Below are positions 1 through 64,000 of a stretch of DNA of 64,000 nt, piece by piece (the stretch's first letter is position 1; each line of letters starts with the position of its first letter). The stretch comes from Planotetraspora sp. A-T 1434. GTDB lineage: Bacteria; Actinomycetota; Actinomycetes; Streptosporangiales; Streptosporangiaceae. Location of the stretch: NCBI RefSeq assembly GCF_025420585.1, contig NZ_JAOEGB010000013.1:62001-126000 (forward strand), in the 5' to 3' direction. Below the pieces are notes generated by a model. It searched no databases, was not told the DNA's origin, and saw nothing but the letters and a program-made list of their open reading frames with translations. The position numbers and the translations under genes were made by a program.

Positions 1-191
1 AGCACGACCAGGGTGACCAGGCCCGCGATGAGCAACAGGATGGACATGGGGTCGGCGAGCTGACGCGCGGCCCGTGCCCGCAGGCTCGGCGGCGCGGGCT
101 GCGGAAGCTCGTTGGGGCCGTGTCGGCCCAGTAGCCGCGAGGCGGTCTCCTCCGAGAGACCGGGCAGGGTCGGCACAGCGGTGGTGTCCAT
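1..191 (-). CDS. Cation-transporting P-type ATPase, N-terminal fragment (runs off window)
   Basis: Only the first 63 residues lie in the window. The start MDTTAVPTLPGLSEE is followed by SRLLGRHGPNELP, then a cluster of basic residues and RQLADPMSILLLIAGLVTLV. This is the pattern of the cation-ATPase N-terminal domain (the xGLSxxEAxxRLxxxGxNELP motif, then transmembrane helix 1) found in Ca2+/Mg2+/heavy-metal P2-type pumps. Catalytic motifs (DKTGT and others) would lie outside, so the ion cannot be named. Two DosR-like sites sit about 60-95 bp upstream of the ATG, suggesting membership of a hypoxia/redox regulon together with the phosphoketolase next door. The family call is fairly sure and the substrate is unknown. 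Confidence 0.75.
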   Translation of the reverse strand, partial: MDTTAVPTLPGLSEETASRLLGRHGPNELPQPAPPSLRARAARQLADPMSILLLIAGLVTLVV

Positions 192-249
192 GCCGTCAGC
201 AGATCATGTGATAGATGGGCGGATCTTCGGGCGAAGGCCCCGCCTCGAC

Positions 250-266
250 GGGACCTTCGGCGCGAC
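250..266. promoter_or_regulatory. DosR/DevR-like operator half-palindrome
   Basis: GGGACCTTCGGCGCGAC shares the core GGGACCTTCG with the sites at 274, 2649, 8900 and (reverse) 10944. DosR/DevR regulators bind palindromes of the type GGGACTNNAGTCCC. It is placed upstream of the P-type ATPase start at 191. This is inference from pattern only. Confidence 0.4.
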
Positions 267-273
267 CGATTGA

Positions 274-288
274 GGGACCTTCGGTCCT
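274..288. promoter_or_regulatory. DosR/DevR-like operator (near-perfect palindrome)
   Basis: GGGACCTTCGGTCCT is an imperfect palindrome (GGGACC...GGTCC(C)) that closely resembles actinobacterial DevR boxes. It lies 83 bp upstream of the P-type ATPase start codon and 16 bp from the site at 250-266, so the two may bind cooperatively. A DosS-like kinase is encoded nearby at 2725-4524. Confidence 0.5.
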
Positions 289-295
289 GCGCGGC

Positions 296-2611
296 CTACC
301 ACGGCCACTTCCAGTCGCGGATCTCGGCGGGGTCCTCGCCGTGCTCGCGGGTGTGCGCCCGGGCGCGGAGGCGGGCGTCGGCCATGTGCTGCCGGAGCCC
401 CGCCGCCCTGGTCGCCAGGCCGGGGACGCGGTCGATGACGTCCATGACGAGGTGGAACCGGTCGATGTCGTTGAGCATCGCCATGTCGAAGGGCGTGGTG
501 GTGGTGCCCTCCTCCTTGTAACCCCGCACATGGAGGTTGTCGTGGCCGTTCCGCCGATAGGTCAGCCGGTGGATCAGCCAGGGGTAGCCGTGGAAGTTGA
601 AGATCACCGGCCGATCCGTAGTGAACACCATGTCGTATTCGGTGTCACTCATCCCGTGCGGGTGCTCCGACGGCGGCTGGAGCCGCATCAGGTCGACGAC
701 GTTGACCACGCGGACCTTCAACTCGGGCAGATGCTCACGCAGCAGCGCGGCGGCGGCGAGCGTCTCCAGGGCCGGCACGTCACCCGCGCACGCCAGAACG
801 ACGTCCGGCTCCTGACCCTCGTCGGTGGAGGCCCAGCCGATGATGCCCAGACCACGCGTGCAGTGGGCGATCGCCTCGTCCATCGTGAACAGATCGAGCA
901 CCGGCTGCTTGCCCGCCACCACCACGTTGACGTAGTCACGGGAGCGCAGGCAGTGGTCGGCCACCGACAGCAGCGTGTTCGCGTCCGGCGGCAGATAGAC
1001 CCGCACGACCTCGGCCTTCTTGTTCACCACCACATCCAGGAAACCCGGATCCTGATGGCTGAAACCGTTGTGATCCTGCCGCCACACATGCGAGGACAAC
1101 AGATAGTTCAGCGACGCCACCGGCCGCCGCCACGCGATCCTCCGGCTGGCCTCCAGCCACTTGGCGTGCTGGTTGAACATCGCATCCACGATATGGATGA
1201 ACGCCTCGTAACAGTTGAACAACCCGTGGCGGCCGGTCAGCAGATAACCCTCCAGCCACCCCTGGCACAGGTGCTCACTCAGCACCTCCATCACCCGGCC
1301 ACCCCGGGCCAGGTTCTCGTCGGTAGGCTCGATCCCGGCGTTCCAGGCGCGATCGGTGACCTCGAACACCGCCGAAAGCCGATTCGACGCGGTCTCATCC
1401 GGGCCCATCAACCGAAAAATACCCGGATTGGCCGCGATCACATCCCGCAGGAAACCGCCCAGCACACGCGTCGGCTCCGTGAACGCCGACGCCGGCGACT
1501 TGACCTCCACCGCATGATCACGAAAGTTCGGCAACTCGAGCGGCCGCAGCAACTCACCACCATTGGCATGCGGGTTCGCGCTCATCCGCCGCCGACCCTC
1601 CGGCACCGTACCCAGGATCTCGCCCTTCGGCCTCCCGCCGGCGTCGAACAACTCCTGCGGCCGGTAGGACCGCATCCACTCCTCCAGCGTCACCCGATGC
1701 CCCGCATCGTCCCGGACCCCCGCCAACGGCACCTGATGCGCCCGCCACGTCCCCTCCACCGGCACACCGTCCACCTCACGCGGCCCGGTCCACCCCTTCG
1801 GCGTACGAAGAACAACCATAGGAAGACGACGCTCCCCGCCCCGCTTGTACTCGGCGATCTCATCGAAGACCCCGTCCAGGGTCTCGGCCATCAACCGGTG
1901 CATCACCCCGGGATCGTCCCCGGCCACGATATGCGGGCGATACCCGTACCCCTCGATGAGCTTGACCAACTCCTCCTCCGGGATCCTGGCAAGGACCGCC
2001 GGGTTGGCGATCTTGTACCCATTCAGGTGCAGGATCGGCAGCACGACACCATCCCGCCCCGGATCGAGGAACTTGTTCGAATGCCAGCTCGCGGCCAGCG
2101 GGCCCGTCTCCGCCTCACCGTCACCGATGACACACGCCACCACAAGACCCGGATTGTCATAGGCCGCGCCGTAGGCGTGGGCGAGCGCGTACCCCAACTC
2201 CCCGCCCTCATGGATCGACCCCGGCGTCTCCGGAGCCACATGACTCGGAATGCCGCCCGGGAAGGAGAACTGCCGAAACAGCCGCCGCATCCCCTCGGCG
2301 TCCTGGCTGACGTGGGGATAGCGCTCGGAGTAGGTCCCCTCCAGCCAGGCGTGCGCGACCGCCGCCGGACCGCCGTGCCCCGGACCACAGACGTAGATCA
2401 TTTCCTGGTCGCGCTCCCGGATCACCCGGTTCAGATGCGCGAAGCAGAAGTTGAGGCCGGGGGTGGTCCCCCAGTGGCCGAGCAGCCGCGGCTTGATGTG
2501 CTCCGGCCGCAGCGGCTCACCCAGCAGCGGGTTGTCCAGCAGATAGATCTGCCCGACCGCCAGATAGTTCGCGGCCCGCCAGTACGCGTCGACGCTCTTG
2601 AGTTCATCCAT
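296..2611 (-). CDS. xfp: Xylulose-5-phosphate/fructose-6-phosphate phosphoketolase
   Basis: Thiamine-diphosphate enzyme that splits xylulose-5-P (and/or fructose-6-P) with phosphate to give acetyl-phosphate plus glyceraldehyde-3-P (or erythrose-4-P). The 771-residue protein begins [20 protein letters not shown], with [13 protein letters not shown] and the ThDP-binding [11 protein letters not shown], all hallmarks of the family, whose usual length is about 790 residues. The open frame extends further upstream to 2893, but the ATG at 2611 is preceded by a good Shine-Dalgarno (GGGGGAAGG) and matches the family N-terminus. A DosR-like site lies 38 bp upstream. It follows the sensor kinase gene on the same strand. 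It could provide redox-neutral acetyl-P and ATP under oxygen limitation (inference). Confidence 0.95.
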
Positions 2612-2648
2612 GGAGCTGAGCCTTCCCCCTGATGCGCTTCGTCGGCTA

Positions 2649-2662
2649 GGGACCTTCGTCCC
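2649..2662. promoter_or_regulatory. DosR/DevR-like operator of the phosphoketolase gene
   Basis: GGGACCTTCGTCCC lies 38 bp upstream of the phosphoketolase ATG, in the 113-bp gap after the sensor kinase gene. It keeps both GGGAC and GTCCC half sites. The position near a promoter is appropriate for activation. Confidence 0.5.
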
Positions 2663-2724
2663 CGGCGGGCGGGTCACAAGGTGCTCGGCGGGATCCGCCC
2701 CAGCGGCCGCTACGAGGGGAACGG

Positions 2725-4524
2725 CTAGCGGACCGGCACGCTCCACCGCAGCCGGGTGCCCCCGGACTCGGGAGAGGCGAGCTCGAAGGAGCCGCCGAGC
2801 CGCTCCGCGCGCTCTTCGAGGTTGCGCAGGCCGCTGCGCCGTCCCTCGTCCGGAATCCCGACCCCGTTGTCCGTCACGATCAGGGTGAGCCACCCGTCCT
2901 CGATGCGCGCCGTCACATCGGCCCGCGACGCCTTGGCATGGCGGACCAGGTTGGACAGTGCCTCGCGGAGTACGGCCAGCAGTTGCTCGGCGACCTCCTG
3001 GGGGACGTCGTTGTCGAGCTGCCCCTCCATGCTGAGCCCCGGCATGAACCCCAGGTGACCCCGGGCGCCCTCCACCAGGTCGACCACCTGCGCCCGCAGG
3101 CTGGGCGCGCTGGCCTCCTGCGGCGCCTGGAGGGCGAAGATGGTCGAGCGGATCTGCCGGATGGTGCCGTCCAGCTCGTCGATGGCGCTCTGCAGCCTCG
3201 ACGAGGCCTCCGGCCGCTCCACGAGGCGGACCGCGCTCATGAGGGTCATGGCCACGGCGAACAGGCGCTGGATGACGACGTCGTGCAGGTCCTTGGCGAT
3301 GCGGTCGCGGTCCTCCAGCAGGCCGAGCCGCTCCGCGTCCTTGCGGGTCTCGGCCAGTTCGAGCGCGACCGCGGCCTGCCCGGCGAACGCGTGCAGGGTG
3401 CGCAGTTCCGAGTTGCTGAACGGCACGCGTCCCGAGCGCTTTCCCAGTGACAGCACGCCGCGTACGGCCCCCGCCGCGCCGAGCGGAACGACGGCCAGCG
3501 GACCGACCGGGAAGTGCTCGGCGAAGACCTGCGGTCCGTCGCTCTCGGCGGGGTCGTTGACCATCAGCGGGTCGCCGCTCAGGAAGGCCCGGCCCGCGAG
3601 CGAGTCGGTGACGGGCACCTCGGTCCCGGTGAGATGCTCGTCCCCCAGCCCGTCCTCGATCACGACCCGGAGAGTCCCACCGGCATCACCGGAACCACTG
3701 GGCTTGCCGGAACCACTGGGCTTGCCGGAACCACTGGGCTTATCGGAACCACTGGGCTTATCGGAACCACTGGGCTTATCGGAACCACTGGGGAGCAGGA
3801 TCGCCACGACGTCGGCGTCGGCCATCTCCCGGGCCCGCCGCGCCATCAGCGTGAGCACCTCGAACGGCTCGGCTCCGGACAGCAGGCGGGTGGTGATGTC
3901 CGACGACGCCTGGAGCCAGGTCTCACGGCGCCGGGTGTCCTCGTACAGCCGGGCGTTCTCGATGGCGACACCGGCCGCGGTGGCCAGGGCGACGACGATC
4001 GCCTCGTCCTCCTCGTCGAACTCTCCTCCCCCGCGCTTCTCGGTGAGGTAGAGGTTGCCGAAGACCTCGTCCCGGACCCGGACCGGCACCCCGAGGAAGC
4101 TCCCCATGGGCGGGTGGCCGGGCGGGAAGCCGTACGACTCCGGATGCTGGGAGATGTGCGCCAGCCGCAGCGTCTGGGGCTCCTTGATGAGCAGCCCGAG
4201 CAGGCCGAGGCCGTGCGGCCAGTGCTCGATCTTGGCGATCTCCTCCTCGGTCAGCCCCACGGGGACGAACTGGACGAGCGTGTTCTCCTCGCCGATCAGG
4301 CCCATGGCGCCGTAGCTGGCGTCGACCAGGGTGGTCGCGGTCCCGACGATCCGGCGGAGCACGGTCTCCAGGTCCAGGTCGCTGCCGACCGAGACGACCG
4401 CCTCCAGCAGCGCGTGCACGCGGTCACGGGTGGCCAGCACGGTTTCCAGCCGCGTCTGCAGCTCCGACAGCAGGTCGTCGAGGCGCATCTGGGGGATCAG
4501 CGGACGGGGCTCGTTCTCGCTCAT
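2725..4524 (-). CDS. DosS/DevS-like GAF-domain sensor histidine kinase
   Basis: 599-residue cytoplasmic sensor: two GAF domains (about residues 45-200 and 215-400), a DHp segment with the H-box [16 protein letters not shown], and a C-terminal HATPase_c ([19 protein letters not shown]). The first GAF contains [12 protein letters not shown], with His137 in the place where DosS/DevS kinases carry their haem-ligand histidine (His149 in M. tuberculosis DosS, from memory), so redox/O2/NO sensing is likely. The ATG at 4524 starts the family-like [19 protein letters not shown]; the longer frame upstream has no similarity. The second GAF carries a repeated linker (see 3691-3792). No response-regulator gene is in the window. 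The family is firm; haem binding is inferred. Confidence 0.9.
3691..3792. repeat. 18-bp tandem repeat inside the sensor kinase gene
   Basis: About 5.7 copies of GGAACCACTGGGCTTRYC, read in the kinase frame as repeated SG(S)DKP/SGKP units inserted in the second GAF domain. The unit is a multiple of three, so copy-number change would not break the frame. Confidence 0.9.
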
Positions 4525-4705
4525 AGCGGGAGTTTCGCATTGCGGCCGCCCACACGCCCACCCCGCCCCGGGGACGTGACTCCGGGACGAACGACTCTGC
4601 CCACTTGGGGACAGGGACACCCTGCTCTCCCCCGGCACCCGGCCGGGCCGCCGGCCCGGTCGAGCGTCACCGGGAAGGGACAAACAAGGTCTATGCTCGT
4701 GCCCC

Positions 4706-5623
4706 GTGATTAATCAGGAAATAGCCCCAGAAGATACCTACAGTCCCCCTGTCCCCCAGGTTGCGCCTCCTACGGAGGAAGAAGAAGACCGCGGAAGTGT
4801 CCTGGCTCTGATCGAGCGCATCGGCTCGGTTGTCGTCCCGATCGGAGTCGCGCTCTACGCCGTGCTCTACATCGGCGTCGAGCAGATTTACGGGACCTTC
4901 GGCATCAGCCCACAGCAGGCGGGGATCGACCAGTCGGTCCTTCTGGGCAGGCTCATGGGCACGCTGGTCTTGCTGATAATGGCGATCATCCCGGCCGTCG
5001 GGCTGGTCGTCGGGATCTGCTGGCTGATCAATAAGATCACTTTTGGCGCGCTCGGCAGACTGGTGCAGGCCGTCCGGCGGCGGCCCTGGATAGCCGCTTC
5101 GATCGCCGCACTCTGGTGTGGCGCCACCTATTGGGGCTTCTTCAACCTCGGTGTCGACCTGAACGCCGCGGTCATGGTCGTCATCGCCGTGGGGCTGGGC
5201 GTGGTGACCTTCCTGGTGCCGTTCCGTCTGCTGCGCCGCAAGCCGGTCGGTCGCGCGGGATTGAAGGTGCTGGTCGCCGCCCTGACGGGGCTTGGCCTCG
5301 GATTCCTCCTGATCCTGCAACTCGCCGACGGAGCGGCCGAGGTGCAGAAGACCGGACAGTCCAGCGACCTGCTCAGCTACGTCGGCTTCCAGGACCAGTG
5401 GGCCATACTGAGAAACGCCGACGACGACAAGCCTCTCTATGACAGCCGCTGGATGATGCTGCTGGGCGAGAGCGACGGCACGTACATCTTCTACGACTGC
5501 GACAAGCACGAGACTTTCCGCCGTCCGATGGACCACACCAATCTCTGGGACATCCAGCTCGCCCCTGAGCGGGAAAAGGGCTTCGCCTGCGGCAGCCTCG
5601 CCGGCGACAAGTCCGCCAAGTGA
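4706..5623 (+). CDS. Multipass membrane protein of unknown function
   Basis: 305 residues with an acidic N-terminus (PPTEEEEDRG), about five hydrophobic segments (around residues 40-60, 85-110, 128-148, 150-170 and 190-207), then a soluble C-terminal domain of about 95 residues containing YIFYDCDKHETFRRP and two cysteines. I do not recognise the family. The start is GTG. A TATGCT hexamer 8 bp upstream of the start codon would fit a leaderless transcript, and no Shine-Dalgarno is visible. It is divergent from the sensor kinase across 181 bp. Function unknown. Confidence 0.7.
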   Translation: MINQEIAPEDTYSPPVPQVAPPTEEEEDRGSVLALIERIGSVVVPIGVALYAVLYIGVEQIYGTFGISPQQAGIDQSVLLGRLMGTLVLLIMAIIPAVGLVVGICWLINKITFGALGRLVQAVRRRPWIAASIAALWCGATYWGFFNLGVDLNAAVMVVIAVGLGVVTFLVPFRLLRRKPVGRAGLKVLVAALTGLGLGFLLILQLADGAAEVQKTGQSSDLLSYVGFQDQWAILRNADDDKPLYDSRWMMLLGESDGTYIFYDCDKHETFRRPMDHTNLWDIQLAPEREKGFACGSLAGDKSAK

Positions 5624-5659
5624 CGATTCCCGACATCGGCGAGCAGGGCGGGAAGGTGG

Positions 5660-6658
5660 TCAGTCCTCCTCCAGCACGTCCGAGGATGGGCGGCGGATGC
5701 TACCGGTCTCGTCCAGGGCGAAGCCCAGCCTCATGATCATCTGAGGGTGGGCGCCCGCGCACAGGTTCCGCCTGATGAACTCCCTCAGGTCGTGCATCTC
5801 CAGCGCCTGAGTGTGGAACGCCGCGCTCAGGCCGTACGCGGAGGCGTGGAGGAGGACGCGCTGCAGCGCCTGACCCGCCGCCAGCCAGTCCTCTCGGCAG
5901 TCGCCGAGCGTGGTCAGCACGGCGACGAGGCCCGTGGCGGTGGACACCGGCAGGTCATCGGCCTGGCTGCCCCACGCCTGGCCCCGGGCGTAGTCCCGCT
6001 GCGCGAAGTGCTGCGGGGAGGTGCGCCTCGGGGCGGCCGGGTAGCTGCGGGCCGGCACGCCGTCGCGCCGGGCGCTGCCGGGAGGCCTGCTCCAGCGCAT
6101 CACCTCCAGGGCGAACGCGCGGTCCTGGGACTGAACGTCCTGCGCCGCGTTGGTGAGCGCCGCGAGCACGCGCACACCGGCCTCGGACTCGATCGTCACG
6201 AGATCGGCCCGCTCGGCGCCGGCCTGCGCGGTCAGCGCCTCGATCACGTGCTCCGGCGCGGGCAGGGCAGCGAAGCCGGCCCGATGGGTGCGGCGGCGCT
6301 CGACCTCGGCGTGCAGCAGCCGGGTGTGCTCGCCGGGCTCCACTCGCGCTCCCGGCCGGATGGTGGCGAGCAGCAGCGGACGGTCGGCGTCCGGTAGCGC
6401 CCGGACCTCGGGTTCGTATCCCAGCGCGCTCAGCGTGAGCCGTACGTTGAAGAGGGCCGCGCCACAGCTGATCAGCATCTGCCGGCCCTCGGGGTCGGCG
6501 ACGTGCAATCGCCTGTCGGGATCCGCGCGCAGGGCGATCTCGTCGCCGGACACGGCGAAGGACCAGGGCTGGGTGTTGTGCACGGAAGGGGCCCAGACGG
6601 CGGCCTCGACGGCGGTGTGCACCGCGTCGGCGACCGCTCCGGATACGCGAGTGTTCAT
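5660..6658 (-). CDS. Acg-family FMN-binding nitroreductase-like protein
   Basis: 332 residues. VWAPSVHNTQPWSF near the N-terminus and a C-terminal nitroreductase-like half (RRNLCAGAHPQMIMRLGFA) match the Acg family (M. tuberculosis Rv2032, a DosR-regulon protein thought to bind and sequester FMN rather than catalyse). The start ATG at 6658 has an excellent Shine-Dalgarno (GGAGAGGGAAG); the longer frame upstream is not supported. It lies 97 bp downstream of the CBS-BON gene on the same strand and may be co-transcribed from the promoter at about 7.5 kb. Exact substrate unknown. Confidence 0.85.
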   Translation of the reverse strand: MNTRVSGAVADAVHTAVEAAVWAPSVHNTQPWSFAVSGDEIALRADPDRRLHVADPEGRQMLISCGAALFNVRLTLSALGYEPEVRALPDADRPLLLATIRPGARVEPGEHTRLLHAEVERRRTHRAGFAALPAPEHVIEALTAQAGAERADLVTIESEAGVRVLAALTNAAQDVQSQDRAFALEVMRWSRPPGSARRDGVPARSYPAAPRRTSPQHFAQRDYARGQAWGSQADDLPVSTATGLVAVLTTLGDCREDWLAAGQALQRVLLHASAYGLSAAFHTQALEMHDLREFIRRNLCAGAHPQMIMRLGFALDETGSIRRPSSDVLEED

Positions 6659-6755
6659 TGTCTTCCCTCTCCGTGAACATCCCGGCTGCGTGGGATTGCG
6701 GACCGTGCATGACCGTGATGGGCGCCCAGCCCGTCCAGGCCGCCGTGTGTACGGC

Positions 6756-7415
6756 TCACAGCAGCGGCGGCGGGACGAGCAGGTCGTCGACCACGGAGCC
6801 CAGATCCGCCTCGACCTCGACGACGCCGTCCACGCCCCGGACGGCATGGAGGAACGGCCTGACCTGCGAACGCCGCGGGACCCAGCCCCGGAGCGTGACC
6901 ACGCCCCCCTCGACGGCGACCCGGAGCTGGGCCATGTCGACGCCGAACCGCTCCGCGGTCTCCTCGATCTCGTTCCGGATGTCCGCGGCGGGCCGCGTGA
7001 AGACCCTCAGCAGGTCGCCCTGGTGGACGGACCCGATGATGCGGCCCGTCGCGGGGTCGATCACGGGGAGCTGCTTGACCCTGTTCCGGTGCATGAGCCT
7101 GGCCGCGTCCCTCACCGGGGTGGCCCCGGTCACGGTGATCGCGGGAGTGGTCATGATCTCGCCTGCGGTAGTGCCCGCCGCCTTGCGGTGCTCCTCCCGC
7201 TTTCTCCGGCTCTCAAAGATGCGCTTGCCGGCGTCCGTCTCCCTGAGGAGCATGTCGTCCTCGGACACCACTCCCACCGGCCGCCGGTCGGCGTCGATCA
7301 CGGTGACCGCGCCCACCTTGAACCGCCGCATGATGTCGACGAGGTCGGCGAACGACGCGTCCATCCGGGCCGCGATGGCCACCTTCCCCATGACATCCTT
7401 CACCTGCGTCGCCAT
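6756..7415 (-). CDS. CBS-domain pair plus BON-domain protein
   Basis: 219 residues. Two CBS motifs (residues about 8-60, DVMGKVAIAARMDASF; and about 85-140, EIMTTPAITVTGATPV with RVKQLPVIDP) are followed by a BON domain (about 148-210, VAVEGGVVTLRGWVPRRSQ). CBS pairs usually sense adenine nucleotides; BON domains may bind membranes or ligands. This architecture recurs in actinobacterial stress islands. A DosR-like site lies 80 bp upstream. It probably forms an operon with the Acg-like gene. The partner protein is unknown. Confidence 0.88.
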   Translation of the reverse strand: MATQVKDVMGKVAIAARMDASFADLVDIMRRFKVGAVTVIDADRRPVGVVSEDDMLLRETDAGKRIFESRRKREEHRKAAGTTAGEIMTTPAITVTGATPVRDAARLMHRNRVKQLPVIDPATGRIIGSVHQGDLLRVFTRPAADIRNEIEETAERFGVDMAQLRVAVEGGVVTLRGWVPRRSQVRPFLHAVRGVDGVVEVEADLGSVVDDLLVPPPLL

Positions 7416-7495
7416 GACGACCCTCCTGTCTGCCTCGACACCAGCGTGCCTGGTGGCCGTCTTGCCTGGTCAGCGGTGAAGGTCCTGACTGCCGG

Positions 7496-7508
7496 GGGAC
7501 TTTCGGCC
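7496..7508. promoter_or_regulatory. DosR/DevR-like operator upstream of CBS-BON gene
   Basis: GGGACTTTCGGCC lies about 80 bp upstream of the CBS-BON start, with a further half site (reverse strand CAGGACCTTCACC) at about 7476-7488. The spacing resembles paired DosR boxes. The 7416-7756 interval is otherwise non-coding: I see no gene in it. Confidence 0.45.
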
Positions 7509-7756
7509 GGAACTTTCCCGCCGATGGGCGGGCCGGGAGGACGCGAAGCGCGCTCGCCCACGCCGGCGGCTCTCGTCGCCCTCTTGCCGGGCCTGCCGGC
7601 TCTTTCGGCCTCTCATCGGCGCGACGACAAAGAGCCGGTAATCGTCTTCGCCGGGGATGACCGGGAATGGGAGCCACCCCCGATCGCTGGGTATAGAGGC
7701 CGACGTCGGTTATGTCAGCAAACGCAAGTGCCGCCACCGAATGAGCCGAAGGGCGG

Positions 7757-8146
7757 GTGCGCAACCAAATGTTTCGCCACTGTGCGGAGAATCCGCACGT
7801 CAGTACGGTCGCCACCATGCGCCGGCTGGCACTGATCACGCTCGCGATCGTCATATCGGGGGCGATCGCGTCGCTTCCGTCGAGCGCGAACGCGACGGTA
7901 ATTCACCCGGGATCGTGGGTGCGCGCGGGCCACGGTGGCGACCACGGACATAACGTCTTGAAGGGAAACAATAACAAAAAGGTTGGAAACTACGCGCCGT
8001 CGAACATCGTAGACAGCCCCACCATCATCAAGGGCACCCAGCACGTGAACAGCGTCAGCCAGAACACGAGCACGCAGTCGGCTTCCTGCAAGAAGAAGCG
8101 CATCTGCAAGATTTCCCAGAACATGTGGGCAAAGACCGACAACTGA
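7757..8146 (+). CDS. Small secreted protein, two-cysteine family (copy 1)
   Basis: 129 residues from GTG at 7757 (Shine-Dalgarno GAAGGGCG), or 109 from ATG 7817, which would start directly at the signal peptide MRRLALITLAIVISGAIASLPSSANA. The mature part is basic and Asn/Ser-rich, with NSVSQNTSTQSASCKKKRIC and KISQN. The motif TSxQxxxC(K/R)xxx(I/V)Cx(I/V)(S/T)Q is shared with the next two genes. It is probably exported through Sec to the cell surface. The upstream 60 bp align with those of copy 2, so the pair arose by tandem duplication including the leader. No known family recognised (chaplins and rodlins do not match). Confidence 0.6.
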   Translation: MRNQMFRHCAENPHVSTVATMRRLALITLAIVISGAIASLPSSANATVIHPGSWVRAGHGGDHGHNVLKGNNNKKVGNYAPSNIVDSPTIIKGTQHVNSVSQNTSTQSASCKKKRICKISQNMWAKTDN

Positions 8147-8163
8147 CATGAACCGAAGAGCAG

Positions 8164-8730
8164 GTGCGTGAACCAGTGTTTCATCAACGTGAGGAGAGTC
8201 CGGGGGCCGGTGTGGTCGTCACCATGCGACAGCTGGCACTGGTGACGCTCGCGATCACCCTGTCCGGGTCGATCGCGTCGCACCCGTCGAGCGCCAATGC
8301 GGCGGGAACGGTCCGCCAGGGAGCGAGGGCGCCCGCCGGGCACGGTGGGCACGGTGGGCACGGTGCCGATGACGGAGAGAGCGCCCACAGTGCCCAGGGC
8401 AGCGAGGGTGGCCAGGGTGGCCCGGGTGGGGGCGGTGACGGTGCTCATGGAGGGCATGTTGACCATGGCGGGCATGGCGGGCATGGCGGGCATGGCGGGC
8501 ATGGCGGGCATGGTCACCACGACGGCCACGGCCACAACGTTCTGGTACTGAACAACAACAAGAAGATCGGGAGCTACTCGCCGGTCAACATCGTGGACAG
8601 CGCCACCGTCGTCGAGGGCATGTGGCACGTCAACGCCGTAAGCCAGAACACAAGCACGCAGTCAGGCGTCTGCAAGAACAAGCATGTTTGCGGGGTCTCC
8701 CAGAACATGCGGGCGGATACCCACAACTGA
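8164..8730 (+). CDS. Small secreted His/Gly-rich two-cysteine protein (copy 2)
   Basis: 188 residues from GTG 8164, or 168 from ATG 8224. Signal peptide MRQLALVTLAITLSGSIASHPSSANA. Then comes a Gly/His-rich region with about 5 HGG units, followed by NNNKKIGSYSPVNIVDSATVVEG and the conserved NTSTQSGVCKNKHVCGVSQNM. The last 60 residues are clearly paralogous to copy 1. The His-rich insertion could bind metal ions, but that is only a guess from composition. The gene lies 17 bp behind copy 1, likely in one transcript. Function unknown. Confidence 0.62.
   Translation: MREPVFHQREESPGAGVVVTMRQLALVTLAITLSGSIASHPSSANAAGTVRQGARAPAGHGGHGGHGADDGESAHSAQGSEGGQGGPGGGGDGAHGGHVDHGGHGGHGGHGGHGGHGHHDGHGHNVLVLNNNKKIGSYSPVNIVDSATVVEGMWHVNAVSQNTSTQSGVCKNKHVCGVSQNMRADTHN
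8464..8508. repeat. 9-bp tandem repeat (CATGGCGGG)5 encoding HGG units
   Basis: Five perfect copies in frame within the secreted protein gene, giving HGGHGGHGG. The flanking sequence contains additional degenerate copies. Confidence 0.9.
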
Positions 8731-8899
8731 CCCTGACTACCGAAAAGGCGACGTTCTCACCGATTTGCCTGAATTATCGTGGGATTGGCACTCTTAGTCG
8801 ACAACCAACGGCAATGATGTGGCAATGACGTGCGCCACGCCGACCGCGAACCCGATCACCGCCCTGATGGAAACTATTCTGACAAAGGGGTCCGGATAG

Positions 8900-8914
8900 G
8901 GGACCTTCTGCCCG
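8900..8914. promoter_or_regulatory. DosR/DevR-like site upstream of third secreted protein
   Basis: GGGACCTTCTGCCCG has the same GGGACCTTC core as the other sites and lies about 30 bp upstream of the ATG at 8944. The 8731-8943 gap contains no gene that I can support. Confidence 0.35.
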
Positions 8915-8943
8915 GAGATCGATCCAGCAGGGGGCGGCAGAGT

Positions 8944-9489
8944 ATGATTTGTCAGCATGACGGAATAGCGGTGAGTGCAAAGAGCCTGGCCGTGTGCTTT
9001 CTCGTCGGCACTTCCGCTTCGGCCGTGTTCTTCGGGGCCGTCACACCATCCGCGGCAAGCGCCACGGAGCGCCCCCAGACGCACCGGAAGGAATTGAGCC
9101 TCGGTCATTCGGCTGACCGGGATCCCGCCCCTGGCGGAAAAGGTGCACGTGACCGGACGACATACGTCGGAGGGGGCAGCACCGACAATCACGGCTATCA
9201 GCACACCTCTACTACCTCCGAGGACGGCGCGACCAGCGTGCAGAACGCGCTGTGCAGGCGTACCAGGGTGTGCAACATCACCCAGAAGGTCACGGTCGTG
9301 ATGGCGGACAAGCCCGCTCAGCAGACGGCGAGCACCCCGCAGAAGGCCGATGCTCCCGCACCGGTAGCGAGTGCGACGCCCGCCGCCTCCCCCACCCCGA
9401 CAGCCTGTGCCGTCCCCACGCTGGGCCTGGGTGCGTTCCTGGATCTGAACGCGACCGTCAACGCGGGTGCCGGCCTTCTCGGGGGATAA
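8944..9489 (+). CDS. Secreted Pro/Ala-rich two-cysteine protein (copy 3, divergent)
   Basis: 181 residues from ATG 8944. The frame is open further upstream, but this start has a GGGGGCGG purine stretch and puts a hydrophobic segment (residues about 10-35, SLAVCFLVGTSASAVFFGA) at the N-terminus. The segment SVQNALCRRTRVCNITQ repeats the motif of copies 1 and 2. The C-terminal third is low-complexity Pro/Ala/Thr, ending ACAVPTLGLGAFLDLNATVNAGAGLLGG. It is probably surface-exposed. The family relationship to copies 1 and 2 rests on the short Cys motif and gene order. Confidence 0.6.
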   Translation: MICQHDGIAVSAKSLAVCFLVGTSASAVFFGAVTPSAASATERPQTHRKELSLGHSADRDPAPGGKGARDRTTYVGGGSTDNHGYQHTSTTSEDGATSVQNALCRRTRVCNITQKVTVVMADKPAQQTASTPQKADAPAPVASATPAASPTPTACAVPTLGLGAFLDLNATVNAGAGLLGG

Positions 9490-9529
9490 ACGCCCCAACC
9501 TCCTCCGCGCTTCCGCTAGGGGCCGGTGC

Positions 9530-9835
9530 CGATCTGCCGGCAGTTGTCCCGGCCGCCGGGTTCGAAGGCCCACCGGAGAGCTTCGCGGCCTTCAGCGCTA
9601 CTGCCGTCATCGGCCACACCTCCATGCGGGGATACGTGGCCGAGCACGATGGCGTACCCGTGGCCACCTCCTTCGGCGTTCAAATCGCTGTCCCTCCGCT
9701 GCACCGGCGGCGTGGGTACGGCCGGCAGGGCGGCGACGACCGCCGTCCTGCGCGACGCCTACGCGGACGGGAGCGCGTACCGCTTTCCTGCACGGCAGCG
9801 CGATGGGCATGCGGCGTCCGCGACGGGTGCCTGCT
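9530..9835 (+). pseudogene. GNAT-family N-acetyltransferase relic
   Basis: Pieces of one acetyltransferase occur in three different + frames in the right order: SMRGYVAEHDGVPVATSFG, then AVPPLHRRRGYGR (the acetyl-CoA-binding loop), then AATTAVLRDAYADG, then ARTAFLHGSAMGM. At least two frameshifts separate them and no single frame covers the domain. It ends against the convergent CBS gene. A sequencing error cannot be excluded. Confidence 0.7.
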
Positions 9836-10329
9836 CAGGCGTCGTCGAAGGGGCGGGACGGCTTCGGCGGGAGGACCGGCTCCAGCCGGAAGAGCCCCGT
9901 CGCCACCTCGGTGTCCCCGGTCGACGGCATGCAACGCCCGGCCACCGCGCGAAGCACATCGGTGGCGGTGACGAGGCCTTGCAGCATCTTGGAAGGGCCG
10001 ATGACCGGGACCACGTCGACATCGGAGTCGATCATCACGGCGGCGATGCCGGCGACCGGCATGTCAGCGGCCACATGCGGGCATCTCCGCCCGCCCAGCA
10101 GCTTCTGGACCTCTCCGCTGGACTGATCGGCGGGCCCGCCAGACCAGTGCACGGCGACGTCCTCGCGCCTCAGGACACCGAGCACGCGGGACTTGTCGTC
10201 GACCACCGGGAGGTGATGGACGCCTCCCCGCCGCATGAGCTCCCAGGCCATGAGAGGCGACTCGTCCGGCTTCACGGTGACGATCACCCGCGTCATGACG
10301 TCGGCCGCGGTCAGAGTCTCGATATTCAT
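9835..10329 (-). CDS. CBS-domain pair protein
   Basis: 164 residues made almost entirely of two CBS motifs: residues about 9-60 (DVMTRVIVTVKPDESPLMAW, HHLPVVDDKSRVLGV) and about 85-140 (VAADMPVAGIAAVMIDS, VDVVPVIGPSKMLQG). The start ATG at 10329 is preceded by GGAGAGACC. Such proteins usually bind ATP/AMP/NAD-type ligands; no effector domain is attached. Neighbours are other putative dormancy-regulon genes. The promoter gap of 130 bp behind the DUF4342 gene allows co-transcription. Confidence 0.85.
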   Translation of the reverse strand: MNIETLTAADVMTRVIVTVKPDESPLMAWELMRRGGVHHLPVVDDKSRVLGVLRREDVAVHWSGGPADQSSGEVQKLLGGRRCPHVAADMPVAGIAAVMIDSDVDVVPVIGPSKMLQGLVTATDVLRAVAGRCMPSTGDTEVATGLFRLEPVLPPKPSRPFDDA

Positions 10330-10459
10330 GGTCTCTCCTGTGGTTCTCGCCCGACCTCCATGAGACGGGTGACAACGGACGGCGGGGCGGACGGCGGCAC
10401 CGGCCGGGACGCGGGCATGAGTACGGCTCGGCGGAGACCGGTCACCGCTGTCACAAGAG

Positions 10460-10888
10460 TCATCCGGCGGGAGGAGCCTGCTGCCCGTCTTCGGCGCTGG
10501 GCAGCGCTTCGGGCCGCACCGCTTCAGCGCCGGGCACCTCTTCAGCACTGGCCACCTCTCCAGCGCCGGCCGCCGCTGCGGCCGTGGGCACCTCTTCGGC
10601 GCCGCGCAGCACCTCGATGCCGTCCAGTGCCGCGGGGCCGGCCTGCGGCTCTTCGCGCTCGACCTGGATCGACCACTCCGCGGCCAGGGCGGCAAGGGCG
10701 GCCGCGGCGGTGGCGACGGGTGCCGCGATGAACGCGACCACGCCCAGTGTCACAGGGATCTCCATCACGGTGTGCCCGTGGGAGTTCTTGACGATGATCC
10801 GGCGGACATTGCCCTCGTGGATGATCTGCTTGATCCTGTCGGCGAGCTCGGTCCCGTGAACCCGCACTTCTTCCCTGGTGACGGCCAT
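10460..10888 (-). CDS. DUF4342-like protein with Ala/Glu-rich tail
   Basis: 142 residues. The N-terminal 75 residues (VHGTELADRIKQIIHEGNVRRIIVKN, then IPVTLGVVAFIAAPVATAAAALAALA) match my memory of DUF4342: an amphipathic start, a short beta segment and one hydrophobic helix. The remaining half is a low-complexity tail of alanine, glutamate and proline (repeated AEEVP/GAE). The start ATG at 10888 has a Shine-Dalgarno (GAAGGGAC). A DosR-like site lies 57 bp upstream. DUF4342 genes often sit in actinobacterial DosR-type regions. Function unknown. Confidence 0.7.
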   Translation of the reverse strand: MAVTREEVRVHGTELADRIKQIIHEGNVRRIIVKNSHGHTVMEIPVTLGVVAFIAAPVATAAAALAALAAEWSIQVEREEPQAGPAALDGIEVLRGAEEVPTAAAAAGAGEVASAEEVPGAEAVRPEALPSAEDGQQAPPAG

Positions 10889-10943
10889 CTCGCTGGTCCC
10901 TTCTCTGATCGTGCTTCCAGCATGCCGGGCCCTCGCTCGGGAA

Positions 10944-10961
10944 GGGCCCGCCGAAGGTCCC
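10944..10961. promoter_or_regulatory. DosR/DevR-like operator upstream of DUF4342 gene
   Basis: On the minus strand this reads GGGACCTTCGGCGGGCCC, nearly the same as the site at 250-266. It lies 56 bp upstream of the DUF4342 start, in the correct orientation for that gene. Confidence 0.45.
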
Positions 10962-11042
10962 GCCGTACGCCGCAGAAGACCCTTTTCCGTCGCGCGCCGC
11001 CGGGCGGTGACCGTCCGGCCGGCGTCGGACGTTCCGCCGGAA

Positions 11043-11262
11043 GCGACCTTCCTGGGTGACAACCTGATGGCCCCGGGCGCGCTCGATGAGATCCGGAAGC
11101 GGGGTTCCGGATCCCTGACGACATCGCCCTGGCCTCGTTCGACGACGTGCCGTGGTTCGCCCACGTCAACCCGCCGATCATGGCGATCATGGCGATCACG
11201 GCGATCACGTCGGCCAGGTCGTCGATGGCGCACCGCCCGCCTGCCGAGCTCGGCCGTCGGCT
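11043..11262 (+). pseudogene. LacI-family regulator relic (probably rbs-type)
   Basis: ATFLGDNLMAPGALDEIRKRG in one frame is followed, after a +1 shift, by PDDIALASFDDVPWFAHVNPP in another, and then PPAELGRR. These are the NNLMALGAL, PDDVALVGFDD and QPxYELGRR signatures of the effector domain of LacI regulators. The DNA-binding N-terminus is absent, replaced by the divergent promoter of the DUF4342 gene. Clearly degraded. Confidence 0.75.
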
Positions 11263-11325
11263 TCGCGGTCAGGGGCGGCGCGGCGACCGTGCGGAAGCTC
11301 AAGGGACCGCCTCGGAGACCTGGCC

Positions 11326-11438
11326 TACGTCCCCCACGAGCGTCTCAAGCGGCGGAGCCACTCCGTAGGCTGATCGCCCGCACCGGCGAGGCCCGGCCGT
11401 ACGCCAACGTCATCCTCCGCTGCGGCGTCCCGTTCTGA
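11326..11438 (+). pseudogene. rbsD: rbsD (D-ribose pyranase) 3' relic
   Basis: YVPHERLKRR and, one frame further, ARTGEARPYANVILRCGVPF followed by a stop match the C-terminus of RbsD (RTGExxPYANVILxxGVxF). The N-terminal two thirds are missing and the lacI relic abuts directly, so the ribose transport genes between them have been deleted. It overlaps the 3' end of the convergent DUF2809 gene. Confidence 0.75.
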
Positions 11439-11805
11439 GGTACGGCGAAGCCGCGCGGTGCACGGCCCACCCGACGCAGGCCCCCACGGCGTACCAGAGC
11501 AGATCGGGCGCGTTGAAGGTCGATCCGAGCACCAGCCGGGCCACCGTACTCCGGGCGGACAACTCCGCCGGGATCGGCGTGAGCTGGGCGAACTCGACGA
11601 GCCAGCTGAGACCGAGCGCGACGGCCGCGGCCGTGACCGGACGCGTCCGCGGCGCCACCACGATGATCAGGGCGTAGACGAGAACCGTGTAGAGCAGGTC
11701 CCCCGCGTATTTGGCCACCGGCCCCTCGAACGCCGCCCGGACCCCCAGCCCCACGGCGACCACGATCACGGCGGCGACGACCGCCGTAAACCGGTAACGC
11801 GACAT
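11410..11805 (-). CDS. DUF2809 family membrane protein
   Basis: 131 residues with four hydrophobic segments (about 7-25, 35-52, 58-75, 98-115). GDLLYTVLVYALI, ALGLSWLVEFAQL and NAPDLLWYAVGACVGWA are typical of DUF2809 (VanZ-like small membrane proteins). Start ATG 11805, with AAGGTC as a weak Shine-Dalgarno. Its stop lies inside the rbsD relic. Function unknown. The 11806-11982 interval upstream shows no further gene. Confidence 0.8.
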   Translation of the reverse strand: MSRYRFTAVVAAVIVVAVGLGVRAAFEGPVAKYAGDLLYTVLVYALIIVVAPRTRPVTAAAVALGLSWLVEFAQLTPIPAELSARSTVARLVLGSTFNAPDLLWYAVGACVGWAVHRAASPYLRTGRRSGG

Positions 11806-11982
11806 CCGGAGACCTTACCGCGCGACTGACGGCCCGGCATCCGGCGCCCTACAGTACGACCGACTACGATCTGCCCTGTCCACCGTCATGCAATTGTCCG
11901 GTCAGCGACTCCGAGACATCCATTGCGGTCCGCTCATGATTCCTCCCGCAACGGCTGGCCTGCGCTGCTTACTCAGAAACCG

Positions 11983-12276
11983 TCAAATCACGGTGCTCAC
12001 GTGGAACACCTCAGGAGGCGCGACGAAGAAGGGCCCCACGGCGCTGGACAACTTGATGAACGCCTCGGTCTTGACGAACACCTCGGTGTGGTGCTCCAAC
12101 GTCTCCCACAGGGCGCACATCAGGAACACGCCCTCCTTGTCAATGGCTCGGAACAGCTTCACGTCCAAACAGCCATCGGCCTTCGTGAGGAGCGACAGAT
12201 TCGACCGGACAACGGATTCGAACTCATCTTGCTTGCCCTTGGCGACCACTAGCTGAGCCACTTCCCAAACAGCCAT
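11983..12276 (-). CDS. ABM-domain (antibiotic biosynthesis monooxygenase-like) small protein
   Basis: 97 residues. A ferredoxin-like ABM fold is indicated by VAQLVVAKGKQDEFESVVRS, GCLDVKLFRA and FLMCALWETLEHHTEVF. Such proteins work as dimers and include cofactor-free monooxygenases, but many have unknown roles. Strong Shine-Dalgarno (AGGAGGTAAG) before ATG 12276. The gene lies 290 bp behind malic enzyme, and its upstream region carries leader copy 1, shared with the ring-cleavage and isomerase genes, so it probably belongs to the same regulon. Confidence 0.82.
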   Translation of the reverse strand: MAVWEVAQLVVAKGKQDEFESVVRSNLSLLTKADGCLDVKLFRAIDKEGVFLMCALWETLEHHTEVFVKTEAFIKLSSAVGPFFVAPPEVFHVSTVI

Positions 12277-12469
12277 GTTCTTACCTCCTGAGTTGAATTT
12301 CTCTCTCGACTCGAACGCCGCCGTCTGCTTCTCCGACGGAAGGGGCAAGGGCAGACTGTGCTTCACCTGCTGGGCCGTGAACAGCCAGCGTCCCTCGATC
12401 CCGCGAGGATTCGTGGCGCCCGATCATTTGTCACTCCTGGACTCTGTCTCTTTCTGCTCTGTTCGACCG

Positions 12470-12552
12470 CTCGCCATGAAGGTATGCGCCACGTACCCGG
12501 CGGTGGAACGCCGTGCGGATACTCCGTACTCACGGGGAGAGGCTGCCGCTCC
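12470..12552 (-). promoter_or_regulatory. Shared catabolic leader, copy 1
   Basis: Read on the minus strand: GGCAGCCTCTCCCC, then GAGTACGGAGTATCCGCA, then CGTTCCACC..GGTACGTG and CATGGCGAGCGGTCGAACAG. The same string of blocks occurs at 17250-17343 and 17489-17596. It lies upstream of the ABM gene. It is likely a promoter/operator module. The rest of 12277-12566 shows no gene. Confidence 0.6.
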
Positions 12553-12566
12553 TTTGGGGCAGGCGA

Positions 12567-14321
12567 TCAGATCGGCCGCACCTCCTGGTAGTCGGGCTGC
12601 CACATGGCGGCCCTGACGCGGTCGTCGATGTCGTCGCCGATGGGGGCCCTGGCCACCTCGTCACGTTGCGCCGCTCGGGCGACCGCGACGGCGACGGCGG
12701 CCGAGGTGTCCCGCAGATCTTCGATCCTGGGCAGGATGGACGCGCCCGGGACGGCCGGCTCGGCAAGCGCCGCGATCTGCTCGGCCGCGGCCTGGAGCAT
12801 GCCGTCCGTGATCCTGCGCGCGCCGGCCACCACGGCTCCCAGCCCCAGGCCGGGAAAGACGAGCGCGTTGTTGGCCTGCCCGATCGTGTACGTGATCCCG
12901 TCGTGCAGGACTGGGGGAAAGGGACTGCCGGTGGCCACGAGCGCCCTGCCGTCGGTCCACCGGATCAGGTCGCCGGGCTGGGCCTCCGACAAGTGCGTGG
13001 GGTTGGACATGGGCAGGATGACAGGCCGTTCGGTGTGTGCCGCCATCTCCCGCACGATCTCTTCCGTGAAGGCGCCGCCGCGGCCGGAGGTTCCGATCAG
13101 GACGGTGGGGTGGATGCGGCGCACCACCTCGTCCAGGCCGATTCCGCCGAGTTCACGGTCGTGGTGCCATCCGGCGACCTCGTCGGCCGGCCGGGCATAG
13201 GGCGTCTGGTAGTCGCGCAGGGCGGCCGAGGTGTCCGTCAGCAGGCCGTTACGCCCCAGAGCCCAGAACCGCCGCCCTGCCGTCCGCGGATCGAGTCCGC
13301 GCGAGATCATCGCGCTGCGCAACTGGTCGGCGATGCCGACGCCGGCCGTTCCCGCACCGAAGACGACCACGCGTTGCTCGTGCAGTGGCGTGCCGGTGGC
13401 GCGCAGGGCGGACAGCACGGCGGCGAGGTTCACCGCACCTGTTCCCTGGATGTCGTCATTGAACGTGAGCACCGTGTCGCCGTAGCGGCCCATGATGCGG
13501 CGGGCGTTGTCGGCCGCGAAGTCCTCCCAGTGCAGCAGCGCGTTGGGAAAGACGTCGGCCACCGCGACGACGAACCTGTCGATGAACGCGTCGTAGGTCG
13601 CCCGGTCCACGCGAGTATGCCGGTTTCCCAAGTAGAGGGGATCGTTGATCAGGCTCTGCCGGTTCGTGCCGACGTCGAGAGCGACGGGGATGACGCGGGC
13701 CGGGTCGATTCCGGCGGCGGCGGTGTAAACGGCCAGCTTGCCGATGGATATCTCCATTCCGCCGACGCCCCAGTCGCCGATGCCCAGGATCGCTTCACCG
13801 TCGGTGGCGACGATCAGGTCAACGTCATCGGCTCCGAGACCGCTCGCGCGCAGGGACCGTTCGATGTCGCCGGGGGCGTCCACGGACAGGTAGATTCCCC
13901 TCGGCCGCCGGTATTGGTGGCTGTAGTGCTCGATCGCCGTCCCGACCGTGGGTGTGTAGACGATGGGGAGCATCTCACTGAGATGCTCGCCCAGCAGCCG
14001 GTAGAAGAGCACCTCGTTGCGATCCTGCAAGGAGCGCAGATAGACGTTCTTGTCCAGGTCGGTCGGTTTCGCCGAGTACTGGGCGTAGGCGCGCGACACC
14101 TGTTGCGGAAGCGACAACACCTGCGAGGGGACCAGCCCCGTCAGACCCAGACCGGATCGCTCCTCCTGGGTGAAGGCCGTGCCCTTGTTGAGCCGTGGAT
14201 CGGCCAGAACCGAGCGCCCCCGGGCGAGCGTCTCCCACACTCCGGTCGCCGGATTCCACCGGCTCGTCACCGCCGGTCCGGGCGACGGCAGGACTGCGTC
14301 GCCGTGCGTGTTCGCCTTCAT
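12567..14321 (-). CDS. NAD(P)-dependent malic enzyme
   Basis: 584 residues, the length of the long (MaeA/ScfA-type) malic enzymes. Malate is oxidatively decarboxylated to pyruvate. Visible signatures are LRSLQDRNEVLFYRLLGEHL, LPIVYTPTVGTAIEHYSH, the active-site ILGIGDWGVGGMEISIGKL, the metal-binding HWEDFAADNAR/TFNDDIQGTG, the nucleotide site VFGAGTAGVGIAD, and LPMSNPTHLSEA. Start ATG 14321 is preceded by GGAAGGAAA. It is located 77 bp behind the YCII gene. It would complete a maleate-fumarate-malate-pyruvate route with the neighbouring isomerase (the fumarase being elsewhere); that role is inferred. Confidence 0.93.
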   Translation of the reverse strand: MKANTHGDAVLPSPGPAVTSRWNPATGVWETLARGRSVLADPRLNKGTAFTQEERSGLGLTGLVPSQVLSLPQQVSRAYAQYSAKPTDLDKNVYLRSLQDRNEVLFYRLLGEHLSEMLPIVYTPTVGTAIEHYSHQYRRPRGIYLSVDAPGDIERSLRASGLGADDVDLIVATDGEAILGIGDWGVGGMEISIGKLAVYTAAAGIDPARVIPVALDVGTNRQSLINDPLYLGNRHTRVDRATYDAFIDRFVVAVADVFPNALLHWEDFAADNARRIMGRYGDTVLTFNDDIQGTGAVNLAAVLSALRATGTPLHEQRVVVFGAGTAGVGIADQLRSAMISRGLDPRTAGRRFWALGRNGLLTDTSAALRDYQTPYARPADEVAGWHHDRELGGIGLDEVVRRIHPTVLIGTSGRGGAFTEEIVREMAAHTERPVILPMSNPTHLSEAQPGDLIRWTDGRALVATGSPFPPVLHDGITYTIGQANNALVFPGLGLGAVVAGARRITDGMLQAAAEQIAALAEPAVPGASILPRIEDLRDTSAAVAVAVARAAQRDEVARAPIGDDIDDRVRAAMWQPDYQEVRPI

Positions 14322-14398
14322 CAACGTTTCCTTCCGGCTCCGCGAGAGATCGCGAGCCCTTGATTCGATCAAGCACCGGAACGACCAGCGGTGGAGGC

Positions 14399-14674
14399 TT
14401 ACCGCTGGATCGACCCGATCAGGACGTTCCATTCGCGCAGCTCGAAGGTCACGTGGCCGGAGCGGACGATGGGACTCTCCCGATAGATCTCCCGCGCCTG
14501 CTCGAGAGAGTCAAAGCGCAGGAGGGCCATACCACCGGCGCCGTCGTTGAATGGGCCCGAGGCGATTAGGGCACCTTCGCCGTACAGCTTGTCCAGGAAC
14601 GCTTTCTGCGCCGCACTGACCTCCTGGTCCGGTAGTCCGTTGACGAATGCGAGCGTCACAACGTATGCCTTCAC
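14399..14674 (-). CDS. YCII-family protein
   Basis: 91 residues. YVVTLAFVNGLPDQEV, LIASGPFNDGAGGMALLRFDSLEQA and VRSGHVTFELREWNVLIG fit the YCII fold (ferredoxin-like, with a conserved His/Asp pair). Members include chloromuconolactone dehalogenase-like lyases and small catabolic helpers. Start GTG 14674 has a strong Shine-Dalgarno (GAGGAGAA). It lies just behind a perfect 16-bp hairpin. A role in ring-cleavage product processing is possible but not shown. Confidence 0.8.
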   Translation of the reverse strand: MKAYVVTLAFVNGLPDQEVSAAQKAFLDKLYGEGALIASGPFNDGAGGMALLRFDSLEQAREIYRESPIVRSGHVTFELREWNVLIGSIQR

Positions 14675-14707
14675 ACCGTTCTCCTCATTGAAAGTCCCTT
14701 TATGCCG

Positions 14708-14751
14708 CTTGGCCGGTGTGGTGATGGCGCGCCGGCACCACACCGGCCAAG
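14708..14751. terminator. Perfect 16-bp inverted repeat (terminator or operator)
   Basis: CTTGGCCGGTGTGGTG and its exact reverse complement CACCACACCGGCCAAG are separated by 12 bp. It lies 8 bp after the hydrolase stop and 34 bp before the YCII start on the minus strand. No T-run follows, as is common for actinobacterial intrinsic terminators. It could instead partially attenuate transcription into the downstream genes. Confidence 0.7.
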
Positions 14752-14759
14752 TGAATCGA

Positions 14760-16034
14760 TCAGCGGTTCTTCGCCGCGGGGAAGCGCGGAGCGAGCCACT
14801 CGACGATGTACTGCAGGGCCTTCTCCCGCTCGGGAAGGGGGTAGCCGAAGTGCTCGGCGTCGAGGAACCGCAGCGTCTTGTCTTCGGACGGGGCGGCGTC
14901 GAAGTGGGCCTTGCTCTCGTCGCTGAAGGCGAGGCTGTCCGCGGTGAAGTTGATCACGAGGAGCGGCTCGTGAACGGACTTCACCGACTTGAGCAGGTCG
15001 GCCCGGGTCGACAGTCCCGACCAGGTGCTCAGCCATGCTCGCGGTGTGACGAGCCGTCCGAATCCAGCGGGGGCGTAGTTGGTCTGATCCGGCCGGGGTC
15101 CGAGAATCGAGGCAGGCTTCCGGGTGGACTTCAAGGCGTGCAGGCTCAGGTCCAGGTACGCCGGGTCGGCCTCGGTCCGGTGGACGACCATGTAGTTTCC
15201 GACCACCGCGCGGCGGGTGATGTAGGCGCGCTCCTCCAGCGGCAGGTCCGCGAACCACGGCTCCTGCGTCTTCTGCTTGTAGCGCCGCTGCTCGGCGATC
15301 AACGCGCGGGCCTTGGCGTCCAGCCGGGCCACCCGGGCCCGCTGCGCCGCCCGGTACCGCTCCAGAAACTCCGCGGAGTACGTGCTGGGCTCCGGGGGCT
15401 CGCGGAATCCGTTGGCCGGGTGGTACATGTCCAGCTCCGGATCCACCGACAGCGGGTCGTCTTCGTCGATGACCGACGGGTCGATGGCGGTCAGCATGAA
15501 CGTTCCCTGGCCGGGATGCGCGGCGAGCAGGACGACGCCGTCCGCGCTGGGCATGTCAACCGCGTTGAGGTCCAGCGGATCCCCGGACGCGGTGTCCGTC
15601 AGCCTGCCCGGCGGTGTCGTCGTCGCCTGCTGCTGGTAAAACGCGAGCAACGACCCGCCGCCGCTGTTGCCCAGCAAGACGATCTTTTCGAAGCCATGCT
15701 CGTTCTTCAGATGGCTCAGCCCCGCCGCGAGATCGAGCAGCAGTCTCTCGTGCTCGCAGTCGACGTCGTTGTTCAGGCTCCGGGGCTGGTGGGCGTAGAA
15801 CGCGTACCCCGCCTCCAGGAGCGCCGGAGCGGCGTAATGGCGGCTCATGTCGCCTCGGGGATGCGACACCACCACGACCGTACGCTCGTCGCCCCGGGTG
15901 TAGAGCACACCGCGGGAGGCGCCGCCGTCGGAGGCGCTGACCGGGATGACCGTCGTCTCGGTCCCCGGCGGCAGCTCCGCGAAATCGATGATGCCGACGC
16001 CCGCGGTGCTGACCTTCGGTCGCTGCTCAGCCAT
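14760..16034 (-). CDS. Alpha/beta-hydrolase
   Basis: 424 residues. The strand-turn-helix LLGNSGGGSLLAFYQ carries the nucleophile in GNSGGG; RGDERTVVVVSHPRGD forms the oxyanion-side strand; LLVINFTADSLAFSD and DAEHFGYPLPER give likely Asp and His of the triad. The middle (about residues 150-290) is a long charged cap. The substrate is unknown. It is located 36 bp behind the homogentisate-dioxygenase-like gene on the same strand, so it may hydrolyse the ring-cleavage product or an upstream ester. Start ATG 16034. It is not a FAH-type hydrolase, which would be the usual partner of a gentisate/homogentisate pathway. Confidence 0.82.
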   Translation of the reverse strand: MAEQRPKVSTAGVGIIDFAELPPGTETTVIPVSASDGGASRGVLYTRGDERTVVVVSHPRGDMSRHYAAPALLEAGYAFYAHQPRSLNNDVDCEHERLLLDLAAGLSHLKNEHGFEKIVLLGNSGGGSLLAFYQQQATTTPPGRLTDTASGDPLDLNAVDMPSADGVVLLAAHPGQGTFMLTAIDPSVIDEDDPLSVDPELDMYHPANGFREPPEPSTYSAEFLERYRAAQRARVARLDAKARALIAEQRRYKQKTQEPWFADLPLEERAYITRRAVVGNYMVVHRTEADPAYLDLSLHALKSTRKPASILGPRPDQTNYAPAGFGRLVTPRAWLSTWSGLSTRADLLKSVKSVHEPLLVINFTADSLAFSDESKAHFDAAPSEDKTLRFLDAEHFGYPLPEREKALQYIVEWLAPRFPAAKNR

Positions 16035-16070
16035 TGTCCGTCAACCTCGATTCACCCTCGTTCCTGACTG

Positions 16071-17231
16071 TCACTGGGCCGCGACCCCCTCGCGCAGCTG
16101 GTCCCCCGCACGCTTCTGGGCCAGGGCCTCGGGCGTGGCAACCAGCGAGTGCGCCCAGTCCACGAAGATGAACTCGAAGTCGGCGACGGTGCCCGGCTTG
16201 ATGCCCTTGCGAAGCTCCTCCTCGACCTTGGCCGGAAGGCCGTGGTGCAGACCCCGCGGAGTGAGCGCGAAGCTCGCCGGGGGCATGGGCACACCGAGAG
16301 CCGTCCCGGCGTGAGTGAACAGGAACTCGTCGTAGTCCATGTTGCGGTGGATCGGCGGGAACGGCTCCGCGTCCGGAGCGGACTCGAGGGGACGGGGAAG
16401 GTAATTGCCCACGACGACGGTCGATGTGGCGAAAACGGCGTGCCCGCTCGGCATGATGTGGATGCGGTCGCTGGTGATCGGCCGGAAGTCCCTGATGTTG
16501 AGCTTGAACGGGAACAGGTCGCCCGACCACCCAATGGCGTCGATCGGATCGAAGTCGTAGTACGCCGTGGTGAACCCGCCCTGGTACTTGACCCGCACCG
16601 GCCACTCGCCGTCCTGGTTGCGGCCGTCACCCAGGTCGTCCAGCTCCGGGGAGGGCACGTACAGCAGTCCCGGGTCGAACGGAGCACGGCGACCGTGTGG
16701 GCCGATGTCGGCGAAGCCGAGCTCCTCGGTCGTCTCGATGATCATAAAGTAGTTGTCCGGACCGGTCGGGCGGATCCGGTAGGTCACGCCCTTCGGCAAC
16801 AGCACATAGTCACCGGGCTCGTAGGGGATCGGGCCGAACTCGGTGTAGAAGGTGCCGGTGCCCTTGTGCACGAAGTACAGCTCGTCCCCGTCGGCGTTAC
16901 GCGCCGAATAGGTCATGTTCGCGCTGCGCCGGCTCACCGAAACGGCCCCGTCGGGGTTGTAGAACAGCCGCAGCGGGTTACCACCGGCGTCCGTCAGGTC
17001 GGTGGGCTCCAGCAGCCGCCCATCGAGGTCGAGGTGGATCCCGGCCCCTTCGGCGCGCTTCCAGGCGGTCGACTCGTGGCGCCGGTACAGGTACGCGTCA
17101 CGGCCCTCGAAGCCATGCCGCGTGAGCATGTCCTCATACACGCCGGGCATGGCGCTCCGTCCCACCCCGCCCTGCCGCAGGACCTCGCCCCTGCGGTGGT
17201 GAATCCAGGATCGCATCGGCCTGATTTCCAT
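16071..17231 (-). CDS. Homogentisate 1,2-dioxygenase-like cupin ring-cleavage enzyme
   Basis: 386 residues, two-cupin fold. ADGDELYFVHKGTGTFYTEFGPIPYEPGDYVLLPKGVTYRI is the N-terminal cupin (given here as the stretch around residues 116-156). IHRNMDYDEFLF and FALTPRGLHHGLP provide the His-Glu-His pattern that binds Fe(II) in homogentisate dioxygenase (HRNxxSE and GxHxxxPD region). The spacing between the first His and Glu is one residue longer than in HmgA, so the true substrate may be another hydroquinone-type acid. Start ATG 17231 with AAGGAGA. Leader copy 2 runs directly into this start. First gene of a two-gene unit with the hydrolase. Confidence 0.8.
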   Translation of the reverse strand: MEIRPMRSWIHHRRGEVLRQGGVGRSAMPGVYEDMLTRHGFEGRDAYLYRRHESTAWKRAEGAGIHLDLDGRLLEPTDLTDAGGNPLRLFYNPDGAVSVSRRSANMTYSARNADGDELYFVHKGTGTFYTEFGPIPYEPGDYVLLPKGVTYRIRPTGPDNYFMIIETTEELGFADIGPHGRRAPFDPGLLYVPSPELDDLGDGRNQDGEWPVRVKYQGGFTTAYYDFDPIDAIGWSGDLFPFKLNIRDFRPITSDRIHIMPSGHAVFATSTVVVGNYLPRPLESAPDAEPFPPIHRNMDYDEFLFTHAGTALGVPMPPASFALTPRGLHHGLPAKVEEELRKGIKPGTVADFEFIFVDWAHSLVATPEALAQKRAGDQLREGVAAQ

Positions 17232-17249
17232 CGGGCTGTCTCCTTCGCC

Positions 17250-17343
17250 TTGTTTCAACCGTTGGTCATGACGATGTACGCCGAATGTCGTCGGTAGAAC
17301 ACCGTGCGAATACTCCGTACTCGCGGGGAGAGGCTGCCGCTCC
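17250..17343 (-). promoter_or_regulatory. Shared catabolic leader, copy 2
   Basis: Minus strand: GGAGCGGCAGCCTCTCCCCG, CGAGTACGGAGTATTCGCAC, GGTGTTCTACC, GGCGTACATCGTCATGACC, then AAGGAGACAGCCCG at the dioxygenase start. It is arranged head-to-head with copy 3 within the 526-bp divergent gap 17232-17757, which contains no gene that I can support. Confidence 0.65.
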
Positions 17344-17488
17344 GCCGGCGCCCGTAGCGTGTCGCCGAGCGATGCCAACCGATCTTCGTGCGTGAACGGG
17401 CCAGGCGACGTATGTGACGCGCATGGCTGGGACCTCGTGGGGCCGCGGGCGAGGTGGCGACTCCCAGCGAAGCGACCGGCTCGCTTGA

Positions 17489-17596
17489 AGGAGCCTCGCC
17501 CTGCGAGTACGGAGTATCCGCAGGGCGTTCCACACCCGGTACGTGAAGCGCATTGTCATGGTGAGCGGTCGAACAGCGCGGAAGGAGACAGTCCGG
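17489..17596 (+). promoter_or_regulatory. Shared catabolic leader, copy 3
   Basis: Plus strand: GGAGCCTCGCCCTG, CGAGTACGGAGTATCCGCAG, CGTTCCACACCCGGTACGTG, CATTGTCATGGTGAGCGG, then AAGGAGACAGTCCG. It is collinear with copies 1 and 2 and points towards the isomerase gene at 17758. A weaker, partial relative (CCACACCTGGTACGCG) occurs at about 18638 before the esterase. Confidence 0.6.
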
Positions 17597-17757
17597 CGAC
17601 CGAGGGGTCCGGGAATGGATCCACACCCTCGGAACCCAACGTCTCGTCCGAGCTTGAGTCGCCGGCGACCACGCCGTCCAATGGGCGGCGCTGCTCGTGC
17701 GCCGAAGACGCAGACCGCCTGTGACCGACTCGAATGTGTTACGAGAGGTGAGTATCG

Positions 17758-18501
17758 ATGAGTTCGTACCGCGTGGGCCTGTTGGTGCCGAGTTCCAACA
17801 CGACGATGGAGACCGAGGTTCCCGAGGTGCTGCGCCGGGTGGCGGCGGCGACGGGCGACCGGTTCACGTTCCACTCCAGCCGGATGCGGATGAAGACCGT
17901 GAGTGCGGAGGAACTGTCCGCGATGAACGCGGACGCCGATCGGGCGGCGGTGGAGCTGGCTGACGCGGCGGTAGATGTGATGGCGTATGCCTGCCTGGTC
18001 GCGATCATGTCTCAGGGGCGCGGGGCGCATTATGAGATTGAGAAGCGGCTGACCAAGACGGCGGCGGATGCGGGCGACCCGGTGGACGTGGTGTCGAGCG
18101 CGGGGGCTCTCGTCGCCGGCTTGCACCACCTCGGCGCCCGCAAGGTCTCACTGGTGACCCCGTATATGAAGCCTTTGACCGCGCGGGTGGTCGATTACAT
18201 CGAGGCAGAGGGCATCGAGGTCCAGGACGCGATCAGTCTGGAGGTGGACGACAACCTCGCCGTCGGACGCCTCGACCAGGGAAAGCTGCCGGAGATCGCG
18301 GGCCGGCTCGACACGCGCGGGGCCGACGCGGTGGTGTTGAGTGCGTGCGTGCAGATGCCGTCCCTGGAGGCGATCCCGGCGGCCGAAGCCGTCGTGGGCC
18401 TGCCGGTCGTCACCGCATCGACCGCCACGTCCTGGCAGGTGCTGTCCGCGCTCGGGGCATACGCCCCGGTTCCTGGGAATGGCGCACTGTTCAAGGGCTG
18501 A
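17758..18501 (+). CDS. Maleate cis-trans isomerase-like (Asp/Glu racemase superfamily)
   Basis: 247 residues. VGLLVPSSNTTMETEVPEVL is the signature start of maleate isomerases (MaiA/NicE). Two catalytic cysteines sit in YACLVAIMSQG and LSACVQMPSLEAI, as in that family, which interconverts maleate and fumarate without cofactor. Arylmalonate decarboxylases are a related alternative but lack one of the two cysteines. ATG 17758 has AGAGGTGAG upstream. It is divergent from the dioxygenase operon with a shared leader, which supports a common pathway in which maleate arises from ring cleavage. Confidence 0.85.
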   Translation: MSSYRVGLLVPSSNTTMETEVPEVLRRVAAATGDRFTFHSSRMRMKTVSAEELSAMNADADRAAVELADAAVDVMAYACLVAIMSQGRGAHYEIEKRLTKTAADAGDPVDVVSSAGALVAGLHHLGARKVSLVTPYMKPLTARVVDYIEAEGIEVQDAISLEVDDNLAVGRLDQGKLPEIAGRLDTRGADAVVLSACVQMPSLEAIPAAEAVVGLPVVTASTATSWQVLSALGAYAPVPGNGALFKG

Positions 18502-18690
18502 GGCCGGGGACTCGTCAAGGTCACCTGACACGGCTGAACTGCCGCGGAGCACGCCTTCTCAACTGCTCGGCACCGACGCCGAGTTCTTCACCGATACGCC
18601 GGCGCACAGAGCTGTACGGCCGTACGTGCGGGACAGTCCCACACCTGGTACGCGGGCGCGTCGCTTCTCATATCCAAGAAAGAGCCAACC

Positions 18691-19782
18691 GTGACAGCTG
18701 AAAGTGCTACAGAGTTTCGTAACGGCGCCGCGGGGCGCCTCGGCGCCTCTGAGCGGTCGCTCAAGACCGACCCCCGGACTCATCCAGGTCTCGTAGCCGC
18801 GCTTGCACCGGTCGGGCTCGGCGATCTGTCGTCGGCGCCATCGGTGAGTTTCCGTTCCCCGCGTGCGGAGCTTCTGGAGTTCGCCGCCGCTGTCGAGTCC
18901 GGCTCCGAGCCATTGTTCGAGGCGCTGAACGCTGGACTGCCCGAGGTCGAGGGGGTCGCGTCCGAGACGCACACCGTCACGGGTCCGGATGGCCACGAGA
19001 TCAAGCTCTACGTGACCCGCCCGGAGGGCGTGCAGGGCCCGCTGCCGGCCGTTTACTACATTCACGGCGGCGGCATGGTCATTTCGGAGGCCGCGGGCGC
19101 CGGCTACGATCGCTGGCGGCGGGAACTCGCCGCTACCGGCCTGGTCGTCATCGGCGTCGAGTTCCGCAACGGCGCGGGCAAGCTCGGTCCGCATCCGTAC
19201 CCGGCCGGGCTGGAGGACTGCGCGACCGGCCTGCGGTGGGCTGCGGCGCACGCCACCGAGCTGGGTGTGTCGAACATCGTGGTGTCGGGCGAGTCAGGCG
19301 GCGCCAACCTCGCTCTCGCGCTGGCCATCAAGGCCAAACGGGAGGGCTTCCTGTCCACGATCTCCGGGGTGTACGCGCAATGCCCATACATCTACGGCAA
19401 GTGGGCCCTTGACGGCGAGGGGCTGCCATCGCTGGCCGAGAACGACGGCTACGTCCTCAATCGCGACACGATGCAGGTACTCGCCGAGATTTACGACCCG
19501 GGTTCGGCGAACATCGACGAGGCGACCTGCTGGCCCTCCCGGGCCACGACCGCCGACCTGGAGGGGCTTCCGCCGCACGTGATTACAGTCAACGAGGTCG
19601 ATCCGCTGCGCGACGAGGGACTCGACTATTACCGCAAGCTGCTCGCGGCGGGCGTCCCGACGGCCGGCTGGATGAACATGGGGCTGTCCCACATCGCGGA
19701 GACCCTCGTCCGCGCGGCGCTGCCCGACGTCTACGCCGCGAACGTCCGCGGCATCAGCGGCTTCGCTCACTCCCTGCGGTGA
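18691..19782 (+). CDS. HSL-family alpha/beta-hydrolase (esterase/carboxylesterase)
   Basis: 363 residues. The oxyanion-hole motif YYIHGGGMVISEA, nucleophile elbow VSGESGGANLALA, acid in VNEVDPLRDEGLDYY and His in MGLSHIAETLV define the hormone-sensitive-lipase (fold-3) family. GTG start at 18691 with AAGAAAGAG upstream. An N-terminal extension of about 80 residues precedes the fold. It probably hydrolyses a small ester feeding the neighbouring catabolic steps; the substrate is unknown. The last 16 bp overlap the convergent regulator gene. Confidence 0.88.
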   Translation: MTAESATEFRNGAAGRLGASERSLKTDPRTHPGLVAALAPVGLGDLSSAPSVSFRSPRAELLEFAAAVESGSEPLFEALNAGLPEVEGVASETHTVTGPDGHEIKLYVTRPEGVQGPLPAVYYIHGGGMVISEAAGAGYDRWRRELAATGLVVIGVEFRNGAGKLGPHPYPAGLEDCATGLRWAAAHATELGVSNIVVSGESGGANLALALAIKAKREGFLSTISGVYAQCPYIYGKWALDGEGLPSLAENDGYVLNRDTMQVLAEIYDPGSANIDEATCWPSRATTADLEGLPPHVITVNEVDPLRDEGLDYYRKLLAAGVPTAGWMNMGLSHIAETLVRAALPDVYAANVRGISGFAHSLR

Positions 19783-20684
19783 CCCGGCGTCACGACAGAT
19801 GAGGAACTCCGATTCCCGGCTTCCCGGGATGGGGAGAGGAGGGCATCTATGGCGTGCTCGGTCTTTTCATCGTGGGGCAGCCACAACTGGAGCCAGTGGC
19901 CGGCCTCTCCGACGAGAAGAACCTCGAGAGTGACGTGGAGGATCCCGGCATCGGGATGAAAGAGACGCTTGACGCCTGGCCGTCTGTACGCGACCGGGTG
20001 GGCGGCCCATCGCTCCGCGAACTCGGGAACCGCGCTCAGGTCGTCGACCAGGGCGCGGAACTCGTCGTCGGAACCCCAGTCCTGTTGGGCGGACCGCAGC
20101 CAGCCGACCACCTCGTCGGCTGTGGCCGCCCAATCGTCATCATCGAATAGCCGGTGCGTCGCGGGGTTCAGGAAGTGGTGACGAATGAAGTTGGGCGGCT
20201 CCCCATCCGGCGTTCCCAGCGGCCTGGACACCGTTTCCCATGCTTTGTTCCATGCCACAACGTTGTAGATGGGCCCGAGCAAGCACGCCGGCGTGGGATC
20301 GAGACGGTCCAGCAGCGCAAGCACGGTGGGTCGTGGCTCATCGCTGACCGGGCGGGGCGCCGGGAAGAGCGCGGCGCTGTGCCGTTTCATGGCCAGCATC
20401 GCAAGGTGCCGCTTGTCGTCATCGGAGAGCCGCAGCGCCTCGGCGAGCGCGGCGAGCACCGCGACGGAGGGATTGGTGTCTCGGCCCTGCTCCAGCCGTT
20501 CCAGATACTCGACGCTCAAGCCGGCGAGCGTAGCGAGCTCTTCTCGCCGCAACCCGGGGGTTCGCCGCCGAGCAGAGGAGGACAAACCCACTTGCTCGGG
20601 TTTCAGTTGCTCCCGGCGCGATCGCAGAAACGCCGCAAGATCGCCTTCGTCGGTCGTCACCCCACGTTGCCCTCTAGTCGGCAC
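19767..20684 (-). CDS. XRE-type regulator with MmyB-like ligand domain
   Basis: 305 residues. Residues about 15-95 form a helix-turn-helix of the actinobacterial type (RRRTPGLRREELATLAGLS, VEYLERLEQGRDTNPS). The rest is an MmyB-like PAS-related ligand-binding domain (PACLLGPIYNVVAWNKAWE, HPDAGILHVTLEVLL), thought to bind small acyl/fatty ligands. Start GTG 20684 (Shine-Dalgarno GGGAGAGG); a GTG at 20660 is an alternative. It ends inside the esterase gene. It is a candidate regulator of the shared catabolic leaders. Confidence 0.88.
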   Translation of the reverse strand: MPTRGQRGVTTDEGDLAAFLRSRREQLKPEQVGLSSSARRRTPGLRREELATLAGLSVEYLERLEQGRDTNPSVAVLAALAEALRLSDDDKRHLAMLAMKRHSAALFPAPRPVSDEPRPTVLALLDRLDPTPACLLGPIYNVVAWNKAWETVSRPLGTPDGEPPNFIRHHFLNPATHRLFDDDDWAATADEVVGWLRSAQQDWGSDDEFRALVDDLSAVPEFAERWAAHPVAYRRPGVKRLFHPDAGILHVTLEVLLVGEAGHWLQLWLPHDEKTEHAIDALLSPSREAGNRSSSSVVTPGHRRE

Positions 20685-20895
20685 GCAGCCTCTCCCTCGG
20701 GTATCAGGACTTACCGGACCTCTGCCGACGGGTGCCCACGGCGCATGTCGGGAACTGGAAAGCCGAACAGAGCCAAAGGCTGACGACGGCGACCGGCCCC
20801 CGAGACAACTGATGGCGCTCGGTGAAAATTCCTAGCCCGCCGACCCCACCTTTGGCGACTCCTTGCCGGAGATCGCTCCGGTCACGAGCGGGACG

Positions 20896-21000
20896 CTGGG
20901 CGCGATCAAGCTCCTCGGGCCAAGGCCCGCACGGACGTGAAGGTGGCCGGCTTCGACGGCATCCCCGACGGTCTCAAGGCGGTCGAGGCCGGGGCGCCGG
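20896..21000 (+). pseudogene. Ribose-type ABC sugar-binding protein (rbsB) relic
   Basis: LGAIKLLG in one frame and, after a shift, ARTDVKVAGFDGIPDGLKAV in the next match the DxVALGALKAL...DVKVVGFDGxPDGLKAV stretch of periplasmic ribose-binding proteins. Nothing else of the gene remains. Together with the lacI and rbsD relics at 11.0-11.4 kb this looks like a dismantled rbs locus. The rest of 20685-21125 is GC-rich with short CGCGGCTCA-type repeats and no gene. Confidence 0.65.
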
Positions 21001-21125
21001 CGGCCGACGTCCCCCCGCGTCCCTCGCGTCCCTCGCGGCTCACGCGGCTCACGCGGCTCGGGGGTCGGGCGGGTCGCGCGGGTCGGGCGGCGCCGGGAGA
21101 CGAGACCGCGCCGCCGCGCGGGAGG

Positions 21126-22415
21126 TCAGGAGGCCGCCTTGGCGGTGGCGTCAACGGCCTGCCGCAGGATCGCCAGGCCGGCCGACAGGCGGGAGGAGTC
21201 GATAGTGAGCGGCGGCATCACCTTGATTACGGACTCCTCCCGTCCGCACCGCTCCAGGACGAGGCCGCCCTCGTAACAGTGACGCTGGACCTCCCGCGCG
21301 CGCGGGCCGCCCCCGGCCTCGGAGAGGTCGACGGCGAGCACGGCCCCCCTGACCCGGACCCGGACTCCGGGCTGGGCGCGGGCCGTGTCGGCTCCGAAGT
21401 CGGCCAGCCTGGCCGCCAGCGCCCGCAAGCCGGCCTGGAACTCGGCGCTCTCCCACAGGTCGAGGGCGGCGGTGGCCCCGATGAGGGCGAGCTGGTTTCC
21501 GCGAAAGGTGCCCGTGTGCTCGCCCGGCTCCCACACGTCGATCTCCGGCCGCATCAGCAGGATCGACAGCGGCAGGCCGTAACCACTGAGGGACTTGGAG
21601 ACCGTCACCAGGTCCGGCGTGATGCCGGCCTGTTCGAAGCAGAAGAAGCTCCCCGTGCGCCCGCAGGCGGTCTGGATCTCGTCCAGGATCAGCAGGATCC
21701 CGCGGCGCTCGGTGAGGTCGCGCAGCGCCCGAAGCCAGGGACCGGAAGCGAGGTAGACGCCGCCGTCCATCTGGACGGGCTCGACGATGACCGCGGCGGG
21801 CAGGCCGACCCCGGAGCCGGGGTCGTCCAGGAGCCTGCGCAGGTAACCGATCGAGTCGAACGGGCCTGCCGGGCCGTCCTCGTAGGGCACGAACGTCACA
21901 TCCTGCGGGGAGACCCCGGCCGCGCGCCGCGCGGCCAGGGCGCCGCTCACCGACAGCGCGCCCTGGGACATGCCGTGGAAGGCCCCGCCGAACGCCACCA
22001 CGCCCGGTCTGCCGGTGGCCTTGCGCGCCAGCTTGAGCGCGGCCTCCACGGCGTTGGCGCCGGTCGGCCCGGTGAACTGCACGCGGTGGTCGAGGCCGCG
22101 CGGGCGCATGACGACCTCCTGGAACCGCTCGAGGAAGTCCCGCTTCGCCGTGGTGAACAGGTCGAGCCCGTGCACGACGCCGTCATCGGCCAGGTAGTCA
22201 AGCAGGCGGCGCTTGATGTGGTCGTGGTTGTGTCCGTAGTTGAGCGCGCCCGCCCCGCACAGGAAGTCCAGGAACACCCGCCCGTCCTCGGTGACGAGCT
22301 CGGCTCCCCTGGCCCGGCTGAAGATCGTGGGAAAACTCCGTGAATAGAGTCGCACCCGCGATTCCATCGCCTCGAAGACGGTGTGGCCCTGCTGCGGCGG
22401 GACGATGTCGAGCAT
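21126..22415 (-). CDS. EctB-like L-2,4-diaminobutyrate aminotransferase
   Basis: 429 residues, class III PLP aminotransferase. VFEAMESRVRLYSRSFPTIF is the typical start of diaminobutyrate-2-oxoglutarate aminotransferases (EctB, PvdH). FLCGAGALNYGHNHD, QFTGPTGANAVEAALKLARK, ILDEIQTACGRTG and the PLP-lysine segment VTVSKSLSGYGLPLS follow. It would convert aspartate semialdehyde and glutamate to L-2,4-diaminobutyrate. No ectA or ectC is adjacent, so it more likely supplies an NRPS monomer than ectoine. Start ATG 22415 with CGGAGGA, 20 bp after the NRPS stop; last gene of the biosynthetic operon. Confidence 0.92.
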   Translation of the reverse strand: MLDIVPPQQGHTVFEAMESRVRLYSRSFPTIFSRARGAELVTEDGRVFLDFLCGAGALNYGHNHDHIKRRLLDYLADDGVVHGLDLFTTAKRDFLERFQEVVMRPRGLDHRVQFTGPTGANAVEAALKLARKATGRPGVVAFGGAFHGMSQGALSVSGALAARRAAGVSPQDVTFVPYEDGPAGPFDSIGYLRRLLDDPGSGVGLPAAVIVEPVQMDGGVYLASGPWLRALRDLTERRGILLILDEIQTACGRTGSFFCFEQAGITPDLVTVSKSLSGYGLPLSILLMRPEIDVWEPGEHTGTFRGNQLALIGATAALDLWESAEFQAGLRALAARLADFGADTARAQPGVRVRVRGAVLAVDLSEAGGGPRAREVQRHCYEGGLVLERCGREESVIKVMPPLTIDSSRLSAGLAILRQAVDATAKAAS

Positions 22416-22435
22416 GAGTCCTCCGGTGAGATCGG

Positions 22436-25400
22436 TCAGGCCGTTCCGGGGATGGATTGAATGATCTTCACGAGCTCGGTCACGTGCGGCGGCCTCAGCA
22501 CGCCGACATGGCCGCCGGAGACCCGGTGCAGCTCGATCGGCGCGAGCGCCCGCCATCGGCTCAGGTAGTCGTCGTAGTCCCGGGCGCTCAGGGCGACGTG
22601 GTCGCCCTCCACGAGCTCGTCCCCGGCGACCAGGTGGACCGGACGGCCGAGCGGTGTGAAGCGGTAGGCCAGCCGGGTCTCCGCGAGGCGCCGCCACACG
22701 GTCACGGTGGCGGCCCAGGCGGCGGCCCATCCGGGATCCGGCTCCCGGTCGATCAGCGCGTGCGCCCGCTCGTCGTCGACCACCGCCCGGAGCAGCGCCG
22801 CCGCCTCGTCCCGCACCGAGGTCTCCCCGGCGGCGAGCAGTGCCAGAAGCTCCTCGCACCGGCGCAGCATGGGGAGCTGCGGGCTGGTCGCGGCTCCGGC
22901 GATGCCCTCCAGCGCGGGGTCGAGGAGGATCACGGGTCCGTGGCCGGGGCCGCGGCGCCGGGCTAGCTCCCAGGTGACCGGCGAGCCGCCGCACCAGCCG
23001 AGCAGCGCCCAGTCCCCCCGGGGCAGGGCGGCGCCGATTTCCTCCAGGTAGCGGCCCGCGAGCTCTTCGACGGTCAGGCCGGCCAGGTCCGGCTCGGCCA
23101 CGGCGGGATGCTGGAGCGCCGCGACCGGCGCGTCGATCGCGTCGGCCAGCTCCCGGTACCAGTGGACGCCGCCGCCGCCCGGATGGACGACGACGAGCGG
23201 CCTGCCGCGGCCGTCCGCGCGCAGCCAGACCAGCGAGCCGCCTTCGGAGCGCCGGCGGGTCCCGGCCGCCACGGCGGCGACGGTGCGACGGCGCAGGATC
23301 TCCCGGGGCGAGATCACGATGCCGTGCTCCCTGCCCAGCCGCACGGACGCCCGCATGGCCGTCAGCGAGTGGCCGCCCAGAGCGATGAAATCGTCGTGGA
23401 GGCCGATCCGGTCGACTCCGAGAAGCTCGGCCCAGATCGCCGCGACGGCGCGCTCCACGCCGGTGGCGGCCGCCGCGCCGGTGCCGGGCGCCGGGTCGGT
23501 GCCGGGCACCGGGTTCGGGGCGGGTGCGGCGTCGCCCTGCGGCGGCCGCCCGCCCGGATGGAAGACCGGGTGCGGGGCGTGGTCCGCCACGTCCAGGCTC
23601 TGGAACACGCGCTCGGACATGCCCTCGGACATGCTCTGGAACACGCGCTCGGACATGCCCTCGGACATGCTCTGGAACACGCGCTCGGACATGCCCTCGG
23701 ACATGCTCTGGAACACGCGCTCGGACATGCCCTCGGACATGCTCTGGAACATGCGCTCGGACATGCGGTCGGACATGCGGTCGGACATGCGGTCGGACAT
23801 GCGGTCGGACATGCCCTCGGACATGGTCGCCACGATCGCCGCGAACGTCTCGCCGACGACCCGCGCCCAGCCCTCCCCCACCCGGCCCGTCCGGACGGTC
23901 ACCTGCACGGCGCCCGGCACCACGGTCACGACGAGCGGGAACTCGTTGGGGCTGTCGTCCACGGTTTGGGCGAGATCCACCGCCTTCTGGTCGACGGTGT
24001 AGAAGTCGAGGTAGTTGAAGGTGGCCTCGATCAGCGGCTCGGTGGAGCCCCGCTGAAGCTCGGTCAGCGGATACCTGCGATGCGGCTGCAGCGCCGTCTC
24101 CTCGGCGAAGACGGCGGCCAGAAGTTCATCCCAGCCGGCCGCGGCGGGGAGGTCCGGCACGGCGAACGGCACCGTGTTGAGGTGCATGCCGGCGATCTCA
24201 TCCCCGCCGCGCGTCTCCAGCCGGCCGTTCACCACCAGGCCCGCGAAGAAGCGGGGAGCGGAGGAGAACGCGGCCAGCGTCTTGAGGTAGGCGGTCAGGA
24301 AGACGGTCTTCACCGGCACCCCGGCGGCGGCCGCCCGGGCCTTCAGCGCGGCGTGCCCGCCGATGGGGATCTGCACGGTCATCATCCGGTCGTCCGGGCC
24401 GCCCCAGCCGTACGGCACGGCGAACCTGGCGCGCCCGGCCAGCCGGAGCCGCCAGAACTCCCGGCTCTCCTCCGACCGCAGCGACTCGCCCTCGGCGGCC
24501 ACGAAGTCGGCGAAGCGCACGTCCGGAAGCGGGCGCGGGACCGGCGGGAGGCCCGATGCCGCCTCACGGTAGTACGCGATGAGCTCGCTAAGCAGCGAGT
24601 TGTGACTCCAGCCGTCCAGGATGGCGTGACATTCAACCACGGACAGCCACCACTGGTCGTCGGCGACCACGTGGACCCGCAGGCGCCACAGCGGGGGCCG
24701 TTCCAGGTCGAACAGCACCCGGCGCTCGGTGGCGGCAGCCCGGATGACGGCGTCGCGCTGCTCGTCCGACGGTAGGCCGCGCAGGTCGTCGATCACGACG
24801 TCCGGTGACGCCCGGCGGTGGACCAGCTGCAGCGGCTCGCCGTACGACGTCAGGTCGAAGCCGGTGCGGAGGACCTCGTGCCGGTCCACGACGGCCCGGG
24901 CGGCGGCGCGCAGCGCGGCAGGGTCGAAGGGGCCCTCCCCGCGGACGGCGTAGCACGTGACGTTGTGATACGGCCGTACGTCGCCGTCGCCGAGCATCTC
25001 AAAGAGCATGCCGGCCTGGATCCGGGAGAGGGGGTAGGCGTCCACGAGATCGTCACGGGCCCCGAGCAAGCCCCGGTCCGCGACCGAGATCAGGGAGAAC
25101 GACTCGGCCCTGCGGTCGTCGGCGCGGCGCGACGGCGCGCGGGCCGCCGACGCGAGGGCCTCCAGGGTTCGGTGCCGGAACAGGTCCTGGACCGTCACCT
25201 CGATGCCGCGGTCGCGCAGCCGCCCGACCGCCCGGACGGCCCGCATGGAGTCGCCGCCCCGGTCGAAGAACCCGTCGTCGCGGCCGATGCCTCCGCCGGG
25301 GACGTCCAGCACCTCGGCCCAGACAGCGGCGACCACCTCCTCCACGGGGCCGCGCGGCGGGGTTCGTGCGGGGTCCGGCCGCTCCTCCGCGGGCGCGGGC

Positions 25401-28400
25401 AGCGCCTTGCGGTCCACCTTCCCGCTCGTGGTGTACGGCAGAGCGGTCAGGATGACGAAGTGCGCGGGGACCATGTAGGCGGGCAGCCGGCCCGCCAGGT
25501 GGGCGCGCAGCTCACCTGGCAGCTCACGGTCCGGCTCGCCGGGCAGCTCACCAGGCAGCTCACCGGGGGGCTCACCGGGCTCGTGCGCGCCCACGGGGAC
25601 GACATGGGCCACGAGCTGAGGATCGGCGCCGGGCGGCCGGTGGACGGCGACCGCCGCCGCCGCGACGCGGGGATGGTCTCCCAGCGCCGCCTCGATCTCG
25701 CCCGGCTCGATCCGCAGGCCGCGCAGCTTCACCTGGTGGTCGGTGCGGCCGAGATACTCGATCTGACCGTCGGCTCGGCGGCGGGCCAGGTCGCCCGTCC
25801 GGTAGAGGCGCGCTCCCGGCGGCAGCCCCAGCCCCTCGGGGGCGGGCACGAAACGATCCGCGGTGAGCGCCGGCCGGCCGGCGTAGCCCACGGCCAATCC
25901 GGCTCCGCCGAGGTGGATTTCGCCCGTGACGCCGAGCGCGGTGGGACGCAGGCCGTCGTCCAGGACGTGCACGACGATGTTGTCGATCGCCCGTCCGATG
26001 GGCACCGGGTCGCCGGGGTCCGGCCCCACCGGGCAGGCGGTCACATCGACGCTCGCCTCGGTCGGGCCGTACAGGTTGTGCAGCTCGACGCCGGGCGCGC
26101 GGTCCCGGAGGCGGCGGGCGGTGACCGAGCGCAGCGCCTCGCCGCTGCAGAACACCTTCTCCACGCACCCGGGGAAGCCGTTCGCGAGGTCGAGGAAGAC
26201 GTCCAGCATCGAGGGCACGAAATGCAGGTGGGTGACCCCCTGCCCGGCGACGAAGGCGGACAGCGCGGGCGGGTCGAGGTGCAGGTCCGGCGGCGCGACC
26301 ACGAGGCGGGCCCCGGCGATCAGCGGCCAGAAGAACTCCCATACCGACACGTCGAAGGTGTAGGGGGTCTTCTGGACGACGCGCCCGCCGGGGGTGAGGC
26401 CGTACTCCTTCTGCATCCAGTGCAGGCGGTTGACGATGCCCCGATGCGGGATCATGACCCCTTTGGGGTGACCGGTGGAGCCGGAGGTGTAGATGACGTA
26501 CGCCAGGTCCTCAGGACAGGGGCGCCCGCCCGCCTGCGGGCTCAGGGGGGCCGTCGCCGGGCGGCGGGCGATCGAGGCGGCGTCGCGGTCCAGGAGCACG
26601 GTCTCGGCCGGCGTTCCCGGCGTCGGCCTCGGCACGGTCTCCACGCCTCTTCCCGGGAGCACCGCCGCGTGGGCGGACACGCTCACGACGGCGGCCGCCC
26701 GCGCGTCGGCCAGGATGTAGCCGACCCGTGAAGCGGGATGGTCGGGATCAACCGGAAGGTAGGCGGCGCCGGTCTTGAGGATCGCCAGCAACGTGACCAC
26801 CAGGTCGGCCGACCTCTTGAGGCAGACGGCCACCAGGTCGCCCCGGCGGACGCCGCGCGCCAGTAACTCGTGGCCCAGCCTGTTCGCCCGCGCGTCGAGC
26901 TCGGCATAGGTCAGCTCTTCCGTCTCCGTCGTGACCGCGACGGCGCCGGGGGCGCGGCGTACGGTCTCCTCGATCAGATCGGGGAGGGTTCTGTCCGGGA
27001 AATCAGCGGCCGTGTCGTTCCAGGCGGACAGGGCGGCGATCTCCTCGGCGGGAGGCACCGGAAGGTCGCCGAGCCGCAGCTCCGGGTCGGCCGCCACGGC
27101 GGCGAGGATGTGCACGTAGTAGCCGGCCCACCGTTCGGCGGTCGCGCGCTCGAACAGCGCCGTGGCGTACTCCAGCGCGCCGAAGAGGGAGCCGTCTCCG
27201 AGCTGCCGCAGCCCGAGCAGCAGGTCGGTCTTGACGGCCGGCGAGTCGACGGGGATCTCCCCCACCAGGACGCCCCCCATCGCCTGGGGCGGCGCCGCCG
27301 CCGCGTCCTCCACCAGGAACAGCGCGTCGACCAGCGGGTTCCTCGACAGGTCCCGCTCCAGGTCGAGTGCGGAGACGAGCCGTTCGAACGGCAGGTCCTG
27401 GTGTTCCGCGGCGGCCAGAACGGTCTCCCTGACCCTGCCGACCAGCTCGGTGAAGCTCGGATCGCCGGACAGGTCGCAGCGGAGGACCACCGTGTTGACG
27501 AAGAAGCCGACGGTGTTCTCCACCTGTGACAGCGGGCGGCCCGCCATGGGGGTTCCGACGGCCAGGTCGCGCTGCCCGGAGAGCCGGGCCAGCAGCGCGG
27601 CGAACGCCGCGAGCAGCACCATGTACGGCGTGGCGTCGCGGCTCCGGCCGATGCGGATGAGGGCGGCGCCGGTCTCGGCAGGGACGCCGAACGACACCCG
27701 CCCGCCCCGCGGATCCCGGGGAGTGACGCGCGGCCGGTCGAGGGGCAGTTCGAGGGGCGCCAGCCCGTCCAGCGCCGCTCTCCAGTAGGCCAGGCGCCGC
27801 TCCAGCGGCTCTCCGGACAGCCGGCTCCGCTGCCAGGCGGCGAAGTCGGCGTACCGCACGGCGGGCAGGGGAAGCTCCGGATCGCGCCCGGCGGCCAGCG
27901 CGTCATAGCAGAGGGCGAGCTCGCGGCCGATGATGTCGACCGACCAGCCGTCGCACGCGATGTGGTGGACGGCCAGGACGAGCACATGGACCAGCACATC
28001 GGCGGGCACATCGGCGGGCACATCGGCGGGCACATCACCGGGCACATCACCGGGCACATCACCGGGCACATCGCCGGGCATGTGGCCGCCGGCGCCGAGG
28101 CGGGCCAGCACCGCCCTGAGGACGGGACCGCGGGCGAGGTCGAACCCGGTCGCCACCGCCTCGGCGACGAGGCCGGGCAGGCGGTCCTCGGCCACCTCGA
28201 CGACCCCCAGCGGGACCTCCGCCGGAGGATCGACCACCTGGACCGGCTCCCCGCCCTCGACCACGTATCGGGTTCGCAGGGTCTCGTGGCGGGCGACGAC
28301 GGCGGTCAGCGCCCCCCGAAGAGCGGCCAGGTCGAGCGGCCCGGTCAGGCGCAGCACGACCGGGACGACATACTCCGCGCTGCCGGGAGCGAGCTGGTCC

Positions 28401-28543
28401 AGCACCCACAGCCGCTGCTGCCCGAAGGACAGCGGAAGCGGCGCGGCGCCGCCGGTCACGGGGATGCCGTCGGCGCGGGAGGACTCGCCCCGCAGCCGCC
28501 GCGCGAGGAGCGCCCGGCGGGCGGCGTCCAGGGTCCCGGTCAC
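22436..28543 (-). CDS. NRPS, C-A(Ser)-PCP-C-PCP-TE, chain-terminating
   Basis: 2035 residues. Residues 1-20 (LDAARRALLARRLRGE) look like a beta-hairpin docking element. C1 has HHIACDG; the A domain (about 540-1030) has DVWHFSLVDK-type pocket residues (FDVSVWEFF, HFVPSML, VFCSGEAL, HNLYGPTEASVD), the EntF serine code; PCP1 has GGDSM (about 1098). C2 (about 1170-1570) has the variant CHAILDG. It is followed not by an A domain but by a Met/Ser/Arg repeat (about 1573-1648), then PCP2 (GGHSL, about 1722) and a TE domain with GWCGGS, Cys (about 1850) in place of serine. The GTG start overlaps the preceding NRPS stop (GTGA). It activates serine and releases the product; how PCP2 is loaded is unclear. 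Confidence 0.93.
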   Translation of the reverse strand: MTGTLDAARRALLARRLRGESSRADGIPVTGGAAPLPLSFGQQRLWVLDQLAPGSAEYVVPVVLRLTGPLDLAALRGALTAVVARHETLRTRYVVEGGEPVQVVDPPAEVPLGVVEVAEDRLPGLVAEAVATGFDLARGPVLRAVLARLGAGGHMPGDVPGDVPGDVPGDVPADVPADVPADVLVHVLVLAVHHIACDGWSVDIIGRELALCYDALAAGRDPELPLPAVRYADFAAWQRSRLSGEPLERRLAYWRAALDGLAPLELPLDRPRVTPRDPRGGRVSFGVPAETGAALIRIGRSRDATPYMVLLAAFAALLARLSGQRDLAVGTPMAGRPLSQVENTVGFFVNTVVLRCDLSGDPSFTELVGRVRETVLAAAEHQDLPFERLVSALDLERDLSRNPLVDALFLVEDAAAAPPQAMGGVLVGEIPVDSPAVKTDLLLGLRQLGDGSLFGALEYATALFERATAERWAGYYVHILAAVAADPELRLGDLPVPPAEEIAALSAWNDTAADFPDRTLPDLIEETVRRAPGAVAVTTETEELTYAELDARANRLGHELLARGVRRGDLVAVCLKRSADLVVTLLAILKTGAAYLPVDPDHPASRVGYILADARAAAVVSVSAHAAVLPGRGVETVPRPTPGTPAETVLLDRDAASIARRPATAPLSPQAGGRPCPEDLAYVIYTSGSTGHPKGVMIPHRGIVNRLHWMQKEYGLTPGGRVVQKTPYTFDVSVWEFFWPLIAGARLVVAPPDLHLDPPALSAFVAGQGVTHLHFVPSMLDVFLDLANGFPGCVEKVFCSGEALRSVTARRLRDRAPGVELHNLYGPTEASVDVTACPVGPDPGDPVPIGRAIDNIVVHVLDDGLRPTALGVTGEIHLGGAGLAVGYAGRPALTADRFVPAPEGLGLPPGARLYRTGDLARRRADGQIEYLGRTDHQVKLRGLRIEPGEIEAALGDHPRVAAAAVAVHRPPGADPQLVAHVVPVGAHEPGEPPGELPGELPGEPDRELPGELRAHLAGRLPAYMVPAHFVILTALPYTTSGKVDRKALPAPAEERPDPARTPPRGPVEEVVAAVWAEVLDVPGGGIGRDDGFFDRGGDSMRAVRAVGRLRDRGIEVTVQDLFRHRTLEALASAARAPSRRADDRRAESFSLISVADRGLLGARDDLVDAYPLSRIQAGMLFEMLGDGDVRPYHNVTCYAVRGEGPFDPAALRAAARAVVDRHEVLRTGFDLTSYGEPLQLVHRRASPDVVIDDLRGLPSDEQRDAVIRAAATERRVLFDLERPPLWRLRVHVVADDQWWLSVVECHAILDGWSHNSLLSELIAYYREAASGLPPVPRPLPDVRFADFVAAEGESLRSEESREFWRLRLAGRARFAVPYGWGGPDDRMMTVQIPIGGHAALKARAAAAGVPVKTVFLTAYLKTLAAFSSAPRFFAGLVVNGRLETRGGDEIAGMHLNTVPFAVPDLPAAAGWDELLAAVFAEETALQPHRRYPLTELQRGSTEPLIEATFNYLDFYTVDQKAVDLAQTVDDSPNEFPLVVTVVPGAVQVTVRTGRVGEGWARVVGETFAAIVATMSEGMSDRMSDRMSDRMSDRMSERMFQSMSEGMSERVFQSMSEGMSERVFQSMSEGMSERVFQSMSEGMSERVFQSLDVADHAPHPVFHPGGRPPQGDAAPAPNPVPGTDPAPGTGAAAATGVERAVAAIWAELLGVDRIGLHDDFIALGGHSLTAMRASVRLGREHGIVISPREILRRRTVAAVAAGTRRRSEGGSLVWLRADGRGRPLVVVHPGGGGVHWYRELADAIDAPVAALQHPAVAEPDLAGLTVEELAGRYLEEIGAALPRGDWALLGWCGGSPVTWELARRRGPGHGPVILLDPALEGIAGAATSPQLPMLRRCEELLALLAAGETSVRDEAAALLRAVVDDERAHALIDREPDPGWAAAWAATVTVWRRLAETRLAYRFTPLGRPVHLVAGDELVEGDHVALSARDYDDYLSRWRALAPIELHRVSGGHVGVLRPPHVTELVKIIQSIPGTA
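23600..23825. repeat. 36-bp and 12-bp tandem repeats in the NRPS interdomain region
   Basis: About four copies of a 36-bp unit (each starting CTGGAACACGCGCTCGGACA) followed by five copies of a 12-bp unit (GCGGTCGGACAT). In the gene frame these read SEGMSERVFQSM and MSDR repeats. They lie exactly where an adenylation domain would be expected between C2 and PCP2. Confidence 0.92.
27994..28083. repeat. 12-bp tandem repeat just before an NRPS C-domain active site
   Basis: About 7.5 copies of GCACATCRSCGG, encoding PGDV/PADV repeats. The insertion ends about ten residues before the catalytic HHIACDG of C1 in the terminal NRPS. Confidence 0.9.
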
Positions 28544-31500
28544 TGTCCCTCTCCCATCTCCGCCAGCAGCGCCGCGACCTCCTCGTCGGACAGCGCGGCG
28601 ACCTCGTCCTCGACCGCCCGCGCCACGGCGGCGGCCAGGGTCTCGACCGTGGTGGCGTCGAACAGCGTCCGCAGGGGCAGCTCGACCGCGAACGACTCGC
28701 GGATGCGGGTGTGCACCCGGGTGGCCCGGAGCGAGTGGCCGCCGACGGCGAAGAAGTCGTCGTGCCGCCCGATGCCGTCCGGGTCGCAGCCGATCACTTC
28801 CGCCCAGATCGCGCGGACCCGCTCCTCGGCGGGCGTGGCCGGGGGCGCGTACCGCGCGTGCAACCGCCGCGGGGCGGGCAGGGCGCGCCGGTCCACCTTG
28901 GCGCTGGGGGTCAGCGGCAGCTCGCCCAGGACCGTCCAGTAGGCGGGGATCATGTAACCCGGCACGCGCTCGGCGAGATGGTCCCGCAGGGCGTGCGGGT
29001 CGATCTCCTCCTTGAGCACCACATAGGCGGCCAGCTCCGGCTCGCCGCCGTCGCGGTGGGCCACCACCGCCGTGGCCCTGACACAGGGATGCGCCGCCAG
29101 GGTCGCCTCGATCTCCCCCAGTTCGATGCGGAACCCCCGGATCTTGACCTGGGTGTCGAGCCGTCCGAGGAACTCCACGGCCCCGTCGGCGCGGTAGCGG
29201 ACGAGGTCGCCCGTCCGGTAGAGGCGCCCTCCGGGGCCGTCGCCGAAGGGGTCGGGCACGAACCGCTCCGCGGTGAGCCCCGGCCGGTCGAGGTAGCCGC
29301 GGGCGAGCCGGACGCCGCCCAGGTAGAGCTCGCCCGGCACTCCGGGCGGCACCGGGTTGAGCGAGCCGTCGAGCACGTAGGCGCGGGTGCCGGCGACCGG
29401 GCGGCCGATCGGGATGGACTGCTCGGGCCGGCGGGCGGCGGCCTCCGCCGGGTCCACGGGGTGCAGTGTGCAGGTGACGGTGCATTCCGTGGGCCCGTAG
29501 TTGCACAGGAAGGCCCCGGGAAGCCCGGCCGCGTGCCAGCGGCGCGCGTCATCGTAGGTGACGACGTCGCTGCCGACGTTCATCAACCGCAGCGCGGCCA
29601 GGCGCGGGTCGCCGGGCGTGACGACGGCCATCACCTCGCGATAGTGCGCGGGAGTGATCTCGATGTGGGTGATCCGCTCCCTCTCCAGCCAGCCGAGCAG
29701 CGCGGCGGGCTCGTTCAGCCCCGGCTCCGCCACGACCACCGTCGCGCCCGCGAGCAGGGTGGCCATCATCTGGTCCATCGCCACGTCGAAGACCAGGGAC
29801 GACAGCAGCGCCACCCGGTCACCCTCGCGGATGCCGTACGGCTCCGCGATGGCCCGGCAGTGATGCAGATAGGCCCGGTGGTCGATCATCACGCCCTTGG
29901 GCTTCCCGGTCGACCCCGACGTGTAGATCACGTAGGCGAGGTTGCCGGAGCTCGTCACCGGGTCAGGCGCGTCAGCGACGCCGGCTGACCATCCGTCCAG
30001 GTCGCCGTCACCGAGAATCACGGCGGCGCCGGCGTCGGCGAGCAGCGAGCGGCGGCGCTCGTCCGGGGACTCGGGGTCGATCGGCACATACACGCCACCG
30101 GCCTTCAGGATGGCCAGCAGGGCGACGACCACTCCGGTGCCGCGGCGGGCGCACACCGCGACGCGTGTCTCGGCTGTCACACCGCGCCGGCGCAGCCGGG
30201 CCGCCAGGGCGTTCGCGCGCCGGTCCAGCTCGGCGTAGCTCAGCTGAAAGCCGCCCTGGACCACGGCGGGCGCGTCGGGTATGACGGCCGCCACCGCCGC
30301 GAAAACCTCGTGAACGCAGGCTTCGGAGAACGGCGGCGGCGTGCCGGGCAGCGTCGGCGGGTCCTCGATCAGCCGCCGCCGCTCGGCCGGAGTCAGCAGC
30401 TCCAGCCGGCTCAGCGGCGCGGCCGGATCGGCGGCCACCCCCTCCAGGACGCGCAGGTAGTGCGCGACGAGCTGATCGACGGCGGCCTCGTCGACTATGT
30501 CCGTGGCGTACTCCACGTAGCCGAGCAGGGAGCCGTCGGCTCGCTCGGCGAGCCCCAGGGTGAGGTCGAACTTCGCCGTGCGCCACGGCATCTCCTCCCC
30601 CATCGCCTCCACCCCCGGACCGGCGGAGTCCGCGTCCGGGACCTGGCCCCCCTGTCCGGCCTGCCCCGCCTGCCCTGGGCCGAACTCGAACATGAGCTGG
30701 AACAGCGGGTTCCTGGAGGTGTCACGGCCGGGCTGCAGCACCTCGACCAGGCGCTCGAACGGCAGGTCCTGCCGGGCGTACGCGTCGAGGCACACGCCGC
30801 GCACCCGGCGCAGCAGCTCACCGAACGCGGGGTCCCCCGAGACGTCGGTGCGGAGCACCAGCGTGTTGACGAAGAAGCCGACGAGCCCCTCGGTGGCCGG
30901 GTGGGTGCGCCCCGCCACCGGGGTGCCGATGACGAGGTCGCCGGCTCCGGTGTAGCGGGCGAGCAACACCTTGAACGCGGCGAGGAACGTCATGAACGGC
31001 GTGGCGCCCGCGTCCCGGCCGAGCCGTACCAGCCGTGCGCCCAGGCTCGCGGGCACGGTGAACGTCCGGATGGCGCCGCGTCCGCTCCAGGTCCGCGGGC
31101 GCGGCCGGTCGGCGGGCAGCTCCGCCGGGACGGCCCCCGCCAGCCGGGCCTGCCAGTAGGCCAGCTGCTCCGCGATCTCCGGAGTGCCGAGGCGGGCCTG
31201 TTCCCACGAGGCGTAGTCGCCGTAGCGCACCTCCGGGGCCGGGAGATCGGCGCCCGCGTACGCGTCCCACAGGTCACGGCAGAGGATCTCCATCGACCAC
31301 CCGTCGGCGGCGATGTGGTGCACGCACAGGACGAGGACGTGGTCGTCCGGTGCGAGACGCAGCAGCAGAGCCCGGAGCACGGGACCCGCCGAGAGGTCGA
31401 ACGGGCGGTTGATCTCGGCGGCCACCGCCTTCTCCAGGGTCGCGGGCGTCGCGTCCGCGACGGGCAGATCCACGTCGCCGGGAGGATCGGCGACCTGCGC

Positions 31501-34500
31501 CGGCTCGCCGTCCAGCACCACGTAGCGGGTGCGCAGGATCTCATGGCGCGCGACCACCCGGGCGAGTGCCTGACGCAGCGCGCGCGAGTCGACGGTCCCC
31601 CTCAGCCGGGCCACGTGGGGCAGGACGTACTGCGAGGTTCCCCCCGCCGAGGAGTCAGAGTCCAGGCGGTCGAGGAACCACAGGCGGCGCTGGCCGGAGG
31701 ACAGCGGCATCGGCCCGTCCCCGGGCATTCGCGTGATCGGCGCGATCTCCCGCGACCTGGCCACCAGGCGGGCCTGGTCGGCGACCGTGGTGGCCGTGAG
31801 CAGCTCGCGCAGCGCGACGTCGGTGCCGAACCGCTCGCGCAGCCGGCCCGCCAGGCGGATGACCAGCAACGAGTGGCCGCCGACCGCGAAGAAGTCGTCC
31901 GTCGTCCCCACCCGGTCCACCCCGAGGACCTCGCACCAGATCCCGGCGACCACCTGCTCGGCCGTGGTCCGAGGCGCGGTGTACGAGCCCGGCGCGACAG
32001 CGGGGGCGGCGAGCGCGTCGAGGGCCCCCCGGTCCACCTTGCCGCTGGCGTTGAGCGGCAGGGCGTCCAGCCGGAGGATCAACGCGGGCACCATCGGCGC
32101 GGGCAGGCGCTCGCGGAGGTGGGCCCGGAGCTCGTCCTGGACGGCGTCACCCGTCACGTACGCGATCAGCCGCGTGGCGCCGTGACCGTCGGGGGCCGTG
32201 ACGACGGCGGCTCCCTTGACGCGGGGGTGCGCGGCGAGTGCGCTCTCGACCTCACCCGGCTCGACGCGCACGCCGTTGACCTTGACCTGCCGGTCGCGGC
32301 GGCCGAGGAACTCCAGCGTGCCGTCCGGGCGCCTCCGGGCGCGGTCGCCGGTCCGGTAGAGGCGCGAGCCGGGCGGCCCGAACGGGTCGGGAAGGAACGC
32401 CTCCGCGGTCAGAGCCGGGCGGCCGTGGTAGCCGAGGCCGACGCCGACGCCTCCGACGTACAGCTCTCCCGGCACACCGTCGGGCACCGGCTCGCACTCC
32501 CCGTCGAGCACGTGAGCGCGGATGCCGTCGATCGGCCGGCCGATGGGAATCTGCCCGCCGTCCTGCGCGGGATCGGCGTCGTGGGCGGTCACGTCGATCG
32601 CGCACTCGGTCGGGCCATAGGTGTTCACGATGTGAAGTCCCGGGCGGAGCGCGCGGACGCGCCCGCACAGCTCGGCGTGCAGCGGCTCGCCCGCCGAGAA
32701 CAGCAGGCGCAGCCGCGCGCAGCCGGCCCACTCGGGATCGGCCTCGGCCAGCAGCCGGAGCACGGACGGCACGACCTGGAGCACGGTGACACGCTCCGCG
32801 GCGACCGCACGCAGCATGGCCGCCGGGTCCTCCTCCACGCCGGGAGGCGCCATCACCACCGCGCCGCCGCTGACCAGAGGAGCGAACAGCTCCCAGACGT
32901 GGGCGTCGAAGCTGATCCGCGTCTTGTGCAGCATCCGGTCGGCGGGCGCGAAGCCGTACCGCCGCACGGCCCACCGCACCCGGTTGGCGATGCCGGCGTG
33001 GGTTACGACGGCGCCCTTGGGCCGGCCAGTCGAGCCCGACGTGTAGATGATGTACGCCGGCCCTCCGGGATCGGCCATGCCGTGATGGCCAGGATGGGCG
33101 GGATCGGGAGGGCGCGCGCCGGAGCCCTGCGCCGCCTCGATGCCCTGCGCCGCCTCGATGCCCTGCGCCGCCTCGTTGCCCTGCGCCGCCTCGATCGCAT
33201 CCGCGTCCAGGACGAGCCGCGCGCCGACGTCGGCGGCGATCGCGCCGGCACGGGCGGGCGGCAGCGCGGGATCAAGGGGCACGTAGACGCCGCCGCTGAG
33301 CCAGATCCCCAGCACCGCCGCCGGGAGGCCGGGCCCGCGCGGGAGCCGTACGCCGACGGGATCGCCCGGGCGCACCCCTCGCGCCCGGAGCCAGGCAGCG
33401 ACGGCGTCGGCCCGCCGGACCAGCTCCGCGTAAGTGACCGCGCCCCCGTGGCCGGCGACCGCCACGGCCTCGGGGGTGGCGGCAGCCTGGGCGAGGACCA
33501 GCCCGGGAAGCGCCGGCGGGAGGTCTCTGTCCCGCGCCTCCGCCGCGCTCCCGCCTGGCGCACGCCCGCCGGCCATGCTTCCGCCGGCCACGCGCCCGTC
33601 CTCCACACGCCCGGCCTCCACACGCCCGCCAGGCATGCTCTCGCGGGCCGCGCCTCCGTCCGTCGTGCCGAGCAGCGCGGCCCGCTCCGCGGGACGGAGC
33701 AGGACCGCGCGGGCCACGGGGACGTCGGGCGCGCCGACCAGGCTCTCCAGGAGGACGAGGTACTGGTCGAGCAGGCGCCGGGCGGTGGCCTCCTCGAACA
33801 GGTCGGCCGAGTACTCGAACTGGACCCGGAACCCCTCGCCCGCCTCCGGCATGACGTGCACGGTCAGGTCGAACTGAGACCCCTCTGGGGCGATGGGCAG
33901 GTCGACGGGCGTGACCGGAAGGACCAGGTCCTGAGCCGGCATGTTGAAGCACACGGTGACCGGCGGGGCCGTCGCACCGCCCCGGCCCGGCCCGCGCAGC
34001 TCGCGCACGAGCCGCTCGTACGGGACGTTCTGGCGGCCGAACGCGTCCGAGGCGGTGCGCCGGGTCCGGGCCAGCACCTCGCGGAAGGTCGGGCGGCCGC
34101 TGAGAGACGTGCGCAGGACCACCATGTTCACGAACATCCCGAGAAGGAACCGCAGCTCGGGCCGGGTGCGGCCGGAGACGGAGGCGCCGACGACGATGTC
34201 CCGCTCGCCCGTCCAGCGGTGCAGGAGGGTCTTGAACCCGGCCAGCATGGTGATGTACGGCGTGGCGCCCTCGGCGCGGGACATGTCACGAAGCCGGGCG
34301 ACGACCGGGTCCGGGACGACGGCGCTGACGGTCGCGCCGCGCAGTGTCGGCTCGCCGGTGCGGGACCGGTCGGCGGGCAGCTCCAGCGGCGGCGGGAGAT
34401 CGGTGAGGCGGTCGGTCCAGTAGGCGAGCTCGTCGGCGAACGCTCCGCCTTCGACCTGCGCCCGCTGCCAGGCGGCGAAGTCGGCGAAACGGACCGGCGC

Positions 34501-35100
34501 CGGGGGCGAGGGCATCCCGCCGACCTCGGCGGCGAGCAGCGCCAGGGAGGTGCCGTCCAGCACGAGGTGGTGGGCGGCGAGGACCAGCATCGGCTCGCCG
34601 CGCGGCAGCCGTACGAGCTCGACCCGCCACAGCGGGGCCCGTGTGAGGTCGTAGGGGCGCTTGGCGATCTCCAATGCCGCGTCGCGGGCCAGTGCGGCCA
34701 TCTCGGCGTCGGTGACCGCCGTGCGGTCGGACAGGTCGGTGACCGGGACCTCGATCGGCACTGAGGGGGCGACGCGCAGCCGGGGCTCGTCTCCGTCGGT
34801 GTCGATCGAGGCGCGCAGCGCGTCGTACCGGGGCACGACGCCGGCCAGCCGTTCCTCGATGAAGGCGGCGTCGACGTCGAACGGGCAGCGGGCGGCCATC
34901 ACCAGGTGGAACAGCGGCATGCCGGAGGGGGCGAGCCGGTCGGTGAACCAGACCCGCTCCTGCGCGTACGACAGCGGGGACGGCCCGTCTCCGGCGAGCG
35001 GCGGGATCGGATCCGCCTCCTTCGCGCCACCGGTGCGCAGGCGGGCCAGCAGCGCCCGCTTGGCCGGAGACAGATCGCCGGCCCCGGCTGGTCCGCCCAT
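28540..35100 (-). CDS. NRPS, C-A-PCP-C-A-PCP
   Basis: 2186 residues. The N-terminal LSPAKRALLARLRTGG looks like a beta-hairpin docking domain. C1 HHLVLDG (about 177); A1 (about 550-1000) with pocket FDAHVWELF/QVVPSVL/LLFSAGEP/NTYGPTECAID, giving DAWQFATIDK, close to glutamine codes such as DAWQFGLIDK; PCP1 GGHSL (about 1075); C2 HHIAADG (about 1263); A2 (about 1620-2060) with pocket FDVAMDQ/EITPAHY/LMNVGSD/CNYGPTECTVT, giving DVDEMVNVTK, with acidic residues suggesting a diamino acid; PCP2 GGHSL (about 2125). The tail AALSDEEVAALLAEMGEGQ resembles that of the upstream PKS. The ATG at 35100 has AAGGAGGGG. A1 may accept 3-ureidoalanine, a glutamine isostere (inference). Confidence 0.93.
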   Translation of the reverse strand: MGGPAGAGDLSPAKRALLARLRTGGAKEADPIPPLAGDGPSPLSYAQERVWFTDRLAPSGMPLFHLVMAARCPFDVDAAFIEERLAGVVPRYDALRASIDTDGDEPRLRVAPSVPIEVPVTDLSDRTAVTDAEMAALARDAALEIAKRPYDLTRAPLWRVELVRLPRGEPMLVLAAHHLVLDGTSLALLAAEVGGMPSPPAPVRFADFAAWQRAQVEGGAFADELAYWTDRLTDLPPPLELPADRSRTGEPTLRGATVSAVVPDPVVARLRDMSRAEGATPYITMLAGFKTLLHRWTGERDIVVGASVSGRTRPELRFLLGMFVNMVVLRTSLSGRPTFREVLARTRRTASDAFGRQNVPYERLVRELRGPGRGGATAPPVTVCFNMPAQDLVLPVTPVDLPIAPEGSQFDLTVHVMPEAGEGFRVQFEYSADLFEEATARRLLDQYLVLLESLVGAPDVPVARAVLLRPAERAALLGTTDGGAARESMPGGRVEAGRVEDGRVAGGSMAGGRAPGGSAAEARDRDLPPALPGLVLAQAAATPEAVAVAGHGGAVTYAELVRRADAVAAWLRARGVRPGDPVGVRLPRGPGLPAAVLGIWLSGGVYVPLDPALPPARAGAIAADVGARLVLDADAIEAAQGNEAAQGIEAAQGIEAAQGSGARPPDPAHPGHHGMADPGGPAYIIYTSGSTGRPKGAVVTHAGIANRVRWAVRRYGFAPADRMLHKTRISFDAHVWELFAPLVSGGAVVMAPPGVEEDPAAMLRAVAAERVTVLQVVPSVLRLLAEADPEWAGCARLRLLFSAGEPLHAELCGRVRALRPGLHIVNTYGPTECAIDVTAHDADPAQDGGQIPIGRPIDGIRAHVLDGECEPVPDGVPGELYVGGVGVGLGYHGRPALTAEAFLPDPFGPPGSRLYRTGDRARRRPDGTLEFLGRRDRQVKVNGVRVEPGEVESALAAHPRVKGAAVVTAPDGHGATRLIAYVTGDAVQDELRAHLRERLPAPMVPALILRLDALPLNASGKVDRGALDALAAPAVAPGSYTAPRTTAEQVVAGIWCEVLGVDRVGTTDDFFAVGGHSLLVIRLAGRLRERFGTDVALRELLTATTVADQARLVARSREIAPITRMPGDGPMPLSSGQRRLWFLDRLDSDSSAGGTSQYVLPHVARLRGTVDSRALRQALARVVARHEILRTRYVVLDGEPAQVADPPGDVDLPVADATPATLEKAVAAEINRPFDLSAGPVLRALLLRLAPDDHVLVLCVHHIAADGWSMEILCRDLWDAYAGADLPAPEVRYGDYASWEQARLGTPEIAEQLAYWQARLAGAVPAELPADRPRPRTWSGRGAIRTFTVPASLGARLVRLGRDAGATPFMTFLAAFKVLLARYTGAGDLVIGTPVAGRTHPATEGLVGFFVNTLVLRTDVSGDPAFGELLRRVRGVCLDAYARQDLPFERLVEVLQPGRDTSRNPLFQLMFEFGPGQAGQAGQGGQVPDADSAGPGVEAMGEEMPWRTAKFDLTLGLAERADGSLLGYVEYATDIVDEAAVDQLVAHYLRVLEGVAADPAAPLSRLELLTPAERRRLIEDPPTLPGTPPPFSEACVHEVFAAVAAVIPDAPAVVQGGFQLSYAELDRRANALAARLRRRGVTAETRVAVCARRGTGVVVALLAILKAGGVYVPIDPESPDERRRSLLADAGAAVILGDGDLDGWSAGVADAPDPVTSSGNLAYVIYTSGSTGKPKGVMIDHRAYLHHCRAIAEPYGIREGDRVALLSSLVFDVAMDQMMATLLAGATVVVAEPGLNEPAALLGWLERERITHIEITPAHYREVMAVVTPGDPRLAALRLMNVGSDVVTYDDARRWHAAGLPGAFLCNYGPTECTVTCTLHPVDPAEAAARRPEQSIPIGRPVAGTRAYVLDGSLNPVPPGVPGELYLGGVRLARGYLDRPGLTAERFVPDPFGDGPGGRLYRTGDLVRYRADGAVEFLGRLDTQVKIRGFRIELGEIEATLAAHPCVRATAVVAHRDGGEPELAAYVVLKEEIDPHALRDHLAERVPGYMIPAYWTVLGELPLTPSAKVDRRALPAPRRLHARYAPPATPAEERVRAIWAEVIGCDPDGIGRHDDFFAVGGHSLRATRVHTRIRESFAVELPLRTLFDATTVETLAAAVARAVEDEVAALSDEEVAALLAEMGEGQ
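33125..33196. repeat. 18-bp tandem repeat (4 copies) inside the first A domain of the NRPS
   Basis: Four copies of CCCTGCGCCGCCTCGATG, read as EAAQGI repeats on the minus strand. The insertion sits in the N-terminal A subdomain shortly before the A3 motif YTSGSTGRPKG. A second degenerate repeat at 33540-33655 (GGR/MPGGR units) lies in the C-A linker. Confidence 0.9.
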
Positions 35101-35103
35101 CCG

Positions 35104-35856
35104 TCACCCCTCCTTGAGATCACACTTGAGATCGCTGGCCATGGCGGCGCCGAGCGCCCGCAGGTTCGCGGTGAAGAAGTCGTGGCCGCCGGGGAGGACC
35201 CGCAGCGTGAAGGCGCGGGAGGTGTGTTCCCGCCACTCCAGCACCTCCTCGAAGAGCACGCTCCCGTCGTCCCGCCCGGCGATCGCCGTGATCGGCACGT
35301 CGAGCGGCGGTCCGGGGGCGAACGGCGCGGTCTCGAAGACCTCGAAGTCGGCCCTGATCGCCGTCTCGAACATGCCGAACAGGGCCGGGTCGCCGAGGAT
35401 GGCGGGTGGCGTGACGTTGAACTGGCGCAGGTAGTCCTTGAACTCGGCGTCCGGCATGGCGTGGACGCCGCGCCCCCGGTCCGCGGTGGCGGGCCCGCAC
35501 GCGCCGCAGGCGAACAGCCGGACGGGCGCGGGCCGTCCCGTGCGGACCATGGCCCGGGCGAGCTCGATCATGAGGTAGGCGCCGGAGCAGTAGCCGAAGA
35601 GGGCCAGCGGCAGGTCCTTGTAACGGTCGAGCTCCAGGAGCAGGGTGTCGACGAGATCGTCCATCCGCCGGATCGGCGCCTCCCGCCGCCGGGTCTCCCG
35701 GCCGGGCAGGCGGAGCGCGTACAGATCGATGTCGCGGGGAAGCTCGCCGGAGAGCGGCCGGAAGGTGGCGGTGCCGCCGCCGGCCTGGGGAAGGCACACC
35801 ACCCGCACGCGGGGATCCGCGACCGGGCCGAGCCGGGCCATCCAGGGGCTGGTCAC
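35104..35856 (-). CDS. Type II thioesterase (editing) with Cys nucleophile
   Basis: 250 residues. VVCLPQAGGGTATFRPL, YALRLPGRETRRRE and DLVDTLLLEL fit TEII enzymes that clear misprimed carriers. The nucleophile elbow reads LFGYCSGAY, with Cys90 where RifR/SrfAD-type enzymes have GHSMG. The triad partners are probably Asp in AIAGRDDG and His in LPGGHDFF. GTG 35856 overlaps the preceding stop (GTGA) and has GAGGAGG. Followed after 3 bp by the NRPS start. Confidence 0.9.
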   Translation of the reverse strand: MTSPWMARLGPVADPRVRVVCLPQAGGGTATFRPLSGELPRDIDLYALRLPGRETRRREAPIRRMDDLVDTLLLELDRYKDLPLALFGYCSGAYLMIELARAMVRTGRPAPVRLFACGACGPATADRGRGVHAMPDAEFKDYLRQFNVTPPAILGDPALFGMFETAIRADFEVFETAPFAPGPPLDVPITAIAGRDDGSVLFEEVLEWREHTSRAFTLRVLPGGHDFFTANLRALGAAMASDLKCDLKEG

Positions 35857-36881
35857 CCGAGTCCTCCTCGTAGGGTGGCGGCGAACCGGTCTCTGTCGAA
35901 GTGGGCGCTGACCGTCGGCGAGATCAGCATCCGGGTCGCCCCGGCGGCGGCGTAGTCGTCCATCTTCGAGCGCAGGTCCTCCGCCGCGCCGATCGCCGTG
36001 AGGGCCCGGACCATGTCGTCGTCGGGCCGCCCGGCGCCGGCCTGCGCGCCGAATCCGCTGGCGGTGAACAGCCGCCGGTAGGTCGGCACCCGGAGGTAGG
36101 CCGACAGGTAGCGGTGGAACCCGGCCCTGTCGGCCTCGGGCTCGGGGGTGACGGCCGCGTTGAGGACGACGGCCACCTCGAATCCGGCGCCGCCCGGGTA
36201 ACGGCCGTCGGCTCGGCGTCCCAGCCCCCTTCGCAGCGCGGGCACGGCGTGCTCCCGGACGTATCCGGGCGTGCACATCCACAGGATCGCGCCGTCGGCC
36301 AGCTCTCCGGCCAGCTCCAGGAGCTTCGGGCCGAAGGCGCCCAGGTGTACGGCCATGCCGTCGCGGCGTGGCCCCGTGTAGGAGGCGTGGCCGCTGAACC
36401 ACTTGCCGTCCTGGCTCACCTCTCCGTCGCGGATGAGGGAGGTGGTGATCTGGAGGTACTCCCGCGTGCCGGCCAGGGCGGGCGGCGTCGTGCCCGCCCC
36501 GACCATCCACTCGCCGACGCCGCGGTGACCGAGGCCGAGGCCGAGCGTGAAGCGCCCGCCGGACAGCTCGTCGAGGGTGAGCGCGGTGTGCGCCATCACC
36601 ACCGGCGGCCGTGAATACAGCGGAAGAATCGCGCTGCCGATCCCCGACCGGCCCGTCCGAGCCGCCATGGCGGCCAGCAGAACCACGCTGTCCCGCTGGT
36701 TGGGCAGCTGCACCAGCCACTGGGAGTCCACGCCCAGCTCGTCGGCGAGACCGGCCCGGGCGAGCGTCTCCGCCGGCGAGAGGTCGCGCTGCTCCAGGAG
36801 CACTCCGACCCGATGGTCCCCGGGCCGGGTCCCGGCCGGGGTCACGGCCGGGGTCACGGCCTGCGTTACGGCCTGGGTCAC
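35853..36881 (-). CDS. Luciferase-like (LLM class) flavin/F420-dependent oxidoreductase
   Basis: 342 residues. RVGVLLEQRDLSPAETLARAGLADELG, RTGRSGIGSAILPLYSRPPVVMAHTALTLDELSGGR (given as the region around residues 75-110) and LGLGLGHRGVGEWM are typical of TIM-barrel LLM oxidoreductases using FMN or F420. Stand-alone LLM enzymes in NRPS/PKS clusters are often hydroxylases or dehydrogenases acting on the assembled chain. The start GTG 36881 overlaps the MbtH stop; the first 16 residues are VTQA/VTPA repeats, so the true start may be one of the later in-frame GTGs. Substrate unknown. Confidence 0.85.
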   Translation of the reverse strand: MTQAVTQAVTPAVTPAGTRPGDHRVGVLLEQRDLSPAETLARAGLADELGVDSQWLVQLPNQRDSVVLLAAMAARTGRSGIGSAILPLYSRPPVVMAHTALTLDELSGGRFTLGLGLGHRGVGEWMVGAGTTPPALAGTREYLQITTSLIRDGEVSQDGKWFSGHASYTGPRRDGMAVHLGAFGPKLLELAGELADGAILWMCTPGYVREHAVPALRRGLGRRADGRYPGGAGFEVAVVLNAAVTPEPEADRAGFHRYLSAYLRVPTYRRLFTASGFGAQAGAGRPDDDMVRALTAIGAAEDLRSKMDDYAAAGATRMLISPTVSAHFDRDRFAATLRGGLG

Positions 36882-37087
36882 GGGCCTTCCATCCGCTCGC
36901 GCAGGCTTCTGGGCCGCATGTCCTGCCAGACCTCGCTGATATGCGCGAGGCACTCCGCCTTGGTCCCTCGCATGCCGACCTCGCGCCACCCGGCCGGGGG
37001 CTGCCGGTCGGCGGGCCAGATGGAGTACTGGTCCTCGTCGTTGACCACCACGCTGTACTGGCGGTCGTCGTCGTCCTCGAACATCAT
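36878..37087 (-). CDS. mbtH: MbtH-like NRPS chaperone
   Basis: 69 residues. FEDDDDRQYSVVVNDEDQYS, IWPADRQPPAGWREVG and WQDMRP contain all conserved MbtH positions (NxExQxSxWPxxxxxPxGW, the Trp pair, DxRP). MbtH proteins bind the A-domain N-subdomain and are needed for folding or activity. Start ATG 37087 (ATGA overlap with the PKS stop, Shine-Dalgarno GAAGGGGA); a second ATG follows directly. It was missed as a separate frame because it lies within a longer open frame. Confidence 0.96.
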   Translation of the reverse strand: MMFEDDDDRQYSVVVNDEDQYSIWPADRQPPAGWREVGMRGTKAECLAHISEVWQDMRPRSLRERMEGP

Positions 37088-40000
37088 TCCCCTTCGAGTA
37101 CCTTCAGAGCCTCGATCGCCTCTTCGTCCGACAGAGCGGCCACCTTGGCCAGGAGGTCCTCCTCGATCGCCGTGGCGAGGCCGCGGACGGTCCGCGTATC
37201 GAACAGCCGGGCCACGGAGACGTCGCTCCGGAACCGCTGGGTGATGCGGGCCACGAGTTGCACCGCTACCAGGGAGTTGCCGCCGAGGTCGAAGAAGTCG
37301 TCCTCCGCGCCGACCTGGTCGATCCCGAGCGCCTCGGCCCACAGGACGGCCAGCGCCCGCTCCGGCTCGGTGCCGGGTTCCACATAGGGCGTGTCGAGGC
37401 TGCGCGTGCCTCCCCCGCCGGCCGTGTCCGCGGTGAGCCTCTCGGCGAGCGCGGCCCTGGTGACCCTGGCCGTACGGCGCAGCCGCTCCCCCAGCCCTTC
37501 GGGGCACCAGATCAGCTGCGGTCCGAACCCGGAGGCCAGGACGAGGCGCAGCGTCTCCGCGGCCTCCGCGTTGCGGACGCCGTCCTCCGACACGGAGGGG
37601 TCCACGGCCGGGGGCCGGGCGACGGCCGCCTGGCCGACGGTCTGGCCGGCCGCCTCCGCGGCCGACACGCCGGTCCTCCCGTCCACCCGGAGGAGCGAGA
37701 ACCCCTCGACGGTCACCAGCTCGCGGCCGCTCTCGTCCACCACGCTGATGTCCGCGGTGGTCACGTCGCCCGTGGTGTCGTCCAGGTGGCGCAGCACGCT
37801 CGTGACGCGCGCCGGCAGCGGCCCGTGGACGGTGATGGTGTCGTAGCCGAACGGCAGGTAGGAGCCGTCCCCGGCCACGTTCTGGCCGACGGCGACGCAC
37901 GCGTCCAGCACCGACGGGTGCAGGTAGTAGTCGGCGAGGTCGGCGGCGAACTCCGCGGGCAGGCGGACGTCGATCAGCTCCAGCGGTCCTCCGGAGTGCC
38001 GCGCGCTCACGATGTGCCAGCGCGGGCCGAACCGGAGCTCGCCGATCAGCCCCTGGAACGCGGGGGTGGTGTCGTCCGGGCACCGATCCCGGAGCGCGCC
38101 GAGGTCGTGGACGGCGGGAGTCCCCTCAGGGGCCTCCTCCACGTGTCCGCGCGAGTACTCCACGCCGTCGCTTCCGGCGATCGTGACGTCGTAGCCTCGC
38201 CCGGCCGGCGTCAGGGTGAGCCGCACCACCAGTCCCTCGGCGACCATCAGCGGCGCGAGGAAGAGCAGCTTGCCGATCCGCGCCCTCGGCTGCCCGGTCA
38301 CCTCGGCGAAGGCGGCGCGCACGAGCTCCACGATGCCGGTGCCCGGCATGGTGGGGACGCCGGCCAGCCGATGTTCGTCGAGCACCCACACGCCGGGGGT
38401 GAATTCGAGCTCGAACCGGATCGAGCCGTCCGCGAGCTCTCGCCGGTCGCGCAGCAGCGGGTGGGCCACCGGCGCCGCGGCGCCGGGCTCCCCTTCGTCC
38501 TTGCGCAGGCTGCCCAGGATCGAGGGCGCGTCGATCTCGAACGCCATCCCCGCCTCGGCGAAGGGCGGCCAGTTGACCGACACGGTGTGCCGTCCCCGGG
38601 CCCATCGGGACTGGGCGAAGGCGTCCAGCACGGCGTTGGCGCCGGCGTAGTCGCCCAGGCCGAAGTCGCCGGAGACCGCCGCGATCGAGGAGTAGAGCAC
38701 GAGGAGCTCCGGCTCGAAGACCCGTTCCACGACGTAGGCGCCCAGCACCTTCGGGGCGAGGACCCGGGCGGCGTCGTCGCGGGACCGTGTCTCCAGCATG
38801 CCGCCTCCGGCCACGGCGGCCAGGTGGAACACCCCGTCGACGGGCCCGAACCGCTCCCGCGCGGCCCGCTTGACCGCGTTCATCGAGGACTCGTCGGTGA
38901 CGTCGCCGGAGACGGCGAGAACCTCGCCCCCCGCCGCCTCGACGTCGAGCACGCCGCGGATCCGCGCGGCGACCCTGTCCCTGTCGTCCGCGCCGTCCAG
39001 GATGGACGGCCACTCCTCCCGGGGCGGCAGGCCGGTACGGCCCACCAGCACCAGACGGGCCGAGACGAGGGAGGCGAGCTGCCGGGCCACCAGCAGGCCC
39101 AGGCCACCCAGGCCACCGGTGACGAGGTAGACGCCGCGCTCCCTGAGGAGGTACGGCACGCCGTCGGGGCCGGACAGCTCCACGCCCGCGTAGCTCCACA
39201 CCCAGCGCTTGCGCCCCCGGTAGGCCACCTGCTCCTCGGCCGCGTTCCCGGTGACCTCGGCCAGCAACTGGGCGGCGGCCGTGGACGGCGGCGCGGCGCC
39301 GAAGTCCACGCTCCGGCAGGTCACCGCGTCGAACTCCTTGGGGGCCAGCTTGACCAGGCCGAGAACGGCGGCCTTGGCCGGCTCCACCGCGCCGTCGCCG
39401 GTCACGTCCTGCATGTCGCGGGTCACGACGACCAGGTCCACCGCCGTTCCGGGCAGCAGCCGCGCCGCCGTCTGCAGCGCCGTGAGCGCGCTGTGGAATC
39501 CCAGGTCAAGCCAGCGAGCGGCGTGGTCCGCCTCGGAGACGTGGTCGGGGCGCGGGGCCGCGGCCAGCGCGTGCACGACGCGCACCCGCTCGGGAGCCCG
39601 TGCGGCAAGCCGCCCGAACACCTCCGCCTGGTCGTCGAGGGCCCCGGCGACCAGCACGTCCGCGCCGGCGGCGCGGGCCAGCCGGGCGAACTCCGCCGTC
39701 GCCGGGTCGGCCTCCGGGGCGAAGACCAGCCAGGGGACGTCGGGGTCGGCCGAGCCCGCGGACGGCGGCGGCGTCTCCCGCCACACGGGCACGGTGAAGG
39801 GGCCGGTGTCGGCCGGGGTGGCCGTGACCTCCTCGTCCGGGTCGATCCAGTAGCGCCGGCGCTGGTACGGGTAGGTCGGCAGGGGGACCGTGCGGCGCTC
39901 CTCGGCGGACCAGAAGGCGTCCCAGTCCACCGGCGCGCCCGCCGCCCACACCTGGCCCACGGCCTCCAGCGCCACCCTGACGTCGTCGCGGTCCTGCTGG

Positions 40001-42495
40001 GGATGGCGCATGGCCGGAACCACGACGGCCTCCTGGCTGTGCGCGGCCACCAGGGCGCTCAGCGTACGGCCCGGCCCGACCTCGACGAGCGCCCGGTCGC
40101 CGTCGGTCGTCAGCAGCCGCAGCGAGTCAGAGAAGCGGACGCAGCCACGCAGGTGGCGCACCCAGTAGTCCGGATCGGTGGCCTCGGCGTCGCCGACCCA
40201 CGTGCCGGTCAGGTTCGACACGTACGGGATCGCGGGAGGGGACAGCTTCACCTCGGCGACCCGCTCACGGAAGCGGTCGAGGATCGGATCCATCATGCGG
40301 GAGTGGAAGGCGTGGGAGGTGTGGAGGGGCCGCGCGACGACTCCCTCCACGGCGAGGGCCTCCGTCACGTCGGCGACGGCCTCATGGGTGCCGGAGATCA
40401 CGCACACGCCTGGGGCGTTGACCGCGGCGACGTCGACCTCGTCGCCCAGCATCGGCCAGAGCAGCTCCTCGGGCAGGGTGACGGCGGCCATCGCGCCCTC
40501 GCCGAGCGACTGCATCAGCGCGCCGCGCTCGGCGACCAGGCGGAGCGCGTCGTCGGGGTCGAAGACCCCGGCCAGGGCCGCGGCGACGTACTCCCCGATG
40601 CTGTGCCCCGCCATCGCGGTCGGCTCCAGGCCGTAGGACCGCAGCAGCCGGGCCAGGGCGTACTCGACGGAGAACAGCGCGGGCTGGGTGTTGGCGGTCC
40701 GGCTGAGCCGCCGCGCCGCGTCCTCGCCGGAGTCGAAGAGCAGGCCGTGCAGGTCCAGGCCGTGGGAGTCGCGCAGGGTCGCCGCGCAGTCGTCGATCAC
40801 CTGGCGGAACACCGGCTCGGCGTCGTACAGGTCCCGCGCCATTCCCGGATGCTGCGCCCCCTGCCCCGGGAACAGGAACGTCACGGTCCGGTCGCCGCTC
40901 ACCGCCTGCGCCCCCGAGCCGACGACCCGGGCCGCCTCCTCGTGGTCGGCGGCCACGGCGAAGCGCCGGACCCGCAGCGCCGCCCGGCCGCGGGACAGCG
41001 TGGAGGCGACGTCGGCCAGCTCTTCCGGCTGCTCAAGCTGCTGGGCCAGATGGGTGCCGAGCTGCTCGGCCGCCTCGTCGAGCGCCTGCTCGGTCCGCGC
41101 CGACAAGGTCAGGAGCTGGTACGGCCGGCGGCCCGGCCTGGTGGGGGCCGGCGCCGAGGCCTGCTCCAGAACCACGTGGGCGTTGGTGCCGCCGATGCCG
41201 AAGGAGCTGACGGACGCGAGGCGGCTCCCCGAGCCCGGATCCCAGCTCATCAGGGTCGCCGGCACGTGGAACGGGCTGCTGTCGAAGTCGATGCGAGGGT
41301 TGGGCTCGTCGAAGTTGATGGCCGGCGGCAGCAGGCCCTCCTTCAGGCAGTAGACCGCCTTGATGAACCCGGCCACTCCGGCGGCGGCGCCCAGGTGACC
41401 CACATTGGACTTCACCGAGGAGATGGCGCAGCGCGGGGCGTGTTCCGGACGCGGGCCGAACGCCTCGGCCAGCGCGCCGACCTCGATGGGGTCGCCCACG
41501 GCGGTGCCGGTGCCGTGCGCCTCCACGTAGCCGATGCGCGCCGGGTCGACCCCGGCGTCCCGCAGCGCCGCGCCGACCACCGCGACCTGGCCGTTCTTGC
41601 TCGGCGCGGCGAAGGCGAGCTTGTCGCCGCCGTCGTTGTTCACGGCCGAGCCCCGGATGACCGCGTGGATCGTGTCACGGTCGGCGAGCGCGTCGGCCAG
41701 CCGCTTGAGCACGATCGCCCCGGCTCCGCTGCCGAACACCGTGCCGCGGGCTTTGGCGTCGAAGGTCCGCACGTGCCCGTCGGGCGAGAAGATGCCGCCC
41801 TCGGAGTAGGTGTAGCCGGCGATCATGGGGAGGGCCAGCTCGACCCCGCCGGCGAGGGCGGCGTCGCACTCCCCCGCGCGCAGCGCGCGGACCGCGGTGT
41901 GAATGGCGACCAGCGAGGTGGAGCACGCGGTGACCATGCTGACCGCCGGACCGGTCAGGCCCAGGCGGTAGGCCACGCCCGTGGACAGGTAGTCCGTGTG
42001 GTTGTTGATGATCGCCATCAGGACGCCCGTCGCCCGCCACACCGCGGCGTTCCGCGTGACGTTGTCCTCCAGGTAGGCGTTGTGCCGGGAGCCCGCGTAC
42101 ACCCCCACGCGGCCGTCGAACCGCCGCGGGTCGAGGCCCGCGTGCTGCAGCGCCGTACCGCACGTCTCCAGGAAGAGCCGGAACTGGGGGTCGAGGATCT
42201 GCGCCTCGCGCGCGCTGACGCCGAAGAACTCGGCGTCGAACCGGTCGAAATCCTCGATGACCGGCGCGGCCCGCACGTAGTTGGGATCCCGGAGGTCCTT
42301 CTCGGGGACGCCGCCGGCGCGCAGCGCGTCCTCGTCGAAGAACGCGATCGACTCCACGCCGTCCAGGAGGTTCCCCCAGAACTCGTCGGCGTTCCGCGCG
42401 CCCGGGAAACGCCCCGCCAGGCCCACGACGGCGACGGGCTCGGGCGTCTGGGATGGGCGGACGAGACCGCGCGATAGGTCAGCCATGCCGGTCAT
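37084..42495 (-). CDS. Type I PKS, KS-AT-KR-DH-ACP (malonyl)
   Basis: 1803 residues. KS: TACSTS (Cys about 193), EAHGTGT, SNVGHLGAAAG. AT: GHSIGEY (Ser about 631) with SHAFHSRMM, predicting malonyl-CoA. KR (about 1126): GGLGGLG and GDYAGAN. DH: DEHRLAGVPTMPG (His about 1376) and HPSVLDA. ACP: GGNSL (Ser about 1741). KR precedes DH, unlike the usual modular order. All catalytic residues are present, so the product would be an alpha,beta-unsaturated thioester. The C-terminal AALSDEEAIEALKVLEGE resembles the tail of the NRPS at 28540-35100 and probably docks to its partner. ATG 42495 chosen; ATG 42486 or TTG 42522 are possible. Confidence 0.92.
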   Translation of the reverse strand: MTGMADLSRGLVRPSQTPEPVAVVGLAGRFPGARNADEFWGNLLDGVESIAFFDEDALRAGGVPEKDLRDPNYVRAAPVIEDFDRFDAEFFGVSAREAQILDPQFRLFLETCGTALQHAGLDPRRFDGRVGVYAGSRHNAYLEDNVTRNAAVWRATGVLMAIINNHTDYLSTGVAYRLGLTGPAVSMVTACSTSLVAIHTAVRALRAGECDAALAGGVELALPMIAGYTYSEGGIFSPDGHVRTFDAKARGTVFGSGAGAIVLKRLADALADRDTIHAVIRGSAVNNDGGDKLAFAAPSKNGQVAVVGAALRDAGVDPARIGYVEAHGTGTAVGDPIEVGALAEAFGPRPEHAPRCAISSVKSNVGHLGAAAGVAGFIKAVYCLKEGLLPPAINFDEPNPRIDFDSSPFHVPATLMSWDPGSGSRLASVSSFGIGGTNAHVVLEQASAPAPTRPGRRPYQLLTLSARTEQALDEAAEQLGTHLAQQLEQPEELADVASTLSRGRAALRVRRFAVAADHEEAARVVGSGAQAVSGDRTVTFLFPGQGAQHPGMARDLYDAEPVFRQVIDDCAATLRDSHGLDLHGLLFDSGEDAARRLSRTANTQPALFSVEYALARLLRSYGLEPTAMAGHSIGEYVAAALAGVFDPDDALRLVAERGALMQSLGEGAMAAVTLPEELLWPMLGDEVDVAAVNAPGVCVISGTHEAVADVTEALAVEGVVARPLHTSHAFHSRMMDPILDRFRERVAEVKLSPPAIPYVSNLTGTWVGDAEATDPDYWVRHLRGCVRFSDSLRLLTTDGDRALVEVGPGRTLSALVAAHSQEAVVVPAMRHPQQDRDDVRVALEAVGQVWAAGAPVDWDAFWSAEERRTVPLPTYPYQRRRYWIDPDEEVTATPADTGPFTVPVWRETPPPSAGSADPDVPWLVFAPEADPATAEFARLARAAGADVLVAGALDDQAEVFGRLAARAPERVRVVHALAAAPRPDHVSEADHAARWLDLGFHSALTALQTAARLLPGTAVDLVVVTRDMQDVTGDGAVEPAKAAVLGLVKLAPKEFDAVTCRSVDFGAAPPSTAAAQLLAEVTGNAAEEQVAYRGRKRWVWSYAGVELSGPDGVPYLLRERGVYLVTGGLGGLGLLVARQLASLVSARLVLVGRTGLPPREEWPSILDGADDRDRVAARIRGVLDVEAAGGEVLAVSGDVTDESSMNAVKRAARERFGPVDGVFHLAAVAGGGMLETRSRDDAARVLAPKVLGAYVVERVFEPELLVLYSSIAAVSGDFGLGDYAGANAVLDAFAQSRWARGRHTVSVNWPPFAEAGMAFEIDAPSILGSLRKDEGEPGAAAPVAHPLLRDRRELADGSIRFELEFTPGVWVLDEHRLAGVPTMPGTGIVELVRAAFAEVTGQPRARIGKLLFLAPLMVAEGLVVRLTLTPAGRGYDVTIAGSDGVEYSRGHVEEAPEGTPAVHDLGALRDRCPDDTTPAFQGLIGELRFGPRWHIVSARHSGGPLELIDVRLPAEFAADLADYYLHPSVLDACVAVGQNVAGDGSYLPFGYDTITVHGPLPARVTSVLRHLDDTTGDVTTADISVVDESGRELVTVEGFSLLRVDGRTGVSAAEAAGQTVGQAAVARPPAVDPSVSEDGVRNAEAAETLRLVLASGFGPQLIWCPEGLGERLRRTARVTRAALAERLTADTAGGGGTRSLDTPYVEPGTEPERALAVLWAEALGIDQVGAEDDFFDLGGNSLVAVQLVARITQRFRSDVSVARLFDTRTVRGLATAIEEDLLAKVAALSDEEAIEALKVLEGE

Positions 42496-42529
42496 GTTCA
42501 GCCGCCCGGCTCCGCCGGACAAGGGAAGT

Positions 42530-42543
42530 GGCGAGTAGTCGCC
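42530..42543. promoter_or_regulatory. Candidate cluster operator, inverted repeat
   Basis: GGCGAGTAGTCGCC is a 5-bp inverted repeat with a 4-bp spacer in the 80-bp divergent promoter between the PKS and sbnA-like genes. A 12/14 match, GGCGAGAAGTCGTC, occurs in the other divergent promoter of the cluster (61490-61503). Confidence 0.3.
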
Positions 42544-42575
42544 ATACCCCTTCCGCGCGGGTCCGGCACCGTCCG

Positions 42576-43691
42576 ATGCTGCTGAGCGTGCTACCGGACT
42601 GGGACGCGATAGGCGGCACTCCCGTATCGGAGGTCACCGTCGCCTTCCATGGCCGCGAACACCGCGTCCTCCTCAAACGGGAGTGGGCCAACCCGAGCGG
42701 CTCGGTCAAGGACCGGACCGCGGCGGGGCTACTGCGGGCCATGCACGCGGCGGAGCCGCTGCGGCCGGGCACGACGGTCATCGAGTCGACGTCCGGCAAC
42801 CTCGGCATCGCGCTGGCGCGGTTCCTGAACGCCGCCGAATGCCGGTTCATCGCCGTGATCGACCCCAAGACTCCGGCGGAGAGCCGCCGGCTGCTCCGCG
42901 CGGCGGGAGCCGAGTTGCACCTGGTCGACGAGCCGGACGGGCACGGCGGCTACCTGCTGAGCCGCCTGCGCGTCGTGCGCGACCTGTGCGCCGCGCATCC
43001 CCACTACCGCTGGCCCGATCAGTACGCCAGCCCGTTCAACCCACTCGTCCACCAGCGGACGACCGGCCCCGAGATCGCCGCGCAGGGCGGGCCGGACCTC
43101 GACGCCGTCTACGTCGCCGTGTCGACCGGCGGAACGCTCGCCGGGATCTCGGCGTGCATCCGGCCGCTCGGCCGGCCGATCAGGCTCGTCGCCGTGGACG
43201 CCCAGTCATCGGCGGCGACGTCGTTCTCGGCGTCACCGGCGTCACCGGCGGCGGCGTCATCGGCGACCGCCGGGGCGGCCGGGGCGGCGAGGGCCCTTGC
43301 CGCCGGGGCCGGCTCGCCGTCGGCACGCCTCGTCCCCGGCATCGGCGCCGGCCGCCCGTCGTCCTTCCTCGGGCCCGCGTCGTACGACCGGGCGGTCGCC
43401 GTCCCGGACCCGGCCGCGCTGGCCATGTGCCGCATGTTCCTGGAGGACACCGGCGTCGCCCTGGGAGGCTCGAGCGGATCCGTGCTGACCGCGTGCGTCG
43501 AGGAGCTGGGCGGGCCGGACCCGCCGCGGCTCGCCCTCTGCCTCGCCGCCGACCACGGCGCGAAGTACGCCACCACCGTCTACGACGACGGCTGGCTCAT
43601 CGCGAGCGGGGTGTACGGCGCGGTCAAGCACGCCTTCGACCGCTACAGAATCGACGGCCTGCGTTTCGTCCTGGAGAGCGGACCCTTCTGA
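42576..43691 (+). CDS. sbnA: SbnA-like 2,3-diaminopropionate pathway PLP synthase
   Basis: 371 residues, cysteine-synthase fold. IGGTPV, ANPSGSVKDR (PLP Lys45), ESTSGNLGIALA, HGGYLLSRL and LVPGIGAGR match SbnA, which joins O-phosphoserine and glutamate to N-(2-amino-2-carboxyethyl)-glutamate. HGGYL and ESTSGNLGIALA separate it from ordinary CysK. An Ala/Ser-rich low-complexity insertion (about residues 212-245) interrupts the region before PGIGA. ATG 42576 chosen by comparison with SbnA; no clear Shine-Dalgarno. It is divergent from the PKS operon and 68 bp before sbnB. Confidence 0.9.
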   Translation: MLLSVLPDWDAIGGTPVSEVTVAFHGREHRVLLKREWANPSGSVKDRTAAGLLRAMHAAEPLRPGTTVIESTSGNLGIALARFLNAAECRFIAVIDPKTPAESRRLLRAAGAELHLVDEPDGHGGYLLSRLRVVRDLCAAHPHYRWPDQYASPFNPLVHQRTTGPEIAAQGGPDLDAVYVAVSTGGTLAGISACIRPLGRPIRLVAVDAQSSAATSFSASPASPAAASSATAGAAGAARALAAGAGSPSARLVPGIGAGRPSSFLGPASYDRAVAVPDPAALAMCRMFLEDTGVALGGSSGSVLTACVEELGGPDPPRLALCLAADHGAKYATTVYDDGWLIASGVYGAVKHAFDRYRIDGLRFVLESGPF

Positions 43692-43758
43692 AGCCGACCC
43701 GTCTGAGAGCGGACCCTTCTGAGAGCCGACATCCTGAGAGCTGATTCCGGAGAGCTGA
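43690..43758. repeat. Degenerate direct repeats between sbnA- and sbnB-like genes
   Basis: Four to five copies of a unit like CTGAGAGCNGA (with CGGACCCTTCTGA spacers) fill the 68-bp intergenic gap, the first overlapping the last codons of the sbnA-like gene. The last copy provides the GGAGAG ribosome-binding site of the next gene. Confidence 0.75.
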
Positions 43759-43759
43759 C

Positions 43760-44836
43760 ATGTCGCTGCCCATGCCCGGCCACGATGGCACCGAGATCCT
43801 GTTCCTGAACCGCCAAGAGGTGGAGGAGGCCTGCCGCGGCATGGACCTTCCCGCCGTGGTCGGCCGGGCCCTGGTCCGCCACACGCGCGGGGAGACCGCA
43901 CTGCCCGAGGAGGCCTACCTCCCCTGGACGGCCCCCGACGGCGCCGCGGCCCGCTGCCTGGCCATGCCGGGCGCGCTGCGGAACGACGGGGACGGCTGGA
44001 CCTACGGCATCAAGATCATTAACGGCTGCCTGTCCAACCCCTCGCGGGGGCTGGCGCGGGCCCAGGGCGTGATCATGCTGTTCGATCCGCAGACGGCCCG
44101 GCCGGTGGCGCTGCTGGAGGCCGCCTACATCAGCGCCATGCGGACGGCGGCCGTGACCGCCGTCACGGCCGCCCGGCTCGGGGTGCCCCGGCTCGCTCGG
44201 ATGGCCGTCCTCGGCTGTGGGACGCTCGCGCGCGCCCACCTCAGGCTGCTGCCGGCCGTGCTGCCCGATCTCCGGCAGATCAGCCTGTTCGACCTCGATC
44301 CGTCCGCGTGCCGGCGGCTGGGCGACGACCTCCGCGCCGGCCATCCGGACCTGAAGGTGGTCGAGGCCGAGGGGCCGCGCGAGTGCGTGGCCGGCGCCCA
44401 GCTCGTCGTCCCGGTCACCACCACCACGTCCGGGTACATCGCCTTCGACTGGCTCGCACCCGGAGCGCTGATCGCCCACGTCTCCCTCGACGACCTGCTG
44501 CCCGAGGTGGTGCAGCGGGCGGATCTCGTCCTGGTCGACGACTGGGGCCTGGTCGCCGCGGACTCACGGCGCCTGCTGGGCCGCATGTATCGCTCGGGAG
44601 ACCTCCTCGCCCCCGATGGCGCCCGCTTCCACGACGCCCCCGCGAAGGCGGGGGTCCGGAGGGTGGACGGCCATCTCGGAGACGTGCTCGCCGGGGTCCA
44701 CCCCGGCCGCCGTTCGGCGGAGGACATCGTGGTGAGCAACCCCTTCGGAATGGCCCTCCTCGATGTCGCGGTGGCCCACGAGGTGGTTGCGGCCGCGGCC
44801 GGGAGCGCCGCCCTCGGCCGCCCGCTCACCCTCTGA
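43760..44836 (+). CDS. sbnB: SbnB-like dehydrogenase (ornithine cyclodeaminase family) for 2,3-diaminopropionate
   Basis: 358 residues. YGIKIINGCLSNPSRGLARA, VALLEAAYISAMRTAAVTAV and the NAD-binding MAVLGCGTLARAHLRLLP define the ornithine cyclodeaminase/mu-crystallin family; pairing with an SbnA homologue identifies SbnB, which oxidatively cleaves the SbnA product to L-2,3-diaminopropionate, 2-oxoglutarate and NADH. ATG 43760 with GGAGAG. It is convergent with the ABC permease gene across 21 bp, where GGACC...GGTCC could form a weak shared terminator. Confidence 0.92.
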   Translation: MSLPMPGHDGTEILFLNRQEVEEACRGMDLPAVVGRALVRHTRGETALPEEAYLPWTAPDGAAARCLAMPGALRNDGDGWTYGIKIINGCLSNPSRGLARAQGVIMLFDPQTARPVALLEAAYISAMRTAAVTAVTAARLGVPRLARMAVLGCGTLARAHLRLLPAVLPDLRQISLFDLDPSACRRLGDDLRAGHPDLKVVEAEGPRECVAGAQLVVPVTTTTSGYIAFDWLAPGALIAHVSLDDLLPEVVQRADLVLVDDWGLVAADSRRLLGRMYRSGDLLAPDGARFHDAPAKAGVRRVDGHLGDVLAGVHPGRRSAEDIVVSNPFGMALLDVAVAHEVVAAAAGSAALGRPLTL

Positions 44837-44857
44837 CCGTCCGACGTATCCGGACCA

Positions 44858-45661
44858 CTATCCGAAAAGGTCCAGCGTGCCGTCCGCCCGGGAGCGCGCC
44901 ATGACGTCGCGGGTCAGCAGCAGCGCGAGGACGAACCAGCCGGCCGCCACCGCGAGCTCCAGGGCGGCCGCCGGGAGCACGGCGGCCAGGGACGCGCCGT
45001 CCAGCACGTCCCGGATCGCCGACAGCCCGTGCGTCAGCGGCAGGAAGCCGACGGCGTGCTCCAGCCACCCGGGCCAGAACGAGATCGGCACGTTCACCCC
45101 GCACAGCATCGCCAGGACCAGGTAGCCGAGGTTGAGCAGCACCCACATCACGGAAGGGGCGCGCAGGGCGACCGTCGCCAGGACGCAGCCGTAGGCGTAG
45201 CAGGACAGGGCGGTCAGCACGAGCAGCGGCAGCACGAGCGGCAGGCGGGACAGGTCGAGGGGGACGCCCACGACCAGCGGCACGGCCACCAGCGCCACCG
45301 TCGAGGTGAACGTGCCGGTGCACACCCATTGCAGGCCGCGCGCCATATAGACGTTGGCCGGTCCTGTCGGGGAGGCCACCAGCAGGACGAGGGTGCCCTG
45401 GGCGCGCTCCATGACCGTGGAGAGGACGACGAACATCGCCTCGAACCCGACGAGCAGGACCGCGTTGCCGATGACCATGTACCGCGCCGTGTCGCCGCCC
45501 CCGACGGAGCGCCCGACGAGGCCGAAGAAGATGACCTGGCACAGCACCCGCAGCAGCCAGCCCGTCAGCCACTCGCCGGGCGTGAACAGCGCGCGCAGCT
45601 CCGCGAAGCCGAGCGCTACGGCGTACCCGGCGATCCGGGCGCGCGCGGCGATCGTCGTCAT
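44858..45661 (-). CDS. ABC-2 type permease (subunit 2)
   Basis: 267 residues with six predicted membrane segments. MVIGNAVLLVGFEAMFVVLSTVMERAQGTL and PLTHGLSAIRDVLDG are typical of DrrB-like ABC-2 permeases used in drug export. Start ATG 45661 forms an ATGA overlap with the stop of the first permease. Together with the ATPase at 46422 it probably exports the cluster's product and may give self-resistance. Confidence 0.88.
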   Translation of the reverse strand: MTTIAARARIAGYAVALGFAELRALFTPGEWLTGWLLRVLCQVIFFGLVGRSVGGGDTARYMVIGNAVLLVGFEAMFVVLSTVMERAQGTLVLLVASPTGPANVYMARGLQWVCTGTFTSTVALVAVPLVVGVPLDLSRLPLVLPLLVLTALSCYAYGCVLATVALRAPSVMWVLLNLGYLVLAMLCGVNVPISFWPGWLEHAVGFLPLTHGLSAIRDVLDGASLAAVLPAAALELAVAAGWFVLALLLTRDVMARSRADGTLDLFG

Positions 45662-46425
45662 GCGTGTCCCACCGTCCCGTCCCGCCTGATCCGCCGGACG
45701 ACCAGGTTCGTCAGCAGGTGCCCGGCCATGTAGGCCGCGAGACCGAGCGTGAGAAGGGCCCCCAGCCTGTACGGCAGCGCCGCCACGGGGGCCGCGCCGG
45801 CGGCGTCCCGCAGCAGCTGCGAGCTCCAGCTCAGGAACACGACGTCGCTCACCGGCCGCAGCCACTCCGGCAGCAGCTCGACCGGGAACAGAACCGCTCC
45901 GAGGATGTAGAAGGGATAGGTCAGGACGACCTCGAACAGCACGGTGTTCCGGCTGAGCACGAAGAGCGGGGCGAGCAGGCAGGCCGTACCGGCGATCGCG
46001 ACCAGGGTCGCCAGCAGGGTGACCGCGAAGATCACCGGGTGGTGGATCTCGATCGAGGCGCCGAAGACCACGGTCGCGACCAGGTAGGACTCGGCGAACG
46101 CGAGCGTGCCGATGGCGACGACCGCCGACAGCCGGCCGAGGACGATCGACGACAACGAGGCCGGCGCGGCGAGCAGCAGCTCCAGAGTTCCCTGCCATCG
46201 GTCGGTGGAGATGAGGTCGCCGGTCTGGTTGACGGTGAGCACCCACAGCCCGATCAGCCCGGCGCCCGTGATGGCGGTGACCAGGAAGTCCTCCCGGCCC
46301 GCGGCCCGTCCGACGGAGGCGAAGACGACCGACAGGAGCGGCGTCGTCATCAGTGCGATGGCGTCGATCGGCCGGCTGGCGACCATGGCCAGGTGCATCC
46401 GGGTGGCGGCGAGGACGGCCGTCAT
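45658..46425 (-). CDS. ABC-2 type permease (subunit 1)
   Basis: 255 residues with about six membrane helices. GLWVLTVNQTGDLISTDRWQGTLELLLAAP and ILGAVLFPVELLPEWLRPVSD are ABC-2 membrane-protein signatures. ATG 46425 overlaps the ATPase stop by 4 bp. It pairs with the second permease as a heterodimer. Confidence 0.88.
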   Translation of the reverse strand: MTAVLAATRMHLAMVASRPIDAIALMTTPLLSVVFASVGRAAGREDFLVTAITGAGLIGLWVLTVNQTGDLISTDRWQGTLELLLAAPASLSSIVLGRLSAVVAIGTLAFAESYLVATVVFGASIEIHHPVIFAVTLLATLVAIAGTACLLAPLFVLSRNTVLFEVVLTYPFYILGAVLFPVELLPEWLRPVSDVVFLSWSSQLLRDAAGAAPVAALPYRLGALLTLGLAAYMAGHLLTNLVVRRIRRDGTVGHA

Positions 46426-47405
46426 ACCTTCAGCCCCCGGTCGCCGATGAAGTGCAGGTAGACCTGCTCGAGGGTCGGCTTCTGGGTCGAGATGTCGGTG
46501 ATCCCGTGCTGCACGAGCCGTCCCAGGACCAGGCGCAGCCCCTCGTTCGTCGCGTGCACCCGCCAGGTCGTTCCGCCGTCCACGGCCTCGCCCGGCTCGA
46601 TCGCGATCACGCCGGGCAGGTCGGCGAGCTCGGCGCTCACCCGGCCCGCGAGGGCCGCGTCAGGCGCGCCGAACTCCACCCGGTCGTGGTCGGCCACCAG
46701 CCGGCCGATCCGCTGGGGGTCCTCGGTGAACAGCGCCCGCCCGTGGTCGATCAGCGTGACCTGGTCGCACAGCTGCTCGGCCTCGACCATGTCATGCGTG
46801 GTCAGCAGGATGGTCTTGCGCTCCGCCCGCAGCTCCCCCACCAGAGCGCGCACCTCGCGCGCGGCGACGGGGTCCATACCGACGGTGGGCTCGTCCAGCA
46901 CGATCACCGAGGGGTCGCCGATGAGCCCCCGCGCCAGGTGCAGACGCTGCTTCATGCCGCGGGAGAAGGTTTCCACCCGCTCGCCGGCCCTCTCGGCCAG
47001 CCCGACCCGCTCCAGCAGGGCGTCGGCACGCCTGCGGGCCCCGGCTGTGTCCAGCCCGGCGACGGCGCCCCAGAAGCGGAGGTTCTGCCGGGGGGTGAGC
47101 CTGCCGTACAGGCCCCGGTCGCCGCCGAAGACGATGCCTATCTCGCGGCGCACCCGTGCGGCGTCGCGGACGACGTCGAACCCGGCGACGGCGGCGCGGC
47201 CCGACGTGGGCAGCAGCACGGTGCACAGGATCTTGACGAGCGTGGTCTTGCCTGCGCCGTTCGGGCCCAGCAGGCCGTGCGTCCGCCCCACGTCGACCCG
47301 AAGCGAGAAGTCGTCAAGGGCCACGACCTCCGATCCGCCGCCGGCGCGCCGGAAGAGCGTGCGCCTCGGCGTGTACACCCGGCCGAGGTCACTGATCTCG
47401 ATCAC
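46422..47405 (-). CDS. ABC transporter ATP-binding protein (DrrA-like exporter)
   Basis: 327 residues. Walker A GPNGAGKTT, Q-loop region GIVFGGDRGLYGRLT, signature FSRGMKQRLHLARGL, Walker B VIVLDEPTVGMDP, H-loop LLTTHDM. The C-terminal domain of about 90 residues (DRVEFGAPDAALAGRV... to QVYLHFIGD) resembles DrrA-type tails. GTG 47405 overlaps the stop of the LanB-like gene (GTGA), placing export in the same translationally coupled unit. Confidence 0.93.
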   Translation of the reverse strand: MIEISDLGRVYTPRRTLFRRAGGGSEVVALDDFSLRVDVGRTHGLLGPNGAGKTTLVKILCTVLLPTSGRAAVAGFDVVRDAARVRREIGIVFGGDRGLYGRLTPRQNLRFWGAVAGLDTAGARRRADALLERVGLAERAGERVETFSRGMKQRLHLARGLIGDPSVIVLDEPTVGMDPVAAREVRALVGELRAERKTILLTTHDMVEAEQLCDQVTLIDHGRALFTEDPQRIGRLVADHDRVEFGAPDAALAGRVSAELADLPGVIAIEPGEAVDGGTTWRVHATNEGLRLVLGRLVQHGITDISTQKPTLEQVYLHFIGDRGLKV

Positions 47406-49696
47406 ACCGGGGCCTCCTGTCCGTTGTGGGGAACGATGCGGGCGGACGGCCTCGTGTCCACCGCGACCATGCGGATCTCCGTCGTGTATCGCCGTCCGTC
47501 CGCGTCGGCCAGCCAGAGGTCGCCATGACCGGGCAGCATCTCGCGCAGCTCGACGTGCCCGCCGTCGGGGAGCCGCCGCCAGCTCCGCGCCAGGTTGGTG
47601 ACCAGCGATGGCGAGCGCAGGTCGACGTAGAACGGTTTGGGATCGAGCGGACTGGTGGCGAAGAGGTGGCGTGGCAGCCCCGCCCCGGCGAGCCGGTCGG
47701 CCAGCACCTCCCAGCGGTAGCCGCCCCGCGTCAGCAGCCCCGTGGGGAACTCACCGGCGGTGAACCGCCAGCCGCGCCGCCGCACCACGAGGTCGTCCAC
47801 TACCAGGCGGGGCTCGTACGGATCGTCGGTCCGGATCCGGAACGTGTTGACCACGAGGGCGCTGAGGAACTCGCCGAAGAACTCCAGCACCGGCAGCCGC
47901 CAGGACCCGTCACGCGGCCCGGCCAGCAGACCGCCGCCGCCGTCCTCCGTCACGACCAGGCCGGTGGCGGGCAGGGACGCGGCCCCGGCGGGAGCCCCGG
48001 TGTCGTCGCCGAAGGACCAGTAGAGGTAGCGGCCGGGGACGTGGACGGCCAGCGGCGGGTAACGCCGCGAGTCCACCGCGGGTCCGTTGGGGTAGCACGG
48101 CACGACCCGCCCGCCCGCCATGTCGGCCGCGGTCGCCGCGGCCAGCTCCCCCCGGTCGTCGCTCAGGGTGTGGAAGAACCGGCTCTCCAGCGTGTTCATC
48201 GCCACGTGCAGCTCACCGAGCACCCAGGTCAGCCCGGACGCCGTGCGGGCGAGCAGCAGGTCCGGGCTGTGGTGCCGGGCGGCGGCCCAGGGCGGCGCCG
48301 TGCCGGGATCGGGGAACATCGCCGCCACGTGGTCCGCGATGGCCGCCGCGTCCAGTCGTATCTCCTCGGGCTCGGCCCCCGGCGCCTTCCCGGCCCCGGT
48401 CGCGAGCTCGATGATCTCGGCCCAGCGCAGCCGGAAGTCGTGCGCCACCTCGTTCACGGGGCTGGCCGGACCACCCGCCAGCGGCTCCGCGGCGGCGAAG
48501 TGGAGGTCGGCCAGAGTGACCTCGTCGCTGCGGGCGCGCAGCCGGCCGTACACGCCGGCCAGCGACTCCTGGACCGCCTCGGCCGCCTGCGCGGTGAGCC
48601 ACCGCGCGGAGCGCAGCAGCAGCCCGAGTGGCGGGGCGAGCCGGTCGATCAGCGGGGCGCCGATCGTGACGTCCAGGTCGCGGCGGCAGTCCGGATACAC
48701 CAGAGTCCGCCCCGCGCCGACGTCCTTCCCCCGGCGCGGGGCACGCCGGGTCCGCCGGGTGAACGCCTCCTCCAGCCCGCGGAGGGCCTCGGCGAGCGGC
48801 ACGGGGTCGGTCATGGCCTTGGCGGCCGCCCGCCGGGCCTCGTCCAGCTCATCCAGGCAGCCGAGCAGCTCCTCCCGCAGCGATGGCTCGGGGATCCGGG
48901 CGACCTGGTCGCGCAGCGCGTCCTCCGGCCGCTCCCCCACGGGCACCGTGAAGCCGATCCGCACGACCCCCGCGTCCCGCAGCGCCAGCAGCGTCGCCTC
49001 CGGCTCGATGAGCCCCGCCGTACGGCCCGACGCCACCTGGCCGAGGACGGCGAGCGCGGCGTCGTCGAGCTCGACGGGCGGGCGGAACGGCCGGCGGGCG
49101 AGGCGGCCCTCGACCGACACCGCGGGATGGCGGCGGACGGGCAGGTGGGGCCGCACCCGCTCGTCGGACTCGAAGGCGCGGGCTAGCAGCTCCACCGCCC
49201 AGTGCTCGAAGAAGACCTCGCCGTGCCGGATGCCGCCTCCGCCCAGCACGACCGGCTCCACCTGATCGTCGCCGGTCAGCTTGGCCCAGCCCACCGGCCC
49301 GAAGAAGCCGATGCTGTCGTTCTTGGCGCAGTATCGCTGGGCGTAGCGCGCGAGCAGGCCGGCCCGGAGGGTGGTGACCTTCTTCACGTCCGGCCCCGTG
49401 CCGCCCGAGGCGATCAGAGGGGCCATCCAGGCGGCCACCACGCCCGGGTTCTGCCAGGTGAGCGCCGAGGCGAACAGGGGATCGCCGAGCAGCCCGGCGG
49501 GGCCGTCGTGGCCGGGCGCGGTCAGCCGGTCCAGCCAGCCGGCCGGAAGCCCGGCGCCGCGGACGGCGGCCACCCGCCAGAGGGCCCAGTCGTCGAGCAG
49601 CTCGATCAGGTGGCCGTTCACCGTGCCCCCCGTCACCGATCTTTCCGTCACCGGGCCCTCTGTCACCGGGCGCTCTGTCGCCGGGACTTCTGTCAC
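47402..49696 (-). CDS. LanB-type lantibiotic dehydratase N-domain protein (tRNA-dependent glutamylation/PEARL-like)
   Basis: 764 residues. YCAKNDSIGFFGPVGW (about 122-137) is the signature of the LanB N-terminal domain; GRTLVYPDCRRDLDVTIGAPL, ARTASGLTWVLGELHVAMNTLE, RYLYWSFGDD, PRLVVDDLVVRRRGWRF, PRHLFATSPLDPKPFYVDL and a terminal GDLWLADADGRRYTTEIRM complete that domain. The protein ends there: no SpaB_C elimination domain is visible. In known systems this domain transfers an amino acid from aminoacyl-tRNA (glutamate onto Ser/Thr in lanthipeptides; other residues in PEARLs). No RiPP precursor is evident nearby. GTG 49696 overlaps the PKS stop; residues 1-27 are VTE/PVTE repeats, so a later GTG may be the real start. 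Its role in a nonribosomal pathway is an open question. Confidence 0.85.
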   Translation of the reverse strand: MTEVPATERPVTEGPVTERSVTGGTVNGHLIELLDDWALWRVAAVRGAGLPAGWLDRLTAPGHDGPAGLLGDPLFASALTWQNPGVVAAWMAPLIASGGTGPDVKKVTTLRAGLLARYAQRYCAKNDSIGFFGPVGWAKLTGDDQVEPVVLGGGGIRHGEVFFEHWAVELLARAFESDERVRPHLPVRRHPAVSVEGRLARRPFRPPVELDDAALAVLGQVASGRTAGLIEPEATLLALRDAGVVRIGFTVPVGERPEDALRDQVARIPEPSLREELLGCLDELDEARRAAAKAMTDPVPLAEALRGLEEAFTRRTRRAPRRGKDVGAGRTLVYPDCRRDLDVTIGAPLIDRLAPPLGLLLRSARWLTAQAAEAVQESLAGVYGRLRARSDEVTLADLHFAAAEPLAGGPASPVNEVAHDFRLRWAEIIELATGAGKAPGAEPEEIRLDAAAIADHVAAMFPDPGTAPPWAAARHHSPDLLLARTASGLTWVLGELHVAMNTLESRFFHTLSDDRGELAAATAADMAGGRVVPCYPNGPAVDSRRYPPLAVHVPGRYLYWSFGDDTGAPAGAASLPATGLVVTEDGGGGLLAGPRDGSWRLPVLEFFGEFLSALVVNTFRIRTDDPYEPRLVVDDLVVRRRGWRFTAGEFPTGLLTRGGYRWEVLADRLAGAGLPRHLFATSPLDPKPFYVDLRSPSLVTNLARSWRRLPDGGHVELREMLPGHGDLWLADADGRRYTTEIRMVAVDTRPSARIVPHNGQEAPV

Positions 49697-52600
49697 CGGG
49701 CCCCCTGCTCCCGCAGGACTCCGGCGAGGCTGTTGATCGTGGGGTAGTCGAACAGCGCCGCGATCGAGAGGTCGACGGCGAACACCGACCGTATCCTCGT
49801 CATCAGCTCGACCGCGCTCAGCGAGTTTCCGCCCAGCTCGAAGAAGTCCGCGTCGAGCGCGATCTCCGGTTCGCCCAGCGCCTCCGCCCAGACCGAGACG
49901 AGCCGCGCCTCGACGGAGCCCGGATCCGCCCCGCCACCCGGCGAGGCCGGGACCCCGGAGACAGACGAGGCCGGGGCCGCGGAGACAGGGGCCGGCGTCG
50001 CGGGCAGGCCGGCCACCGCGGGAGGGGAAGCCGTCGCGAGAGGCGCGGGAGGGGTGGGGACCGCCGGAACAGGGATGGCCGCTTCCCGTGGCGCCTTCCC
50101 CCGACCGGGGCCTGCCGCGGCGCGCCGCACCGGCCGGGCGCCGGGCTCGACCACGACCTGGCCCGGGTGGCGAGCGCGCAGCAGGGTCATGAGGAGTCTC
50201 GCCCCCTCCTCCGGCTCGATGCCGTCCTCCCCGGATGCGGGAGCCTGCGAGGGGCCGGACGTCGTGTCCGGTTCCCGCAGGAAGCTCCGGCCGTCCACCT
50301 TCCGCATGGTGTATCCGACGGCCCTGCCGAGGAGGCGGCCGTCAGGCGCGATCAGGTCGACGTCGGCGCTGATGACGCCGCCCGCGCCGGGCAGGCGCCG
50401 GATGTGGGCGAACAGCTGCGCGGGCAGCGTGTCGTGGACGACCAGCTCGTTGTAGAGGAACGGCAGGTAGAGGCCGTCCTCCGGCCGGCGCACCGATCCG
50501 GTGGCGGAGTCGAGCAGCGTGGGGTGCACCACGTGGGCGGCGACCTCCGCGGCGAGCTCGCCCTCCAGTTCGAGATGGAGCAGCATCTCGCTGGTATCGC
50601 CGCCCGGCAGCGTCCAGGTGTGGGGGTTGTTGTGCCAACGCGGGCCCAGTGAGAACAGGCGTGGGATGTCGTCCTCGTCCTCGTCGAGGTAGTGGGACAG
50701 GCGGCGGCGCAGGGCGTCCAGATCGACCTGCCCGGCCGCCGGGCGGCCGGCGGCCACCGTGCCGCTCGCGTGCTTCACCGGCTCCGCCGACGCGTCGGCG
50801 GCCGGGCGTGACCACGACTCGAATCGGCCGTCGGGATACAGCCGGATCTCCACCCGGCGGGCCTCCCGCGCCGCCATGACCTGGTGGAAGAGGATGTCCT
50901 TGAGCCGGACGGGGCCGTCGTGCCCGCTGATCGAGCGATGCGCCCGCAACACCATGTCGATGTGGCCGGTTCCCGGCAGCACCGCGACTCCGTCGACGCG
51001 GTGCTCGTCGAGCAGCGGGCAGTTCTCCACGGACAGCTCCGCCGACCAGGTCCGCACGCCGTGCTCGGCCGCCATTCCGACCCGTGCCCACGACGGCCAG
51101 TTGATCGACAGTGCGGCCACGCCCGAACGGCGCAGCACCTGGGCGCAGGCGTCCTGGAACGCGTTGGCCGCCGCGTAGTCGGCGCTGCCCACCAGGCCGT
51201 CGGTCGCGGCGCGGCTGGAGAAGCAGACGAAGAAGTCGAGCGCCGGCCGGTCGGCGAACGCCTCCGTCAGGTGCAGCGTGCCATGGGCCTTCGGAGCCAG
51301 GACGGCCCTGGCGTCCTCCTGTCCGCGGAGCTGGGCGAGGCCGTCGCCGGCGATCCCGGCCAGGTGCAGCACGCCGTTGACCGGGCCGTATCGCGCCGTG
51401 ACGGAGTCGAGAACGCGGCGCAGCGCCCGCCGGTCGGTGACGTCGCAGGAGATCGCGCGCACCTCGGCGCCCAGCGACTCCAGCTCGCTCACCTGGGCGC
51501 GCAGCCGCGCGGCCCGGTCGCCGTCGCCCTCGGGGATTCCTGTACGGCCGAGCAGCACCAGCCGGAGCCGGAGGCCGGTGCCGGCGAGCTCCCGGGCGAC
51601 GGCCAGGCCGAGGCCGCCCAGCCCGCCGGTGATCAGGTAGACGCCGCTCCTGCGGATCGGAGAGGGAACGGCGACGCCGGCCGTGAACGGCACCTCGGCC
51701 CGCACCCACCGGCGCGGGCCGCGCAGCGCCACCACGTCGTGCCGTTCCCACAGGGCGATCTCGGCGGCCAGCTCGTGCTCGTCCGTGCCGGGGCCGACGT
51801 CGACGAGGCGGCATCCGAGCTGGGACGCCTCCTTGACCAGCGACCGCACGAAGCCATGCAGAGCGGCGTGGACCGGGTCGATCGGTTCGGCGCCGGTGAC
51901 GTCCAGGGAGCGGGAGACGAGCACGAGCAGCCCCGGCGGCCGGCCCGCACCCCGCGTGCCCGCCTGAACCAGCGCGAGAAGGCTCATGAACACCTCGTTC
52001 AGCCGGGCGTCCGCGGTCGCGGCGGTCACCGGCTCGCCCTCCGCGACGGCGACCGCGTGGACGAGCAGCCGGGGGGCGGCTCCCCGGGCGGCCAGGGCCG
52101 ACAGAACCCGGGCCAAGTCGTCGCGGCTGTCCGGGCGCACCCGGAACTCCCCGGCCACCTCGGCGTAGGCGGTCCCTGGCCGGACGATCACCGGGCGCAG
52201 ACCGGCCTGCTGCAGCGCGAGCACGTATCGGAGACTCTCGCCCGGGTCCGCCGGGAGCAGCGCCAGGCAGGTGCCCTCGACCGGGACGAACGGTTCCCGG
52301 TCGTGCGACTCCACCCAGGACAGCGTGGAGAACGGAGTCTCCTCGGTATCCGCAGTCTCGGTATCCGGAGTCTCCCCAGCTTCCCCGGTCTCCCTGCCCT
52401 CCCATACCCGCGCGGGCGCCGGATCGGCGACGCCCGTCAGGCTGTCGGCCGGAGCGGGGCTCGGCACGGTCGCCGAAGCCGTTTCCGTCTCGCCGGGCCG
52501 CTGGTAGGAGGCGTCCACCCAGTGGCGGCGGCGCTGATAGACCTGCCCGGGCAGCGGCACCCGGCGCAGCGGCTCACCCTGCCGCACCTCGGCCCACAGC

Positions 52601-55341
52601 ACGTCATGGCCTTCGGCCCAGATCCGCGCCACGGCCGTGAGCGTCTGGCGCGCGTCCGCGGCCGGGTCACCCGCCTCACGTGGCAGGAGCGGTACGGCGG
52701 CGCTGGCGCCGTCCTTCACGGCGGGGTGGCGGCGGGCGAGAGTGGTGAGGATCTGGCCGGGCCCGGTCTCGACGAGGAGCCGCCGCCCGTCGCCGAACAG
52801 CGCGTCGAGCGCCCGGTCGAACCGCACCGGAGCCGCGACCTGGTCGGCCCAGAACGACGGGTCGGTCGCCTCCTCGTCCGTGACACGGCGGCCGGCCGCG
52901 GCGGAGTAGAGCGGGAGGCGGGGAGGCGACAGCCGCACCTCGTCGAATGCCTCCGCGAAGAGCGCCGCCGCGCCCGCCATGAGGGGGGTGTGAAAGGCGC
53001 CGGAGGTGGCCAGCCCGGTGCAGGCGATCTTCCGCTCGGTCAGCAGGGGGACGGCGGCGTCGACGTCTTCCGGCGTCCCGGCGAGCACCGTCTGGCGGGG
53101 GCCGTTGACCACCGCGACGGTCAGGCCCGAGGGAACGGCGGCACTCACCTCCTCGGCAGGCGCGGCCACGGCGATCATGGCGCCGGGCGGCGCGAGCGCC
53201 ATGGCCCGTGCGCGCGCCGTCACGAGGGCCACCGCGTCCTCCAGGGTGAAGACCTCGGCGACGGCCGCCGCGGCGAGCTCGCCGACGCTGTGCCCGACGA
53301 GCGCCGAGGGGTGGACGCCCTTGGCCATCAGCGACCGCGCCAGCGCGTACTCGACGGCGAAGAGCAGCGGCTGGGCCAGGGTTGCCTCCGCCAGCTGAGC
53401 CGCGTCCGCCTCACGCCACGGGTCCGCGAGCTCCAGGCCGTGCCCGGCGAAGAGCCCCAGCACGTCGTCGAAGGCGCGGGTGAACGCGTCGTCCGAGCCG
53501 TGCAGGCCGAGGGCCATGGCCACCTGCTGCGCGCCCTGCCCGGGGAAGGCGAACACGACGTCGCGGCGCTCGGCCGCCCCCTCCACGACCCCAGAAACGA
53601 GCCGAGAAACGACCCGAGAAACGACCCCGGAACCGGCCCCGGAAGCGGCGCCTGAACCGGCCCCCGAGGCGACGCCCGGCCCGACCTCCGAAACGGCCCG
53701 TGAACCGGCCCCTGAACCGGCCCCGAAACCGGCCCCGGAACCGGTCAGAGCGCTCACGGCCTCGGCGGCCGAGCCCGCGACGATCGCCCGCCGGATCGGG
53801 TAGGCGCGGCGCCCCTCCTGGAGGGTGGACACGACCGCCGGGAAGTTCTCCTCGTCCTTCTCCCGCAGGTGGGCCGCGAGCCTGTCGCGGTAGGCCAGCT
53901 CGGCCGCCTCCGCCTTGGCCGACCACACGACGATCCTGGGCCGCTCCTCTTGTTGCGCCGGGGCGGCCGACGGCCCCTCGGCCAGCACGACGTGGCAGTT
54001 CGTTCCGCCCACCCCGAAGGAGCTGACCCCGGCGAACCGCGGCCGGTCCGGCTTCCTGGGCCAGGGGACCAGACGATCGGCCACGTAGAACGGGGTCTCC
54101 TGGATCCGCAGCTTGGGGTTGGGCTCGGTGAAGTTGGCCGTCGCCGGGATCTCCCCGTGCCTCAGCGCGTACGCCGCCTTGATCAGCGACGCGATGCCGG
54201 CCGCGTGGCCGAGGTGGCCGACGTTGCCCTTGACCGAACTGAGCGCGCACGATCCGGGAGCGAGATCCGCGCCGCCCGCCAGGCTGCCCGACACCGCGCG
54301 GAACGCCCGGTCCAGCGCCGCCACCTCGATCGGATCGCCGAGCGGGGTGCCCGTCGCGTGCGCCTCGACGTAGGAGACGTCGGCGGGAGAGACGCCGGCC
54401 ATGCCCAGCGCCTGGGCCACCGCCGCCGCCTGGCCGTTCAGCGACGGGGCGCTGAACCCGGCCTTGTCGGAGCCGTCGTTGTTCACCGCGCTGCCGCGGA
54501 TGACGGCGAGGATCGTGTCCCCGTCCGCGAGCGCGTCGTCCAGCCGCTTGAGCACCACCGCGCCGCAGCCGGTGCCGAACAGCGTGCCGTTGGCCTTGAC
54601 GTCGAAGGGGCGCACGTGCCCGTCCCGGGAGACCGGCCCTCCCTCCTCCCACAGGTATCCGTGAGCCACGGGGAACTCCACGTCCACCCCGCCGGCCAGG
54701 GCGACGTCGCACTCGCCGTTGCGCAGAGCCTGGGCCGCCAGGTGGACGGCGACCAGCGAGCTGGAGCAGGCGGTCGACAGCGTGATCGCCGGGCCCCGCA
54801 GGGAGAACTTGTAGGCGACCGTGCTCGCCACGTAGTCGATGTTGTTCAGTGAGCTGAGCATGAAGCTGCTCGTGGCCGACACGTCCCCCATGTACCGCAG
54901 GTGGAGGTCGATGTACCGGTTGGTGCCCGAGGTGGCGTAGACGCCGACGTCGCCGTCGATCGCGTAGGGGTTGAATCCGGCGTTCTCCAGCGCGGAGTGC
55001 GCGACCTCCAGGAACATCCGGATCTGCGGGTCGCTGTGGGCGGCCTCCCGCGGGGTGTAGCCGAAGAAGGCCGCGTCGAAGTTCTCCACGTCGGGCGCCG
55101 AGGCGACGGCCTTGACGTAGCCCGTCTGGTTCAGCAGGTCTCGCGGCACCCCGGCCGCCCACAGCTCGTCGTCCGTGGGAAACGCGATGGACTCCACGCC
55201 GTCACGCAGATTGGCCCAGTACTGCTCGGCGTCGCCCGCGCCCGGAAACCGCCCCGCGACACCGATGATCGCGACATGATGTTCCGAGCCGTGCTGAGTG
55301 CCGTGACCATCGCTGTGTTCAGTGCCGTGTTCAGTGCTCAT
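49693..55341 (-). CDS. Type I PKS, KS-AT-KR-DH-ACP (malonyl)
   Basis: 1882 residues. The His-rich start (EHGTEHSDGHGTQHG) may form an N-terminal docking tag. KS: TACSSS (Cys about 192), EAHATGT, GNVGHLGHAAG. AT: GHSVGEL (Ser about 683) with SGAFHTPLM, predicting malonyl-CoA. KR (about 1237): GGLGGLG and ADYAAAN. DH: DEHRVDGVAVLPG (His about 1445), HPTLLDS. ACP: GGNSL (about 1837). Again KR precedes DH. A Gly/Ala/Ser/Val repeat (DNA 53588-53745) sits in the KS-AT linker, and a Pro/Ala-rich linker precedes the ACP. ATG 55341 has GAGGAC, 10 bp after the upstream NRPS stop. Confidence 0.92.
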   Translation of the reverse strand: MSTEHGTEHSDGHGTQHGSEHHVAIIGVAGRFPGAGDAEQYWANLRDGVESIAFPTDDELWAAGVPRDLLNQTGYVKAVASAPDVENFDAAFFGYTPREAAHSDPQIRMFLEVAHSALENAGFNPYAIDGDVGVYATSGTNRYIDLHLRYMGDVSATSSFMLSSLNNIDYVASTVAYKFSLRGPAITLSTACSSSLVAVHLAAQALRNGECDVALAGGVDVEFPVAHGYLWEEGGPVSRDGHVRPFDVKANGTLFGTGCGAVVLKRLDDALADGDTILAVIRGSAVNNDGSDKAGFSAPSLNGQAAAVAQALGMAGVSPADVSYVEAHATGTPLGDPIEVAALDRAFRAVSGSLAGGADLAPGSCALSSVKGNVGHLGHAAGIASLIKAAYALRHGEIPATANFTEPNPKLRIQETPFYVADRLVPWPRKPDRPRFAGVSSFGVGGTNCHVVLAEGPSAAPAQQEERPRIVVWSAKAEAAELAYRDRLAAHLREKDEENFPAVVSTLQEGRRAYPIRRAIVAGSAAEAVSALTGSGAGFGAGSGAGSRAVSEVGPGVASGAGSGAASGAGSGVVSRVVSRLVSGVVEGAAERRDVVFAFPGQGAQQVAMALGLHGSDDAFTRAFDDVLGLFAGHGLELADPWREADAAQLAEATLAQPLLFAVEYALARSLMAKGVHPSALVGHSVGELAAAAVAEVFTLEDAVALVTARARAMALAPPGAMIAVAAPAEEVSAAVPSGLTVAVVNGPRQTVLAGTPEDVDAAVPLLTERKIACTGLATSGAFHTPLMAGAAALFAEAFDEVRLSPPRLPLYSAAAGRRVTDEEATDPSFWADQVAAPVRFDRALDALFGDGRRLLVETGPGQILTTLARRHPAVKDGASAAVPLLPREAGDPAADARQTLTAVARIWAEGHDVLWAEVRQGEPLRRVPLPGQVYQRRRHWVDASYQRPGETETASATVPSPAPADSLTGVADPAPARVWEGRETGEAGETPDTETADTEETPFSTLSWVESHDREPFVPVEGTCLALLPADPGESLRYVLALQQAGLRPVIVRPGTAYAEVAGEFRVRPDSRDDLARVLSALAARGAAPRLLVHAVAVAEGEPVTAATADARLNEVFMSLLALVQAGTRGAGRPPGLLVLVSRSLDVTGAEPIDPVHAALHGFVRSLVKEASQLGCRLVDVGPGTDEHELAAEIALWERHDVVALRGPRRWVRAEVPFTAGVAVPSPIRRSGVYLITGGLGGLGLAVARELAGTGLRLRLVLLGRTGIPEGDGDRAARLRAQVSELESLGAEVRAISCDVTDRRALRRVLDSVTARYGPVNGVLHLAGIAGDGLAQLRGQEDARAVLAPKAHGTLHLTEAFADRPALDFFVCFSSRAATDGLVGSADYAAANAFQDACAQVLRRSGVAALSINWPSWARVGMAAEHGVRTWSAELSVENCPLLDEHRVDGVAVLPGTGHIDMVLRAHRSISGHDGPVRLKDILFHQVMAAREARRVEIRLYPDGRFESWSRPAADASAEPVKHASGTVAAGRPAAGQVDLDALRRRLSHYLDEDEDDIPRLFSLGPRWHNNPHTWTLPGGDTSEMLLHLELEGELAAEVAAHVVHPTLLDSATGSVRRPEDGLYLPFLYNELVVHDTLPAQLFAHIRRLPGAGGVISADVDLIAPDGRLLGRAVGYTMRKVDGRSFLREPDTTSGPSQAPASGEDGIEPEEGARLLMTLLRARHPGQVVVEPGARPVRRAAAGPGRGKAPREAAIPVPAVPTPPAPLATASPPAVAGLPATPAPVSAAPASSVSGVPASPGGGADPGSVEARLVSVWAEALGEPEIALDADFFELGGNSLSAVELMTRIRSVFAVDLSIAALFDYPTINSLAGVLREQGAR
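53588..53745. repeat. 12-bp degenerate tandem repeat in the KS-AT linker of the PKS
   Basis: Units of the type GAAACGACCCCG / GAACCGGCCCCG, encoding SGAG/SRVV repeats. Located between KS and AT. Confidence 0.85.
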
Positions 55342-55351
55342 TTGGATGTCC

Positions 55352-58300
55352 TCATCTCGTACCGAGGTTCCCGGCTGGCTTGTCCCGCAGCTCGCGCCGG
55401 ATGGCCCGGCGCTGGGCCGCGTCGGACGTCACCGGGTTCAGCCGGCCCGCCCGGGCCGGCGCGTGCCCGGCCGCCGACCCGGACAGATGCGCGGCGAGCG
55501 AGCGCACGGTGGGATGGGCGAACAGCGTCACGATCGGGATGTCCCTCCCGAGCCGGCGCCGCAGCGCCTGCTGGACCTGGGCCATGAGCAGCGAGGTGCC
55601 GCCCAGGTCGAAGAAGTTCACGTCCGCGGCGACCGCCCGCAGCCGGAGGATCTCGCCCCACGTCTCCGCGATGCGCCGTTCGAGGGGTGTCGACGGAGCC
55701 TCGCCGCCGGTCTCGAGAGCCGTCCAATTGGGCAGCCCGGCCCGGTCGACCTTTCCGTTCGGGGTCATGGGCAGGCCTTGCAGCACGACGATCCCGGCGG
55801 GAAGCAGATGGCCGGGGAGTTCCTGTCGCAGGTCTGCCCTGAGCCGGGCCAGCCCGACGGGCTCCGCCCCGGCCGGGACGACGTAGCTCACCAGACGCGC
55901 CTCGCCGTCCGGCCCCCGGCGCGCGACCGAGACGCAGTCCCGCACGTACGGCAGGCGAACGGCGCGCAGGTCGATCTCGGCGGGCTCGGCCCGATGCCCC
56001 GCGATCATCACCTGGTCGTCGGCCCGCCCTGTCAGCACGACCGACCCATCGGGCTGTCTTCGGCCCAGATCGCCGGTGTCGTAGCGGCCGTCGTGCCCGT
56101 GAGTGAGGTGAGGCGTGCGGACGACGATCCGCCCTATCTCCCCGACCGCCGCCGCCAGCCCGCCCACACCCTCCACGAGCAGCTCGGCCCCTTCGACGCC
56201 GCGTCCGATCGGCACCGGCAGCTCGCCCGGCCCACCCGGCTCCCCCGGGGCGACGACGTGCCAGCCCGCCACCTGCGGGGTCTCGGTCGTGCCGTACGCG
56301 TTGACCACCACGACGCCGGGCGCGAGACCGCGCAGGGTGGCGACGTCGGCCCACCGGAGCTGATCACCGCCGCAGACGGCCAGCCGCAGATCGGGCAGTA
56401 GTGGCTCGGGCAGCCGGAGGCCGCCGCGGGCACCGGCCAGTGACCGGACGAGGGGCGGGGTGAGATGAGCGATCGTCACCCGTTCGGCGGCGAGCCAGGC
56501 GAGCAACTCGCGGGGGGCCCGGATCAGGTCCGGAGGCGGCACGGAGATCGTCGCGCCGGTCCACAGGGGGGCGAACACGTCACGCAGCAGCGGGTCGTGG
56601 GCCAGCCCGGACAGCATCGCGAACCGATCCCCCGGGCATATCGCGAACCTCCGCGCGTAAACCTCCAGGAAGTGGGCGACCGGCCCCTGATCTCCCCGTG
56701 CGGCCCGCGGACGCCCGGTGGTCCCCGACGTGAACGCGACATAGGCCAGGCCACGCGCGGGGGTTCCGCGCAGGGGCGGCCCGTCCTCCGGCGTCCCGGG
56801 CACCGCCAGTACGGCCGGCACTCGCCGCGCCAGCTCCTCCGGAAGCGGGCCGGCCTCGGCCAGGTGGAGCAGCGCGACCGGTCGCGCCTCCTCTATCTGG
56901 GCGGCCAAGCGAGCGGGCGGGTAGGCCGGGTCGAGCACGAGGAAGGCAGCGCCCGCCTCGAGCACCCCCAGCAGTGCCGCGACCAGGGAGAGCCCCCGGT
57001 GTGCGTAGACCGCGACCACGTCGTCCGCGTCGCCGCCCGCGTCCCGTCCCGTGTCGCGGCCTGCCAGGCGCCCGGCCACCGCGCCCGCCCAGCAGGACAG
57101 CTGGCGATAGGTGACGGCTCCGGTGGGCGCGCGCACCGCGACCGCGTCGGGCGTGCGGCCCGCCATGGCGGCCACGGCGGACGGCAGCGACGAGAACGAC
57201 GGCAGCGAGGGAAACGCGGACGGCCCGCTCCCCGCTCCGCTCTCAACGGCTGGGGTCTCGCCACCGTGATCGCCCGGATCGGCGGGATCGGCGGTCAGGG
57301 TGTGCCGGTCGAGCGGCGCGTCCGGATCGGCGGCGACCCGCCGGAGGAGCACGATGAACTGCTCCATGAACGCGGACATGTGCTCCTCGTCGCAGCGACC
57401 GCCGTCGAAGATCAGCTCGATCTCCAGGTCGTCCGGCCCCTCCATGACGTACGCGTTGAGGTCGAACAGGGCCCCCACGACGGGCGGCGGGAGCATCTCG
57501 GTGACCAGGCCCGCCATGCCGGGGGCCTGGTCGGGGGGACCGAGGAAGTTGAACCACGCCCGGAACGGGACACCCGCGCCGGAACGCCGCAGTTCGCGTT
57601 GCACCAGGTCAAAGGGAACGTCCTGGGCCTGGGCCGCGCCGGCCACGGCCGCGCGGGTCAGCCGTACGGCGTCGCTGAACGCCGCGTCTCCCGGCACGCC
57701 GGCCCGCAGCGGAACCGTGTTGACGAAGAAGCCCGCCAGGTCCTCGGTGCCCGGGACCGTCCGGTCGCCGAACGGGACCCCGACCACGAGGTCCTCCCCG
57801 CCGGACCAGCGGCGCAGGACCGTCATGAAGGCGGTGAGCAGCGTTACGAACACCGTGGCGCGCTGCTCCCGGGCCAGGCCGCGCACGGCGTCGGTCAGGT
57901 CGGGGCCGAGTGTGGCGGCCGTCCGCCGCGGCCCGCCGTCCGAGGGGCCTGTGGGAGGTGGCAGCGCGCGGGCCGGAGGCACGCCCGCAAGGTGCTCCCG
58001 CCAGTAGGCGAGCTGGTGGTCGAAGTCGCCGCGCTCCAGCCGCCCGGCGTACCAGGCGGAGTGGTCCAGGTAGCTGAAGGGCAGCGGGGGAAGCTCCGGC
58101 TCGGTCCCCTGGACCAGCGCCGAGTAGATGATCCCGAGGTCGCGCAGCAGGATCCGCAGTGTCCAGCCGTCGGAGACGATGTGGTGCATGGAGAGCGCGA
58201 GCACGCGGCCGGGGCCGTCGGGCAGGAGGGCCGCTCTCAGCAGCGGCGGCCTCGACAGATCGAACGGCCGGCGGGCGAACTCCTGGATCCACCCATCGAT

Positions 58301-60511
58301 GCCGGCGGCTCCGGGTTCGGCGATCTCGAGGAGGTCCTCCCCCGCCACCGCGACCCGCCGGCTCTGCCGAACTCTCTGGATGGGGCCGCCTGCGGTCATC
58401 AGGAAGGCGGTGCGGAGGACGGCGTGCCTGTCCACCAGGCGCCGCAGGGCCGCCCGCAGTACGGGCACGTCGAGCGGGCCGGTGAGGCGGATGACCGCGG
58501 GGATGTTGTAGTCGGCCAGGCCGCCCGCCAGCCGGTCCAGCAGCCACAGCCGGTTCTGGGCCGGAGACAGTGGCCCTTCGGTGCGGGCGGGGTCGGCCGG
58601 GATCGGCTCTCCGGCGACAGCCCCGGCCACCAGCCGAGCCAGCTCGGCGACGGTCGGGTGCTCCAGCAACGCCGCGGGCGGCAGCTCGGCGCCGAGCTCC
58701 GCCCGGATCAGCCCGGCGACCTGGGCCGCGAGCAGCGAGTTGCCGCCCAGCTCCCAGAAGTCGGCCCCAGCGGCCGGGACGGCGCGGCCGAGGACGCGGG
58801 CCCAGATCCCCGCCACGGCCGCCTCGGCCGTACCGGCCGTGATGCCCGGCGGCACGACGCCTGACGTCCCGAAGCCTGACGCTCCGGGGGCGAACGCTTC
58901 GGGGGCGGACGGCTCCGGGGCGAGCGGCTGGGCGGACGGCCACTCCCGCAGCGGGGGCAGGCGGTCCCGATCCACCTTGCCGTTCGGAGTGACCGGGAAG
59001 CCGTCCAGCACGGTGACGAGGGCGGGCACCATCCCGGGCGGGAGCTGCCGCGCCGCATGGCGGTGCAGCTCGCCGGGGTCGAGCCGGTCGGCGGCGGGGA
59101 TCACGTAAGCGGCCAGCTCGGTGCGGGCGGCGCCGTCGGCCGTCACCTCGTGCGGGACGACGACGGCGGCCCGCACTCCGGGATGGGCGGCCAGCGCCCT
59201 TTCCACCTCGGCCAGGTGGACGCGCACCCCCCGGACCTTGACCTGGTCGTCCCTCCGGCCGAGGTAGTACAGCTCACCGCCCGGCAGCCACCTCACTCTG
59301 TCGCCCGTGCGGTAGAGCCGGGCGCCCGGCGGGCCCTCGGGAGAGGGGACGAAGCGCTGCGCGGTGGTGGCGGGATCGGCCTGGTAGCCGCGGGCGAGCC
59401 GCACGCCGCCCACATACAGCTCGCCTTCCTGGGCCGGGCGCAGGTCGCCGTCCAGCACGTGCAGCTCCGTCGCCGCGAACGGGCGGCCGATGGGCACGCC
59501 GGTCTCCTCGTACGGCCCGGCTCCCGTCTCGTGATAGGTGCAGTCGATCGTCGTCTCGGTCAGGCCGTACGTGTTGAAGATCCGGACGTCCGGGCCGGTG
59601 ACCGCGCGCAGCGACCGGTAGTCCGCGGCCGTCCAGTTCTCGCCGCCGACCACCAGGCACCGGGCGGACCCGAGGCGCTGTCCGGTCTGGAGCAGGTGGC
59701 TCACCAGCGGCCGCAGCAGCGAGGGGGTGAACTCGGCGAGGTCGGGCCGGACGCGCCGGATGAACGCGTGCAGGGCGGGCGGGCTCAGCAGCGTCTCCCC
59801 CGGGCACATCACCAGGCGGCAGCCGGTGAGCAGGGCACGCGCCACGTCGCCGGTGGCGACGTCGAAGCCGAAGCCGGCGACCTGAAGGACGCTCGTGATG
59901 TCCGTCCCGAGACCGTAGAGCCGGATCCAGTCGTCGAGGGTGGCAAGCAGCGCCCGCCGGCTGACCCCGACGCCCTTGGGAGCGCCGGTCGAGCCGGACG
60001 TGTAGATCAGGTAGGCGAGGACGTCGACGTCGTCCGGGCGCCGATCCCGCTCGTCCGGCTCGGGAAGGGCGCCGTGGTCGAGGGCGTCACGATCGGGGGC
60101 GCCGTGGTCGGGGGCGTCACGGTCGACCGCGAGCTGCGGAATCGGGATCCCGGCGAGCCGGTGGCGCAACCGGCCGTGGGTCAGGATGGCGACCGGCCTG
60201 ACCTCGGCGAGGACCGCTCTGAGCCGGGCTCGGGGAGTCTGCGGGTCGAGCGCGAGATGCGCGGCCCCGGCCCGCCAGGTGGCGAGGACGCAGGCCGGCA
60301 GGTCGGCGGTGCGGTCCACGAGGATCGCGACGGTTCGCTCCGGCCCGGCTCCCCGTGCGCGCAGCCGGCGCGCTATGGCGGCGGCCCGGGCGTCGAGCTC
60401 GCGGTAGGTGAGGACCCGGTCCCCGTCCTCGACGGCCGGCGCGTCCGGCATGCGCCGGACGACCTCGGCGAACCGCTGGGCGGGGGACAACGCGGGATCG
60501 CCGCCGCTCAC
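55352..60511 (-). CDS. NRPS, loading A-PCP then C-A-PCP
   Basis: 1719 residues, no N-terminal C domain, so probably the initiating enzyme. A3 (numbered across the cluster; about 20-520): FDVATGD, EFTPSLL, LVVGGEN, NTYGLTETTID give DVGEVGTIDK, similar to ornithine/diamino-acid codes such as DVGEIGSIDK; note GLTET for the usual GPTET. PCP GGNSL (about 592). C HHIVSDG (about 779). A4 (about 1130-1560): LAHDPLLRDVFAPL, HLTPPLV, AVCGGDQ and NAYGTTETPQV give DPRHVGAQVK, which I cannot assign; its A3 motif reads FTSGTTGRPRAARG, with Arg for the usual Lys. PCP GGTSL (about 1640). GTG 60511 overlaps the carbamoyltransferase stop (GTGA). Confidence 0.92.
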   Translation of the reverse strand: MSGGDPALSPAQRFAEVVRRMPDAPAVEDGDRVLTYRELDARAAAIARRLRARGAGPERTVAILVDRTADLPACVLATWRAGAAHLALDPQTPRARLRAVLAEVRPVAILTHGRLRHRLAGIPIPQLAVDRDAPDHGAPDRDALDHGALPEPDERDRRPDDVDVLAYLIYTSGSTGAPKGVGVSRRALLATLDDWIRLYGLGTDITSVLQVAGFGFDVATGDVARALLTGCRLVMCPGETLLSPPALHAFIRRVRPDLAEFTPSLLRPLVSHLLQTGQRLGSARCLVVGGENWTAADYRSLRAVTGPDVRIFNTYGLTETTIDCTYHETGAGPYEETGVPIGRPFAATELHVLDGDLRPAQEGELYVGGVRLARGYQADPATTAQRFVPSPEGPPGARLYRTGDRVRWLPGGELYYLGRRDDQVKVRGVRVHLAEVERALAAHPGVRAAVVVPHEVTADGAARTELAAYVIPAADRLDPGELHRHAARQLPPGMVPALVTVLDGFPVTPNGKVDRDRLPPLREWPSAQPLAPEPSAPEAFAPGASGFGTSGVVPPGITAGTAEAAVAGIWARVLGRAVPAAGADFWELGGNSLLAAQVAGLIRAELGAELPPAALLEHPTVAELARLVAGAVAGEPIPADPARTEGPLSPAQNRLWLLDRLAGGLADYNIPAVIRLTGPLDVPVLRAALRRLVDRHAVLRTAFLMTAGGPIQRVRQSRRVAVAGEDLLEIAEPGAAGIDGWIQEFARRPFDLSRPPLLRAALLPDGPGRVLALSMHHIVSDGWTLRILLRDLGIIYSALVQGTEPELPPLPFSYLDHSAWYAGRLERGDFDHQLAYWREHLAGVPPARALPPPTGPSDGGPRRTAATLGPDLTDAVRGLAREQRATVFVTLLTAFMTVLRRWSGGEDLVVGVPFGDRTVPGTEDLAGFFVNTVPLRAGVPGDAAFSDAVRLTRAAVAGAAQAQDVPFDLVQRELRRSGAGVPFRAWFNFLGPPDQAPGMAGLVTEMLPPPVVGALFDLNAYVMEGPDDLEIELIFDGGRCDEEHMSAFMEQFIVLLRRVAADPDAPLDRHTLTADPADPGDHGGETPAVESGAGSGPSAFPSLPSFSSLPSAVAAMAGRTPDAVAVRAPTGAVTYRQLSCWAGAVAGRLAGRDTGRDAGGDADDVVAVYAHRGLSLVAALLGVLEAGAAFLVLDPAYPPARLAAQIEEARPVALLHLAEAGPLPEELARRVPAVLAVPGTPEDGPPLRGTPARGLAYVAFTSGTTGRPRAARGDQGPVAHFLEVYARRFAICPGDRFAMLSGLAHDPLLRDVFAPLWTGATISVPPPDLIRAPRELLAWLAAERVTIAHLTPPLVRSLAGARGGLRLPEPLLPDLRLAVCGGDQLRWADVATLRGLAPGVVVVNAYGTTETPQVAGWHVVAPGEPGGPGELPVPIGRGVEGAELLVEGVGGLAAAVGEIGRIVVRTPHLTHGHDGRYDTGDLGRRQPDGSVVLTGRADDQVMIAGHRAEPAEIDLRAVRLPYVRDCVSVARRGPDGEARLVSYVVPAGAEPVGLARLRADLRQELPGHLLPAGIVVLQGLPMTPNGKVDRAGLPNWTALETGGEAPSTPLERRIAETWGEILRLRAVAADVNFFDLGGTSLLMAQVQQALRRRLGRDIPIVTLFAHPTVRSLAAHLSGSAAGHAPARAGRLNPVTSDAAQRRAIRRELRDKPAGNLGTR

Positions 60512-61425
60512 TCGTTCCGCCCCAGGATGCACCACTCCAGCACGGCCTTGGCGCTGTGCGCCTTGTTCTCCGCCTGGTCGAAGGCGATGCTGGCGGCCCC
60601 GTCCAGCACCTCGGCCGTCACGTCCTCGCCCCGATGGGCGGGCAGGTCGTGCATGAACACGGCCTCCTGGTGCCGGGCCATGAGCGCCCGGTTCACCTGG
60701 AAGGGGGCGAACACCGCCCGCCAGTCCGGATCGGGCTTCGACGTGCCGGTCGTCTGCCATCGGGTGGTGTAGACGACGTCCACCCCGCCGGGGGCGTCCG
60801 CCGGGTCGTGTGTCTCCCAGACCGAGGCGTCGTGCTCCTTCGCCAGCCGTACGGCTTCCGCGAGGATCTCCGCGTCCAGGCCGTAGCCGGGCGGTGTGGC
60901 GAGGCACAGCGAGACACCGGCGTACCGGGGCAGCGCCAGCGCCAGCGCGGCGGCGGTGTTGTTCCCCTCCCCCACATACAGGATCCGCAGCCCGGCGATC
61001 CGCCCGAAATGCCGCCACATGGTCGTCAGGTCCGCCAGGGCTTGGGTCGGATGCTCGTCGGCGCTCATCGCGTTGACGACGGCCATCCTGCCCTGGCCGG
61101 CGAGCGCCTCGACTTCGCGGGGATCCCCCGCGGTACGCACGACCAGCGCGTCGAGCATCCGGGCCAGCACCCGCGCGGTGTCCTCCATCGACTCGCCGGT
61201 GTTGAGCTGCAGGTCCTCCGGGCCGTAGGCGACATGACCCGCGCCGAGACGCAGCGCGGCGGAGGCGAACGCGGTGCGCGTCCTCGTGGAGGTCGCCCGG
61301 AAGAAGCCACCCACGACCAGGTCGGCCAGCGGCCGGTGCCCACGGGATTCCGGACCGGCGAACCAGGCGCCCCGCCGTACCAGATAGTCCACGTCACGGT
61401 CCGACAAATGCCGAAGCGAGGTCAT
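60508..61425 (-). CDS. Ornithine-carbamoyltransferase-like enzyme, probably 2,3-diaminopropionate carbamoyltransferase
   Basis: 305 residues. Carbamoyl-phosphate motifs are intact: STRTR (46-50) and HPTQ (125-128). The acceptor motifs differ from ornithine enzymes: FMHDLPAHRGEDV has Asp260 in place of the Cys of HCLP, and VDVVYTTRWQTTG lacks the SMG loop. This implies another amine acceptor. Since sbnA/sbnB-like genes are in the cluster, 2,3-diaminopropionate giving 3-ureidoalanine is the best guess, parallel to ureido formation in viomycin/capreomycin pathways. ATG 61425 chosen from the family N-terminus (the frame is open much further upstream). First gene of the main operon. Confidence 0.85.
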   Translation of the reverse strand: MTSLRHLSDRDVDYLVRRGAWFAGPESRGHRPLADLVVGGFFRATSTRTRTAFASAALRLGAGHVAYGPEDLQLNTGESMEDTARVLARMLDALVVRTAGDPREVEALAGQGRMAVVNAMSADEHPTQALADLTTMWRHFGRIAGLRILYVGEGNNTAAALALALPRYAGVSLCLATPPGYGLDAEILAEAVRLAKEHDASVWETHDPADAPGGVDVVYTTRWQTTGTSKPDPDWRAVFAPFQVNRALMARHQEAVFMHDLPAHRGEDVTAEVLDGAASIAFDQAENKAHSAKAVLEWCILGRNE

Positions 61426-61489
61426 ATGTGAGTGCACGGGGCCATGGTGTCCACCGGTGACGCGAGCAACAATGCGGGCGGCAGAGGTT

Positions 61490-61503
61490 GGCGAGAAGTC
61501 GTC
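61490..61503. promoter_or_regulatory. Candidate cluster operator, second copy
   Basis: GGCGAGAAGTCGTC in the 121-bp divergent region between the carbamoyltransferase and hydrolase genes; 12 of 14 positions match the element at 42530-42543. It might bind one of the two cluster regulators. Confidence 0.25.
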
Positions 61504-61546
61504 ACGCCGCTTGACCGGGGGAACGCCCGGCAATTCCCTCCAGTCC

Positions 61547-62350
61547 ATGCCCATTGTCCGAGTAGGAGCGCTGTCGTTCTCGTACGAGATCCACGGGACC
61601 GGCCGGCCCGTGATGCTGATCCCCCCGGCCGGCACCCGGGCCGCGATCTGGTCCATGCACCAGGTCACGGCTTTGATCGCGGCCGGCTACCGGGTGGTGA
61701 CGTTCGACGCCCGCGGCACGGCGCCGTCGTCGGTGCCGCCGGGGCCGTACCGGCTCGCCGACCTGGCCGCGGACGCCGCCGGGCTGATCACGGAGCTGGG
61801 GCTCGCGCCCTGCGCGGTCATCGGGGCGTCGCTCGGCGCCATGACCGCGCAGGAGCTCGCCCTGGCCAGGCCGGACCTGGTCCGGGCGGCCGTGATGCTC
61901 GGCACCCGGGGCCGTACCGACTTCTTCCGCCAGTCCTCCGCGCGGGCCGCGGCGGCCCGCATGCGGGAACCGTCCGTGGGCGGCGACTTCGAGACGGTGG
62001 CGCACATGACTCAGCTGTTCGGCGCCGCCACGCTCGCCGACGACCGGGCCGCCGCCGACTGGTTCGCCGTGCTACGCCGGTTCCCGATGCGGGGGGCCGG
62101 GGCTGCGGCGCAGTACGAGGCGACCGTGATCCCCGATCGGACGCCGGCGCTGGCCGGCGTCACGCGGCCCTGCCTCGTCGTCGCCTTCGGCGACGATGTG
62201 GTGACCCCTCCCGCGATGTGCCGGGAGGTCGCCAAGGCCATTCCGCACTGCCGGTACGCCGAGATCCCGGAAGCCGGGCACTTCGGGTTCCTGGAGGCGC
62301 CGGTCGAGGTGAACGGCGCGCTCCTCGACTTCCTGGCTGAGACGGGATGA
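61547..62350 (+). CDS. Alpha/beta-hydrolase
   Basis: 267 residues. HG-type oxyanion segment EIHGTGRPVMLIPPAGTRAA, nucleophile VIGASLGAMTAQELA (Ser), Asp in VAFGDDVVTPP and His in EAGHFGFLEAP complete a classical triad. ATG 61547 (MPIVRVGALSFSYE) fits the family N-terminus; a GTG at 61457 would add 30 unrelated residues. It is divergent from the main operon. It may act on the finished product or an intermediate; the substrate is unknown. Confidence 0.85.
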   Translation: MPIVRVGALSFSYEIHGTGRPVMLIPPAGTRAAIWSMHQVTALIAAGYRVVTFDARGTAPSSVPPGPYRLADLAADAAGLITELGLAPCAVIGASLGAMTAQELALARPDLVRAAVMLGTRGRTDFFRQSSARAAAARMREPSVGGDFETVAHMTQLFGAATLADDRAAADWFAVLRRFPMRGAGAAAQYEATVIPDRTPALAGVTRPCLVVAFGDDVVTPPAMCREVAKAIPHCRYAEIPEAGHFGFLEAPVEVNGALLDFLAETG

Positions 62351-62420
62351 CGAGTCGTGGCGGGGCGGGATGACGAGTCGTGGCGGGGCGGGATGACGAG
62401 TCGTGGCGGGGCGGGTTGAC
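62346..62420. repeat. 23-bp tandem repeat between convergent genes
   Basis: Three perfect copies of GATGACGAGTCGTGGCGGGGCGG plus a diverged fourth. The first copy contains the stop codon of the hydrolase gene. It could be a terminator-like or neutral repeat. Confidence 0.9.
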
Positions 62421-62443
62421 GAGGAGAAACCCGGGGGCCGGTC

Positions 62444-62770
62444 TCAGTGGAACGGCATGTGCTCGGGGGGCTGGGCCGTCCTGGGGGAGACGGGTCCGGC
62501 CGCCGCTGCCACCCACCGGCGCCTGACGATCTCCACGCCCGCCTGGAAACGGGTGTCTACCCCCAGATAGTCGAGCAGCTCGGCCACCCGCCTGCTGTAG
62601 GTGCGGGCCGACATGTTGAGCCGGCGGCTCGCGGTCGTGTCCGGCACGCCGGAGAGCAACTCCTCCAGGATCGGACGCAGCCGCGGCGGCGGCGACAGGT
62701 CGCGGGCCGGGGCGCGACCCAGGTCGTGGGGCGAGGACAGGGCCACCGTGCTCCCCCTTCCGCCGGACAC
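62444..62770 (-). CDS. Small LuxR-type HTH DNA-binding protein
   Basis: 108 residues. LRPILEELLSGVPDTTASRRLNMSARTYSRRVAELLDYLGV (residues about 30-70) is a LuxR/NarL-type helix-turn-helix, slightly divergent (MSARTYSRRVAELL rather than xSxRTVxxHxxxIL). No receiver or ligand domain is present. GTG 62770 has GGAG four bases upstream. Divergent from the SARP gene, so the two regulators share a 249-bp control region. A pathway-specific role is likely. Confidence 0.75.
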   Translation of the reverse strand: MSGGRGSTVALSSPHDLGRAPARDLSPPPRLRPILEELLSGVPDTTASRRLNMSARTYSRRVAELLDYLGVDTRFQAGVEIVRRRWVAAAAGPVSPRTAQPPEHMPFH

Positions 62771-62920
62771 GCGACTCCAACCGCTGCGCCTGACGCTAGC
62801 CGCGGGCCTCTACACGTCTACGTGGTGATCGCGCATCGGCTGCCGCATAGATTGCGCATAAACCCCCGAGTAAGAAACATGAGCGCCACTCGGACCACTG
62901 GAACAATTGCCACTAAAGGG

Positions 62921-62926
62921 TTGACA
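62921..62926 (+). promoter_or_regulatory. Possible -35 element of the SARP promoter
   Basis: TTGACA occurs within an unusually AT-rich 150-bp stretch (62830-62980) upstream of the SARP gene. The -10 candidate (TACCAA, about 17 bp on) is weak. The AT-richness itself stands out against the GC-rich surroundings. Confidence 0.3.
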
Positions 62927-63019
62927 ACGGTAACTCGACCTACTACCAACAACATGTCGCATCGGAAAATCTCGCCTCCCCGTTGGTCCGCGCGGCATAT
63001 CGTCAAGGAGGACGCCGAG

Positions 63020-63880
63020 ATGGAGTTCCGTATTCTGGGCAATCTCGAAGCGCAGGTGGGAGACCGCCGCGCCAATCTCGGCGGACTCAGGACCCGAAGT
63101 TTCCTGGCCGCGCTATTGCTCCACGCGGGGCAGCCGGTTACTCTTACCCGCCTCACCGAGTCATTGTGGACCGAGCCGCCCGCCTCGGCGACGGCCAACC
63201 TGCGCACGTACGCCACGCACCTCCGGCGGCGCCTCGACGAGGCGGAGCCCGGGGCAGACGACCGGCTGGAGACCGTGCCGTCCGGCTATCGTCTGATCGT
63301 CGGGCCCGATGAGCTGGATCTCCTCCAGTTCGAGGCGCTCACGGCGGAGGGCGAGCTCCTGTACGCCCAGGGCCGCCTGGCGGAGGCGAGCGCCCGTTAC
63401 GACGAGGCGTTGCGGATGTGGCGAGGACGACCGCTGGAGAACGTATCCGGGGGCGCCCTGCTCGACGCGAGCATCGCCTGGCTGGAAGAACGCCGCCTGA
63501 TGGGCACCGAGCAGGCACTGGACATCCTGCTGGCCGCCGGGCTGCATTCCAAGGCCGTCGCCGAGCTTCGGCGCCTGGTGGGCGAGTTTCCGCTGCATGA
63601 GCGCATGTGGTCCCGGCTGCTCGTCGCCCTGCACGAGTCGGGGCGGCGGGCGGACGCCCTGGCCACCTACGCGAGGGCCCGGGCCTGCCTCGTGGAGCAC
63701 GCCGGGGTGGAGCCGGGGCCCGAGTTGCGCCGTCTCCACCAATTGATCCTGGCGAGCGACGGCCAACGAGCCGCGTCCCCCGCCCCGGCATTCACCCCGA
63801 TGTCCATGGACCCCGGGCCCGGATACCCGGACTTTCGTTCAATGAAAATGAGCGCCATTCCAGGACGAGAATTCTCCTGA
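63020..63880 (+). CDS. SARP-family pathway activator (AfsR/DnrI/RedD type)
   Basis: 286 residues. An OmpR-like winged helix (MEFRILGNLEAQVGDRRANL, FLAALLLHAGQPVTLTRLTESLW, SATANLRTYATHLRRRLDE) is followed by a bacterial transcriptional activation domain (YRLIVGPDELDLLQFEALTAEG to FPLHERMWSRLLVALHESGRRADALATYARAR). It is a small SARP without NB-ARC/TPR domains, as is usual for cluster-situated activators. ATG 63020 with AAGGAGG eight bases upstream. It probably switches on the NRPS-PKS operon. The tail of 40 residues is low-complexity. Confidence 0.93.
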   Translation: MEFRILGNLEAQVGDRRANLGGLRTRSFLAALLLHAGQPVTLTRLTESLWTEPPASATANLRTYATHLRRRLDEAEPGADDRLETVPSGYRLIVGPDELDLLQFEALTAEGELLYAQGRLAEASARYDEALRMWRGRPLENVSGGALLDASIAWLEERRLMGTEQALDILLAAGLHSKAVAELRRLVGEFPLHERMWSRLLVALHESGRRADALATYARARACLVEHAGVEPGPELRRLHQLILASDGQRAASPAPAFTPMSMDPGPGYPDFRSMKMSAIPGREFS

Positions 63881-64000
63881 GAGCCGAATGACGTTCTTGT
63901 CAAATTTCGCCGACACCCGGCGCGTTTCACTGGAGGGACGCCGGCACTATTGACCACGGCTGTTTCCCCGCCGAGAACGACGGGGTCATGCCGCGCCGGC
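63881..64000. other. Non-coding end of window
   Basis: No open frame with coding features. CCGGCG and CGCCGG arms about 20 bp apart (63917-63944) could form a weak hairpin after the SARP stop. Confidence 0.4.

Follow-up and report, generated by a model that had tools for sequence, protein, structure and literature searches.

The closest described system is that of SnaE, a LanB-annotated protein in the NRPS-PKS pathway to threopeptin in Stackebrandtia nassauensis, which is proposed to form an amide on a nonribosomal chain in an ATP- and aminoacyl-tRNA-dependent manner (PMC11212132). More specifically, the carboxylate on which SnaE acts is released by a C domain of the ureido-forming type, with the signature EHHxxHDG, and the same work left open the role of other NRPS-associated LanBs (PMC11212132). 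Ligation fed by tRNA in an NRPS-PKS pathway is already known from SnaE (2024; PMC11212132), and because of this publication a mixed tRNA/NRPS chemistry is not new in principle. A preliminary description of the locus reported here had put forward such a mixed ribosome-supply/NRPS chemistry. What is new here is that the ureido signature of the SnaE pathway is absent and that a Lys2-like A domain with a D-P-R code adjoins the LanB-type gene instead; the way of exposing the acid thus appears to differ from the published case.

The locus lies in Planotetraspora sp. A-T 1434, within a stretch of 64,000 nucleotides (the window). The LanB-type protein, P0001 (764 aa; 47402..49696, minus strand), is encoded by a frame that has a GTG start and contains YCAKNDSIGFFGPVGW. 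Because in-frame GTG codons occur between 49696 and 49573, its true start is uncertain, and the N-terminal ~25 residues are repetitive, with a pLDDT below 50 in the predicted structure. PF04738 (Lant_dehydr_N), with a score of 44.1 bits over the cut-off of 28 (E=1.1e-11), is the sole Pfam family matching P0001 at E<=1, and an NCBIfam search of the protein gave no match. The elimination domain PF14028 has no Pfam match in P0001 and none at E<=10 in the 7.8-Mb, 98%-complete host genome; at E<=1e-15 it is detectable in 208 of the 345 genomes analysed from the same order. Homologs of P0001 are present in 66 of these 345 genomes (E<=1e-15), and 52 homologous loci were retrieved from public genomes, so P0001 is not a chance occurrence. 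The gene overlaps its neighbours by 4 bp on either side: at 49693-49696 with PKS 1 (49693..55341, minus strand; KS-AT-KR-DH-ACP by Pfam) and at 47402-47405 with the ATPase of a DrrA-like ABC transporter (46422..47405, minus strand; Pfam; TIGR01188 at 262.6 bits, under the cut-off of 312), which in turn overlaps an ABC-2 permease (45658..46425, minus strand; PF01061) at 46422-46425. The preliminary description's account of a 764-residue protein with a LanB signature, overlapping a PKS and an exporter ATPase by 4 bp and lacking an elimination domain, is thereby confirmed, including by the search against Lant_dehydr_N that it had proposed, and the last point extends to the whole genome.

Structure prediction, also proposed there, gave a fold corresponding to the N-domains of TbtB, NisB and MibB. 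The top match was TbtB (Z 19.1 over 614 residues), followed by NisB (18.1, in an alignment covering NisB 5-706 only), MadB (17.9), MibB (17.5) and GodF (15.1); ATP-grasp ligases such as glutathione synthetase came next at Z about 6.5, a level that may reflect mere common arrangement. P0001 shares with NisB, MibB and TbtB this fold (Z 17.5-19.1), the positions of the YxxR helix and E740. It differs from class I dehydratases in having no elimination partner in the genome and in four residues, D479, E495, H497 and R742, which were found in 0 of 20 fused and 0 of 6 split LanBs in control alignments (fused frames set by the position of PF14028; ten split frames found and six aligned, the four longer than 1000 aa being set aside). 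In the family of P0001, D479, H497 and R742 are each kept in 38 of 38 rows, and position 495 is E in 36 and D in 2. Since 19 of the 20 fused LanBs have an acidic residue two columns away, D479 is by itself a weak discriminator. R640, K687 and P688 were rejected as PEARL marks, being common to the TbtB alignment and the split LanBs; these three residues and E740 are common to some LanBs.

The residues that set P0001 apart find counterparts in the PEARLs of RiPP pathways, BhaBCTrp and TglB, which according to the available parts of the reports likewise combine a glutamylation-type fold with the lack of an elimination domain, and whose reported ATP- and CCA-binding positions match those of P0001 in residues and spacing (PMC11962472, PMC12945691). 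The family invariants K125, D479, E495, R640, F679, E740 and R742 are separated by gaps of 354, 16, 145, 39, 61 and 2, which parallels the gaps of 350, 17, 140, 40, 58 and 2 between R208, D558, E575, R715, F755, E813 and R815 of BhaBCTrp, as given in the accessible portion of PMC11962472. By spacing and conservation only, the ATP-site residues D558, E575, E813 and R815 of BhaBCTrp thus equate with D479, E495, E740 and R742. Counterparts of the CCA contacts are Y122 (36 of 38 family rows), for the reported Tyr205, and K125 (37 of 38), the latter a Lys in place of the reported Arg208 and also a Lys in all 6 split LanBs. Judged from its sequence, P0001 is best read as a PEARL-like amide ligase, with predicted dependence on ATP and aminoacyl-tRNA, rather than as a Ser-glutamylating dehydratase.

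The surroundings of P0001 resemble those of SnaE, which is compared here by description. Both proteins stand alone without an elimination domain, adjoin an A-T-C-A-T NRPS, a PKS and transporters, and have no precursor beside them. The two PKSs differ in architecture, KS-AT-T in sna against KS-AT-KR-DH-ACP in the present cluster, and a further difference lies in the ureido-forming C domain of sna, whose EHHxxHDG signature occurs in 0 of the 5 C domains of the window; a SnaE-type chain reversal is thereby ruled out for this cluster. The A-T-C-A-T NRPS (55352..60511, minus strand; probable GTG start at 60511), assigned by Pfam, codes and C motif, has the codes DVGEVGTID (A1) and DPRHVGAQV (A2) and the C motif SMHHIVSDG. 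Next to it lies the gene of an OTCase-like carbamoyltransferase (60508..61420, minus strand; PF00185 and PF02729) of uncertain start, its frame being open to 61668. On the other side of the transporter genes lie PKS 2 (37084..42522, minus strand; KS-AT-KR-DH-ACP by Pfam) and a thioesterase (35104..36720, minus strand) with PF00975 at residues 306-517 only and an N-terminal part of ~300 aa matching no known family. Two further NRPSs are also on the minus strand: C-A-T-C-A-T at 28540..35100 (Pfam; codes DAWQFATID and DVDENGNVT) and C-A(Ser)-T-C-T-TE at 22436..28543 (Pfam, codes, motif and start).

In place of a ureido-forming C domain, the cluster offers A2 (approximately 55751..57180, minus strand). 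Lys2 (TIGR03443) is its top NCBIfam match, at 280.5 bits against 252.6 for the generic A-domain model (TIGR01733), whereas A1 of the same NRPS scores 123.1 against 373.5 and in ten control A domains the Lys2 score falls short of the generic one by 84 to 290 bits. Eight further arginine-coded A domains are divided: two score higher on Lys2, three lower by 22-28 bits and three are not listed, L006, L033 and L038 (3 of 9 arginine-coded A domains) falling under the Lys2 listing threshold. Lys2, ACV synthetase module 1, with its delta-carboxyl adenylation (PMC7147772), and the sulfazecin enzyme SulI, with gamma-Glu activation (PMC11298585), are side-chain-activating; the likeness of A2 to them runs through the Lys2 model, and its activity is predicted. 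These ACVS and sulfazecin passages were all that the literature search found on side-chain activation by A domains, and the literal codes of the cluster's A domains were in no paper found. A PDB comparison gave no close solved relative of A2, and among the matches with listed alignments none of the solved A domains showed an FDPxxR motif; the apparent top match, to gramicidin synthase (281 bits), was discarded as the sum of two domains (136 + 141 bits). A2 is read, from its sequence and with the meaning that we assume for its D-P-R code, as activating the side-chain carboxyl of a dicarboxylic residue, probably an iso-Glu, iso-Asp or aminoadipate-type residue. Loading through the side chain would leave the alpha-carboxylate free for P0001.

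The D-P-R A domain is linked to one clade of LanBs. A D-P-R A domain is found at 12 of the 15 loci in the LanB clade of P0001 (L052, with a frameshifted LanB and a DPRH code, is excluded, and at L003 and L007, which are contig ends, the A domain is not visible) and at 0 of the 65 readable loci outside it. The clade includes L100, which has two LanBs and no A, C or KS domain within 80 kb, and its branch support is 87, under the 95 mark. In the A-domain tree, the set holding A2 draws 7 of its 8 rows from LanB clusters, and the D-P-R rows without a LanB form a set of 12; L130, however, has a D-P-R A domain that belongs to the set holding A2, and its genome is without LanB; an aaRS-like gene is present at L130. 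The tree label for D-P-R also took in D-A-R and E/D-V-R codes, and L097 (DARSLAHIT), outside the clade, was so labelled; its A domain groups with ordinary A domains. Searching for the D-P-R motif at the DNA level was uninformative, since 336 of 345 genomes matched. Of 54 genomes that encode a strong A2-like domain, a LanB was found within 15 kb in only 5, a count that misses the DPRY type adjoining LanB in G291 and G292, so A2-type scaffolds mostly do without LanB. Conversely, since the 65 outside loci lack D-P-R and only 4 of 63 outside loci with a C domain have the ureido signature, the LanB family must have further substrates.

What is directly seen is the fold with its PEARL-type positions, the absence of both an elimination domain and a ureido signature, the Lys2 likeness and the clade linkage. 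The reading advanced here, tentatively and as somewhat short of probable, is that P0001 is a PEARL-like ligase extending the alpha-carboxylate of residue 2 freed by side-chain loading on A2, both the carboxylate used and the amino acid added being predicted. A2 would load residue 2 via its side-chain carboxyl, the same NRPS would join residue 1 to the amine of residue 2, and the side-chain thioester would be handed to PKS 1, so that the alpha-carboxylate would stay unactivated and beyond the reach of the thioester line. P0001 would then phosphorylate this carboxylate with ATP and ligate it to the amine of an aminoacyl-tRNA, and hydrolysis of the tRNA ester would leave one added amino acid on the nonribosomal chain. 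It is possible, and is suggested with greater reserve, that this constitutes a second, independent route by which an assembly line presents an alpha-carboxylate to a PEARL-like enzyme, giving a branched product whose chain would run via the side chain into the PKS while the tRNA-supplied amino acid is grafted onto the alpha-carboxylate.

If so, the function of a LanB-annotated protein would be explained for a pathway that lacks a ureido step, and the assembly line would be tied to the aminoacyl-tRNA pool at one defined atom, its added branch coming from the translation pool. A D-P-R A domain beside a LanB of this clade would predict branched peptides. A-domain specificity prediction would also gain a use, in that the presence of the enzyme would indicate a free alpha-carboxylate on the residue, and the LanB family would sort by carboxylate exposure, whether by side-chain loading, ureido reversal or other means.

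A serious though rather unlikely alternative is that P0001 is PEARL-like and extends another carboxylate, either the C-terminus of the chain once a thioesterase has released it or an acidic side chain in another part of the product. The fold and PEARL-type residues suit it equally, the cluster has two thioesterase domains by Pfam, and, because most relatives have no nearby D-P-R or ureido signature and many follow C-A-T modules in one fused protein, PEARL-like relatives must find their carboxylates otherwise. The D-P-R linkage, kept across 12 loci whose residue-1 codes take 9 different values, would however become coincidence or shared ancestry, and P0001 is translationally coupled to PKS 1, not to release genes. 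An improbable alternative dispenses with ATP, P0001 transferring an amino acid from aminoacyl-tRNA to a carrier-bound amine or hydroxyl, or an aminoacyl-tRNA amine releasing the thioester chain. It has on its side that LanBs are fused behind A-T in several relatives and are flanked in L055, L008 and L052 by FemAB-like genes, a family which we take to be aminoacyl-tRNA dependent. As far as the available text of PMC11962472 goes, LanBs do use aminoacyl-tRNA without ATP, but all 26 LanB controls lack E495, H497 and R742, which the family retains and which match PEARL positions tied there to ATP-dependent phosphorylation.

The preliminary description had P0001 act on a nonribosomal chain, either activating Ser or adding an amino acid from tRNA. 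A role in the NRPS-PKS pathway rather than in a RiPP stands, and the tRNA option is the better of the two, given the retained PEARL-type ATP-site positions and the SnaE precedent (PMC11212132); the Ser option does not. Glutamylation of Ser (or Thr) in the nonribosomal chain, followed by elimination to a dehydroamino acid, fits the glutamylation-domain fold and the serine code noted for the terminal NRPS, which is indeed there (DVWHFSLVD, presumably specifying serine), but this dehydration is rejected for P0001 in view of the missing elimination domain and the PEARL-type residues, and the reading is given very little credence. The C domain after the Ser module is moreover unusual in its motif, ECHAILDG, and, we presume, could itself carry out dehydroamino-acid chemistry. 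It is just as improbable that P0001 modifies a ribosomal carrier peptide, its place in the cluster being incidental: all RiPP-type PEARLs work so in the portions available (PMC11962472, PMC12945691), but no RiPP-like precursor or carrier peptide appeared among frames of 25-110 aa in 35-62.5 kb, where the only one not mostly overlapped (43624-43884) is non-coding by its G+C pattern. Gene overlaps leave no room beside P0001, and most relatives are located in NRPS or PKS loci. Hardly to be expected either is a passenger gene without a pathway role; nearly identical scaffolds without LanB exist, but the frame is open, active-site positions are conserved, overlaps bind the gene into the operon on both sides, and the PKS-LanB order is kept in L004, L005 and L006 at 46-56% identity.

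Three further genes run on the plus strand. A SARP/BTAD-type regulator (62447..63880; PF03704) lies beyond the carbamoyltransferase gene. A PLP enzyme resembling SbnA (2,3-diaminopropionate; 42453..43691; TIGR03945 at 256 bits, under the cut-off of 350) and an SbnB-like dehydrogenase (43760..44836; TIGR03944 at 216 bits, under the cut-off of 327) are found near PKS 2, and diaminopropionate genes are likewise described for the SulI cluster in the part of that report available (PMC11298585).

The LanB-type gene lies at 47402-49696 on the minus strand and encodes, from a GTG start, the 764-residue protein P0001, so that the length and the YCAKNDSIGFFGPVGW signature given in the preliminary description correspond to a real open reading frame. 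It belongs to a coupled operon with the order carbamoyltransferase, NRPS (A-T-C-A-T), PKS (KS-AT-KR-DH-ACP), LanB, ABC ATPase and ABC permease. The 4-bp overlaps described earlier at the PKS/LanB and LanB/ABC ATPase junctions are present and a further one joins the ATPase to the permease; the carbamoyltransferase likewise overlaps the NRPS (GTG start at 60511) by 4 bp, and a 10-bp gap separates NRPS and PKS. SbnA/SbnB-type diaminopropionate genes, a second PKS, a thioesterase, two more NRPSs and a SARP-type regulator surround the operon. A nearby precursor peptide, the finding held earlier to speak against a role in this pathway, was sought between positions 35 and 62.5 kb in the window, where no small gene is left over as a candidate.

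In agreement with the LanB-type description, the single Pfam match of P0001 is Lant_dehydr_N (E=1.1e-11); NCBIfam returned zero matches. An AlphaFold2 model built from 30 family members (pLDDT 83.6, pTM 0.86) matched 11 PDB chains in Foldseek at E<=0.001, every one of LanB type (MibB, TbtB, NisB, MadB, GodF). A second structure aligner placed TbtB (Z 19.1), NisB (18.1), MadB (17.9), MibB (17.5) and GodF (15.1) ahead of ATP-grasp ligases such as glutathione synthetase, whose Z near 6.5 is weak by that aligner's own scale; NisB aligned only across its N-domain (5-706). In a sequence-profile search TbtB was the best solved relative (E=1.5e-16), and PqqD/winged-helix proteins matched more weakly (E about 0.003) in what is the peptide-binding region in LanBs. 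The elimination domain PF14028 occurs in 208 of the order's 345 genomes, but a search of the window's genome gave none at E<=10, which extends its reported absence from the protein to the genome as a whole.

The peptide aminoacyl-tRNA ligase (PEARL) BhaBCTrp is described as contacting ATP/Mg through D558, E575, E813 and R815, adenine through R715 and F755, and the tRNA 3' end through R208 and Y205 (PMC11962472). Invariants of the P0001 family (K125, D479, E495, R640, F679, E740, R742) have nearly the same spacing and, with Lys for Arg at K125, the same identities, a mapping based on residue identity and spacing. The 38 family rows (the window and every third row of the longer members) were compared with two control groups: 20 LanBs fused to the elimination domain, whose PF14028 match set the reading frame, and 6 split LanBs of TbtB type beside a separate elimination protein. 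R742 (always Arg) and H497 occur in 38/38 family rows vs 0/20 fused and 0/6 split LanBs, while E495 is Glu in 36 rows, Asp in two and acidic in none of the controls. D479 is distributed identically (38/38 vs 0/20 and 0/6) but is a weaker mark because in 19 of the 20 fused LanBs the alignment shows an acidic residue only two columns off. E740 is common to all groups (38/38, 19/20 and 6/6), and R640, K687 and P688 also occur in split LanBs; being shared with the controls, these four carry no proof. P0001 is quite probably a PEARL-like amide ligase, whatever its carboxylate, an assignment much safer than the full mechanism proposed below.

The threopeptin enzyme SnaE bears a lantibiotic-dehydratase annotation. 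Its substrate is a ureido dipeptide, the product of the A-T-C-A-T NRPS SnaA with EHHxxHDG in its C domain, and SnaE attaches Thr to the carboxylate of that dipeptide (PMC11212132). The same paper puts at about two thousand the NRPS/PKS clusters that have SnaE-like proteins and no precursor peptides; some of these proteins are fused with thiolation or thioesterase domains (PMC11212132). With SnaE published, the use of aminoacyl-tRNA to form amides within an NRPS-PKS pathway is already known; the general idea of the preliminary description thus gains a precedent and loses its novelty. In the open-licence literature on PEARLs or LanBs with NRPSs, to which the search was confined, SnaE was the sole NRPS-pathway case. 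P0001 would share with SnaE the type of enzyme and the kind of task. However, the ureido signature of the SnaE pathway occurs in none of the five C domains of the window (SMHHIVSDG, AAHHLVLDG, CVHHIAADG, AVHHIACDG, ECHAILDG), and an unusual second A domain (A2) is found instead.

A2, in the NRPS adjoining PKS and LanB, matches best the NCBIfam model Lys2 (L-aminoadipate-semialdehyde dehydrogenase; 280.5 bits vs 252.6 for the general A-domain model), whereas the first A domain (A1) scores 123.1 vs 373.5. With the specificity positions assigned by motif rules, its code reads DPRHVGAQV. Codes beginning D/E-P-R or D-A-R belong to A domains that activate Aad, Glu or Asp through the side-chain carboxyl, with the Arg binding the alpha-carboxylate that is left free. 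Literal D-P-R-type codes were not found in open-licence papers. Published cases are adenylation of the delta-carboxyl of aminoadipate by ACV synthetase (PMC7147772) and incorporation of gamma-Glu by sulfazecin synthetase, with diaminopropionate genes beside it (PMC11298585). Among 8 further arginine-coded A domains, Lys2 exceeded the general model in two (L095 287/275, L124 304/303 bits), fell 22-28 bits under it in three (L005 230/252, L055 267/294, L133 256/278) and was under its listing threshold in three (L006, L033, L038); in A1 and nine other A domains (L138, whose code is E-V-R, and eight ordinary ones) it lay 84 to 290 bits under.

Under the proposed mechanism, residue 1 would be linked to the amino group of a dicarboxylic residue loaded through its side chain, and elongation would continue via that side chain into PKS 1, the PKS directly before P0001. 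Either on the carrier or after release, P0001 would phosphorylate the free alpha-carboxylate and couple aminoacyl-tRNA to it, the tRNA finally being removed by hydrolysis. As a whole, side-chain loading with extension of the alpha-carboxylate by P0001 is given slightly less than an even chance, everything beyond fold and residues being conjectural. On the same tentative footing, the carboxylate source would differ from that of SnaE and be so far undescribed.

Linkage of the D-P-R code to the window's LanB clade was examined in a phylogeny of 109 LanBs from 52 public loci and 60 further genomic regions. The clade (support 87) comprises 17 proteins from 15 loci, of which 12 have a D-P-R A domain (the window, L004, L005, L006, L032, L033, L038, L053, L055, L068, L095 and L008, the last on adjoining region L115). 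L003 and L007 stop at contig borders; in L100, which carries two LanBs, 80 kb contain no A, C or KS domain. Outside the clade the D-P-R code is found in none of the 65 loci (of 88) with a readable A code, and the ureido signature in 4 of 63 loci having a C domain. Nine different codes occur at residue 1 across these 12 loci (Orn-like, Ser-like and Gly-like among them), while D-P-R is kept throughout at residue 2. When 28 arginine-coded A domains were placed in a tree, 7 of the 8 rows in the window's starred set came from LanB clusters, 12 LanB-less domains form a separate starred set, and L006/L038 and L032/L033/L053 are two further LanB groups; these counts and those of the clade are not independent trials because the rows are related by descent.

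Evidence against the linkage comes from a search for A2 in the 345 genomes. Of 54 with a strong match, only five have a LanB within 15 kb (G000, the window's own, G002, G140, G215 and G252), in a list that holds one match per genome, with four candidates scored in each, and misses the DPRY type adjoining LanB in G291 and G292; in G214 the match lies 43 kb from a LanB on the same contig. Fourteen of 16 LanB-less loci opened have the same order of D-P-R A domain then KS (D-A-R in L133); L137 and L138 lack it. Because LanB-less scaffolds prevail, the alpha-carboxylate, if D-P-R exposes it, would usually be left as is or otherwise handled. One LanB-less locus (L130, genome G245) is nested among LanB loci in the A-domain tree. 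Just upstream of its NRPS, an A-T-C-A(D-P-R)-T protein with the window's residue-1 code, lies a stand-alone class II aaRS-like gene (L130:4993-6060, minus strand; PF00152, E=1.4e-23), a possible stand-in for LanB and at present simply a lead.

Several other arrangements were observed. Within the window's clade, three clusters have FemAB-like genes to the sides of LanB: L055 (PF04339; 7718-8776, minus, and 10735-12147, plus), with homologs in L008 (5533-7116 and 12148-13206) and L052 (16034-16648); none was seen in the window. Tandem LanBs, in two or three copies, occur in L058, L061, L062, L070, L071 and L086 with the layout A(DAPHLGGFV)-KS, LanB, A-T-C(HHAVFDG)-T, KS, and might attach several amino acids one after another. 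LanB is fused behind an A-T unit in Saccharothrix (L014, L016-L018, L020, L021, L024, L048, L050) and in L011, L025, L029, L030, L036 and L037; these loci are without D-P-R, and only L025 has a ureido-type C domain. In L057, L063-L065, L067, L069, L077, L079, L082, L089 and L094, LanB adjoins an A-like protein with an odd TGQYVGLP-type pocket, with no C domain within 20 kb. The window's genome holds a second homolog (L002/L112, G000:C51:10473-12515; 34% identity) with one C domain and no A domain within 20 kb.

A related, nearly complete cluster occurs in G002 (L095, L121, L122), with LanB identity of 34-38% and a different residue-1 code. At 23900-25000 (minus) in the window, the C domain that follows the Ser module carries ECHAILDG replacing HHxxxDG (ECHVILDG in L121 of the G002 cluster), followed by T-TE without an A domain; it is possibly specialised, acting on Ser. 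The SbnA/SbnB-like genes (42453-44836, plus) and the carbamoyltransferase (60508-61420, minus), a set also present in L122, suggest diaminopropionate and perhaps beta-ureidoalanine, a possible substrate of the DAWQFATID A domain. About 300 residues before the thioesterase domain (35104-36010, minus) match no known Pfam family. Far from the cluster, ARAGORN places a tRNA-Gly (gcc) at 3466-3553 (minus), overlapping a long open frame.
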